From: Desulfobacteraceae bacterium
Lineage (GTDB): Bacteria > Desulfobacterota > Desulfobacteria > Desulfobacterales > JAABRJ01
Reading direction: 5' to 3'
NCBI GenBank assembly: GCA_022340425.1
Contig: JAJDNY010000034.1
Coordinates: 1-38,638 of the forward strand
DNA: 38,638 nucleotides
Shown here piece by piece: positions 1 through 38,638 of this stretch. Positions within the stretch are counted from its first letter, which is position 1, and every line of letters begins with the position of its first letter. A program made the position numbers and the translations under genes. The notes under the pieces were generated by a model. The model saw only the letters and a program-made list of their open reading frames with translations. It was not told the DNA's origin and made no database searches.

Positions 1-151
1 CTATGGCCCCGTCTTTCCCGGCCTTGGGGCCGGATATTTGAATTAAAGCATACAGAAATTCATTTTCAATCCGATTATAGGGAAGACGCAGGCGGATCTT
101 CCCAGCGCTAGCGGTAGATAATGCCCATGAATTGACCAAACTGAAATCGTC

Positions 152-157
152 GGAGGA
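152..157 (+). promoter_or_regulatory. Shine-Dalgarno that fixes the roadblock start
   Basis: GGAGGA at 152-157 lies seven bases before an in-frame TTG at 165. An earlier in-frame TTG at 132 has no such site, and the ATG at 121 runs into a stop after four codons. The strong site supports initiation at TTG 165. Confidence 0.7.
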
Positions 158-164
158 ACAAGAA

Positions 165-551
165 TTGTCGCATACATTCAGTCAGAAACAGTTGGACGGA
201 ATCGAGGAAATCCTGCAGGAAGATCTGATTCAACTTGGTGTTCACTGTGTCGTTTTGATCGATATGGCGGGCAATATCATCGCCAATCTGGACAACGGCG
301 AAATGGAGCATGACATCTACTCGCTCGCCGCTCTGGCCGCCGGCAATTTCGGGGCCGTCAGCACCATGGCCAAAATCATCGGCGAAGACGAATTTTCCCT
401 TCTCTTTCACAAGGGGGAAAAGGAGAGCATCCACTTCAGCAAGGTGACCTCCGATTTTCTGCTGGTGTCGATTTTCGGCAAAGACGTCTCACTGGGTTTT
501 CTGCGGCTCAAGGTTGCCGAGGCCATCGAGAAAATCAACAAACTGCTTTAG
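165..551 (+). CDS. roadblock/LC7 domain protein (MglB-like)
   Basis: A 128-residue protein, about the length of a single roadblock/LC7 domain. It has an amphipathic N-terminal helix, a central strand ending in LIDMAGNIIA, and a C-terminal segment with LLVSIFG followed by a helix rich in Lys and Glu. Roadblock proteins dimerise and act as partners or GTPase-activating proteins for small Ras-like GTPases. MglB does this for MglA in Myxococcus. The next gene, 68 bases downstream on the same strand, encodes an MglA-type GTPase, which supports the assignment. The start is a TTG with a strong Shine-Dalgarno at 152-157. No membrane segment or signal peptide is visible, so it should be cytoplasmic. 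Confidence 0.8.
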   Translation: MSHTFSQKQLDGIEEILQEDLIQLGVHCVVLIDMAGNIIANLDNGEMEHDIYSLAALAAGNFGAVSTMAKIIGEDEFSLLFHKGEKESIHFSKVTSDFLLVSIFGKDVSLGFLRLKVAEAIEKINKLL

Positions 552-619
552 GTGATCCCGGGGGCCGGAGCCACTTTCATTTTTCGCTGAGCACGTGATC
601 CTTTCAGAGGTGTCCGCAT

Positions 620-1225
620 ATGGCGTTTGTCAATCTCAAGAAGAAGGAAGTTCAGGTCAAGATTGTCTACTACGGGCCCGGCCGCGGAGGCAAGACAACC
701 AACCTGGAGTACATCTACAGCAAGTTCAACAACCGCATCAAAACCGAAATGGTGGCCATCAAAACCCACGGGGATCGCACCTTGTTTTTTGACTTCCTGC
801 CCTTTGACATCGGCAAGATCAAAGGCTACGACGTCAAAATCCAGCTCTACACCGTTCCGGGCCAGGTCAAGTACAACGCCACCCGCCAACTGGTGCTGCG
901 AGGCGCTGACGGCATCGTCTTTGTGGCCGATGCCATGGTGGTTCGCAAAGACAAGAACATCGTCTCGCTGAAGAACCTGCAAAACAACCTGGCCGCGCAC
1001 AAGAAGGATATCTTTGCGGTTCCCCTGGTCTTTCAGTACAATAAAATGGATCTGGCCGGACAGGGCATTCCGCTGCTCCCCTTCGACGTGCTGGAGCAGA
1101 ACCTCAACGCCCAGCTCAAGGCGCCCTCCTTCGCCGCCAGTGCGCTGACGGGAAAAAATGTGGCTCAGACACTTAAAAAAATCGTTTCACTCACCCTCTC
1201 TTCCCTGCAGAAAGAGCTCGTATAG
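620..1225 (+). CDS. mglA: MglA-family small Ras-like GTPase
   Basis: A 201-residue GTPase of the MglA family, the bacterial Ras-like switch that sets cell polarity for motility in myxobacteria. Visible motifs are the P-loop GPGRGGKT (residues 19-26), YTVPGQ (77-82, the G3 region, with PGQ in place of DxxG as in MglA) and NKMD (141-144, G4). The stretch DRTLFFDFLP (52-61) is nearly identical to the switch region I recall for myxobacterial MglA. It starts at an ATG with AGAGGTG upstream. Its stop overlaps the ribosome-binding site of the next gene, so the two are co-transcribed. The partner would be the roadblock protein at 165-551. The biological output here is unknown: gliding, pilus polarity or another localisation task. 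Confidence 0.9.
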   Translation: MAFVNLKKKEVQVKIVYYGPGRGGKTTNLEYIYSKFNNRIKTEMVAIKTHGDRTLFFDFLPFDIGKIKGYDVKIQLYTVPGQVKYNATRQLVLRGADGIVFVADAMVVRKDKNIVSLKNLQNNLAAHKKDIFAVPLVFQYNKMDLAGQGIPLLPFDVLEQNLNAQLKAPSFAASALTGKNVAQTLKKIVSLTLSSLQKELV

Positions 1226-1234
1226 GAGGTTTCC

Positions 1235-1906
1235 TTGACGCAATCCAAACACGACAAATTGGCTGAAGAGGTCGCATCGCGTCTCGATGAGTTGTTCGAT
1301 GAGAATGACGGATCGTTGGAGGGGGTGGAGGCGGGCAACAGCTTGGAAGCCTCACCGCTCAGGGAATTGCGCGCCATCGTTCTGTCCATCGACTGGGAGA
1401 TAACCGATGAGGCCATGACGCGCTTCATCGACCAGGTCGATCGCCTGCGGCAGACCTACAAGGATGACCGCCTGCTGCTTGCCTTTCTGCAGTTGTTGCG
1501 GCCGTTGGGGAGATACATCAAGGCCAACAAGGGCCAGTGTCTGCCCGAGGCCATCCAGCTGCTGAACTCGGTTTACACCAATTTCGAGAAGGTGGCCACC
1601 ACCGATGGGATGCCCCGGGAGCAGAAAAAAAAGATCTTGATGGCGGAAGTCGTGCGCTTCAAAGGGCTCAAGGAACAGATCGTCGCCCAACAGGGTCGGC
1701 AGACGTCCCGCAGAGCTGCCGGAGCCCCATCGCCGCGCAAGTCCGCTGACGACGCCCCGCGGCCCATCGCCGCCGAGGCCGGCTCCGCCACCGTGACCCT
1801 CTCGCGGGAGGACCTGACCTATCTGGTTTCAGAGCTGACCCAAGCCATGCGCGCTGAATTCGACGCGCTCAGAAGCGAACTCCGCACCCTTCTGGGCAGC
1901 CGCTGA
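1235..1906 (+). CDS. uncharacterised protein linked to the MglA-type GTPase
   Basis: A 223-residue cytoplasmic protein I cannot assign to a named family. It begins with TTG, supported by AGGAGG ending five bases upstream, only nine bases after the GTPase stop. Residues about 45-150 form a helical region with the core DRLLLAFLQLLRPLGRYIKANK, followed by a helix pair that contains LLNSVYTNFEKV. Residues 155-190 are low-complexity (Arg, Ala, Pro) and likely a flexible linker. The last 35 residues look like an amphipathic or coiled-coil helix. The tight spacing makes it a probable effector, scaffold or regulator of the GTPase-roadblock pair. This is inferred from context only. Confidence 0.65.
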   Translation: MTQSKHDKLAEEVASRLDELFDENDGSLEGVEAGNSLEASPLRELRAIVLSIDWEITDEAMTRFIDQVDRLRQTYKDDRLLLAFLQLLRPLGRYIKANKGQCLPEAIQLLNSVYTNFEKVATTDGMPREQKKKILMAEVVRFKGLKEQIVAQQGRQTSRRAAGAPSPRKSADDAPRPIAAEAGSATVTLSREDLTYLVSELTQAMRAEFDALRSELRTLLGSR

Positions 1907-2147
1907 GACCACGCCCCGAACGCACCCGAAATCGCCTTTGATATCCTGCCCGGTTAAGCTCCCGTCATTTCGCCGCCCCGGATCCCGCCCCGCCGTCTGA
2001 CCTGCCGCCGCCCCCACCGGGGCCTGGAGGCGGCCAGCGGCCGTTTGCTTGGCGGCCAAAAAAGCGTTTGACCGGGTGGGCGGCGCCGTGGGAGGATAGA
2101 ATTCCAATCCCAAGGCAGATTTCCACAGCGCAAGGAGGAGCCCCCCC

Positions 2148-2666
2148 ATGGAACTAAGCGGCAAAAAAGTCCTGATTCTAGTCGAGCAGCTCTACAACGA
2201 GTTTGAGTTCTGGTACCCTTACTACCGCCTCAAGGAGGCCGGTGCGACGGTGACGGTGGTGGGTTCGGGTAGCGCGCGGGTCTACAACAGTAAAAACGGT
2301 CTGCCGGTGACGGTGGACACCGCCGCGGAAAGCGTCGCTGTGACCGAACACGATGGCCTCATCATTCCCGGCGGCTATGCGCCCGACATCATGCGGCGGC
2401 ACGCGGCCATGGTCGGCCTGGTCAAAACCTGCGCTGAAGCGGGCAAACTGGTGGCGGCGATTTGCCACGCGGGGTGGATGCTGGCCTCGGCTGAGATCGT
2501 CGCGGGGCGCACCGTGACCTCGTTTTTCTCCATCCGGGACGATCTGGTGCATGCCGGCGCGCGCTGGGTGGACCAGGAGGTCGTGGTGGACGGCAATCTG
2601 GTCACCAGCCGCACCCCTGAGGACCTGCCGGCCTTCATGCGGGCGGTCATCAATGCCCTGAAGTAG
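2148..2666 (+). CDS. DJ-1/PfpI family protein
   Basis: A 172-residue single-domain member of the DJ-1/PfpI (class I glutamine amidotransferase-like) superfamily. The nucleophile elbow AICHAGW places Cys106 next to His107, and the PGGYAPD loop is typical of PfpI-type proteins. EFEFWYP near residue 18 supplies an acidic residue in the usual position. Members are annotated as intracellular proteases, glyoxalase III-like or deglycase-like enzymes, and the exact activity is not readable here. GGAGG sits at 2132-2136 before the ATG. It is convergent with the livF end of the importer operon, with only 26 bases between them, and is probably a stand-alone gene. Confidence 0.85.
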   Translation: MELSGKKVLILVEQLYNEFEFWYPYYRLKEAGATVTVVGSGSARVYNSKNGLPVTVDTAAESVAVTEHDGLIIPGGYAPDIMRRHAAMVGLVKTCAEAGKLVAAICHAGWMLASAEIVAGRTVTSFFSIRDDLVHAGARWVDQEVVVDGNLVTSRTPEDLPAFMRAVINALK

Positions 2667-2692
2667 CCTCCCGCAGGGTCATTCGCCGGTGT

Positions 2693-3406
2693 TTAGAACC
2701 CCAGATAGGCCTCCCGGACCCTGGGGTTTTCCTCCATTTCGCGGCCGGTTCCCTCCTGGACGATGCGGCCGTTTTCGATCACGTAGCAGTAATCGGCGAT
2801 TTTGAGGGTCTGGTTGACGTTCTGCTCCACCAGGAAGATGGTGAGCCCCTGGCTGTGGAGCTCCTGGATGACGGTGAACATTTCCTGAACCAGGATCGGC
2901 GCCAACCCCAGGCTGGGTTCGTCGAACATGATCAGCCGCGGGTTTTGCATCAGCCCCCGGCCGATGGCGACCATCTGCTGCTCGCCGCCCGAAAGAGTTT
3001 CCGCGGCCTGGTTGCGCCGCTCCGCCAGCCGAGGGAAAAGGGCGTAAACCCGCTCGAGGTTGCGCTGGCGGTTTTCCTTGGCCCGGCCGAGATAGGAGCC
3101 GATGATCAGATTTTCCTCGACGTTCATTTTGGGAAACAGCTGCCGGCCCTCGGGCACCAGGGTGATGCCGAGGTTGGCGGTCTCATGCACCGGCAGCTCG
3201 CTGATGGTGCGGCCCTCGTAGGCGATCCGGCCTTCGGCGGCTGTCAGCAGACCGCAGATGGCCTTAAGGGTGGTGGTCTTGCCGGCCCCGTTGGCGCCCA
3301 AAAGGGCCACCAGCTGCCCGGATTGCACGCTGAAGGAGACATCCCAGAGGGCCTGGGTGTCGCCATAGAACACGGAGAGCTCCTCAACGCTCAGGGCTGC
3401 ATTCAT
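2693..3406 (-). CDS. livF: branched-chain amino acid-type ABC transporter ATPase LivF
   Basis: A 237-residue ABC ATPase. It has Walker A GANGAGKT (about 37-44), a canonical signature LSGGEQQ, Walker B LIMFDEPS and a switch histidine region (FLVEQNV). Together with the adjacent LivG it powers the LivHM permease. Its ATG overlaps the livG stop by four bases (3403-3406), which implies translational coupling. It is the last gene of the livKHMGF operon transcribed leftward. The substrate cannot be read from the ATPase. The context with a GabT-type aminotransferase under the same apparent regulator suggests an amino acid used as a catabolic substrate. Confidence 0.93.
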   Translation of the reverse strand: MNAALSVEELSVFYGDTQALWDVSFSVQSGQLVALLGANGAGKTTTLKAICGLLTAAEGRIAYEGRTISELPVHETANLGITLVPEGRQLFPKMNVEENLIIGSYLGRAKENRQRNLERVYALFPRLAERRNQAAETLSGGEQQMVAIGRGLMQNPRLIMFDEPSLGLAPILVQEMFTVIQELHSQGLTIFLVEQNVNQTLKIADYCYVIENGRIVQEGTGREMEENPRVREAYLGF

Positions 3407-4128
3407 GCCGCCTCCTCTCCCAGATAGGCCTTGACCACCTCGGGGTTTTGGGTCACCTCCGCGGGTTTTCCCATGGCGATCTGGCGGCCGAAGTTCAGCA
3501 CCAGGATGCTGTCGCTGATGTTCATGATCACCCGCATGATGTGCTCCACGATCAGGATGCTGATGCCGCTGTCGCGCAGCTTCAGGATCAGTTTGATGGT
3601 TTGGTCGGCTTCGGTGGGGTTCAACCCCGCCACCACCTCGTCCAGCAGCAGGAGCTGGGGCTCAAGCGCCAGTGCCTTGCTGATTTCCAGGCGCTTGCGG
3701 CCCGCCAGGGTCAGGCTGGCGGCCGACACGCCGGCCCTATCGGCCAGCCCAGTGTTTTCCAATATCCGCCAGGCGTGCTCCTCGGCATCGGCCCGTTTGG
3801 GGTGCCGCGCAAAGGCGGCGATCACGACGTTTTCAAGCACCGTCAGACCGGGGAAGGGTTTGACCACCTGAAAGGTCCGTCCGATGCCCAGCCGGGCCAG
3901 CTCGTAGGGGCGGCGGCCGGTGATGTCCCGGCCGTTGAAGGCGATGCGGCCGCGGGTGGGGGGATGATAGCCGCTGATGAGGTTGAAAATGGTGGTTTTG
4001 CCCGCCCCGTTGGGGCCGATCAGGCCGATGATTTCCCCCTGCCGGATCTGGAAGGACACATCCTCGACGGCATGCAGACCGCCAAAGGTTTTGGTCAGGT
4101 CTTCGACCTTGAGAAGCGGCGTTGTCAT
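3403..4128 (-). CDS. livG: branched-chain amino acid-type ABC transporter ATPase LivG
   Basis: A 241-residue ABC ATPase with Walker A GPNGAGKT, Walker B LLLLDE and an ISILIVEH switch region. The signature reads [10 protein letters not shown], a variant of LSGGQ that occurs in the LivG branch. The reading frame stays open further upstream, but the start is set at 4128, where ATG overlaps the livM stop by four bases and follows an AAAAGAG ribosome-binding site. The first residues, [13 protein letters not shown], are typical for LivG. It forms the ATPase pair with LivF on the inner membrane. Confidence 0.93.
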
Positions 4129-5126
4129 ATCTCTTTTTCTCCGCTGGCTTGGGGCCGCTGGTCCGTCTGAGGGACACCCGAGGCCTTTCGCAGGATGCGG
4201 CGGCCACCGGTGGCGCCGGTAATGGTCCCCCACAACCCGTTGGGCAGAAACACCACCGTGAGAGCGATCACACCCCCCAGGATGATGAGGTAAAGCACCT
4301 GGTAGTCGGACAGATAGGCCCAGAAATAGGTCTTGAAGGCAAAAATCAGGATGGCGCCGATCAGCGGGCCGATCAGGGTCCCGAGGCCGCCGAAGACCGC
4401 CATGACCATGGCCTGGTCGGTGATGATGTCCGCCAGGACCGAGGCCGGGTCGATGAAGGTGATCCAATAAGCATACACCCCGCCCATGACCCCGGCGGGG
4501 ATCGCCGACAGAATAAAGGCCTGCATCTTGATGGTGGTGGGGTTGATCCCCAGCGCCATGGCGCCCTGCTCGTCCTCGCGGATGGCCTTGACCTTGAGGC
4601 CGAAGGGCGCCTTTTCCAGCAGGAACCACAGCAGCGCGAAGGTGACGGCCACCAGGGTGAACATCAGGTAGAAGAAGAACTGCGGGTGCAGAAAAGGTGG
4701 CAGACGCATGCCGTCAGGGCCGCCGGTGATGTTTAAGACCAGCGCCAGTTGCTGCACCGCCAGAGCCAGGGCCCAGGTGGCGATGGCGAAATAGGCCCCC
4801 TTGAGGCGCAGGGTGGGCAATCCGGCGATCAGCGCCGCCACCCCGGCCACCAATCCGGCCGCCGGCAGGGTGGCGGCGAAGGGCCAACCCGCGCGCATCA
4901 TCAGGATGGCGGTGACGTAGGCGCCGACCCCGAAAAAGGCGCCGTGTCCGAAGTTGAGATACCCGGTGTAGCCGGCCATGACATCCCAGGTGATGGCCAG
5001 CCCGACCCACATGAAAACCTCGGTCACGATCCGCAGCAAAAACGGGTCGGGAAAGAACTTCGGCAGCATCAGCAGCCCCGCAAGCGCTATGCCGATCCAG
5101 AGCAAATGGCGCCGGTTCATCGTCAC
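4125..5126 (-). CDS. livM: branched-chain amino acid-type ABC permease LivM
   Basis: A 333-residue polytopic permease of the LivM family. Characteristic segments are the N-terminal region with [20 protein letters not shown], the motif [13 protein letters not shown] in the cytoplasmic ATPase-coupling loop, and [15 protein letters not shown] near the C-terminus. About eight to nine hydrophobic helices are visible. Both ends overlap neighbours by four bases (livH stop at 5123-5126, livG start at 4125-4128), so livHMGF is tightly coupled. It pairs with LivH to form the membrane channel. Confidence 0.93.
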
Positions 5127-6010
5127 ACTCCTTTCCCGAAAAGTCCTTTGGGCGACACCAACAGCACGGCATACAGGATCCCGAAGACCGCTAGCAGGGT
5201 CCAGCCCGGATTGAAGTAGATCAGAAAAAAGGACTGCACCACTCCCAAAAGAAATGCGGCCCAGGGCACCCCGGAGAGGTAGCCCATACCGGCCAGGACC
5301 ACGACGAAAAAGGAGAAGACGGTGTACTGCGAGCCCATCTGGGCGCTGATGGAGAAGATGCAGCCGATCAGAACCCCGGACATGGCGCTGATGCCGACGT
5401 AGATGCCGTAGACATAGGAGCTGGTCCGCTTGGCATTGATGCCCATCAGACCGGCGGCGTCCTTGTTCTGGGAGAGGGCCCGGACCGCCAGGCCGAAATC
5501 GGTTTTTTTCAGCAGGTAGTGAAGCGCCAGGGTGATGGCAAGGGCGTAGATCAGGCCGGTGAGGCGGATCACGGGAACCGTGACGAAAAGGGGGCCCATT
5601 TCCAGCGAAAAAGAGCCGGCCGAAAGGGACGAGGGGATGGAGTGACTGTAAAAGCCGAAGACTGTCAGCCCCAGCCCTTTGATCATCAGCGCCAGGCCGA
5701 AGGTGAAGACCAGCGCCATGAGAAGCGGGTTCCCCTTTTTACCGCTCAGCACCCGGTGGATCACCGGCTGGAAAAAGTAGCCGATGGCCGCGAAAACGAC
5801 GAAGACCAGCGGCAGGAACAACAGGGGCTCCACCGGCAGCCACCGGTTGAGGTAAAAACCGAGAAAGGCGCCCAGCATGATCCATTCGCCGACGGCGAAG
5901 TCGATGATGTGCATCACCCCGTAGGCCAGTGAAAACCCGATGGCGATCGTCACGTAGATGCCGCCGATGAGAAATCCGTCTACCAGCGCCTGCGGCAGTA
6001 GAAGAAACAT
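5123..6010 (-). CDS. livH: branched-chain amino acid-type ABC permease LivH
   Basis: A 295-residue inner-membrane permease. The N-terminus (LVDGFLIGGIYVTIAIGFSLAYGVM) and the FAVGEWIMLGAFLGF motif are diagnostic for LivH. The coupling loop contains VRALSQNKDAAGLMGIN, and about eight transmembrane helices are visible. A GAGACTCACC stretch precedes the ATG as a moderate ribosome-binding site. It is separated from the binding-protein gene by 140 bases holding two strong hairpins. That arrangement often lets the binding protein be made in excess over the membrane components. Confidence 0.93.
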   Translation of the reverse strand: MFLLLPQALVDGFLIGGIYVTIAIGFSLAYGVMHIIDFAVGEWIMLGAFLGFYLNRWLPVEPLLFLPLVFVVFAAIGYFFQPVIHRVLSGKKGNPLLMALVFTFGLALMIKGLGLTVFGFYSHSIPSSLSAGSFSLEMGPLFVTVPVIRLTGLIYALAITLALHYLLKKTDFGLAVRALSQNKDAAGLMGINAKRTSSYVYGIYVGISAMSGVLIGCIFSISAQMGSQYTVFSFFVVVLAGMGYLSGVPWAAFLLGVVQSFFLIYFNPGWTLLAVFGILYAVLLVSPKGLFGKGV

Positions 6011-6035
6011 GGTGAGTCTCCCGCTGGGTGAACGG

Positions 6036-6070
6036 CCGTGGGGCCGCGGCAGTGAAGCGCGGCCCCGCGG
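6036..6070 (-). other. 13-bp GC hairpin between livK and livH
   Basis: Arms 6036-6048 and 6058-6070 pair over 13 positions, including one G-U, around a nine-base loop. No U-run follows on the minus strand, so it is not a complete intrinsic terminator. It is a candidate RNA-stabilising or attenuating element that would raise LivK relative to LivHMGF. Confidence 0.6.
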
Positions 6071-6090
6071 CGCAGCAAAGCTCGGTTAGG

Positions 6091-6125
6091 CCGGCAGCCG
6101 GGGGGTAAGCCCGGCCGACTGCCGG
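6091..6125 (-). other. second hairpin between livK and livH
   Basis: Perfect arms CCGGCAG (6091-6097) and CTGCCGG (6119-6125) enclose a GC-rich inner region that can also pair partly. It lies just downstream of the livK stop on the transcribed strand. As with the adjacent hairpin there is no U-run. It probably protects the 3' end of a livK transcript or reduces read-through. Confidence 0.5.
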
Positions 6126-6150
6126 TGACTGGGGCGGTTCAGCGAAGCGC

Positions 6151-7389
6151 TCAGCGCTCTTTCCAGGGAACCATGGGGAACAGCAGTTTCGCCTGGGCGT
6201 CGGCTTCGGGGCCGACGATGACGGCGATACCGTTCTGGATCTGGACGGTAAGGGGCGTGAGGCCGATATTGGCGTGGTAGAAGTCACCCTCCTCGGCGAA
6301 CTTCAGCCGGCCGTAGAAGGTCTGAATTTCGAGCTTCTCCAGGGCTTTGACCAGGGCTTCGCGATCGCTTTCACTCAGCGGCGGAGGGGCGTTGACAGTC
6401 TGCAGGGCAGCCTGGAAGGCGATGCCGGCGGTGGAGGAGCCGGCCTGGGTGTAATCGGCCGGGACGCCGAAGGCCTTTTGGGCGGCCTGGGCATAGGTGG
6501 CGGCGTCTTTCCAGAGGATGTCACTCTGGGTGTGGACCGTTTCCGTCCAGACCGACGCGCCGAGCACGCCTTCGGCGTACTTGCCGAGGGCTTCGACGAA
6601 GGCCGGCTCGGTCACGCCGTAGTGCATCAGCAGCGCCTTTGGCGTGTAATCGATCTGACGCAGGGACTTGACCAGGTTGATGAGCTCTTCGTCATGGCCG
6701 CCGAAGGCCACCAGGTCGGGGCGCAACACCTTGATGGCCGACATGAAGGGGGTGAGGTCCTGGCCGGAGGGGACGATGTTGAACTTGCGCACCTTGATGC
6801 CGGCGGCTTCGGCCGCGCTGTTGAATGCCTCGGCGGTGGCCTTGGAAAAGGTGTCGTTGGAGCCCAGAATGACGGCTGTGGCGGGGGCCGGGTCAAGCGC
6901 CTTGAGGGTTTCGATGGGGGTGGCGCCGGTGAAATTGACCGGCGGGATGGTGCCGAAGGTGTAGAAAAATTTCTGTTTCCAGATCATGGGGGACTCGGCC
7001 GAGCCCGTGATCATCGGGATCTTGTATTTTTCCAGGACCGGGGCGGCCGCCAGGGTGACGCCCGAAGAATAAGGCCCCAGGACCATGTCGACCTTTTCCT
7101 GGGTGGCCAGGCGTTCAGCCGCGGAAGCCCCCTGGGAGGGTTCGGACTGGGCGTCGGCGTAGAACAGTTTGACCGGGTATTTTTTTCCCTGGATTTCGAT
7201 CCCGCCGGCCTCGTTGACGGCCTGCGCCCACAGGTCGTAGCCGCGTTTGGTGACGTTGCCGCCGGTGGCCAGATCCCCGGAAAGGGACGTGATGACGCCG
7301 ATCTTGAAGAAATCCCGTTCAGCTTGAGCCCAGGCCGGGCCCGCCAAAACCGCCAGCGCCAGAAAACCGATGAGTAACCGTTTTACCAT
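6151..7389 (-). CDS. livK: periplasmic amino acid-binding protein (LivK/LivJ-type)
   Basis: A 412-residue type I periplasmic binding protein. A signal peptide (MVKRLLIGFLALAVLAGPAWA) with probable cleavage after AWA is followed by the domain opening FKIGVITSLSGDLATGG. The family region GPYSSGVTLAAAPVLEKYKIPMI is also present. The frame stays open upstream, but AGGAGG seven bases before ATG 7389 and the signal peptide fix the start. It captures the substrate for LivHMGF. A sigma-54 promoter at 7527-7541 lies upstream. The ligand is not deducible. A GABA-like or other omega-amino acid is suggested only by apparent co-regulation with the GabT-AOR pair. Confidence 0.9.
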   Translation of the reverse strand: MVKRLLIGFLALAVLAGPAWAQAERDFFKIGVITSLSGDLATGGNVTKRGYDLWAQAVNEAGGIEIQGKKYPVKLFYADAQSEPSQGASAAERLATQEKVDMVLGPYSSGVTLAAAPVLEKYKIPMITGSAESPMIWKQKFFYTFGTIPPVNFTGATPIETLKALDPAPATAVILGSNDTFSKATAEAFNSAAEAAGIKVRKFNIVPSGQDLTPFMSAIKVLRPDLVAFGGHDEELINLVKSLRQIDYTPKALLMHYGVTEPAFVEALGKYAEGVLGASVWTETVHTQSDILWKDAATYAQAAQKAFGVPADYTQAGSSTAGIAFQAALQTVNAPPPLSESDREALVKALEKLEIQTFYGRLKFAEEGDFYHANIGLTPLTVQIQNGIAVIVGPEADAQAKLLFPMVPWKER

Positions 7390-7526
7390 GGATGCCTCCT
7401 TCTGTGATTTGGGGGTGAAGGGTTGTGAGCGAATGCTACGCCCTTTTCGGGCGTTCTGTAAAGGTGAAAGCCATGGCCGCCGTGGGGGCACGCCGGCTGT
7501 TCGTCGGGTGGGTATGGCTGTTGGTA

Positions 7527-7541
7527 GCAACTGTGGTGCCA
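7527..7541 (-). promoter_or_regulatory. sigma-54 (-24/-12) promoter of livKHMGF
   Basis: On the minus strand the sequence is TGGCACCACAGTTGC, a full match to the TGGCAC-N5-TTGC consensus with the GG and GC dinucleotides exactly 12 apart. Transcription would start near 7516, giving a leader of about 125 bases before livK. A gene for a sigma-54-dependent activator lies directly upstream. Confidence 0.82.
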
Positions 7542-7700
7542 CTACAAGACAGCGATTTTCCATGATATTTCAAAGTGGTTGAAAATTAAACAGAATATTT
7601 TAAATGCCGTGGGCAAATCGGCCCTGCCAAAGCGATTTGAGCGGTAAGCATGGCGGGCGGGGTCCCCCTTTTGAGGGGTTTTAAACCTTCGCCGGGCGTG

Positions 7701-7720
7701 GATATGCAGTTGTGCATATC
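7701..7720. promoter_or_regulatory. palindromic upstream activating site for livK
   Basis: A perfect 8-bp inverted repeat, GATATGCA-GTTG-TGCATATC, is centred about 195 bases upstream of the predicted livK start site. That is the usual distance for enhancer-binding activators of sigma-54 promoters. The same half-site ATATGCA recurs in inverted orientation at 9594-9616. The inferred binding protein is the activator encoded at 7767-9548. Confidence 0.65.
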
Positions 7721-7766
7721 GGGGGGGGCTCGATCCACATCCCCCTCGGTCGCCGACCGGTTTCCC

Positions 7767-9548
7767 CTACAAGCCGTATTTCTGAAGTTTGCGGGCCACC
7801 GTCGACTGGTTGATTTGGAGCGCTTCGGCAATCGCCGCCTGTTTGCCGAGGCGCATGCGGGCCTTTGCGAGGACCTCGCGCTCGACGCTTTCCATGATCT
7901 GCTGCAGGCTCTGACCTTCGCGCCAGCGGCCGCCCTCGCTTGGGTCACCGCAGGCGGGGGTGCTGAGGCTTGCGGGCAGGTCGTCGACCTCGATGCGGCT
8001 GCCCTCGGCCAGAACCGCCAGGCGCTCGCAGATGTTCATCAGTTCGCGGACATTGCCGGGGTAGTCGTAGGCCAAAAGGCGCTCGAGGGCCGCTTGTGAG
8101 ATTCGCGGCGGGGGGGCGTCCGCCAGCTTGCGGGCGAAATCCGCGGTGAAGTGCCGGATCAGGGCCAGCAGGCATTCCCGGCGCTCTCTGAGGGGCGGCA
8201 CATTGAGGGGGATCACGTGCAGCCGGAAATAAAGGTCGGCCCGGAAGCGTTTCCCGGCCACCATGGCTTTCAGGTCCTGGTTGGTGGCCGCCAGAATGCG
8301 GACATTGAGCCGGCGCTTGGCGGTTGAGCCCACCCGGCTGATATGGCCGTCTTCTAAGAAATGCAGCAGTTTGACCTGGGAGGAGAGCGGCAGCTCGGCA
8401 ATTTCATCCAGAAACAGAATGCCGCCGTCGGCGGCCTCGAAATAGCCCGCTTTGCCCTGGCGGCGGGCACCGGTGAAGGCCCCGCTCTCATAGCCGAAGA
8501 GTTCGGACTCCACCAGGGTCTCGGGGATCGCGCCGCAGTTGATCTTGATCATGGGGTGGCCGCTGCGGTTGGAGTGCTTGTGGATCAGGTCCGCGATGAC
8601 GCCTTTGCCGCTGCCGGACTCGCCCTGGATCAGGACCGTCGACTCGACGCTGCTGACCTTGAGGGACTGTTTGAGGACGTTCAGGAAGCAGGGGCTGCGG
8701 GCAATGATCCGGTTGGCTTTGACCTCTGCCAGCTGCATCTCCAGGATCTGGTGGCGGAACTGGTTTTTGATGGCTTCCTGGTTCTCCAGTTCGCGCTGCA
8801 GGCGGTCGATTTCGGTGACGTCGCGCTCGTTGACCACCACCCGGATCAGGCGCCCGTCCCGGTCGAAAACCGGGTTGCCGGTCAGCATCAGCTTGCGCCC
8901 CTCGCGGGTTTGCTGCAGCAGGTTGACCTGTTGGCGGGTTTCCAGGACCCGCAGGGTGACCGATTGGTTGACGAAGCCTTCGGCGACCAGGTCCCGCATA
9001 CTGCGCCCTAAAACCTCTTCGGCGCGGACCTGGTTGATGCGCGCTGAGGCGGGGTTGATACGCACCACCTGGGCGTTACCGTCGCAGATCCAGAGGCCGT
9101 CGTGGCTGGAGTCGATGATGGCGTCCAGCTCGCGGTTGAGCTCCTGGTAGGCGACCATCTGGCGGGTGACTTCCTTTAAATTGGTCACGTCTTCCAGGAT
9201 GCAGAGCGCCCCGATCACCCCCGACTTCCAGCGGATGGGACTGATTTCGGCCAGCAGTGCGGCGCCGTTGTGGGATAGCGGGATGCCGCGGCGATCGGTC
9301 CGGGTGCTCAGGCTGTGGCTGATCTCGGGCCAGAACTCGGGCAAGGTGGCCGACACCAGGGTTCCCGGGAAAAGCCCCAACTTGCCCTGGACCGCTCGGT
9401 TGGAGACCACCACCGTGCCGCCCGGCTCGACCACGAAGACCGCGTGCCGGGTGGCATTGAGCAGCGCCCGGCTGAAGGTTTTCCAGTCAAGGCCCCCGAT
9501 GCCCTGGGTCTCGGGGCGGGTCGGCGGGGGATGAAGATCGGTGGGCAT
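7767..9548 (-). CDS. sigma-54-dependent PAS-domain transcriptional activator
   Basis: A 593-residue bacterial enhancer-binding protein. Two PAS-type sensory regions (about 25-125 and 138-250) precede the AAA+ domain. That domain has Walker A GESGSGKG (309-316), the sigma-54 contact loop GAFTGA (356-361), Walker B GGILFLDE (375-382) and the arginine-finger region FRADLYFRL. The C-terminus (568-590, AAIAEALQINQSTVARKLQK) is a TyrR/Fis-like helix-turn-helix. No phosphoacceptor receiver domain is present, so control is probably by ligand or redox binding at the PAS domains. It lies between the livK operon and the GabT-AOR unit. Both have -24/-12 promoters and share an ATATGCA motif, so it probably activates both. 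The ATG start follows AGGATACC. Confidence 0.9.
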   Translation of the reverse strand: MPTDLHPPPTRPETQGIGGLDWKTFSRALLNATRHAVFVVEPGGTVVVSNRAVQGKLGLFPGTLVSATLPEFWPEISHSLSTRTDRRGIPLSHNGAALLAEISPIRWKSGVIGALCILEDVTNLKEVTRQMVAYQELNRELDAIIDSSHDGLWICDGNAQVVRINPASARINQVRAEEVLGRSMRDLVAEGFVNQSVTLRVLETRQQVNLLQQTREGRKLMLTGNPVFDRDGRLIRVVVNERDVTEIDRLQRELENQEAIKNQFRHQILEMQLAEVKANRIIARSPCFLNVLKQSLKVSSVESTVLIQGESGSGKGVIADLIHKHSNRSGHPMIKINCGAIPETLVESELFGYESGAFTGARRQGKAGYFEAADGGILFLDEIAELPLSSQVKLLHFLEDGHISRVGSTAKRRLNVRILAATNQDLKAMVAGKRFRADLYFRLHVIPLNVPPLRERRECLLALIRHFTADFARKLADAPPPRISQAALERLLAYDYPGNVRELMNICERLAVLAEGSRIEVDDLPASLSTPACGDPSEGGRWREGQSLQQIMESVEREVLAKARMRLGKQAAIAEALQINQSTVARKLQKYGL

Positions 9549-9587
9549 GGGGGGTATCCTGAAAGGGGTGGGGGTGTCCGTTGGGCC

Positions 9588-9617
9588 CTTATATGCATAT
9601 CAGCATTTAATATGCAA
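9588..9617 (-). promoter_or_regulatory. candidate sigma-70 promoter of the activator gene
   Basis: On the minus strand, TTGCAT (-35) and TATAAG (-10) are separated by 18 bases. The elements overlap the inverted ATATGCA repeats, so binding of the activator there could repress its own transcription. The -35 matches the consensus only partly. Confidence 0.45.
9591..9616. promoter_or_regulatory. inverted ATATGCA repeat, shared operator/enhancer
   Basis: ATATGCATAT (9591-9600) is self-complementary, and its TGCATAT pairs with ATATGCA at 9610-9616 across nine bases. The same half-site forms the palindrome in front of livK. It sits about 170 bases upstream of the predicted sigma-54 start for the GabT-type gene, so it can act as an enhancer for that gene and as an autoregulatory site for the divergent activator gene. 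Confidence 0.6.
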
Positions 9618-9747
9618 CATCGCATTTTGACTCTCTGACGGCGACTTGCTCCGCCTGCCGTTGGGTGCGTTAAATTTTTCTTTGGTTATCAATGTGTTGG
9701 GACACCGATTGGTTTGGCGCCACCCCGGCGCGGGGGGCCGGGCAGGG

Positions 9748-9762
9748 TGGCACGGTCCTTGT
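9748..9762 (+). promoter_or_regulatory. sigma-54 (-24/-12) promoter of the gabT-aor unit
   Basis: TGGCACGGTCCTTGT matches the TGGCACG-N4-TTGC consensus except for T in place of the final C. The GG and GT are 12 apart. The predicted start is near 9774, giving a leader of about 190 bases. It is paired with the ATATGCA repeats upstream. Confidence 0.65.
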
Positions 9763-9900
9763 TTCAGAATTCTTTGGGTTTCCCGTGGATCACCATGCCG
9801 CCCCTGGGGGCCGACCTCATTCGCCGACAGGCATTTGGATCTCTTATCGGGATGATTCCGCACGCGGCCGGCGCGGCGGAGCCCCGGGCTGCAATTCAAC

Positions 9901-9921
9901 CGCGTTCGGCACGCGTTTTTT
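9901..9921 (+). terminator. weak terminator-like hairpin in the gabT leader
   Basis: CGCGT (9901-9905) pairs with ACGCG (9911-9915) across a five-base loop, followed directly by six T residues. The stem is only five base pairs, so it may be an attenuator or chance. It lies inside the predicted leader, 44 bases before the start codon. Confidence 0.3.
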
Positions 9922-9964
9922 CGCGTTCACCCTTCTGCTTCTACCCGTACAAGGAGGAAAAGAC

Positions 9965-11272
9965 ATGTCAAGCCCCCATGAAGACCTGCTGCAAAAGCGC
10001 AAGCAGCACGTCCCCCAAGGTCCGTTCAACATTACCCCCGCCTTCATCCGGGAGGCCAGGGGAGCGGTGATGATCGATGTCAACGGCCGTGAGTTGATCG
10101 ATTTCGCCGGCGGCATCGGCGTGCTCAACGTGGGACACTGCCACCCCAAGGTGGTGGACGCCATCAAGGATCAGGCCGAAAAATACATTCACACCTGCTT
10201 TCACGTGGTCATGTACGACCCCTATGTCGATCTGGCCAGCCGGCTCAACGCCCTGGCGCCGGGAGACTTTCCCAAAATGACCATGTTCGCCAACAGCGGG
10301 GCGGAGGCGGTTGAAAACGCCGTCAAGGCGGCCCGCTATGCCAAGAAACGGCCGGCCGTGATCGCCTTCGAGAACGCCTTCCACGGCCGGACCCTGCTGA
10401 CCATGACCCTGACCAGCAAGGTGAAGCCCTACAAGCTGGGCTTCGGACCGTTCGCCCCGGAAGTCTACCGCATGCCCTACGCCTATTGCTATCGCTGTCC
10501 CTTCGGCCTCACCTACCCCGCCTGTGAGGTGGCCTGCGCCGACTACCTCGAGGATTTCTTCATCAGCAACGTCGCCGCCGAAAGCACGGCGGCCGTGATC
10601 GTCGAGCCGATTCAGGGCGAAGGCGGGTTTATCACACCTCCGCCGGAATACTTCGCCAAGCTGCAGAGCATCTGTCAGAAATACGACATCGCCCTGATCG
10701 TGGACGAGGTCCAGTCCGGGGCCGGCCGGACCGGCAAGTTTTTTGCCATCGAGCACTGGGGGGTTGCGCCCGACCTGATCACCTGTGCCAAGAGCCTCGC
10801 CGCGGGGATGCCCCTCTCCGCGGTTATCGGGCGCCAGGATATCATCAACGCGCCCCATGTGGGCGGCCTTGGCGGCACCTATGCCGGCAACCCGGTTTCA
10901 TGCCGGGCGGCGCTGGCCGTGCTGGAAATTCTGCTGGAAGACGGGCTGCTGGAGCGCGCCCGGAGCCTGGGCGATACTCTGCTGGCCCGCTTCCGCGACC
11001 TGCAGCAAAGGCACGCCATCATCGGCGATGTGCGCGGCAAGGGCCCCATGCTGGCCCTGGAACTGGTCAAGGACCGCGAAACCAAAAAGCCCGCCACCGA
11101 CGAGGCCAAGAAACTGGTGCAGCTCTGTTATGACAAGGGGCTTGTTGTGCTTTCGTGCGGCAACTTCAGCAACGTCATCCGAACGCTGATGCCCTTTGTG
11201 ATCACCGATGAACAGCTGGAGCGCGGTTTGGCGATTCTGGAGGAGTCGTTGGATGAACTCGAGAAGGCCTGA
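9965..11272 (+). CDS. gabT: class III aminotransferase, GABA aminotransferase type (GabT)
   Basis: A 435-residue PLP-dependent omega-aminotransferase. It would transfer the amino group of GABA or a similar omega-amino acid to 2-oxoglutarate, giving succinate semialdehyde and glutamate. The PLP lysine is Lys276 (LITCAKSLAAG) and the pyridine-N aspartate is Asp247 (IVDEVQSGAGRTG). Residues equivalent to the GABA-binding Ile50, Arg141 and Glu211 of E. coli GabT are present as Ile51, Arg142 (FHGRT) and Glu214 (VIVEPIQGEGG). A four-cysteine insert (about 175-191) occurs in some homologues. The start at 9965 follows AAGGAGG. The AOR gene begins 30 bases downstream. The substrate could also be beta-alanine or 5-aminovalerate. 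Confidence 0.87.
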   Translation: MSSPHEDLLQKRKQHVPQGPFNITPAFIREARGAVMIDVNGRELIDFAGGIGVLNVGHCHPKVVDAIKDQAEKYIHTCFHVVMYDPYVDLASRLNALAPGDFPKMTMFANSGAEAVENAVKAARYAKKRPAVIAFENAFHGRTLLTMTLTSKVKPYKLGFGPFAPEVYRMPYAYCYRCPFGLTYPACEVACADYLEDFFISNVAAESTAAVIVEPIQGEGGFITPPPEYFAKLQSICQKYDIALIVDEVQSGAGRTGKFFAIEHWGVAPDLITCAKSLAAGMPLSAVIGRQDIINAPHVGGLGGTYAGNPVSCRAALAVLEILLEDGLLERARSLGDTLLARFRDLQQRHAIIGDVRGKGPMLALELVKDRETKKPATDEAKKLVQLCYDKGLVVLSCGNFSNVIRTLMPFVITDEQLERGLAILEESLDELEKA

Positions 11273-11302
11273 CGGGCCGCAGCGTTGACAGGAGGCACCG
11301 CC

Positions 11303-13060
11303 ATGAAGGGATTTTTTCAGCGAATCTTGCGGGTTGATCTGACAAACCGCTCAAGCCGGGAGGAGGCCCTGGATGAGGCGGTACTCGGCCGCTATCTGGG
11401 TGGCAAGGGGCTTGCCACCCATCTCCTGCTCCAGAACAACCCCGCCGGGGTGGACCCCTTTGCCCCGCAAAATCATATCGTCCTGGCGCTGGGGCCGGCC
11501 TCGGACACCCCGCTCTACGGCTCGTGCCGGCACGGCATTTTTTCCAAGTCGCCGCTCACCGGGCTTTACGCCGAGTCCTATTCCGGCGGCAGCCTGGCGA
11601 TCCCCATGAGCCGCACCGGCTATGACGCCGTCGTCATCGGCGGCGCCGCCGACCGGCCGCTGTGGCTGGAAATTTCCGATACGGCCGTGAACTTTCACGA
11701 CGCCGCCGATCTCTGGGGACGCGACACCTTCGAGACCGAGGCCGAGATCCGCAAGCGTGCGGCGGCCGAAAAGCCGGGCACGATGGTGATCGGCCCGGCC
11801 GGTGAAAACCGCGTGCGCATCGCGGTGGTCAAGAACGACGGCTGGCGGGTGGCCGGGCGCGGCGGCCTGGGGGCCGTCTTCGGGTCCAAAAACCTCAAGG
11901 CCGTCGCCTTTCACGGCAGCTGCAGCCGGCCTGTGGCGCAACCTGCGGCGCTCAAGCAGCACGCCCGGGACATGCTGGCGCGCCTCAAGGACCACGCGGC
12001 CACCCAGGCCTACCGCAACCTGGGGACCCCCATGATGGTCAACATCCTCAACAAGGCCGGCGCCTTTCCCACCCGCTACTGGTCCGAGGGGCGCTTTGCG
12101 CAGTTCGAAAGTATTAACGCCGACAGCATGCAGGCCCGCTTCAAGGTCAGCCCCAAGGCCTGCCGCACCTGCTTCATGGCCTGCGGCAAGCAGATCGAGG
12201 TCAAAGACGGGCGCCACCAGGGCCTGCGCCTGGAGGGCCCCGAGTACGAAACGATCTATGCCTTCGGCGGGCTCTGCATGATCGATCGCATCGATGAGAT
12301 CGCCTATCTCAACGACCTGTGCGACCGGCTGGGGATGGACACCATCTCGGCCGGCAACCTGGCGGCCTTCGCCATCGAGGCTTCGCGGCGCGGCCGGATT
12401 TCAGATGAGCTGAACTACGGCGATCCGGAGGCCGTGGCGGGGCTGCTGCGCAAGATGGTCAAGCGCGAGGGGCTCGGCGGCCTTCTGGCCGAGGGGATCA
12501 AGTCGGCCAGCGAGGAACTGGGCCTGGAGGACCTGGCGGTGCACGTCAAGGGGATGGAGCCGGCCGGCTACGACCCCCGGGTGCTCAAGGGCATGGGGCT
12601 GGCCTATGCGGTCAGCGACCGCGGGGCCTGCCACCTGCGCAGCACCTTCTACAAACCGGAGTTGACCGGCGTCATCCCTCCGGCTCAGATCGACGGCAAG
12701 GCCGAACTGTTTCTCGACTTCGAAGACCGCTGCACCCTGTTCGACTGCCTGATTCTGTGCCGCTTCTACCGTGATTTTTATCTCTGGGAGGCCCTCTCCG
12801 AGGCGATCGCCCTGACCACCGGCCTCACCCTGGACCAGGACGGGCTGAAGGCCGTGGCCGCCCGGGTGACCAACAACACCCGGCGCTTCAACCTGCGCGA
12901 GGGGCTGACCGCAGCCGACGACCGCCTGCCCCGGCGGCTGGTGCGCGACCCGCTCGCCTCCGGCGACGGGATCACCGCCGAGGAATTGGACCGCCTGGTT
13001 CAGGACTACTACCGCCTGCGGGGCTGGAGCCCGGAGGGGCGCCCGCCCGAAGCCGATTAA
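11303..13060 (+). CDS. aor: aldehyde:ferredoxin oxidoreductase (AOR family), copy 1
   Basis: A 585-residue tungsten (or molybdenum) bis-pterin enzyme that oxidises an aldehyde to a carboxylate with ferredoxin as acceptor. The [4Fe-4S] ligands are visible as Cys287, Cys290 and Cys294 (CRTCFMAC), with Cys486 as the fourth ligand. Pterin-domain motifs include YLGGKGLATHLL, GRGGLGAVFGSKNLKA (185-200) and RGACHLR (440-446). Length and order of motifs are normal for the family. The start at 11303 follows GGAGG at 11291-11295. Coupling to the GabT-type gene suggests that succinate semialdehyde, or the homologous semialdehyde, is the substrate. No AOR-type ferredoxin subunit gene lies adjacent, so a soluble ferredoxin would be the partner. 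Confidence 0.92.
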   Translation: MKGFFQRILRVDLTNRSSREEALDEAVLGRYLGGKGLATHLLLQNNPAGVDPFAPQNHIVLALGPASDTPLYGSCRHGIFSKSPLTGLYAESYSGGSLAIPMSRTGYDAVVIGGAADRPLWLEISDTAVNFHDAADLWGRDTFETEAEIRKRAAAEKPGTMVIGPAGENRVRIAVVKNDGWRVAGRGGLGAVFGSKNLKAVAFHGSCSRPVAQPAALKQHARDMLARLKDHAATQAYRNLGTPMMVNILNKAGAFPTRYWSEGRFAQFESINADSMQARFKVSPKACRTCFMACGKQIEVKDGRHQGLRLEGPEYETIYAFGGLCMIDRIDEIAYLNDLCDRLGMDTISAGNLAAFAIEASRRGRISDELNYGDPEAVAGLLRKMVKREGLGGLLAEGIKSASEELGLEDLAVHVKGMEPAGYDPRVLKGMGLAYAVSDRGACHLRSTFYKPELTGVIPPAQIDGKAELFLDFEDRCTLFDCLILCRFYRDFYLWEALSEAIALTTGLTLDQDGLKAVAARVTNNTRRFNLREGLTAADDRLPRRLVRDPLASGDGITAEELDRLVQDYYRLRGWSPEGRPPEAD

Positions 13061-13090
13061 AGGCTGGGTGGCCGCCTGGAGGCCGGTCGT

Positions 13091-13561
13091 TCAGTCGCCG
13101 TCCTCCAGGGCCGTCCCCCAGTCCAGGCGGTTTTTGATGAACTCCAGGTGAAAGGCCGTATCGGTGCGGACCACCCCGTCGATCTTGTTGATCTTGTCGT
13201 AGATTAGGATTCTGAGATCCTTCATCGACTTGGCGCGGAACTCCACATCCAGGTCCGAAACCCCGGTCATCAGGGCAATATACCAGAGGGCGTCGATCTT
13301 TTTGAGTTCGCTGATGACGTGATCGGCCTTTTCAAAGCGGATGGTGATCTTGATGTTGCCGGCGATTTCGAACCCCAGCTTGAACGGGTCGCTAACCGCC
13401 ACGATCTGGATGATGTCGTCTTCGATCAGGCGGTTGATGCGGTTTCTGACGGTGGCCTCGGTGATGCCCACCCGCTTGGCGATCTCGGTGTTGGCCATGC
13501 GGCCGTCCTTTTGCAGCAGGCAGATGATTTTGGAGTCGATTTTATCGATGGCGCGTGTCAT
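13091..13561 (-). CDS. Lrp/AsnC-family regulator, copy 1
   Basis: A 156-residue regulator with an N-terminal winged helix-turn-helix (IDSKIICLLQKDGRMANTEIAKRVGITEATVRNRINRL) and a C-terminal RAM/ACT-like ligand-binding domain. The ATG at 13561 follows AAGGAGA, and sequence further upstream in the frame is non-conserved leader. It is divergent from patA, with which it shares a 275-bp regulatory region, and convergent with the first AOR gene. It most likely senses an amino acid or amine and controls the patA operon. It is paralogous to the regulator at 23282-23737: the helix-turn-helix cores and the segments WYIA and IQIVAV agree closely. Confidence 0.9.
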   Translation of the reverse strand: MTRAIDKIDSKIICLLQKDGRMANTEIAKRVGITEATVRNRINRLIEDDIIQIVAVSDPFKLGFEIAGNIKITIRFEKADHVISELKKIDALWYIALMTGVSDLDVEFRAKSMKDLRILIYDKINKIDGVVRTDTAFHLEFIKNRLDWGTALEDGD

Positions 13562-13653
13562 GGGAGTCTCCTTGCCCCGCCCTTTCCGGGTCTCGGCCGC
13601 GTTTTTAATATCTCCATAAATGCCGTTTTGAAGCGATACGGATGCAAAAAATA

Positions 13654-13680
13654 TTGACTTTCGAAATTTAATATTATAAT
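13654..13680 (+). promoter_or_regulatory. candidate sigma-70 promoter of the patA operon, flanked by TTTCGAAA repeats
   Basis: TTGACT (13654-13659) and a perfect TATAAT (13675-13680) are 15 bases apart, which is short for a sigma-70 promoter. The -10 box lies between two TTTCGAAA palindromes (13659-13666 and 13683-13690) whose centres are 24 bp apart. The whole AT-rich block is roughly palindromic around TAATATTA. The short spacer suggests activator or repressor dependence, probably the divergent Lrp. Confidence 0.5.
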
Positions 13681-13719
13681 TTTTTCGAAAAACAATAAAA
13701 ATCAAGTTTTTTTCTGGGG

Positions 13720-13755
13720 CCGGCAACGGCCCTTGCCGGTTACCGGTCCCGGCAA
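13720..13755 (+). repeat. three-arm CCGGCAA/TTGCCGG/CCGGCAA element in the patA leader
   Basis: CCGGCAA (13720-13726), TTGCCGG (13733-13739) and CCGGCAA (13749-13755) are perfect complements in alternating orientation. In RNA the middle arm can pair with either outer arm, giving mutually exclusive hairpins. In DNA they form overlapping inverted repeats. The element lies between the candidate promoter and the patA start. Confidence 0.5.
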
Positions 13756-13836
13756 ATGGTATCCAGCGCCGTGGCATTCTTTGCCCGCGCCATCCGATTC
13801 CCAAACGGCCCGCAGCCCCAAACCAGGAGGAGAAAA

Positions 13837-15186
13837 ATGGCACGCGACACCCGCTACGCCCTGCAGGAAGCCCAGCGCATGGTCGCGCTCATCACCACGC
13901 CCCACGAAAACGTCTGCCGGGAGGACTGTCAGCGGGTTGCCCGGGAGACCCACGAAAACTTCGCCAACCACATCAACAAGGGCTTTCTTGAATACCGCAA
14001 ATCGGTGACCGAGGCCAACGATTTCGCCGTGACCGAATGGGTCTGCGAGGGCTCGGTCCTGCGGGACGTTCTGGGGCGCGAGTACATCGACATCCTGGGC
14101 GGCTTCGGCATCTATTCACCGGGCATCCGGCACCCCAAGATCGTGGCGGCCGTCAAGGCCCAGCTGGACCGCAGCCCCCAGTACAGCCAGGAGATGCTGG
14201 ACCCCTTGCGCGCCCACCTCGCCAAGGTGCTGGCCTTTCTGACCCCCGGCGACATCCAGTACGGCTTTTTCGCCAACAGCGGGACCGAGGCGGTGGAGGG
14301 GGCCATGAAGCTGGCCAAGCTCTACACCGGCAAAAACGGTTTCATCGCCATGCTCAAGGGCTTTCACGGCAAAACCCTGGGCGCCCTCTCACTGATGGGC
14401 AAGTCGGTTTTTCGCGCGCCCCTGCTGCCGCTCCTGGAAGGGGTTCGGCACGTGCCCTTCGGCGATGCCGATGCCGTCGAGCGCCAGTTGGCGGCCGCCA
14501 AAGCGGTGGGAGACAAGATTGCCGCCGTCGTTGCCGAACCGATTCAAGGGGAGGCCGGGGCGATCGTGCCGCCCGACGATTTCTGGCCCCGCCTGCGGCA
14601 GATTTGCGACCACTACGAGGTGCTGCTGATCGCCGACGAGGTCCAGACCGGCCTCGGGCGCACGGGCAAGATTTTCGGTGTGGACCACTGGGATGTCGCG
14701 CCGGACATCATGTGCCTCGGCAAAGCCCTGGGCGGTGGGGTGGTGCCCATGTCGGCGTTTCTCTCGACCCCCAAGATCTGGTCCTGCTTGGAGCCCAACC
14801 CGTTCATGCACACCACCACCACCGGCGGCAACCCGCTGGCCTGCTCGGCGGCCCTGGCTCATATCGAAGTCATGCTGGAGGAGGACCTGCCGGGTCAGGC
14901 GGCCGAAAAGGGCGCCTATGTGCTGGACAAGCTTCGGGAGCTGCAGACCCGCTACCCCCACATCCTGCATGAGGTGCGCGGCAAGGGGCTTTTGATCGGA
15001 ATGGAGTTTCCCACCGACCAAACCGGCTACCAGGTGGCCTCCGGGCTTTTCAGCCGCAAGGTGATCACCGCCGGGACCCTCACCAACGCCAAGAACATCC
15101 GGATCGAGCCGGCGCTGAACATACCCTATAAAACCTTGGACGAGGTTTTAAACCGGCTGGAGGACACCTTCCGGAGCATTTCCTGA
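13837..15186 (+). CDS. patA: class III aminotransferase, putrescine aminotransferase type (PatA/YgjG-like)
   Basis: A 449-residue PLP enzyme closely resembling E. coli putrescine aminotransferase. The N-terminal extension with HINKGFLEYRKSV, the motif SQEMLDPLRAHLAK and the C-terminal AGTLTNAKNIRIEP are shared. The PLP lysine is Lys296 (IMCLGKALGGG) and the cofactor aspartate is Asp267 (IADEVQTGLGRTG). The FHGKT motif has Lys179 where GabT enzymes have the carboxylate-binding Arg, consistent with a diamine rather than an omega-amino acid. The predicted reaction is putrescine plus 2-oxoglutarate to 4-aminobutanal and glutamate; cadaverine is possible. The start at 13837 follows AGGAGG. It heads a seven-gene operon and is followed after 56 bases by the second AOR. 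Confidence 0.85.
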   Translation: MARDTRYALQEAQRMVALITTPHENVCREDCQRVARETHENFANHINKGFLEYRKSVTEANDFAVTEWVCEGSVLRDVLGREYIDILGGFGIYSPGIRHPKIVAAVKAQLDRSPQYSQEMLDPLRAHLAKVLAFLTPGDIQYGFFANSGTEAVEGAMKLAKLYTGKNGFIAMLKGFHGKTLGALSLMGKSVFRAPLLPLLEGVRHVPFGDADAVERQLAAAKAVGDKIAAVVAEPIQGEAGAIVPPDDFWPRLRQICDHYEVLLIADEVQTGLGRTGKIFGVDHWDVAPDIMCLGKALGGGVVPMSAFLSTPKIWSCLEPNPFMHTTTTGGNPLACSAALAHIEVMLEEDLPGQAAEKGAYVLDKLRELQTRYPHILHEVRGKGLLIGMEFPTDQTGYQVASGLFSRKVITAGTLTNAKNIRIEPALNIPYKTLDEVLNRLEDTFRSIS

Positions 15187-15242
15187 GCAGCCGCCCCGAC
15201 CAGTCTTCCCTTTCAACCCCTTTGCCCCAAAAGGAGGCCGCC

Positions 15243-16970
15243 ATGAAGGTTATTCGAGTTGACATGACCACCCAGACGATCACCGAGGAGGCGCCGCCGG
15301 CCAAGTACGCCGGTCTGGGAGGCCGTGGATTGACCTCCACCCTGATAGACGCCGAGGTGCCGGCCGCCTGCGATCCCCTGGGGCCGGAGAACAAGCTGAT
15401 TTTCGCCCCCGGCTACCTCAGCGGGACCACGCTGATCAACACCAGCCGCTTTTCGGTGGGCGCCAAGAGTCCGCTCACCGGCGGCATCAAGGAAAGCAAC
15501 GTCGGCGGCACCGTGGCCGCCGATCTGGCCCGATTGGGGATCACGGCGGTGGTCGTCGAAGGCCAGGCGCCGGCTGGGGCGCTGTATCTGCTCAAGATCG
15601 ATGCGGCCGCAAACGCGCAGCTGATCGACGCCGCCGCCTACAAGGGGATGCGCACCTACGGACTGGTCAAGGAGCTCAAGGCGGCCCAGGGTGAAAAAAA
15701 CAGCGTGACCGGGATCGGGCCCGCCGGCGAATGCCAGATGGCCATCGCCTCCATCCAAACCACCGATTTTGACGGCCGGCCCTGTCGCGCCGCCGGCCGC
15801 GGCGGGCTGGGGGCGGTCATGGGCGCCAAGGGGCTCAAGGCCCTGGTGGTGGACCAGGGCGGCAAAAACCCGGATCCCCTGGCGGACCCCGAGGCCTTCA
15901 AGGCCTCCGCCAAGGCCTATGCCCAGGCGGTCAAGGCCGACGAGTTCAGCGGCGAGATCCTGCCGGAGCTGGGAACCGCCGTCCTGGTGGGCCCCATCAA
16001 CGAGGCCGGCGCGCTGCCCACCCGCAACGCCACCCAGGGGCAGTTCGAGGGCGCGGAGAAGATCAGCGGTGAAACCCTGGCCCAAACCATCAAGGCCCGT
16101 GGCGGCAAAACCACCCACAAGGGCTGCGCCAACTGCATCATCAACTGTTCCAACGAATATGTGGACAAGGACGGCGGCTACGTGACCTCCTCGCTGGAGT
16201 ACGAAACCATCTGGTCCATGGGAGCCATGATCGGCAATGACGATCTGGACGCCATCGCCCGCCTGGATTTTCTCTGCGACGACATCGGGCTGGACACCAT
16301 CAGCACCGGGGTGGCCGTGGCGGTGGCGATGGATGCGGGCCACAAACCCTTCGGCGACGGCGCCGCCGCCATCGCCATGGTGGAGGAGATCGGCCAGGGG
16401 ACGGAATTCGGCAAGGTCCTCGGCGCCGGCCCGGCGGCGGTGGGCAAGCACTTCAATCACCACCGCGTGCCGGTGATGAAAAACCAGAGCATGGCGGCCT
16501 ACGACCCGCGCGCCCTGCAGGGCATGGCGGTGACCTACGCCACCAGCCCGATGGGCGGCGACCACACCGCCGGCTGGGTGGTGGACAAGAACCTGGAGGC
16601 CTTCGGCGGCACCCTGGACCGCTTTTCGGCCGAAGGCCAGGTGGAGGCCTCGCGCGACACCCAGATCCACATGGCCGCGGTGGACACCATGGGGCTCTGT
16701 GATTTCGCCCAGTCGGGCCTGGCCGCCGAGGGCGGCTTCGACCACTTCATGCGGATGATCAGCGCCAAGCTGGGGCGGCCGTTCGATTCGGCCGACTGGC
16801 AGGCTCTCGGCCGGCGGGTGCTCAAGGCCGAGCGCGACTTCAACCGGCGGGCCGGCTTCACCAACCAGGACGATCGCCTGCCGCGGATGTTCTACGAGGA
16901 GCCACTGCCGCCCCACAACAAGGTCGTGGTGGTCTCCGACGCGCAGATGGACGCGACCTTCGATTTTTGA
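15243..16970 (+). CDS. aor: aldehyde:ferredoxin oxidoreductase (AOR family), copy 2
   Basis: A 575-residue AOR-family tungsten/molybdenum enzyme, divergent from copy 1. The [4Fe-4S] ligands are Cys295, Cys298 and Cys302 (CANCIINC) plus Cys486 in DTMGLCDF, the classic AOR fourth-ligand motif. Pterin-binding motifs include GLGGRGLTSTL, GRGGLGAVMGAKGLKA (185-200) and SPMGGDHTAG (435-444). The start at 15243 follows AAGGAGG at 15231-15237. Its position just after the PatA-type gene suggests that the aldehyde made by that enzyme (4-aminobutanal) is its substrate, producing GABA and reduced ferredoxin. Its stop lies next to a MoaD/ThiS-like gene that could serve cofactor assembly. Confidence 0.92.
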   Translation: MKVIRVDMTTQTITEEAPPAKYAGLGGRGLTSTLIDAEVPAACDPLGPENKLIFAPGYLSGTTLINTSRFSVGAKSPLTGGIKESNVGGTVAADLARLGITAVVVEGQAPAGALYLLKIDAAANAQLIDAAAYKGMRTYGLVKELKAAQGEKNSVTGIGPAGECQMAIASIQTTDFDGRPCRAAGRGGLGAVMGAKGLKALVVDQGGKNPDPLADPEAFKASAKAYAQAVKADEFSGEILPELGTAVLVGPINEAGALPTRNATQGQFEGAEKISGETLAQTIKARGGKTTHKGCANCIINCSNEYVDKDGGYVTSSLEYETIWSMGAMIGNDDLDAIARLDFLCDDIGLDTISTGVAVAVAMDAGHKPFGDGAAAIAMVEEIGQGTEFGKVLGAGPAAVGKHFNHHRVPVMKNQSMAAYDPRALQGMAVTYATSPMGGDHTAGWVVDKNLEAFGGTLDRFSAEGQVEASRDTQIHMAAVDTMGLCDFAQSGLAAEGGFDHFMRMISAKLGRPFDSADWQALGRRVLKAERDFNRRAGFTNQDDRLPRMFYEEPLPPHNKVVVVSDAQMDATFDF

Positions 16971-16981
16971 CGGTGCCCGCG

Positions 16982-17221
16982 ATGGTCGTCCAGGTCACGC
17001 TTTACGGGACGCTGCGCAAGCGCTTTGCGGGCTACGATGCGGCAAACGGCCTCAGCGTCCAGCTCCAGCCGGGGGCCGGGGTGGCCGACCTGATTGCCCG
17101 GCTGGGGCTTGCCGAGGTCCGGCTGGGCTTTATTTCCGTCGACGGCCGGATCGTCCATGGCGACGTGCCGCTGCATGACGGGGACCGGGTGCGCATTTTT
17201 CAGCCGATTTTCGGCGGCTGA
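16982..17221 (+). CDS. MoaD/ThiS-like sulfur carrier protein
   Basis: A 79-residue beta-grasp protein that begins VQVTLYGTLRKRF and ends IFQPIFGG. The terminal Gly-Gly is the site activated by adenylation and thiocarboxylation in MoaD and ThiS. It probably donates sulfur to the dithiolene of molybdopterin, the pterin used in tungsten and molybdenum AOR cofactors. ATG 16982 fits the family's N-terminus. A TTG at 16967 overlapping the AOR stop would add five residues, and no clear ribosome-binding site distinguishes them. Either way translation is probably coupled to the AOR. It may be specialised for this AOR rather than general molybdopterin synthesis, as no MoaE partner lies nearby. Confidence 0.78.
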   Translation: MVVQVTLYGTLRKRFAGYDAANGLSVQLQPGAGVADLIARLGLAEVRLGFISVDGRIVHGDVPLHDGDRVRIFQPIFGG

Positions 17222-17317
17222 CACCGGACGTCGGCATCTGTCGGAGGTTTTTGGGCCTGCGACGCAGGCGAAGGGCGCTGATGATCCGCACCCCAACCGA
17301 CGAGGAGTCCAAAGAAG

Positions 17318-18568
17318 ATGAGCGAGGCATTGAATCCGTTTAAGATCGCCCAGCAGCAGCTGGACGCCGCCGCCGAGCGGCTGGGTTTGGATGCGGCCAC
17401 CCATGAGTTGCTGCGCTGGCCGATGCAGGAGCTCAAGGTGACCCTGCCGGTCCGGATGGACGACGGCAGCACGCGAATTTTTCACGGCTTCCGGGTGGCC
17501 CACAACACGGCCCGCGGGCCGGCCAAGGGGGGCTTGCGCTGGCACCCGGACGAGACCATCGACACGGTGCGCGCCCTGGCGACCTGGATGACCTGGAAAA
17601 CCGCGGTGGTGGACCTGCCCCTGGGCGGGGGCAAGGGCGGGGTGGTGTGCAACCCCAAGGCCTTGTCTGCGGCCGAAAAAGAGCGCCTGGCGCGGGCCTA
17701 TGTGCGGGCCGTGGCCCGTGCGCTGGGCAGCACCCGGGATGTCCCGGCCCCCGACGTCTACACTACCCCCCAGATCATGGCCTGGATGCTGGACGAGTAT
17801 GAAACGATCAGCGGGGAGAAGCAGCCCGGTGTGATCACTGGCAAACCGCTGCCCCTGGGGGGCTCGGCCGGCCGGGAGGACGCCACCGGTCGGGGCGGGG
17901 TCTATGTGCTGCGGGAAGCCGCCAAGGCGCTTTCGATCAACCTGGCGGGGGCCACCCTGGCGATCCAGGGGCTGGGCAACGTGGGCCGGCATGCGGCCCT
18001 TTTGGCGGAATCGATCCTGGGGCTGAAGATCGTGGCCGCGGCCGATGAAACCGGCGGGGTATACAACGCCAGAGGTCTCAACGCCCGGCAGCTGGTGGAT
18101 TACGTCGCCCTCCACGGGGGGGTGGCCGGCTATCCGGAGGGCGATTTTCTGACCAACGAAGAGCTTTTCGCCGTTGAGGCCACCGTCTTGGTGCCCGCGG
18201 CCCTGGAGAGCGTGATCACCGAGAAAAATGCCGACCGGCTGAGATGCCGGCTCTGCCTGGAGCTGGCCAACGGCCCGAGCACCCCGGAGGCCGATCGGAT
18301 CCTGGAGGAGAAGGGTATCAATGTCATCCCCGATTTTCTGGCCAACGCCGGCGGGGTCACGGTGTCCTATTTCGAGCAGGTCCAAAACGCCTACAATTTT
18401 TTCTGGACCCTCAAGGACGTCCACAACCGTTTGGACGACCAGATGACCCAGGCCTTCAACGGGGTCTTCGAGATGCACCGCCGGGAGAAGGTCAATCTGC
18501 GCCAGGCCGCCTATCTCGTGTCGGTGGCGCGGGTGGCCGAGGCGTGCAAACTGCGCGGTTGGGTTTGA
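17318..18568 (+). CDS. gdhA: glutamate dehydrogenase (Glu/Leu/Phe/Val family)
   Basis: A 416-residue NAD(P)-dependent glutamate dehydrogenase of the hexameric, roughly 420-residue class. Substrate and catalytic residues are visible as Lys70 (GPAKGGLR), Lys94 (TWKTAV), Lys106 (PLGGGKGG) and Asp146 (VPAPDVYT). The Rossmann motif GLGNVG is at 218-223. NAD versus NADP preference cannot be read safely. It lies in the patA operon 96 bases after the MoaD-like gene, with GAGGAG upstream of the ATG. The expected role is oxidative deamination of the glutamate formed by the aminotransferases, regenerating 2-oxoglutarate and releasing ammonium. Leucine or another amino acid as substrate is less likely but possible. 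Confidence 0.88.
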
Positions 18569-18660
18569 GCCGGCACCGGGGCCCGGCTGGGTGAAAATGG
18601 ACCGCAGCGGGGGCCGGTGAGCCTCCGCCCGGTGAAGGGGGGCCTCCCATCGAAGCGACC

Positions 18661-20937
18661 GTGCACATCGACATGCTGCATGTCTTTCGCCTGCTGCGCA
18701 AAATGATGCGCTATCCCGACCTGGTGGAAACCATGCGGGAAATTTTTTTAAAGGCCCTCAAGACCAAGGGGGTCGGCCTCCCCGAGGACCTGCCCCGGAC
18801 GGCCCGCACCCAGCTCGCCGCCCAGGCCTGCGAGGTCTCCGCGGCCAATATCCGGGACTACGCCGACCTGCTTGTCTACACGGCCTTTGCCAAAGCCTTC
18901 AACGATCAAGAGGTCGAGGACTACATCAACCTGGCGCGCAAGCAGGACCGGTTTCAGAACCTCAACAAAGTCGTCAACATGGAGGGCACCACCTCCCGCA
19001 AAATCAAGAAGGCCCTCAAGGAGTTCTGTGAAATCCCCATGGGCGACCTCTACATCTCGCCCAGCGAAGCCGAGGGCGTGCGGGTCGCATTGATCAACCA
19101 TTTCATCTCCAACCAACTGCCCTTTATCGGCATCGCCAAAAACCACATCACCATCCGCGACATCGAGGAGCTGGCCGATCGCATCATCTGGAACCGCCGG
19201 CGGCCGGGGAAGATCGGCGGCAAGTCGGCGGGGATGTTTCTGGCCTACAAGATCCTCGTTCCCAAGCTCACCCATGGCGACCCGGAAATCGAAAAGTACG
19301 TCCGCATTCCCGAGAGCTACTACATCAACACCGGCAATTTCAGCGACTTCATCGATTCCAACGAACTCTATCAGTTCCACGCCCAGAAATACAAATCCCG
19401 CGAGGAACTCGAAGAAGGCTGCCAGCAGGTGGCGGCGCTTTTCCGAAACGCCCAGTTCTCGCCGGACGTGGTTGCGGATTTTCGCGAACTGCTGGCGAAG
19501 ATCGGCCCCCACCCCCTGATCCTGCGCTCCTCCAGCCTGCTGGAGGACAACTTCGGCTACGCCTTCTCCGGCAAGTACGACTCGGTCTTCATCACCAACC
19601 AGGGCGATATCGAGACCCGCCTGCAGGAATTCATCTGGGGTCTCAAGCAGGTCCACATGAGCACCTACGGGCCGGCGCCGATCGTCTACCGCCGGGACAA
19701 CAACCTGCTGGACTTCGATGAGAAGATGAGCGTTCTGGTGCAGAAGGTGGTGGGGCGGCGCTTCGGCGACTATTTCTACCCCTTTGCCGCCGGGGTGGCC
19801 TTCTCCTACGGGGCCTACAGCTGGACGCCGCGGATTCGCAAGAAGGACGGGATGATCCGGCTGGTGCACGGGTTGGCCACCCAGGCGGTGGACCGGGTGG
19901 GCGGCGGCTACCCCCGCATGGTGCATCTCAGCCACCCGCAGCTGCGGCCCGAGGTGGAGGCGGCTCAGATCATCAAGTACTCCCAGAAACTGGTGGACGT
20001 TCTCAACCTCGAAACCGGACGGCTGGAATCGATCCCCTTCCAGCGGCTGGCCCGCGAGTCCGGCCACCCGGACCTTTATTTCGCCGTTTCCCTGAACCAG
20101 GAGGGGCACATGGCGGCCCCGCTGTTCAAAGGCCAGCCGATTCCCCCGGAACAGGCCTGCCTGACTTTCGACAACCTCCTGGGAAAAACCGACTTTTGCC
20201 CCCTGATGCGCAAGGTCCTGCGGACGCTTCAGGAGGCCTACGGCCGGCCGGTGGACGTCGAGTTTGTCTGGGACGACGGGCTGCTTTACATCGTCCAGTG
20301 CCGCTCGCTGGCGCTGCACAAGGAAGTGGGGGCGGTGGCGCTGCCCCAGGACCTGGACCCGCAACAGGTGCTCTTCACCAACGAGCAGGTCATGTACAGC
20401 GGGGTGGCGACCCGTATCGCCTACGTCGTCTACGTAGACCCCAAGGCCTACGACCGCCTGGCCAGCACCCAGGAAAAACTCGCCATCGGGCGCGTGGTCA
20501 GCCGTCTCAACCGGCTGCTTCAGGACACCCGCTTCGCGCTTTTGGGGCCGGGCCGCTGGGGCAGCAACGACATCAACCTCGGGGTGCGGGTGGGCTACGG
20601 CGACATCAACCACACCCGTGTCCTGGGGGAGGTCGCCTTCGCGGGCAACGGAAGCACCCCGGAGGTGTCCTATGGGACGCACTTTTTCAACGATCTGGTG
20701 GAGGCCGGCATTCTCTCGGTGGCCATTTTCCCGGACCAGGGCACAACGATTTTCAATGAATCGTTCCTGCAGCGGGCACCCAACCGGCTCAAAACCCTGG
20801 CCCCGGAACTGGCCCAGTACGAGGGGGTGGTGCACGTGATCCATGTGCCCGAGGCCACCGGGGGCTGCCTTTTAAACGTCTATCAGGACGATACCGGGCA
20901 AAGGGGGGTGGGCTGCTTTCAGCCCGCCTCCGATTAG
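18661..20937 (+). CDS. PEP synthase-like protein with a PPDK-type ATP-grasp domain
   Basis: A 758-residue protein. Residues about 181-535 form a pyruvate,phosphate dikinase N-terminal type ATP-binding domain, with GGKSAGMF (186-193), RSSSLLED (289-296), SGKYDSV (303-309) and the closing ATP-grasp strand LYIVQCRSL. The first 180 residues are helical and the last 225 are not recognised. The phosphohistidine swivel domain (TSH motif) and the C-terminal PEP/pyruvate barrel of true PEP synthase are not visible, so PEP synthesis is doubtful. An ATP-dependent phosphotransfer role is more cautious. The start is a GTG with a poor ribosome-binding site; ATG 18673 is an alternative. It is the fifth gene of the patA operon. 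Confidence 0.75.
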   Translation: MHIDMLHVFRLLRKMMRYPDLVETMREIFLKALKTKGVGLPEDLPRTARTQLAAQACEVSAANIRDYADLLVYTAFAKAFNDQEVEDYINLARKQDRFQNLNKVVNMEGTTSRKIKKALKEFCEIPMGDLYISPSEAEGVRVALINHFISNQLPFIGIAKNHITIRDIEELADRIIWNRRRPGKIGGKSAGMFLAYKILVPKLTHGDPEIEKYVRIPESYYINTGNFSDFIDSNELYQFHAQKYKSREELEEGCQQVAALFRNAQFSPDVVADFRELLAKIGPHPLILRSSSLLEDNFGYAFSGKYDSVFITNQGDIETRLQEFIWGLKQVHMSTYGPAPIVYRRDNNLLDFDEKMSVLVQKVVGRRFGDYFYPFAAGVAFSYGAYSWTPRIRKKDGMIRLVHGLATQAVDRVGGGYPRMVHLSHPQLRPEVEAAQIIKYSQKLVDVLNLETGRLESIPFQRLARESGHPDLYFAVSLNQEGHMAAPLFKGQPIPPEQACLTFDNLLGKTDFCPLMRKVLRTLQEAYGRPVDVEFVWDDGLLYIVQCRSLALHKEVGAVALPQDLDPQQVLFTNEQVMYSGVATRIAYVVYVDPKAYDRLASTQEKLAIGRVVSRLNRLLQDTRFALLGPGRWGSNDINLGVRVGYGDINHTRVLGEVAFAGNGSTPEVSYGTHFFNDLVEAGILSVAIFPDQGTTIFNESFLQRAPNRLKTLAPELAQYEGVVHVIHVPEATGGCLLNVYQDDTGQRGVGCFQPASD

Positions 20938-21013
20938 CGTCCGGGGGATCGGCGCCGCTTTACGGGGAGTCGTTCGTTTCTGCAACCGTTTCTGGGATGA
21001 AAGGAGTTCGTGG

Positions 21014-22684
21014 ATGGAAGGAAGCTACCAATACGCCAGCTGGGTCCTGTGGGGGCTGGGCGCCTACATGGCCCTGATGCTCTATATCGGCTGGTACGCC
21101 TCCAAGCGCATCGCCAGCGCCACCGATTTTATCGTCGCCGGCCGGCGCCTGGGGATCGTCTTCGCCACCGGCACCCTGACGGCCACCTGGTTCGGTTCCG
21201 GCACCTGCATGGGCGGTGCGGGAAACGCCTATCTGTGGGGCAACCAGGGGGTTATCTTCGACCCCTGGGGGGCGGCCCTGTGTCTCGTGCTGACCGGCTT
21301 TTTCTTCGCCCGCCTGATGCGCCGGGGCAAGTACCTCACCCTGGTGGATCTTTTCGAAATTCGCTACGGCAGGACCATGGGGCTTCTGGCAACCATCTCC
21401 CTGTGCATTGCGGAGATGGGCTGGGTGGGGGCCCAGCTGGTGGGCTTCGGCACGATCATCCACTACTTCGGCGGCATCCCCCTGGAGGCCGGCATTCTGG
21501 TCTCGACCGTCATCCTGGTGGCCTACACCTACCTGGGCGGGATGTGGTCCGTGACCCTGACCGATGTCTTTCAGATCGTCATTCTCACCGTGGGGATGAT
21601 CGGCATGCTCTATGTGGCCGTGCCCCTGGCCGGCGGCTGGGAGGCCATCTTCTCCAACGACCCCTCCCACAACCTGATGGGCACCAACCAGTGGTCCTTC
21701 ATTCCGACCCCCGAGTCGGCGGCCGACCCGGAGCTCGGCAACGCCGGTTACTTCTACTACACCGGCCACCTGGGGTGGTTCTACTGGCTGGCCGCTTGGC
21801 TGGCCATCGGCTTCGGCAGCATTCCGGCCCAGGACCTGATGCAGCGCGTACTCTCGGCCAAAAACGAAAAGGTGGCCTCGGTCGCATGCTATCTTTCCGG
21901 CCTGATGTACTGCACCATCGGCATGATGCCGGTGATCATCGGTATGGCCTATTTTCACCTCAACCCCGAGCTGGGCATCGATGACGCCATGAACCAGATT
22001 CTGCTGCTGATGGCGGTGGAGCACCTGCACCCCCTGTTTGCAGTGGTTTTCGTGAGCGCCCTGGTGGCGGCCCTGATGAGCTCCTCGGACAGCGCCATCC
22101 TGGCGGCCGCCTCGTGCATCGGCTACAACGGCTACAAGTATTTCAAACCCGAAGCGGACGAGACCCAGACCCTGCGGGCCACCCGCATCGCCATTCCGCT
22201 GGTGACGGTGGCCGCCCTGGTCCTGGCCCTGTATTTCCAGGTGATCTACAATCTCATGGTGATCGCCTGGTCGGTGCTCCTGGTTTCGGTCTTCGCTCCC
22301 TACGCGGCGGCCTTCTTCTGGAAAAAGAGCAACAACACCGGGGCGATCGCCTCCTTCTGCGGGGGCCTGGCGGTCTGGATCGTCATGTATTTCGTGTACC
22401 TGCCGACCACCATCGCGGCCAACACCGACGCGGTGCCGGGCTTCGAGGGCACCGTTTACTTCGAGTGGGCCATGTGGGACGCGCTTTACATCAGCTCGGT
22501 GTGGGCCCTGCTGGGCTCCATCCTGATCCTGGTGGTGGTCTCGCTGGCCACCCAGAAGGTGGACGCGCCCAAACCGCTGCGCGACATGAACGGCGACCTG
22601 CTGCCGGTGCGCAACTGGCGGGGGTTTGGTTTCAAAAAGGACAAGACGCCGGCTCCGGCCGCAGTGGAAGAGGGGGCGGCCTGA
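21014..22684 (+). CDS. sodium:solute symporter (SSS family)
   Basis: A 556-residue polytopic membrane protein with about thirteen hydrophobic helices. SSS-family features include the first-helix region ending in ASATDFIVAGRRLG, TWFGSGTCMGGAG (unwound helix region), the Na-binding helix motif SALVAALMSSSDSAILAAAS (about 350-369) and the DVFQIVILTVGMIG segment. It should import an organic solute with sodium. The patA operon context suggests a polyamine, amino acid or related nitrogen compound, though SSS substrates range widely. AAAGGAG precedes the ATG. The C-terminus is a charged cytoplasmic tail. Confidence 0.9.
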   Translation: MEGSYQYASWVLWGLGAYMALMLYIGWYASKRIASATDFIVAGRRLGIVFATGTLTATWFGSGTCMGGAGNAYLWGNQGVIFDPWGAALCLVLTGFFFARLMRRGKYLTLVDLFEIRYGRTMGLLATISLCIAEMGWVGAQLVGFGTIIHYFGGIPLEAGILVSTVILVAYTYLGGMWSVTLTDVFQIVILTVGMIGMLYVAVPLAGGWEAIFSNDPSHNLMGTNQWSFIPTPESAADPELGNAGYFYYTGHLGWFYWLAAWLAIGFGSIPAQDLMQRVLSAKNEKVASVACYLSGLMYCTIGMMPVIIGMAYFHLNPELGIDDAMNQILLLMAVEHLHPLFAVVFVSALVAALMSSSDSAILAAASCIGYNGYKYFKPEADETQTLRATRIAIPLVTVAALVLALYFQVIYNLMVIAWSVLLVSVFAPYAAAFFWKKSNNTGAIASFCGGLAVWIVMYFVYLPTTIAANTDAVPGFEGTVYFEWAMWDALYISSVWALLGSILILVVVSLATQKVDAPKPLRDMNGDLLPVRNWRGFGFKKDKTPAPAAVEEGAA

Positions 22685-22743
22685 TCCCGCCCCCTGCGGG
22701 GGTGTCGCTGCCGATTTTTCGGCCGACCACAAGGAGGACGAAG

Positions 22744-23136
22744 ATGAACATTCTCGTGGGCTATGACGGGTCAAACGTCGCCAAGGATGCGATTGCCCTG
22801 GCCGAACAGCAGGCCAAGGCCTTCAACGCCAAGGTCTTCATCGTGGCGTCGATGGAGTTTGCGCCCCAGGTGGAACGGCACAAATACGAGGTCTTTCAGG
22901 AGGACCTCAAAGAGGCCAAGGCGCGCTTCGACGCCCTGGGCATCGACTGCCAGACCGAGGTGTCCGTCAAAAGCGACAATGCCGGCGAGGACCTGCTGCA
23001 GCACGCCCGGGATTTGAAGGCCGATCTGATCATCATCGGCGTCAAGCGGCGCTCCAAACTGGAGAAGCTCGTTTTCGGCTCCACCGCCCGCTACGTTATC
23101 ATGGAAGCGCCTTGCCCGGTGCTGACGGTCAAGTAG
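22744..23136 (+). CDS. universal stress protein (UspA family), copy 1
   Basis: A 130-residue single-domain UspA protein. The N-terminal strand and loop ILVGYDGS contain the conserved Asp, and the C-terminal segment GVKRRSKLEKLVFGSTARYVI carries the nucleotide-loop region ending in G-S. The second Gly of the classical G-2X-G-9X-G(S/T) ATP motif is Arg here, so ATP binding is uncertain. The start at 22744 follows AAGGAGG, and an upstream open frame overlapping the symporter is not real. It is the last gene of the patA operon before the terminator. A close paralogue closes the nitrilase operon (32192-32584). Confidence 0.88.
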   Translation: MNILVGYDGSNVAKDAIALAEQQAKAFNAKVFIVASMEFAPQVERHKYEVFQEDLKEAKARFDALGIDCQTEVSVKSDNAGEDLLQHARDLKADLIIIGVKRRSKLEKLVFGSTARYVIMEAPCPVLTVK

Positions 23137-23170
23137 CCGGGGCAGCCTGCCTGGCCCCTCTGCCAAAAAA

Positions 23171-23215
23171 AGCCCTTCGAATCTTGCCTGCGGCGCGGCA
23201 GCGAAGGGCTCTCCC
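23171..23215. terminator. intrinsic terminator, probably bidirectional
   Basis: AGCCCTTCG (23171-23179) pairs perfectly with CGAAGGGCT (23202-23210). An inner TGCC/GGCA pairing lies in the loop. A T-rich tract follows on the plus strand, and a run of seven A precedes it, giving a U-run for leftward transcription. It closes the patA operon and may back up termination of the convergent Lrp gene. Confidence 0.75.
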
Positions 23216-23259
23216 ATTTTTGGGCGGCGCCGGGCCCGGCCGGTTGTTCCTTCTGCGAA

Positions 23260-23282
23260 AAGCCCACATCGCCGGTGGGCTT
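23260..23282 (-). terminator. terminator at the stop codon of the second Lrp gene
   Basis: On the minus strand AAGCCCAC and GTGGGCTT (plus-strand arms 23260-23267 and 23275-23282) form an 8-bp stem with a seven-base loop followed by U residues. The stem begins at the stop codon of the regulator gene. Confidence 0.65.
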
Positions 23283-23737
23283 CACGGCGGGGTTTCCCAA
23301 TCGTAGCGGTTTTTAATCAACTCCAAGCGCATGGAGGTTTTCACGCCGGTGACGCCGTCGATGCGGGTGATGCGGTCCATCAGGGCCCGCAGTTCTTGCT
23401 GGGATTTGAAGCTGAACTCCAGGTCGAAATCCACCGCACCGGTCAGCCGGGCGATGTACCAGATCCCCTGCACCCCTTTGAGGGCCTCGGCCACCTGCTG
23501 CGCTTTTTGAATGTCCACGTGCAGCTTCAGGTTGCCGACGATACCGTAGCCCAGTTTGCTGCGGTTGCCCACCGCCACGATCTGGATGAAATCCTCCGCC
23601 AAGAGGCGCTTGAGACGTTTGCGAACGGTGGTTTCCGAAATGCCCAGCTGCTTGGCAATTTCCGTGTTGGGCAAGCGCCCGTCGGTTTTGAGAAGCTGGA
23701 TGATGCGGGTGTCGGTCTCGTCGATGGGGGGTGACAT
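23282..23737 (-). CDS. Lrp/AsnC-family regulator, copy 2
   Basis: A 151-residue regulator with a winged helix-turn-helix (TDTRIIQLLKTDGRLPNTEIAKQLGISETTVRKRLKRL) and a C-terminal RAM ligand-binding domain. GAGGAG precedes the ATG. It is paralogous to the regulator at 13091-13561, and both end in the related sequence IKNRxDWxT. It is convergent with the patA operon and divergent from the nitrilase operon, across a 391-bp region holding several dyads. It probably responds to an amino acid or amine and controls one or both neighbours. Which one is not shown by the sequence. Confidence 0.9.
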   Translation of the reverse strand: MSPPIDETDTRIIQLLKTDGRLPNTEIAKQLGISETTVRKRLKRLLAEDFIQIVAVGNRSKLGYGIVGNLKLHVDIQKAQQVAEALKGVQGIWYIARLTGAVDFDLEFSFKSQQELRALMDRITRIDGVTGVKTSMRLELIKNRYDWETPP

Positions 23738-23884
23738 AAACGCTCCTCACGGGGGTGGCATTCTGTGTGGTCTTTTACCGCTGCAGCCATGGGGGACCCG
23801 GTCGCCGGCAGAGGGCGTAGCGGGTCCATGGCAACTGGGTTTTTAACATAGGGCGGACGGTGAGGCAAACGAACAAGGGAAGAT

Positions 23885-23900
23885 TTTACAAAAATGTAAA
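23885..23900. promoter_or_regulatory. TTTACA-N4-TGTAAA dyad
   Basis: A perfect 6-bp inverted repeat spaced by four A residues. It lies about 150 bases upstream of the Lrp copy 2 start codon and is a plausible operator for the divergent region. The binding protein is unknown. Confidence 0.4.
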
Positions 23901-23934
23901 CGAAATCGGTATTAATTTTTCAAAAAATTTTGCT

Positions 23935-23965
23935 GATTCGTTTTAAATCTATTGACAATCGAATC
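23935..23965. promoter_or_regulatory. GATTCG/CGAATC dyad overlapping the nitrilase promoter
   Basis: GATTCG (23935-23940) and CGAATC (23960-23965) are perfect inverted repeats with a 19-base AT-rich centre. The right arm lies just after the -35 box of the candidate promoter. A bound protein, possibly Lrp copy 2, could block or position RNA polymerase. Confidence 0.45.
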
Positions 23966-23982
23966 AAAATGACCTCTATCAT
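23952..23982 (+). promoter_or_regulatory. candidate sigma-70 promoter of the nitrilase-ABC operon
   Basis: A consensus TTGACA (23952-23957) is followed after 19 bases by TATCAT (23977-23982). The spacing is two longer than ideal. It points toward the nitrilase gene about 145 bases downstream. Confidence 0.5.
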
Positions 23983-24128
23983 AAACACCTCCGCCAACAT
24001 GTCGCTAGCTGTTCCAGGCCTGCTGGCTCTCGGGGGGCGAGCCGATCGGGCCCGGGCGGGAAACGGCGATTGCCGCAGTGGCGCGTTGATCGGCAAGTCA
24101 CCCGCCCCAGGAGAGGGCATACGGGCCC

Positions 24129-25043
24129 ATGGACCGGATAGCCGTTGTGCAAGACTTCTGCTTCCCGGGCGCCAAGGCGGGCAATCTCGCCAAAGCCGGC
24201 CGCTGGGTGGCCGAGGCGGCCGGCCAGGGCGCTCAGCTGGTGCTTTTCCCGGAGCTTTATCTGACCGGCTTCGGATTCGAAGGCCCCACCGCCCCCGGGT
24301 TGGCCGAAAACCTGGACGGGGCGGCGATGGATTTCCTGAAAACCCTGGCACACCGTCACCGGCTGTGGATCCTGATGGGATTTCCGGAACGTGATCCCGT
24401 CTCCGGGCGCGTCTTCAATTCCCTGGTGTGCCTGACGGACCAGGGTGCGGTGGCCGGTTGCTATCGTAAAGTCCATCTTTTCGACCGGGAGCAGGCCGTT
24501 TTTGACCGCGGCGACGCGTCGGTGGTGATCGACACGCCCCTCGGGCGCGCGGGGCTGCTGATCTGCTACGACATCGAATTCCCGGAGTTGGCCCGCTGCC
24601 TGGCCCTTCAGGATGCCCGTCTGCTGTTGGTTGCCAGCGCCAATATGGTGCCCTGGTGCCCTCAGCAGGAAATTTTCGCCCGGGCGCGGGCCGCAGAAAA
24701 TCAGGTTTTTCTGGCACTGGCCAACCGCGTCGGCCAGGAGGCAGGCTTCAGGTTTTGCGGCCGCAGCATCTGCGTGGATCCTTTGGGGCGGGTCACCGCC
24801 CGGGCCAACGCCAGAGGCCCCCAACTTTTGGTTGCTGAGTTGGCACCGGAGCACGGCCGGCCGCCTCAGGGGGCGGCGGTGGATTATTTGCGCGACCGGC
24901 GACCCGAAGTCTACGCCGCCTTGTCGGTGGCCTTGCAAACGAGACGGCTGACTGCCATCGCTTCCGGCAGCCCCGCGGCGGACTTTGTGGCCGCCACGGA
25001 AACCCAGACATCGAGATCACAAACGGAGGAGGGTGAAACATGA
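24129..25043 (+). CDS. carbon-nitrogen hydrolase (nitrilase superfamily)
   Basis: A 304-residue cytoplasmic hydrolase with the nitrilase-superfamily triad visible as Glu42 (FPELYLTGF), Lys114 (YRKVHLF) and Cys146 (ICYDIEFPE). Members hydrolyse amides, carbamoyl compounds or, less often, nitriles. The size and lack of extra domains fit an amidase or N-carbamoyl hydrolase type, such as a polyamine N-carbamoylputrescine or beta-ureidopropionase-like enzyme, but specificity cannot be assigned. Its stop overlaps the start of the next gene by four bases (25040-25043), coupling it to a periplasmic binding protein. The hydrolase therefore probably acts on what that importer brings in. Confidence 0.85.
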   Translation: MDRIAVVQDFCFPGAKAGNLAKAGRWVAEAAGQGAQLVLFPELYLTGFGFEGPTAPGLAENLDGAAMDFLKTLAHRHRLWILMGFPERDPVSGRVFNSLVCLTDQGAVAGCYRKVHLFDREQAVFDRGDASVVIDTPLGRAGLLICYDIEFPELARCLALQDARLLLVASANMVPWCPQQEIFARARAAENQVFLALANRVGQEAGFRFCGRSICVDPLGRVTARANARGPQLLVAELAPEHGRPPQGAAVDYLRDRRPEVYAALSVALQTRRLTAIASGSPAADFVAATETQTSRSQTEEGET

Positions 25044-26272
25044 GGTGTAAAGCGCTGTGGACGGTGTTCGGGATGACCCTGGTGTTGTCTTGCTGTTTAG
25101 CTGTGGCCGCGGCCCAGACCCCGATTCTGGTCGGCGCGCCGCTGCCGCTGACCGGCCCCTACGCCAGTGACGGCGAGCAGATGAAGATGGCGCTGGAAAT
25201 GGCGGTGGCCGAAAAGAACGCCGCCGGCGGCCTGTTGGACCGGCCGTTGGAACTCAGGTTCGGGGATGTGGGCGGTTTGGAGGCGGAAAAGATCAAGGCC
25301 GTGGGAGAGCGGCTGGTGGGCGCGGGGGTCGATGTGGTCATCACCGGTTATGATGACGGCGGGGTGGACACCAAAGTTTTCGGCCAGTACGACATCCCTT
25401 ACCTGCACGGCAACGCCATGACCCTCTGCACCGAGCCGGTGGCACGGGAACCCGAAAAGTACTGGAACTGCTTCCAGTATACCTTCAACGATACCGACTA
25501 CGGCAAGAACGCGGCCGACAATTTGTTCAAGGTCCATACCGAAATGGGCTGGACCCCGCCCAACAAAAAGGTGGCCGTTATCAAGGTCGATTACGCCTAC
25601 AACGTCATGCCGGCCGACGAGTTCGTGCGCAGGGTCGAAAAGATGGGCTACGAGGTTGTGGTCAATGAAACCACGCCTTTTGGCGTGGCCGAATGGGGTC
25701 CAATCCTCTCCCGGATCGAGTCCAGCCAGCCGGCCTACGTGACCTTCTGGAATCTGGATCCCACCGATGCGGCCCGGTTCATGAAGCAGTTTGTCGAGCG
25801 CTTCGGCGAAGACGGTCTCGATGCGCTGGTCTACATGCAGTACACGCCTTCGATTCCCGAGTTTTTGGAGCTGGCCGGCAAAGCGGCCGACGGCCTGCTT
25901 TGGGTGGCGGGCGCCGACGAGTTCGGGCCGAAATTCGAATCCTACAAGCAGCGCTGGGTGGCGCGTTTCAAAAAGGACCCAGCCGGTTTCTACTCGGTTG
26001 TCACGCGCGATGCCTTCGACATCTGGGTCCAGGCGGTGGAGCGCGCCGGCTGTGTGGATTGCTACCGGGACGTCGCCAGGCTGATCCGCGAATCTGCCCA
26101 TGACGGCATGGCCGGTCTCTTCGTCTTCAACCCCGTCGATCAGTCGGCCATTCCGGGCGAGTACCTGATGCCGCTCATTTGGCACCAGATTTGGGACGGC
26201 AAGAACATTCAGGTGGATCCCCAGCGCTTCAAGAAAGCGCCCTATCAGAAGCCCCCCTGGGTTAAGAAATGA
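25040..26272 (+). CDS. periplasmic substrate-binding protein of a Liv-type ABC importer
   Basis: A 410-residue type I binding protein. A signal peptide spans about residues 1-25 (WTVFGMTLVLSCCLAVAAA). The Leu-Ser-Cys inside it is a poor lipobox, so a soluble periplasmic protein is favoured. The domain opening ILVGAPLPLTGPYASDGEQM is typical for the family. A four-cysteine arrangement (TLCTEP, YWNCFQY, AGCVDCY) could form disulfides. It is only loosely similar to the LivK at 6151-7389, implying a different ligand. The context (nitrilase before, amidohydrolase after) suggests an amide, ureide or related nitrogen compound. Confidence 0.88.
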   Translation: MRCKALWTVFGMTLVLSCCLAVAAAQTPILVGAPLPLTGPYASDGEQMKMALEMAVAEKNAAGGLLDRPLELRFGDVGGLEAEKIKAVGERLVGAGVDVVITGYDDGGVDTKVFGQYDIPYLHGNAMTLCTEPVAREPEKYWNCFQYTFNDTDYGKNAADNLFKVHTEMGWTPPNKKVAVIKVDYAYNVMPADEFVRRVEKMGYEVVVNETTPFGVAEWGPILSRIESSQPAYVTFWNLDPTDAARFMKQFVERFGEDGLDALVYMQYTPSIPEFLELAGKAADGLLWVAGADEFGPKFESYKQRWVARFKKDPAGFYSVVTRDAFDIWVQAVERAGCVDCYRDVARLIRESAHDGMAGLFVFNPVDQSAIPGEYLMPLIWHQIWDGKNIQVDPQRFKKAPYQKPPWVKK

Positions 26273-26447
26273 TGAACCGCTGAAAGTACCTCGCCGGACG
26301 GATTTTCAAAAGGTGCCGGGTGGCTGCGCACCCCCCTCGCCCGAGGCGGGCTGAAGGTGCGCCGCAGCGACGCGGCGATGCAGCCCCGCATGGAAGGCGG
26401 GCCTTTTGGGTAGCCGGCGAGGAATCACCTTTTCTTTTCCCGCTTCC

Positions 26448-26478
26448 GCCGGCGAAGGCCTTCCAGCCTTTCGCCGGC
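26448..26478 (+). other. hairpin between the binding-protein and ATPase genes
   Basis: GCCGGCGAAGG (26448-26458) pairs with CCTTTCGCCGGC (26467-26478) with a one-base bulge and an eight-base loop. No T-run follows. Its position after the binding-protein gene matches the hairpins after livK, suggesting mRNA stabilisation or partial attenuation so that the binding protein exceeds the membrane parts. It overlaps the region just upstream of the ATPase start. Confidence 0.5.
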
Positions 26479-26501
26479 CCGCGGCCCCCAAGGCGACAGG
26501 C

Positions 26502-27227
26502 ATGATCCTGGAGACCCAAAACCTGTCCAAGCAGTTTGGCCGCCTCCGGGCACTGGAGGCGGTGGACCTCGCCGTGGCGCCCGGCGAGATTTTCGGGATC
26601 GCGGGCCCCAACGGGGCCGGTAAATCCACCCTTTTCAACGTTATCGCCGGTACTTTTCCGCCCACCTCCGGGCGGGTGCTCTTCAAAGGCCGGGAGATCA
26701 CCCGGCTGCCGGCCCACCGCATCTGCCATCTGGGCTTGGCGCGGACCTTTCAGATCCCCCAGACCTTCCAAACCCTAAGCGTGTATGACAACATCCGGGT
26801 GGGAGCCACCTTCGGCAACAGCGGCCGCGGGCGACGGGAACACATCGCGGCGGTGATGGATTTTCTCGGGCTGACACCCCACCGGGACGACATCGCCCGC
26901 AATCTCGATCTCTACACCATCAAACAGGTCATGGTGGCCGCGAGCCTCGCGACCGGCTGCCAGCTTCTGATGCTCGACGAACCCTTGGCAGGCCTCTCCA
27001 TGACCGAAATCAGCGAATTTATCGCCATGGTCCGCAGGATCAACCGCGACATGGGCATCACCATCCTCATGATCGAACACCTTCTGGATACCCTGATCGA
27101 GGTTTCCCACCGGATGCTGATTCTGCATAACGGTGCGGTGATCTACACCGGCGATCCCGAAGGGGTGCGCCAGGACCCCAAGGTCGTCGAGGTCTATCTC
27201 GGCCCGGGGGCGGAGGTGGGGCCATGA
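26502..27227 (+). CDS. Liv-type ABC transporter ATPase (LivG-like), second system
   Basis: A 241-residue ABC ATPase with Walker A GPNGAGKST, Walker B LLMLDEP, D-loop AGLS and switch ILMIEH. The expected signature LSGGQ is replaced by DLYTIKQVMVA, a strong deviation that leaves the C-loop without the usual Ser-Gly-Gly. The frame is open upstream, but the start at 26502 (MILETQNLSKQFG) matches the family's N-terminus. An AAGG-containing site precedes it. It follows the binding-protein gene by 229 bases and overlaps the next ATPase gene by four bases. Confidence 0.88.
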   Translation: MILETQNLSKQFGRLRALEAVDLAVAPGEIFGIAGPNGAGKSTLFNVIAGTFPPTSGRVLFKGREITRLPAHRICHLGLARTFQIPQTFQTLSVYDNIRVGATFGNSGRGRREHIAAVMDFLGLTPHRDDIARNLDLYTIKQVMVAASLATGCQLLMLDEPLAGLSMTEISEFIAMVRRINRDMGITILMIEHLLDTLIEVSHRMLILHNGAVIYTGDPEGVRQDPKVVEVYLGPGAEVGP

Positions 27228-27952
27228 TCGCCAAGACACCCCGGGGGGTGGCGGAGCTGGAGGTGAGCGCCCTCGTGAGCCGTTACGGCGAGATGCCGGT
27301 TCTGCGGCGGGCCTCGCTCCAGGTCTTTCAGGGGGAGGTGGTGGCCCTTTTCGGACCCAACGGCCACGGCAAATCGACCCTGCTCAAGACGATTGCTGGG
27401 ATTCACCCGGCCACGGGCGGCACCATCCGCTACCGTGGGCGGGACATTTCCGCCATGGCCAGCGAAAAAATCGTCGAGATGGGGGTGGCCTACATTCCCG
27501 AGGCCCGCAACCTGTTTCCCGAAATGACGGTCCTTGAGAACCTGACCCTGGGAGCCTACAATCGGAGGGCGCGCCGGGAGCTGGCGCAAACCCTGGCCTT
27601 CGTGTTGGCACTTTTTCCTCGCCTCGAAGAGCGCAAAGACCAGATCGCGGCCACCCTGAGCGGCGGTGAAAGCCGGATGCTGGCGGTCGGGCGCGGGCTG
27701 ATGAGCAAAGCCTCGCTGCTGTTGATCGACGAGCCGTCCATTGGGCTTTCGCCCCTGATGAAACAGACGGTCTTCGATGCCATCGGCAAGATTCGCCGTG
27801 AAACCGGCAGCGCCATTTTGATCGTGGAGCAGGAGGTCGACTACCCGCTGCGCCTGGCCGACCGCATTTACCTGCTCAAGAACGGGCAGGTCGTGCTGGA
27901 GAAGGCCGCCGGCGAAATCAGCAAGGCCGAGATCGAAGCTTCCTATTTTTAA
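27224..27952 (+). CDS. Liv-type ABC transporter ATPase (LivF-like), second system
   Basis: A 242-residue ABC ATPase. Walker A is GPNGHGKST (His in place of the usual Ala), the signature LSGGESRM is canonical, Walker B reads LLLIDEPS, and ILIVEQEV contains the switch region. The ATG overlaps the previous stop (27224-27227). With the upstream ATPase it should form a heterodimer in which one composite site has a canonical signature and the other a degenerate one. The ATPases precede the permeases here, unlike the livKHMGF order in the other system. Confidence 0.88.
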   Translation: MIAKTPRGVAELEVSALVSRYGEMPVLRRASLQVFQGEVVALFGPNGHGKSTLLKTIAGIHPATGGTIRYRGRDISAMASEKIVEMGVAYIPEARNLFPEMTVLENLTLGAYNRRARRELAQTLAFVLALFPRLEERKDQIAATLSGGESRMLAVGRGLMSKASLLLIDEPSIGLSPLMKQTVFDAIGKIRRETGSAILIVEQEVDYPLRLADRIYLLKNGQVVLEKAAGEISKAEIEASYF

Positions 27953-28132
27953 CGGTCCGGCCGAAAACGGCAATCCCTGCGTCGCGCACCCCGGCCAACC
28001 CCGCGCATTGCGCTGGGTGGTGGGGGAAAACGGTTTGCTGCGAAATTCACATACCGCGCCAGCCCAGTTGAGGTGACCCTCATCTTACATCCAGGCCGGT
28101 CGCGGTCCCCTCAGGCCACAGGGGGGTCCATC

Positions 28133-28138
28133 GGGAGG
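28133..28138 (+). promoter_or_regulatory. Shine-Dalgarno in front of a non-standard ATC start
   Basis: GGGAGG sits six bases before ATC at 28145, and the codons that follow match the conserved LivH N-terminus. The nearest in-frame canonical start, GTG 28073, has only a weak GAG just before it. Confidence 0.5.
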
Positions 28139-28144
28139 TGTACC

Positions 28145-29014
28145 ATCAAGGATCTGCTCTACGCCCTGGTAAGCGGACTGATATCCGGCTCCCTATACGC
28201 CAGTATGGCCTTGGGGCTGGCGATTGTCTACGGCGTCATCCATGTTTTCAATTTCGGCCATGGCATCGTGGCCGTCATCGGGGGGTATCTGACCTGGCTG
28301 CTGCTCAGCCAGACGGGAATGGGGCTGATCCCGGCAGTGGTCTGCATGCTGGTGATGATGTTCTTTTTCGGTCTGCTGATTTTCAAACTGACCCTCAACC
28401 CGCTGCTTAAAACCCCCAACTGGGAGTTTTCCACCATCATCTTCCTCCTGGGGCTCGGAATCCTGTTGGAAAACCTGACGCTGCAGGCCTTCGGCCCGCG
28501 GGTCAAGTACATCCCACCCTTCTTCGAGGGCAGTCTCAAACTGGGCTTTCTGCGGGTCAACTGGCACGAAATCAGTATCATCGTCATCGTGCTGGTTTTC
28601 GTGGTGCTGCTCAATCTTTTTCTGAAGCGTACCTGGTTTGGCAAGGCCATGCGGGCCGTGGCGCAGGACATGGACGGCGCGCGCATCGTGGGCATCAATA
28701 TCCAGCAGACCTTCGGTTTTGCCTTTGCTCTTGCCACCGCCGTGACCGGCTTCAGCGGAGTGCTGCTGGGAACCAAGTACTACATGACCCCCCACATCGG
28801 CTGGGATTGGATGGTCAAGGGGTTCGTGATCATCGTACTCGGCGGCTTGGGCAGCGCCAGCGGAGCCATATACGCGGCCCTCATCATGGGCATTATCGAA
28901 GCCTATGTCACCCTGTTGCTGGGTTCACTTTGGGTATGGCCCGCCTGGTTTGTTCTTTTTGTGGTTATTCTGCTGCTGCGGCCCCAGGGGTTGGTCGGCG
29001 GCCGGACGCTTTGA
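28145..29014 (+). CDS. Liv-type ABC permease (LivH-like), second system
   Basis: An inner-membrane permease of about 289 residues with the LivH opening KDLLYALVSGLISGSLYASM, the FNFGHGIVAVIGGYL motif and the coupling loop AVAQDMDGARIVGIN. About eight helices are visible. The best ribosome-binding site (28133-28138) points to an ATC codon at 28145. The only standard in-frame start is GTG 28073, which would add 24 non-conserved residues. Either a rare ATC start is used, GTG 28073 is used, or the base is a variant or error of ATG. The stop overlaps the next permease start (TGATG). Confidence 0.85.
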   Translation: MKDLLYALVSGLISGSLYASMALGLAIVYGVIHVFNFGHGIVAVIGGYLTWLLLSQTGMGLIPAVVCMLVMMFFFGLLIFKLTLNPLLKTPNWEFSTIIFLLGLGILLENLTLQAFGPRVKYIPPFFEGSLKLGFLRVNWHEISIIVIVLVFVVLLNLFLKRTWFGKAMRAVAQDMDGARIVGINIQQTFGFAFALATAVTGFSGVLLGTKYYMTPHIGWDWMVKGFVIIVLGGLGSASGAIYAALIMGIIEAYVTLLLGSLWVWPAWFVLFVVILLLRPQGLVGGRTL

Positions 29015-30003
29015 TGGGGGATCAAAAGATCGGGATGCACGGGATGACCGACAGTTTGAACTGGAAGAGGATCGCGATTGGCGCCGGGCTGCTGCTGATG
29101 GCCGTTTATCCGCTGATTCACGGCGACCCATACATCATGCACATTTTTATTCTCTTTTTCATCTGGTCGCTGGTGGCCTCCAACTGGAATTTGCTGATGG
29201 GCTATGCCGGGATCTTTTCCCTGGGCAACATCGCCTTTCTGGCCATCGGGGCCTATACCTCCGGGATTCTGTCCAAAAACCTCAGCTGGTCGCCGTGGCT
29301 GTGCATCTTACTGGGGGGAATCGCCAGTATGGCGCTGGTCACCGTATTTATCGGGCTGCCGGCCTTGCGCCTTAGCGGGATTTACATCGCGCTGCTGTCC
29401 CTTATTTTTGCCGATTCCCTGCCCACCATCCTGACCCAGACCCGCAGCCTCACCGGCGGTGCCATGGGGCTGCATGACGTGCCGCCGCTTTTTGAAGGCA
29501 TCCTGCGCATCCACTCCTATTACATCTGCTTCGCCCTCTTTTTGGTAATGCTGACCATCATCTACCGGACCATTCATTCCGCCACCGGACTGGCCTTCGT
29601 GGCCCTGCGGGATTCACGCGAATTCGCCCGATCCCTGGGCATCAGCGAGTATCGCGAAAAGCTCAAGGTGTTTGCGCTGGTATCTTTCCTGACCGGCATT
29701 GTGGGGGGCTTTTACGTCCACTACCTGGGCGATATCTCGCCAACCACCCTGACCATCGAACCCTTTCTGCTGACCATTGCGATGATGGAAATGGGGGGCA
29801 TCGGCCGCTTCCCCGGAGCCGTACTGGGGGCGGTCATCATCGTTTTCGGCAACGAGTTTCTGCGTCTGGCCGGCACGCTGCGTCTGGCCTTGTTGGGCGC
29901 GCTGATTTGCGCCATCATTCTTTTTTTCCCAGGCGGCCTGATGCAGCTGGTGGACTGGATTGACACCCGCATCGCGGCCCGGCGGCGCCGGGCGCACGGC
30001 TGA
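29014..30003 (+). CDS. Liv-type ABC permease (LivM-like), second system
   Basis: A 329-residue permease with LivM features: NWNLLMGYAGIFSLGNIAFLAIGAYTSG, the coupling loop LRDSREFARSLGISEYR, and MMEMGGIGRFPGAVLGA near the C-terminus. About nine helices are visible. The start at 29014 shares the A of the preceding stop (TGATG), giving translational coupling. Internal ATGs at 29035 and 29044 are alternatives. It completes the second ABC importer together with the binding protein, two ATPases and the LivH-like permease. Confidence 0.9.
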   Translation: MGDQKIGMHGMTDSLNWKRIAIGAGLLLMAVYPLIHGDPYIMHIFILFFIWSLVASNWNLLMGYAGIFSLGNIAFLAIGAYTSGILSKNLSWSPWLCILLGGIASMALVTVFIGLPALRLSGIYIALLSLIFADSLPTILTQTRSLTGGAMGLHDVPPLFEGILRIHSYYICFALFLVMLTIIYRTIHSATGLAFVALRDSREFARSLGISEYREKLKVFALVSFLTGIVGGFYVHYLGDISPTTLTIEPFLLTIAMMEMGGIGRFPGAVLGAVIIVFGNEFLRLAGTLRLALLGALICAIILFFPGGLMQLVDWIDTRIAARRRRAHG

Positions 30004-30059
30004 AACCCGGCTGCACACTTTCCAGGGTGGCCGATCTTCAGCGCCCCAAGGAGCCATGC

Positions 30060-31598
30060 ATGAACCATCGACTGATCCTCACCGCGGCCAATATCATCAC
30101 CATGACGGCCGAGCGGGACCGGGCCGAGGCGCTCGCCATTGAAAACGGGCGCCTGGTGCGGGTCGGCGCCCGGGACGCCGTGGGGGATCTCATCCAGCAG
30201 GGCTGGCCGGTGCTGGATCTTCAGGGCCGGACCGTTCTGCCGGGGTTTATCGACACCCATCAGCACCTGATGTTGACCGGCCTGCTGGCGACCGCGATTG
30301 CGCTGGATGAGGTCGGCTGCCTGGACGAGGTCCTGGAGCGGGTGGCCGCCGGCAGCCGGGAGACGCCGTCCGGGGCCTGGGTGCGCGCGGGCTATCTCAA
30401 CGAACAGCGCTTGCGCGAAAAACGGATGCCCACCCGGGAGGAGTTGGACCGCGTGTGCAGCGACCGACCGGTTTTCGTATTGCACACCACCGCCCACATG
30501 TGCGCCTTCAACACCCGCGGCCTGGAGCTGCTGCAGCTCCCCGAGAGTCTGGAGGGTGTCGACCGTAAGGGGGGGCGGCCCACCGGGGTTGTGCGGGATC
30601 CGGGGATCTTGACCCACGTTCATCCGGTCATGGCCCGGCTCATCCCCGAGGCCGTCAAGGTGGCGGCCATGGAGGTGGCCGGCCGCAAGGCCCTCGAAAA
30701 AGGCATCACAACCCTGCATGCACTCGACGGCGGCGATCTCGGGCCCGGGGAGACCCAGATCATCATGGCCCACCGGGAGCAGCTGCCGGTGCGCGTCGTG
30801 TGCTACAACCAAAACATGGATCTGGAGGAAGTCCGCCGGCTGGGACTGCCCCGGGTGGGCGGCTGCATTTGTGCCGACGGCGCCTTCGAGGCGCACACGG
30901 CGGCCCTATTCGAGCCCTACACTGATCAGCCCGGCAATTACGGCGCCCTGACCTACAGCCAGGAGGTCATGGATCGCTTTGTTTTGGAGGCCCACCGCGA
31001 AGGCCTGCAGATCGCGGTCCACTGTGAATCCGAGCGTGCCATCGAACAGGTCCTGGCGGCGATGGAAAAGGCCCTGCGCGCCCATCCGCGTTCGGACCAC
31101 CGCCATCGCATCGAACACCTGGAGCTGCCCACCTACAACCAGATCGCGCGCATGGCCGCCGCCGGCATCATGGCGGCCATGCAGCCCGCCTTTATCCCGG
31201 CCTTCATTTGCAGCCAGGGAATGCAGGGCTATGCCCCCCTGCTGGGGACGACCCGGCTGCGGCGGCTGCATCCCTACCGGACCCTGCGCGACCATGGCAT
31301 CCCGGTCTGCGGCGGTTCCGACAGCCCCGTGACGCCTTACGGCCCCCTTGCCGGCGTCCAGGCGGCGGTCCTGCACCCCAACCTCGAAGAGCGTATTTCG
31401 CGCCACGAGGCGCTGGAAATGTTCACCGTCGCGGCGGCCTGGAGCGCCTTCGAGGAAGCCCAAAAGGGGAGCCTGGCGCCGGGCAAGCTGGCCGACCTGG
31501 TGGTTTTGGAGCGGGACCCCTTTGCGGTGGCGGCCGATGAAATCGCGGCGATCCGCGTGGATCGGGTGTTTGTGGGAGGCCGTCAATATGAAATTTGA
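30060..31598 (+). CDS. metal-dependent amidohydrolase (YtcJ/amidohydrolase 3-like)
   Basis: A 512-residue amidohydrolase-superfamily enzyme. Metal-binding positions are visible as His67 and His69 (DTHQH), later His residues in VHCESE and HRIEHLE, and the catalytic Asp in GGSDSPV. The C-terminal strand region KGSLAPGKLADLVVLERDP is the usual closing sandwich of cytoplasmic amidohydrolases. No signal peptide is present. The ATG at 30060 follows AAGGAG; an upstream extension lacks conservation. YtcJ-like enzymes have diverse, mostly unknown substrates. The location 56 bases after the permease genes implies action on the imported compound or its nitrilase product. Confidence 0.87.
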   Translation: MNHRLILTAANIITMTAERDRAEALAIENGRLVRVGARDAVGDLIQQGWPVLDLQGRTVLPGFIDTHQHLMLTGLLATAIALDEVGCLDEVLERVAAGSRETPSGAWVRAGYLNEQRLREKRMPTREELDRVCSDRPVFVLHTTAHMCAFNTRGLELLQLPESLEGVDRKGGRPTGVVRDPGILTHVHPVMARLIPEAVKVAAMEVAGRKALEKGITTLHALDGGDLGPGETQIIMAHREQLPVRVVCYNQNMDLEEVRRLGLPRVGGCICADGAFEAHTAALFEPYTDQPGNYGALTYSQEVMDRFVLEAHREGLQIAVHCESERAIEQVLAAMEKALRAHPRSDHRHRIEHLELPTYNQIARMAAAGIMAAMQPAFIPAFICSQGMQGYAPLLGTTRLRRLHPYRTLRDHGIPVCGGSDSPVTPYGPLAGVQAAVLHPNLEERISRHEALEMFTVAAAWSAFEEAQKGSLAPGKLADLVVLERDPFAVAADEIAAIRVDRVFVGGRQYEI

Positions 31599-32010
31599 AG
31601 GCGGTTTAGAAAGTCCAATTTCGGCGTTGCGCCGCATGGCGATGCTGCTGCTCCTGTGGTTTCTGGCCGGGGCGGTTGGCTGGATCCCGGTGGCTTTGGC
31701 CGGAACCACCGCAGGCTGCGGCGGCCTGCAGCTGGAGCCCAGGGCGCCGGCCTATTATATCTACCCGGAGTATGTCGCCGTCTGTCCCCGGGGCGGGGCC
31801 GGGATCCGCTGCTACCGTTATCATTGGGACTGGGTCTGTGAAAAAGGTGACACCCTTTACTGGGACCGCCGCCTGGAGGCCGCCGCGCATGCCGCCTGCG
31901 GCTGCCCGCCGCCCGCCGGGGTGGCCTCGGCCTCCCCGGCGGTATCGGCCAAGCCCCGCGAAACGCTTTTCGGCGGGGCGCGGGAATTGTCAAATGGGCC
32001 GCCAGATTGA
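31588..32010 (+). CDS. small secreted Cys-rich protein of unknown function
   Basis: A 140-residue protein with an N-terminal hydrophobic segment (about 17-38, ending VALAG) that looks like a signal peptide with a long n-region. A start at Met17 would give a more ordinary one. The mature part has six cysteines (44, 66, 75, 84, 104, 106) and aromatic clusters (YYIYPEY, CYRYHWDWVC), suggesting disulfides or a metal site. GGGAGG lies nine bases before the ATG, and the gene overlaps the end of the amidohydrolase gene by eleven bases. No family is recognised. The last 35 residues are low-complexity. Confidence 0.6.
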   Translation: MKFEGGLESPISALRRMAMLLLLWFLAGAVGWIPVALAGTTAGCGGLQLEPRAPAYYIYPEYVAVCPRGGAGIRCYRYHWDWVCEKGDTLYWDRRLEAAAHAACGCPPPAGVASASPAVSAKPRETLFGGARELSNGPPD

Positions 32011-32191
32011 GTTTTGTCGGCGTTAGACCGTGGAAAACGGCCCGATAAGCGTTGATTATTTGTAGGACCTGGTGTAAAGGAAAGAGCGATGATAGCTTAA
32101 AATTTCCGCCCCACGGCCGGCGGTGCGGGGCTGAGGGGCAGCGGTGGGCACTTTGGGCGATGGTCCCAACGGGTGACGACAGGAGTGTAAA

Positions 32192-32584
32192 ATGAAAATT
32201 CTGGTGGGCTATGACGGGTCCAACGCGGCCAAAGACGCGCTCGTACTGGCCAAGAAGCACGCCAAAGCCTTTGATGCCAAGGTTTTTGTGCTCTCTTCGC
32301 TGGAGAAGGGCAACGAGGACCAGCTGCCCAAGATCGAGCAGGCCGAGGGGGATCTGGAATATGCCAAGACTTTTTTCGACAAGGACGGTATCCCCTGCGA
32401 AACCCACCTCTTGATCCGCGGGCTGAGCCCCGGGGAGGACCTGATCGAGTTCGCCAACGAAAATGAGATCGACGAAATCATTGTCGGCGTCAAGCGCCGC
32501 TCCAACGTCGGCAAGCTGATTTTCGGCTCAAATGCCCGCTACGTGATCATGGAGGCCAACTGTCCGGTGGTGACCATCAAGTAA
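32192..32584 (+). CDS. universal stress protein (UspA family), copy 2
   Basis: A 130-residue UspA domain protein, paralogous to the one at 22744-23136. They share ILVGYDGSNxAKDA and the C-terminal GVKRRSxxxKLxFGSxARYVIMEA. As in copy 1, Arg occupies the second Gly position of the ATP-binding motif. The ATG follows a CAGGAG site. It is separated from the Cys-rich protein gene by 181 bases, so it may have its own promoter, and is followed by a strong terminator. The ligand and role are unknown. Confidence 0.88.
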   Translation: MKILVGYDGSNAAKDALVLAKKHAKAFDAKVFVLSSLEKGNEDQLPKIEQAEGDLEYAKTFFDKDGIPCETHLLIRGLSPGEDLIEFANENEIDEIIVGVKRRSNVGKLIFGSNARYVIMEANCPVVTIK

Positions 32585-32613
32585 ACGGCCGCCGCCCAGT
32601 GTTGAGGTCAAAG

Positions 32614-32650
32614 CCCGCTTCCCCCGTCAGGGGGAGAGCGGGTTTTTTTT
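32614..32650 (+). terminator. strong intrinsic terminator
   Basis: CCCGCT plus TCCCCC (32614-32625) pair with GGGGGA and AGCGGG (to 32642) with one bulged G and a GTCA loop, followed by eight T residues (32643-32650). It ends the nitrilase operon. An A-run is not present on its left, so it is mainly rightward. For leftward transcripts the stem is followed by only three U. Confidence 0.85.
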
Positions 32651-32704
32651 GCCCTGTGCGGCGCGGCTCTCCAAACTTCCGACGGGCCGGCGGCGGCTTT
32701 TTTT

Positions 32705-33190
32705 TCAGGCATGCGCCTCGAAGCGGTTCTGTTCGCGGTTTTTGACGGTCCTGCGGGGGTCGAAAATGCGGCCGTTCATCGCCACGTAAACCCCGGCGGG
32801 CAGCAGTTGGACCGCCATCACGGCGCAGCCAATATTGAAGACCGCATCGGTGAAGCGGAACCGCGCCGGCTGCATGGCGCCGGTGAGGACGATCACTTTG
32901 TCGCCCAGGGTCTGCAGCACTCGCGCCGTATCGAGCATCGTATCGGTGCCGTGGGTAACCACGAAATGCCGCTGGGGGGCGGCGGCGATCGTATCCCGGA
33001 TCAGGCGGCGGTCCGCCTCGGTCAGTTCCAGGCTGTCCTTGCGCATGAGCTGCCGCACCGAGTAGGGGACGGTGACGTTGGCCTCGCGCAGCACGTCGAC
33101 GACCTGGGGATCGCCCACCTGAAATTCGCTTTTGGCATCGAAGTAGAGCTTGTCGATGGTGCCGCCGGTGGTGATGATCTGGATTTCCAT
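32705..33190 (-). CDS. half-length asparaginase-like protein
   Basis: A 161-residue protein corresponding only to the N-terminal domain of L-asparaginase; full enzymes are about 330 residues. The nucleophile loop TTGGTID (7-13, Thr11) and the second motif THGTDTM (79-85, Thr82-Asp83) are present. By a by-eye alignment the catalytic Lys of the asparaginase triad falls on a hydrophobic residue, and the C-terminal domain that completes the active site in the tetramer is missing. Such short COG0252 proteins recur in bacteria, so this is probably not a broken gene. It is the last gene of a leftward four-gene operon, 28 bases after the UPF0210 gene. Confidence 0.8.
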   Translation of the reverse strand: MEIQIITTGGTIDKLYFDAKSEFQVGDPQVVDVLREANVTVPYSVRQLMRKDSLELTEADRRLIRDTIAAAPQRHFVVTHGTDTMLDTARVLQTLGDKVIVLTGAMQPARFRFTDAVFNIGCAVMAVQLLPAGVYVAMNGRIFDPRRTVKNREQNRFEAHA

Positions 33191-33218
33191 GCGTGCTCCG
33201 GGAGCTTTTCGCAGCCTC

Positions 33219-34625
33219 TCAGTTGGTGAGGCTCTGAATCGGCGCCGGGATCAGGCCGCCGAGGCGGATGAAGGCGTTGGGGCCGACGCCGTTGTTGACC
33301 GCCATGATCACCGACTCCCCCAGCAGCCCCCCGAAGTGGGCCCGCTCGCCGGCCTTCTTGCCGGGAACGGGGATCAGGCGGGTGGCGGTGGTTTTTTTAT
33401 TGATGACCCCGATGGCCATCTCGTCGGCGATGATGGCCGACAGGGTTTCGGCCGAGGTGTCCCCGGGCAGGGCCACCATGTCCAGGCCCACCGAGCAGAC
33501 GCTGGTGATGGCCTCCAGTTTTTCCAGCGAGAGGTGGCCCGCGGCGGCCGCATCCGATATGTTGAGGTCTTCGCTGACCGGGATGAAGGCGCCGCTCAGC
33601 CCGCCCACGTGCGAACTGGCGAATGCCCCGCCTTTCTTGACCGCGTCATTGAGCAGAGCCAAGGCGGCGGTGGTGCCGGGAACGCCGATGGCCAGCAGCC
33701 CCAGGCTCTGGAAAATCTCCCCCACGCTGTCGCCCACGTTGGGGGTGGGCGCCAGCGACAGGTCCACCACCCCGAAGCGGATTTCGAGGAGCTCGGCCAC
33801 CTCGCGGCCGATGAGTTCCCCCACCCGGGTGACCTTGCAGGCGGTGCGTTTGATGAGGTCCGAGAGCTGGCCTAGGTCCAGGTCGGGGTGGGAGGCGAGG
33901 GCGCGCTCGACCGCTTTTTTGACCACCCCCGGGCCGCTGACCCCCACGTTGATCACCGAGTCGGGCTCGCCGACCCCCAGGTAGGCCCCGGCCATGAAGG
34001 GGACGTCCTGGGGAATGTTGGCAAACACGCAGAGTTTGGCGCAGGCCAGGCCGTCGCGCCCGGCGGTGCGCTCGGCGGCGGCCTTGATGGCCCGGCCCAT
34101 CAGCAGGACCGCATCCATGTTGATGCCGGCCTTGGTGGAGGCCACGTTGACCGAGGCGCAGACGCGTTCGGTTTCCGCAAGCGCCTCGGGCAGTGCGGTG
34201 ATCAGCGAACGGTCGCCGGCGGCGATGCCCTTTTCCACCAGGGCCGAGAAGCCACCGATAAAATCGACGTTCATCTCGCGGGCGCACGCGTCCAGGGTGC
34301 GGGCGATGGCCACCATCCCGTCGGGCCCCAGGGGGGCGCAGACCACGGCGATGGGGCTGACCGCGATGCGCTTGTTGACGATCGGGATGCCGTACTTGTC
34401 GCCGATCTGGTCGCAGACCGGCACGAGGGCCTCCGCGATGCGGCCGATCTTGTCGCGGATGCGGGTTTGGAGTGTGCCGAGATCGTGGCTGGCGCAATCG
34501 AAGAGGTTGATGCCGAGGGTGACGGTGCGGACGTCGAGATGCTCGTTTTTGAGCATCTCCAGGGTCGAGATGATTTCCTGGTAGCTTAACATGGCGGCCT
34601 GCTGATGCTTGAGGGGTTTGGACAT
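33219..34625 (-). CDS. UPF0210 / PFL-like (DUF711) family protein
   Basis: A 468-residue protein of the UPF0210 family. The family opening MLSYQEIISTLEMLKNEHLDVRTVTLGI and the glycine-rich GGLSGAFIPVSED and AHFGGLLGESVIMAVN regions are present. Members are related to formate-acetyltransferase-like folds and lack a firmly assigned reaction. The start is uncertain: ATG 34625, or ATG 34592 where the family homology begins and an AGCAGG site precedes. UPF0210 genes occur beside ACT-domain UPF0237 genes in other bacteria, and the same pairing is seen here. Cytoplasmic. Confidence 0.85.
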   Translation of the reverse strand: MSKPLKHQQAAMLSYQEIISTLEMLKNEHLDVRTVTLGINLFDCASHDLGTLQTRIRDKIGRIAEALVPVCDQIGDKYGIPIVNKRIAVSPIAVVCAPLGPDGMVAIARTLDACAREMNVDFIGGFSALVEKGIAAGDRSLITALPEALAETERVCASVNVASTKAGINMDAVLLMGRAIKAAAERTAGRDGLACAKLCVFANIPQDVPFMAGAYLGVGEPDSVINVGVSGPGVVKKAVERALASHPDLDLGQLSDLIKRTACKVTRVGELIGREVAELLEIRFGVVDLSLAPTPNVGDSVGEIFQSLGLLAIGVPGTTAALALLNDAVKKGGAFASSHVGGLSGAFIPVSEDLNISDAAAAGHLSLEKLEAITSVCSVGLDMVALPGDTSAETLSAIIADEMAIGVINKKTTATRLIPVPGKKAGERAHFGGLLGESVIMAVNNGVGPNAFIRLGGLIPAPIQSLTN

Positions 34626-34649
34626 GCGCCGCCGGGGCGGCGGCGGGCG

Positions 34650-35204
34650 TCAGATGCGGTTCATGGCGCTGAAAATATCGCGGTGCTGGATCGTCAGGCG
34701 CAACCCCAGGGCGGCGGCCTGATCTTGGAGGTCCTGGCGGAAGCGCTGTTGATCGATGTGGGTGGGCACGTCGACCTCGTAGATCATGATGTTGTCGCCG
34801 GGTTCGCTGCCGCCCTTGAAGACCGCCTGCAGGTTGGTGACGTTGACCTGGTAGCGGGCGATCACCGCGGTGATGCGCGCCACCAAACCCTTGGCGTCCG
34901 GCCCGCTGGTGGTGATCACAAACGGCTCGGCCACCGGCGGCGGGGCGGGGCTGCCGTTTTCGGCCAGGGGCTTGACCTGGACGTACATTTTGAAGTCGGC
35001 CAGGCCGGCCGTCAGCCCCTGGTGCAAGGTCTCGGCGGTGACCCCGGCGGGGATGCCGGCGATGAAGATCCCGGCAAATTCGGTTTGCAGGATCGTCTGG
35101 CTGACGTTTTCGATGTTGCAGTCGCGCTCGAAAAGCACCCTTGAAACGGCCGCCACGATGCCCGGCCGGTCCTTGCCCAGAACGGAAATGATCACCTTGG
35201 TCAT
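34650..35204 (-). CDS. tandem ACT-domain protein (UPF0237/GcvR-like)
   Basis: A 184-residue protein of two ACT domains (about 1-85 and 94-180) joined by a Pro/Ala linker. The first domain begins VIISVLGKDRPGIVAAVSRVL, the amino acid-sensing opening seen in UPF0237 and GcvR-type proteins. It has no DNA-binding domain, so it probably acts by binding an amino acid and a partner protein, most simply the UPF0210 protein encoded downstream. The ATG overlaps the hydroxy-acid dehydrogenase stop by four bases. Confidence 0.85.
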   Translation of the reverse strand: MTKVIISVLGKDRPGIVAAVSRVLFERDCNIENVSQTILQTEFAGIFIAGIPAGVTAETLHQGLTAGLADFKMYVQVKPLAENGSPAPPPVAEPFVITTSGPDAKGLVARITAVIARYQVNVTNLQAVFKGGSEPGDNIMIYEVDVPTHIDQQRFRQDLQDQAAALGLRLTIQHRDIFSAMNRI

Positions 35205-36229
35205 GGGCGCGGCTCCTGTTTTTCGAAGAGAATGGAGCGGTCCACCGCGGCCAGGGTCGCGCAGCCGGTCAGGACCATGGCCTGGCGCAGCTCCCCGCGG
35301 ATCTGGGCGATGTAGGCTTGCACGCCCTCCTGCAGGCCCCCCATGGCAGCTACCGAGAACGGGCGTCCGATCATCACGGCGTCGGCGCCCAGGGCGAGCA
35401 TTTTGAGAACATCGAACCCGGAGCGCACCCCGCCGTCGGCCAGGACCGCAATCCGGCCCTTGACGGCTGCGGCCACCTCGGCGAGCACCTCGGCCACCCC
35501 GGGGGTGTGGTCCAGCACGCGTCCGCCATGATTGGAGACCACGATCGCATCCGCTCCCACGTCCACGGCCAGACGGGCGTCAGCGGGGGTCATGATCCCC
35601 TTGAGGATGAATTTCAGCGGGGTGCTTTGAATGATCCGGGCGAGCTTGGCCGGGGTTTTGGGGGACACCGGGCGGCCCATCAGCTTGAGGGTCAAGAGGC
35701 CGGCGGCGTCGATATCCATGCCGACGATGGTGGCCCCGCTGGCGGCCGCCTTTTCCAGTTTTTCAAAAAGCTCGGTGTCCTCCCAGGGCTTGATGAAAGG
35801 AATGCCGGACCCCCCGAGCTCGCGGATGACGCTGAAACCGGTTTCGTGGATGAAGGGGGGAATGCCGTCGCCGCTGCAGCCCAGCAGCCCTTCGGCGTGG
35901 CAGCCGGCCAGAACCGCCTGGACGTAATCGGCTTCGGAGACCTTGCCGCCCATGTTGAACGAAACCCCGCCGATGGGTGCGGCCAGCACCGGCATTGAGA
36001 GCTGCCGGCCCAACAGTTCGATCCGGGTGTCGGGCTCGGCGACGTCGTGGATCAGCCGCATGTTGAAGCGCCAGTCCGCCAATGCCCGGACGTTGGACTG
36101 AAAGGCCGCCCCGGTGCCGAGCCCCCCCATCCCGGGCACCTCGCCGGCGCAGGCCCGGCCGTCGCAAATGGGGCACACCCGGCAGAAGCCTTTCATGCGC
36201 TCCCTGGCTTTTTGTCGAATTTCCTTCAT
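35201..36229 (-). CDS. FMN-dependent alpha-hydroxy-acid dehydrogenase
   Basis: A 342-residue FMN enzyme of the lactate/glycolate oxidase family. The catalytic His lies in SNHGGRVLD, and the FMN-phosphate region includes LADGGVRSGFDVLKMLALGA and GRPFSVAAMGG. It would oxidise a 2-hydroxy acid to a 2-oxo acid; lactate is one candidate. The first 30 residues contain Cys16, Cys19, Cys22 and Cys27 (CRVCPICDGRAC), a C-x2-C-x2-C-x4-C pattern that could bind an Fe-S cluster or zinc. Such a cluster would let electrons leave without oxygen. ATG 36229 follows AAAGGA. It is the first gene of a four-gene leftward operon. Confidence 0.85.
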   Translation of the reverse strand: MKEIRQKARERMKGFCRVCPICDGRACAGEVPGMGGLGTGAAFQSNVRALADWRFNMRLIHDVAEPDTRIELLGRQLSMPVLAAPIGGVSFNMGGKVSEADYVQAVLAGCHAEGLLGCSGDGIPPFIHETGFSVIRELGGSGIPFIKPWEDTELFEKLEKAAASGATIVGMDIDAAGLLTLKLMGRPVSPKTPAKLARIIQSTPLKFILKGIMTPADARLAVDVGADAIVVSNHGGRVLDHTPGVAEVLAEVAAAVKGRIAVLADGGVRSGFDVLKMLALGADAVMIGRPFSVAAMGGLQEGVQAYIAQIRGELRQAMVLTGCATLAAVDRSILFEKQEPRP

Positions 36230-36376
36230 GGGCTGCGTTTCCTTTCCTGAATCGGCTCGTGGCAAGTAGCGCGCGGCAGATTTCGATCCTTGGCGCCTTG
36301 TGCAAGCCCTACCGCCTGTGTTAAAAAGTGGCGGCAACACCTACCGAGCTTTGGTCGAAGCGTGAGGTTTTTTTTG

Positions 36377-37228
36377 ATGACTGAATTTGGAAATATGGCA
36401 TCTTTGCTTCGAGAAAACAAGAAGCTAATCATCATTCTGGCCGTCGCCCTTTTTTTGATCGAGCTGGAGATTTTCGCCGTGGCCGCCATGAAATCGGGGC
36501 ACAAATCGTGGCTGCAGGTGATCGACGCCAACGGCAACGTCATTCACGAAACCGATGGTCGCAACTTGAGCGACTTCAACCGCCATTATTTCGAGAAAAC
36601 CTTCGGCCCCTTCGAGAACTATGAGGTCCGCTTGGCGTCCCGGGATGTGCCGTTTCCTTTCCGTGCCTGGTTCGTCGCCGCCGTCGGGCTCCCGGTGGGC
36701 GTGATGCTGCTGCTGGCCTTCGTGCTGCGGGCCTGGGCCGCGCTTTTTTACGGCGAAGCCGCCCGCGGCGCGCCTCAGTCGCAGACCGGGGACGATGGTC
36801 AGAGCGGCTTTGAAAAGGCGCTGGCGCGGGCGGGCCGGCTCAATATCTTCACCATCGGGTTTTTGATCTTTCTGGCCGTTTTCGCCTATTGGGTGATCCC
36901 CAACCTGATCACCCACCTGGGGCGGGTGGGGGTGGACACGGTGGTGCGCTTCAAATGGGTCTTCATTGCGACGGCGGCCTTCCTGGGCGGGCTGGTGGTG
37001 TGGATCGTCTATCTGCGCTACCTTTTGGCCCGCAAGAGCATCGAAAGCCGCACCGAGGTCGAAAAACACCGCCTGCAGCTGGAGTTCGGTCAGGGGGGGC
37101 GGTTGCTGCAGATCGAAGACCGCGGGGCCGGCGCCGCCAACCCCCGGGTGACCTGGCAGGAGCCGGAGGCCGCGGACACGGCCGAACGCCAAAGCACGGA
37201 AGCCGGGAACACCCGGGTCGAGACCTGA
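36377..37228 (+). CDS. polytopic membrane protein of unknown function
   Basis: A 283-residue protein with four predicted transmembrane segments (about 17-38, 97-118, 156-176 and 193-216). A loop of about 58 residues between the first two, containing DANGNVIHETDG, probably lies in the periplasm. The C-terminal 65 residues are charged, cytoplasmic and likely disordered. No family is recognised. ATG 36377 follows GAGG at nine bases; an upstream extension is possible but not conserved-looking. It is divergent from the hydroxy-acid dehydrogenase and followed after 70 bases by the DHH-CBS gene. Confidence 0.7.
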   Translation: MTEFGNMASLLRENKKLIIILAVALFLIELEIFAVAAMKSGHKSWLQVIDANGNVIHETDGRNLSDFNRHYFEKTFGPFENYEVRLASRDVPFPFRAWFVAAVGLPVGVMLLLAFVLRAWAALFYGEAARGAPQSQTGDDGQSGFEKALARAGRLNIFTIGFLIFLAVFAYWVIPNLITHLGRVGVDTVVRFKWVFIATAAFLGGLVVWIVYLRYLLARKSIESRTEVEKHRLQLEFGQGGRLLQIEDRGAGAANPRVTWQEPEAADTAERQSTEAGNTRVET

Positions 37229-37298
37229 TACGGGCGCACTCCCGGGGCCTGCGCCCCCACCGGGGGCATCCTCAGAGATCCGCTTCACACGACAGCCC

Positions 37299-38597
37299 AT
37301 GCAGATCGTCAGCACGCACAAATCAACCGATTTCGACGCCCTGGCCTCGGTGATTGCGGCCACCCTGATCTACCCGGGCGCCGTGGCGGTCCTTCCCCGT
37401 CTGCTGAACCCCAACGTGCGGGCATTTCTCTCCATTCACAAGGACCTCTTTCCGGTCCTCACCCCCGCCGAGGTGGACCTCGCCGCGGTCACCGCCCTGG
37501 TAGTGGTGGATACCAATCGCTGGAGCCGTCTGGACGGCCTGGCCTCCCTAGCGGGGCGGCGCGATATCGCGGTCACCCTGTGGGACCATCACGGCGATGA
37601 CGGCGATATTCAAGCCGGCTGGCGCCGCGTCGAGCGCACCGGCGCCGCCATCACCCTGCTGGTGGACGAGATCCGGCGCCTGGGCAAAGACCTCTCCCCC
37701 ATTCAGGCGACCCTTTTTCTGATCGGCCTCTACGAAGACACAGGAAACCTCAGCTTCCCGGCCACGACCCCGGCGGACGCCCGGGCGGCCGCCTTCCTAT
37801 TGGAACAAAAGGCCGATCTCAACATCCTGGGGACCTTTCTGCGACCGGCCTACGGTGAAAAACAAAAAAACGTGCTCTTCGAGATGCTGCGCTCGGCCCG
37901 CCGCCAGCGGATCAACGGGTTTCAGGTGAGCATCGCGCGGGTCAAGGTCGAGGGACATGTTGACGGGCTGGCGGTGGTGCTGCAGATGTACCGCCAGATT
38001 CTCAATGTGGATGCCGCCTTCGGCATCTTTTACACCCCCGACGGGCAGCGCTGCATGGTGATCGCCCGCAGCCAGGTGGACGATCTGCCCGTGGACGGGC
38101 TGATGCGCAGCCTGGGCGGCGGCGGCCACCCCCGGGCCGGCTCGGCGGTGCTAAAGGGGGCCAACCCCAAGACCGTCGAAAAAATGCTGCGCGACCTGCT
38201 GGCGGGCAATCGTCAGACCTCGGTGCAGGTGGGGGATCTGATGTCCTTCCCGGTCTTTTCGGTGACCTCCGACACGCCGATGACGGCGGTGGCCGGGATC
38301 CTGCGTCGCAAGGGCTGCACCGGCCTGCCGGTGGTGGATGACGGGGAGATAAAGGGGATCATCTCGCGCCGGGATTTTCGCAAGGTGCGCAAGGAGCAGC
38401 AGCTCAAGTCCCCGGTCAAGGCCTTCATGAGCACCCGGGTGGTCACCATCACCCCCGATCAAAGCCCCCTGCAGGCCGCCCGGATGATGGTCAAGGACGA
38501 TATCGGGCGGCTGCCGGTGGTGGATCAGGGCAAACTGATCGGCATCGTGACGCGCTCGGATGTCATGATGTATTTTTACGATCTGCTGCCGGCTTAG
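37299..38597 (+). CDS. DHH-family phosphoesterase with tandem CBS domains
   Basis: A 432-residue protein. The DHH domain (about 1-170) shows STDFDALAS, the signature DHHGDDGD and GLYEDTGNLSF, which supply manganese ligands. The DHHA1 domain ends in GGGGHPRAGSA. Two CBS domains (about 312-366 and 374-430) follow, usually adenosine-nucleotide sensors. In several deltaproteobacteria this architecture continues into a C-terminal tRNA nucleotidyltransferase/poly(A) polymerase domain; here it ends after the CBS pair at a stop codon. It probably cleaves short oligonucleotides or a cyclic dinucleotide under nucleotide control. The exact substrate is unknown. Confidence 0.88.
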   Translation: MQIVSTHKSTDFDALASVIAATLIYPGAVAVLPRLLNPNVRAFLSIHKDLFPVLTPAEVDLAAVTALVVVDTNRWSRLDGLASLAGRRDIAVTLWDHHGDDGDIQAGWRRVERTGAAITLLVDEIRRLGKDLSPIQATLFLIGLYEDTGNLSFPATTPADARAAAFLLEQKADLNILGTFLRPAYGEKQKNVLFEMLRSARRQRINGFQVSIARVKVEGHVDGLAVVLQMYRQILNVDAAFGIFYTPDGQRCMVIARSQVDDLPVDGLMRSLGGGGHPRAGSAVLKGANPKTVEKMLRDLLAGNRQTSVQVGDLMSFPVFSVTSDTPMTAVAGILRRKGCTGLPVVDDGEIKGIISRRDFRKVRKEQQLKSPVKAFMSTRVVTITPDQSPLQAARMMVKDDIGRLPVVDQGKLIGIVTRSDVMMYFYDLLPA

Positions 38598-38638
38598 CGG
38601 TTGTGGCCTGCGGATGGCCGCCGCGTGGGCCCGGGCCT

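Follow-up and report, generated by a model that had tools for sequence, protein, structure and literature searches.

A Liv-type importer cassette with a conserved amidohydrolase in Desulfobacterales and its possible role in the use of putrescine derivatives

What does a Liv-type importer carry when its genes stand between a nitrilase gene on one side and those of a metal-dependent amidohydrolase and a small cysteine-rich protein on the other? We met this arrangement in Desulfobacteraceae bacterium GCA_022340425.1, on contig JAJDNY010000034.1, of which positions 1-38,638 (38,638 nucleotides) were analysed and are here called the window. The cassette spans 24129-32010, with all its genes on the plus strand and a divergent Lrp-type regulator gene beside it. 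A sequence-only reading had described an uptake-and-hydrolysis set of a nitrilase, a binding protein, two ATPases, two permeases, an amidohydrolase and a Cys-rich protein, and every one of these is present on that strand:

23282..23737, minus strand: Lrp/AsnC-type regulator (PF13404/PF01037), divergent
24129..25043, plus strand: carbon-nitrogen hydrolase of the nitrilase superfamily (PF00795, 2e-56; 191.7 bits against a Pfam cut-off of 23.2)
25040..26272, plus strand: periplasmic binding protein, Peripla_BP_6, 3h5l-like subfamily (PF13458, 2e-37; 3h5l_A, 2.8e-44); orthologues 65-77% identical
26502..27227, plus strand: LivG/UrtD-type ATPase (PF00005), 65-72% identical in orthologous loci
27224..27952, plus strand: LivF/UrtE-type ATPase (PF00005), 64-72% in orthologous loci
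28073..29014, plus strand: LivH-type permease (PF02653, 2e-38), 68-76% in orthologous loci; start codon uncertain
29014..30003, plus strand: LivM-type permease (PF02653, 5e-31 on the longer frame 28807-30003), 68-83% in orthologous loci
30060..31598, plus strand: AH3, Amidohydro_3 (YtcJ-like) metal-dependent amidohydrolase (PF07969, 6e-83; 280.3 bits against a gathering threshold of 29.7)
31588..32010, plus strand: CysR, 140 aa, six Cys, N-terminus hydrophobic, matching no known family

Translational coupling of the nitrilase to the binding protein, as had been proposed, fits the 4 nt that their frames share, but coupling is not continuous along the cassette, being interrupted by gaps of 229 nt between the binding protein and LivG and of 120 nt between LivF and LivH. 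The LivM ATG overlaps the LivH stop, and the AH3 and CysR frames share 11 nt. The placing of the ATPases before the permeases, which had been called unusual, turned out to be the rule in the 3h5l-like subfamily, where it holds in 13 of 14 complete loci and in all six annotated plasmid loci opened. The Lrp-type gene is probably the regulator of the cassette; it occupies the same place in two related loci, L118 (55% identical) and L119 (52%), and was not found in L007, L008 and L117. A scan for terminators returned 12 where 11.9 were expected, and one for promoters 8 where 2.1 were expected, on both strands and mostly intragenic. One predicted promoter lies between the Lrp gene and the nitrilase (24005-23978, minus strand).

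A synteny search, suggested as a check by the sequence-only reading, found the seven-gene block from the binding protein to CysR complete and in the same order in five genomes of the order (our own and those of L007, L008, L117 and L118), with a sixth occurrence, L119, following the same order until its contig stops within LivH. Since the block recurs in order across related loci, the cassette is more than a chance neighbourhood. CysR follows it closely: among 389 genomes drawn from the order it was found in six, of which five are those with the complete cassette and the sixth holds remnants, while two weak matches from beyond the order, with E 0.002 and 0.006, found no counterpart by tblastn at 1e-4. 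The protein is probably exported. Neither Pfam nor NCBIfam has a match to it at E 0.001, and its profile matches no PDB sequence at E 1; its predicted structure (pLDDT 69.9, pTM 0.54) gave 66 matches to PDB folds at E 10 and none at E 0.001.

The importer itself has the full five-component Liv-type set of one Peripla_BP_6 protein, two ATPases and two BPD_transp_2 permeases. The curated models nonetheless reject its assignment as a urea or branched-chain system, all scores falling far under the cut-offs for LivK, G, F, H and M (40/477, 166/362, 210/441, 102/379 and 116/366 bits) as well as for UrtA to UrtE (30/493, 134/250, 84/296, 168/304 and 197/286). All six orthologues of the binding protein keep a pair of aspartates, D105-D106, which would go well with a positively charged ligand; at this position Ala-Asn stands in 3ipc, an amino-acid-binding relative, Asn/Glu in 3h5l, and Gly-Gly in the alphaproteobacterial L112 and L114. 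A structure prediction for the binding protein, made from three sequences, reached a mean pLDDT of 43.7.

The window's AH3 is 61-68% identical to its counterparts in four cassette loci. The metal ligands of Amidohydro_3 enzymes follow a pattern of HxH, His, His and Asp, and the corresponding residues H67, H69, H321, H353 and D421 are invariant in all six aligned rows. The enzyme is probably cytoplasmic. In 297 genomes of the phylum one further relative, L081, reaches 48% (47% in a second comparison) and the others 36% or less; none of 20 loci of such relatives, some of them on short contigs, carries a binding protein or Liv genes. Two of these 20 loci carry a PotA-like ATPase. The nearest solved structures, 3icj and 3igh, are uncharacterised, and the search found no close characterised relative. 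The substrate class we propose for AH3 is drawn from genomic linkage.

The nitrilase, in contrast to AH3 and CysR, is the variable member. The superfamily is marked by a Glu-Lys-Cys triad, which is present here as E42, K114 and C146, invariant in nine of nine aligned rows. We reject its identification with AguB: it scores 112.9 bits on TIGR03381 against a cut-off of 410.25, and joining it to the six AguB or AguB-like rows gives a p-AU of 0.013. Its identity to the AguB-type enzymes encoded in the five related loci is 28-32%, and a branch with support 98/94 separates it from the AguB clade and joins it to DavA-like and agmatinase-linked nitrilases, this grouping coming from the final tree alone, in which the genome's own AguB row was included, and the AU test having followed the inspection of earlier trees. 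Those earlier trees, which contained misread rows from the own genome, also placed the nitrilase outside the AguB clade and were otherwise unresolved. Outside its own genome it has no match at E 1e-45 in the 297 phylum genomes. The notion that the two hydrolases act stepwise on one compound thus found no support, the nitrilase being exchanged between loci and lying far under the AguB cut-off.

The neighbourhoods of the related cassettes point to polyamines. An AguB or AguB-like enzyme occurs in all five related loci, Pot-type (PotABCD-type) genes in three, and agmatinase and agmatine deiminase (AguA) in one each; the enzymes of L117, L118 and L119 exceed the AguB cut-off, and those of L007 and L008 remain below it (307 and 317 bits). 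The L117 cassette is flanked by PotABC-type genes on one side and by PotD-AguA-AguB on the other (AguA 581 bits, cut-off 382; AguB 462, cut-off 410), L118 and L119 have an above-cut-off AguB immediately upstream of the binding protein and behind the same divergent Lrp gene, and L007 and L008 have PotABCD-type genes upstream. At a single threshold, AguA, AguB, agmatinase, PotD and PatA were all missing from the 20 control loci, which surround remoter relatives of the binding protein. The contrast for AguB or AguB-like enzymes (5/5 against 0/20; PotD, 3/5 against 0/20) gives a Fisher p of 1.9e-5, which is overstated because the five cassette loci are orthologous and a single genome (G002) supplies nine of the 20 controls. 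In the genome G496, an intact AH3 (65%) and a CysR remnant stand beside a broken Pot-type transporter and a PatA-AOR fusion (1054 aa, L171 6195-9359), the AOR-type half of which is 34% identical to the window enzyme at 11297..13060. The window itself encodes a probable route from putrescine to GABA, about 7-14 kb upstream of the cassette, with PatA at ~9 kb and other genes between:

9692..11272, plus strand: GabT, 4-aminobutyrate aminotransferase (TIGR00700, 555 bits against a cut-off of 506.65), probable downstream step
11297..13060, plus strand: aldehyde:ferredoxin oxidoreductase-type enzyme (AOR; PF01314/PF02730), candidate 4-aminobutanal oxidase
13756..15186, plus strand: PatA, putrescine aminotransferase (PRK11522, 671 bits against a cut-off of 612), probable downstream step
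15222..16970, plus strand: second aldehyde:ferredoxin oxidoreductase-type enzyme (PF01314, 4.8e-83; PF02730, 2.7e-60)

PatA falls short of the TIGR03372 cut-off (511 against 659), and its best PDB match is the putrescine aminotransferase 4uox (2e-143).

From these genes, their order, their conservation and their linkage we infer, with a probability a little above one half (about 0.57), that the cassette takes up a cationic amide or ureide of putrescine and hydrolyses it to feed a putrescine-to-GABA route. The importer would bring in an N-acyl-, N-carbamoyl- or agmatine-derived putrescine derivative, AH3 would cut a C-N bond in the cytoplasm, and the C-N hydrolase (in the window a DavA-like omega-amidase, in the five related loci AguB or an AguB-like enzyme) would take off a remaining carbamoyl or amide group; the putrescine set free would then be converted in turn by PatA, an aldehyde:ferredoxin oxidoreductase and GabT, for all of which the window has genes. 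The Lrp-type regulator would probably control the cassette, and CysR, probably exported, would have a periplasmic role at or close to the substrate or the binding protein. For this reading we count the window's PatA, GabT and two AORs, the AguB and PotD contrast, the G496 locus, the aspartate pair as a sign of a cationic ligand, and the C-N hydrolase genes (six of six plasmid loci) and GabT (four of 21 loci) near distant binding-protein relatives. Against it we count that the window's nitrilase is not AguB, that searches of the own genome, whose AguAB pair and PotD/PotC lie on other contigs, turned up neither agmatinase nor a lysine-monooxygenase homologue, that G055, G456 and G468, three of the five genomes with related cassettes, yielded no agmatine deiminase, and that the Asp pair is not kept in 3h5l, L112 and L114; none of the polyamine genes tested lies within 10 kb of the window's binding protein, and PatA stands about 9 kb upstream of the cassette, separated from it by other genes. 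The uptake-and-hydrolysis character proposed from the sequence is supported, and carbamoyl-polyamines, among the ligands guessed earlier, come close to the picture in the orthologous loci.

An unlikely alternative is that the importer takes an omega-amino acid or amino amide (GABA, 5-aminovalerate or 5-aminovaleramide), the DavA-like nitrilase converting the omega-amide to the omega-amino acid for GabT and AH3 being a separate salvage enzyme. The nitrilase does cluster with L113, its highest-ranked plasmid relative (41%), which adjoins a 3we0-like L-amino acid oxidase/monooxygenase (9e-270), and with L115; the L115 and L142 relatives adjoin FAD oxidoreductases, that of L115 being 79% like L113's. 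GabT is encoded in the window, and homologues 45-60% identical to it occur in four of 21 loci around binding-protein relatives of the order (L042, L050, L057 and L120). Yet AH3 and CysR accompany the transporter in all five complete loci while the nitrilase changes, its counterpart in related loci is AguB or AguB-like, and the L113 enzyme as query finds no lysine-monooxygenase (DavB) homologue at E 0.001 in the own genome (G000). A complete DavBA route in this genome is thereby rejected.

The Liv-type fold family and subunit set, the label 'putative Branched-chain amino acid ABC transporter' given to 3h5l, the closest entry with a solved structure, and the Lrp/AsnC-type regulator would all fit a conventional importer, for branched-chain amino acids or amino acids in general, whose neighbouring hydrolases have nothing to do with it. 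Given the curated scores, with the binding protein at 40 of 477 bits, and the retention of AH3 and CysR in every complete locus, we hold this to be quite improbable. The pairing of a cyclic amidohydrolase with an N-carbamoylase is known, and AguB, an N-carbamoyl-amine hydrolase, is encoded within related cassettes or next to them, which would be compatible with AH3 opening a cyclic ureide hydantoinase-style and the nitrilase or AguB hydrolysing the resulting N-carbamoyl amine. To this route we give little credence, as the window nitrilase is outside the AguB clade and AH3, among the 25 of 37 families listed, is far under the cut-offs for D-hydantoinase (31/393), allantoinase (44/358) and dihydroorotase (22/535 bits).

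The bacterial polyamine uptake known so far proceeds mostly through Pot-type importers and antiporters, and Desulfobacterales-type bacteria are mostly anaerobic sulfate reducers. A broader reading, which we hold to be less likely than not, is that the importer belongs to the Liv family but specialises in conjugated polyamines of the N-acyl, N-carbamoyl or agmatine type; AH3 would then be a new kind of metal-dependent hydrolase of such conjugates, CysR a new periplasmic accessory family, and the whole a route from these conjugates to GABA for such bacteria. If true, the genomic tie to AguB, Pot-type genes and the breakdown of putrescine would extend the range of ligands ascribed to Liv-type binding proteins, one branch of the large and mostly uncharacterised PF07969 would gain a substrate class, and a small secreted protein family would be named for testing; were the hosts anaerobic like their relatives, it would also offer a clue to the use of polyamine conjugates by such bacteria.

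Among the matches listed for literature on the gene combination, titles and abstract beginnings gave no description of this cluster. With the Liv/HAAT and Urt importers the cassette shares its Peripla_BP_6 protein, two ATPases and two BPD_transp_2 permeases, but differs in scoring far under the curated cut-offs and in placing the ATPases before the permeases. The alphaproteobacterial plasmid transporters of the 3h5l-like Liv type have the same order (SBP-ATPase-ATPase-permease-permease) with a C-N hydrolase gene near, namely agmatinase, amidase, HDAC-type amidohydrolase or nitrile hydratase in the six of six annotated loci opened, but their binding proteins are 28.5-31.5% identical to the window's (n=6), the annotations listed include no adjoining AH3 or CysR, and the two aligned (L112 and L114) lack the Asp pair. 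The AguA-AguB agmatine deiminase pathway with Pot-type uptake resembles the related loci through their AguB, Pot-type and AguA genes, and differs from the window in the nitrilase subfamily and in the separate contigs of the own AguAB and PotD/PotC. The DavB-DavA lysine 2-monooxygenase route finds a parallel in the L113 relative beside its 3we0-like enzyme; the nitrilase is at most 41-44% identical to the relatives compared, and the genome gave no DavB homologue. AH3, finally, belongs to the same Pfam family, PF07969, as NfdA, the aminoacylases and metallo bile salt hydrolase, several of which cleave amide bonds (PMC13081902).

The genes at 24129-32010 that the sequence-only reading had assembled into a module are all present in the order it described, and the block is also conserved in relatives. 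In the window, whose host genome comprises 3.97 Mb in 209 contigs, a nitrilase (Nit) is followed by a binding protein (SBP), LivG- and LivF-type ATPases, LivH- and LivM-type permeases, an Amidohydro_3 enzyme (AH3) and CysR, a small, probably secreted six-cysteine protein. Genes overlap at Nit/SBP and LivG/LivF (4 nt each), LivH/LivM (1 nt) and AH3/CysR (11 nt), with gaps of 229 nt between SBP and LivG, 120 nt between LivF and LivH (the LivH start being uncertain) and 56 nt between LivM and AH3. The 229-nt gap (26273-26501) holds a G+C-rich hairpin at 26385-26401, and may perhaps decouple expression of the binding protein from the rest of the cassette. The cassette is preceded, 391 nt away, by a divergent Lrp/AsnC-type gene, and this whole unit is flanked on each side by a UspA-like gene (22744-23136 and 32192-32584); the two, named by eye, are 54% identical across 130 aa, and no NCBIfam family model matched the former at 1e-20.

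Binding proteins at least 65% identical to that of the window were found in 6 of 389 genomes of the order, its own included, the next best reaching 38%. The complete block from SBP to CysR recurs in the same order, giving five loci (the window, L007, L008, L117 and L118); at the sixth, L119, the contig ends inside LivH, and CysR was not found elsewhere in that genome. The nearest named cassette-bearing genomes are two Desulfobacterales bacterium MAGs (CP070697.1, L007; CP070746.1, L008). Identity to the window's proteins is 65-77% for SBP, 61-68% for AH3 and 36-50% for CysR, and an Lrp gene occupies the equivalent divergent position in L118 (55%) and L119 (52%); none turned up in L007, L008 or L117. 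CysR (140 aa, hydrophobic N-terminus) has cysteines at 44, 66, 75, 84, 104 and 106, the last five of which are invariant in 5/5 rows, with Cys44 shifted in L117 and L118. It matched nothing in Pfam, NCBIfam or PDB sequences and, from a middling model, no PDB fold; it occurs in six of the 389 genomes, five with the complete cassette and one (G496) as remnants.

The gene immediately preceding the binding protein encodes N-carbamoylputrescine amidase in L118 and L119 (AguB; 453.8 and 459.1 bits against a curated cut-off of 410.25), and an AguB-like enzyme below that cut-off in L007 and L008 (307 and 317 bits). In L117, PotA-, PotB- and PotC-like genes, 72-77% identical to those of L008, stand in the nitrilase's stead, and a PotD-like gene, agmatine deiminase (581 vs 382 bits) and AguB (462 bits) follow CysR. 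The window's nitrilase is 28-32% identical to the AguB and AguB-like enzymes of the five related loci. Its assignment as AguB was rejected on its score with the curated model (113 bits, cut-off 410.25) and on the tree, where it and six others form a group separate from AguB (branch support 98/94; p-AU 0.013 for placing it with AguB). A different nitrilase subfamily therefore occupies the slot given to AguB or AguB-like enzymes in four of five related cassettes. Its six companions are DavA-like enzymes at L113, L115 and L142, those of two agmatinase loci (L112, L116) and one from L048 (genome G002). The gene adjoining the L113 nitrilase matches 3we0, an L-amino acid oxidase/monooxygenase (9e-270); the neighbour at L115 is 79% like it, and that at L142 is assigned from annotation only. 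Elsewhere in the window's genome, contig C136 encodes an AguA-AguB pair (63% and 66% identical to its L117 counterparts), and contig C169 carries PotD/PotC-like genes.

At one threshold for all neighbourhoods (40% identity or more, covering 60% of the query), AguB or AguB-like genes are present at 5/5 related cassette loci and PotD at 3/5, whereas AguA, AguB, agmatinase, PotD and PatA were found at 0/20 loci around more distant binding-protein relatives (Fisher p 1.9e-5, which is overstated, since the five loci are orthologues of one another and G002 alone supplies 9 of the 20 controls). L007 and L008 have a full PotABCD-like set upstream, L008 additionally agmatinase. G055, G456 and G468, three of the five related genomes, yielded no agmatine deiminase, and agmatinase-family genes were not found in the window's genome or G468; these negatives count against a simple polyamine reading; in the window, none of the tested polyamine genes lies within 10 kb of the binding protein. 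The cassette is real, conserved and linked to polyamines by context. The earlier interpretation, which went as far as suggesting stepwise breakdown of one imported amide, ureide or carbamoyl compound, was partly right.

Alongside two aldehyde:ferredoxin oxidoreductases (AORs), the window encodes:

13756-15186, putrescine aminotransferase PatA (671 vs 612 bits)
9692-11272, 4-aminobutyrate aminotransferase GabT (555 vs 507 bits)

The stretch 9692-20937 forms an amine-catabolism island of GabT, AOR, PatA, a second AOR, a Glu/Leu dehydrogenase-type enzyme and a PPDK_N protein. In G496, which lies outside the nine genomes with a match in the binding-protein search of 389, an AH3 of intact length (511 aa, 65%) and a CysR remnant adjoin a broken Pot-type transporter and a PatA-AOR fusion, and a second CysR fragment adjoins a PotD-like gene. 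The fusion (L171, 6195-9359) is one 1054-aa open frame joining putrescine aminotransferase (642 vs 612 bits) to an AOR-type enzyme, which suggests that AOR would oxidise the aminotransferase product 4-aminobutanal. Given the 9% contamination of this genome and its 1620 contigs, the locus is supportive, not decisive.

AH3 has an Amidohydro_3 domain and, by eye, an N-terminus without signal-like sequence. Its H67, H69, H321, H353 and D421, invariant in 6/6 aligned rows, fit an HxH-His-His-Asp metal site. No close characterised relative was found among curated family models and solved structures. Characterised PF07969 members include NfdA, aminoacylases, AtzC, cytosine deaminase, PhnM and metallo bile salt hydrolase (PMC13081902), so that amide cleavage is within the family's range. 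Downstream lie a short asparaginase N-domain protein (32705-33190, 161 aa, PF00710) and, adjoining it, a PRK05313 family hypothetical protein (33219-34625).

The ATPase-before-permease order had been thought unusual for Liv operons; within this binding-protein subfamily it proved to be normal. All four Liv-type genes accompany the binding protein at 14 of 21 loci scanned, and ATPases come first in 13, the exception being the most distant, L009 (24%); L040 has an extra Liv-type cluster that starts with the permeases and contains nothing matching this binding protein. The order SBP-ATPase-ATPase-permease-permease, with a C-N hydrolase gene near by, was also seen at 6/6 annotated alphaproteobacterial plasmid loci opened, from 25 listed of 298 matching records.

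Enzymes annotated at the six plasmid loci
L112: nitrilase and agmatinase
L114: amidase and agmatinase
L146: HDAC-type amidohydrolase and class III aminotransferase
L147: amidase and HDAC-type enzyme
L148: amidase and nitrile hydratase
L149: amidase

The L112 and L114 agmatinases meet TIGR01230 (196 and 185 vs 174). The L146 HDAC-type enzyme is closest to HDAH and pesticide-amide hydrolases, acetylpolyamine amidohydrolase being more remote, and so is not polyamine evidence by itself. Curated Liv and Urt models all scored far below cut-off for the window's transporter proteins. G002 shows strong expansion of this binding-protein subfamily, with 17 matches in one genome (L040, L043-L050), the 12 listed at 28-38% identity. 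A second Liv-type importer in the window (2693-7563, minus strand) has its binding protein and one permease preceding two ATPases, where the scan did not extend to the intervening frame 4125-5126; a sigma-54 activator is at 7767-9548.

We favour, at a probability of about 0.57, import and hydrolysis of a cationic putrescine amide or ureide. The ligand would bind the periplasmic protein, CysR possibly acting before or together with this step, and would be imported with ATP and cut by AH3; a leftover carbamoyl or omega-amide group would be removed by AguB, or in the window by the DavA-like nitrilase, and the putrescine released would enter PatA, AOR and GabT. One could also propose, as an unlikely alternative, an importer for an omega-amino acid or amino amide, with the nitrilase as an omega-amidase feeding GabT and AH3 in separate salvage. 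This gains from GabT linkage in the wider binding-protein family, a GabT 45-60% identical to the window's occurring at 4/21 loci around relatives in the order (L042, L050, L057 and L120, of which L042 and L120 belong to one genus). The binding protein's Asp pair, D105-D106, is kept in 6/6 orthologues, with Gly-Gly at the same place in L112 and L114. In amino-acid binders this loop has neutral residues that hold the ligand carboxylate. The aligned positions are Ala-Asn in 3ipc, and Asn and Glu in 3h5l, the nearest solved structure, which bears no more specific name than "putative Branched-chain amino acid ABC transporter"; the absence of the pair there also favours the alternative. Together with the fuller GabT count, it leaves putrescine amide or ureide import slightly weaker and the alternative slightly stronger. 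Taken individually, the components of the cassette are of known kinds, CysR excepted.
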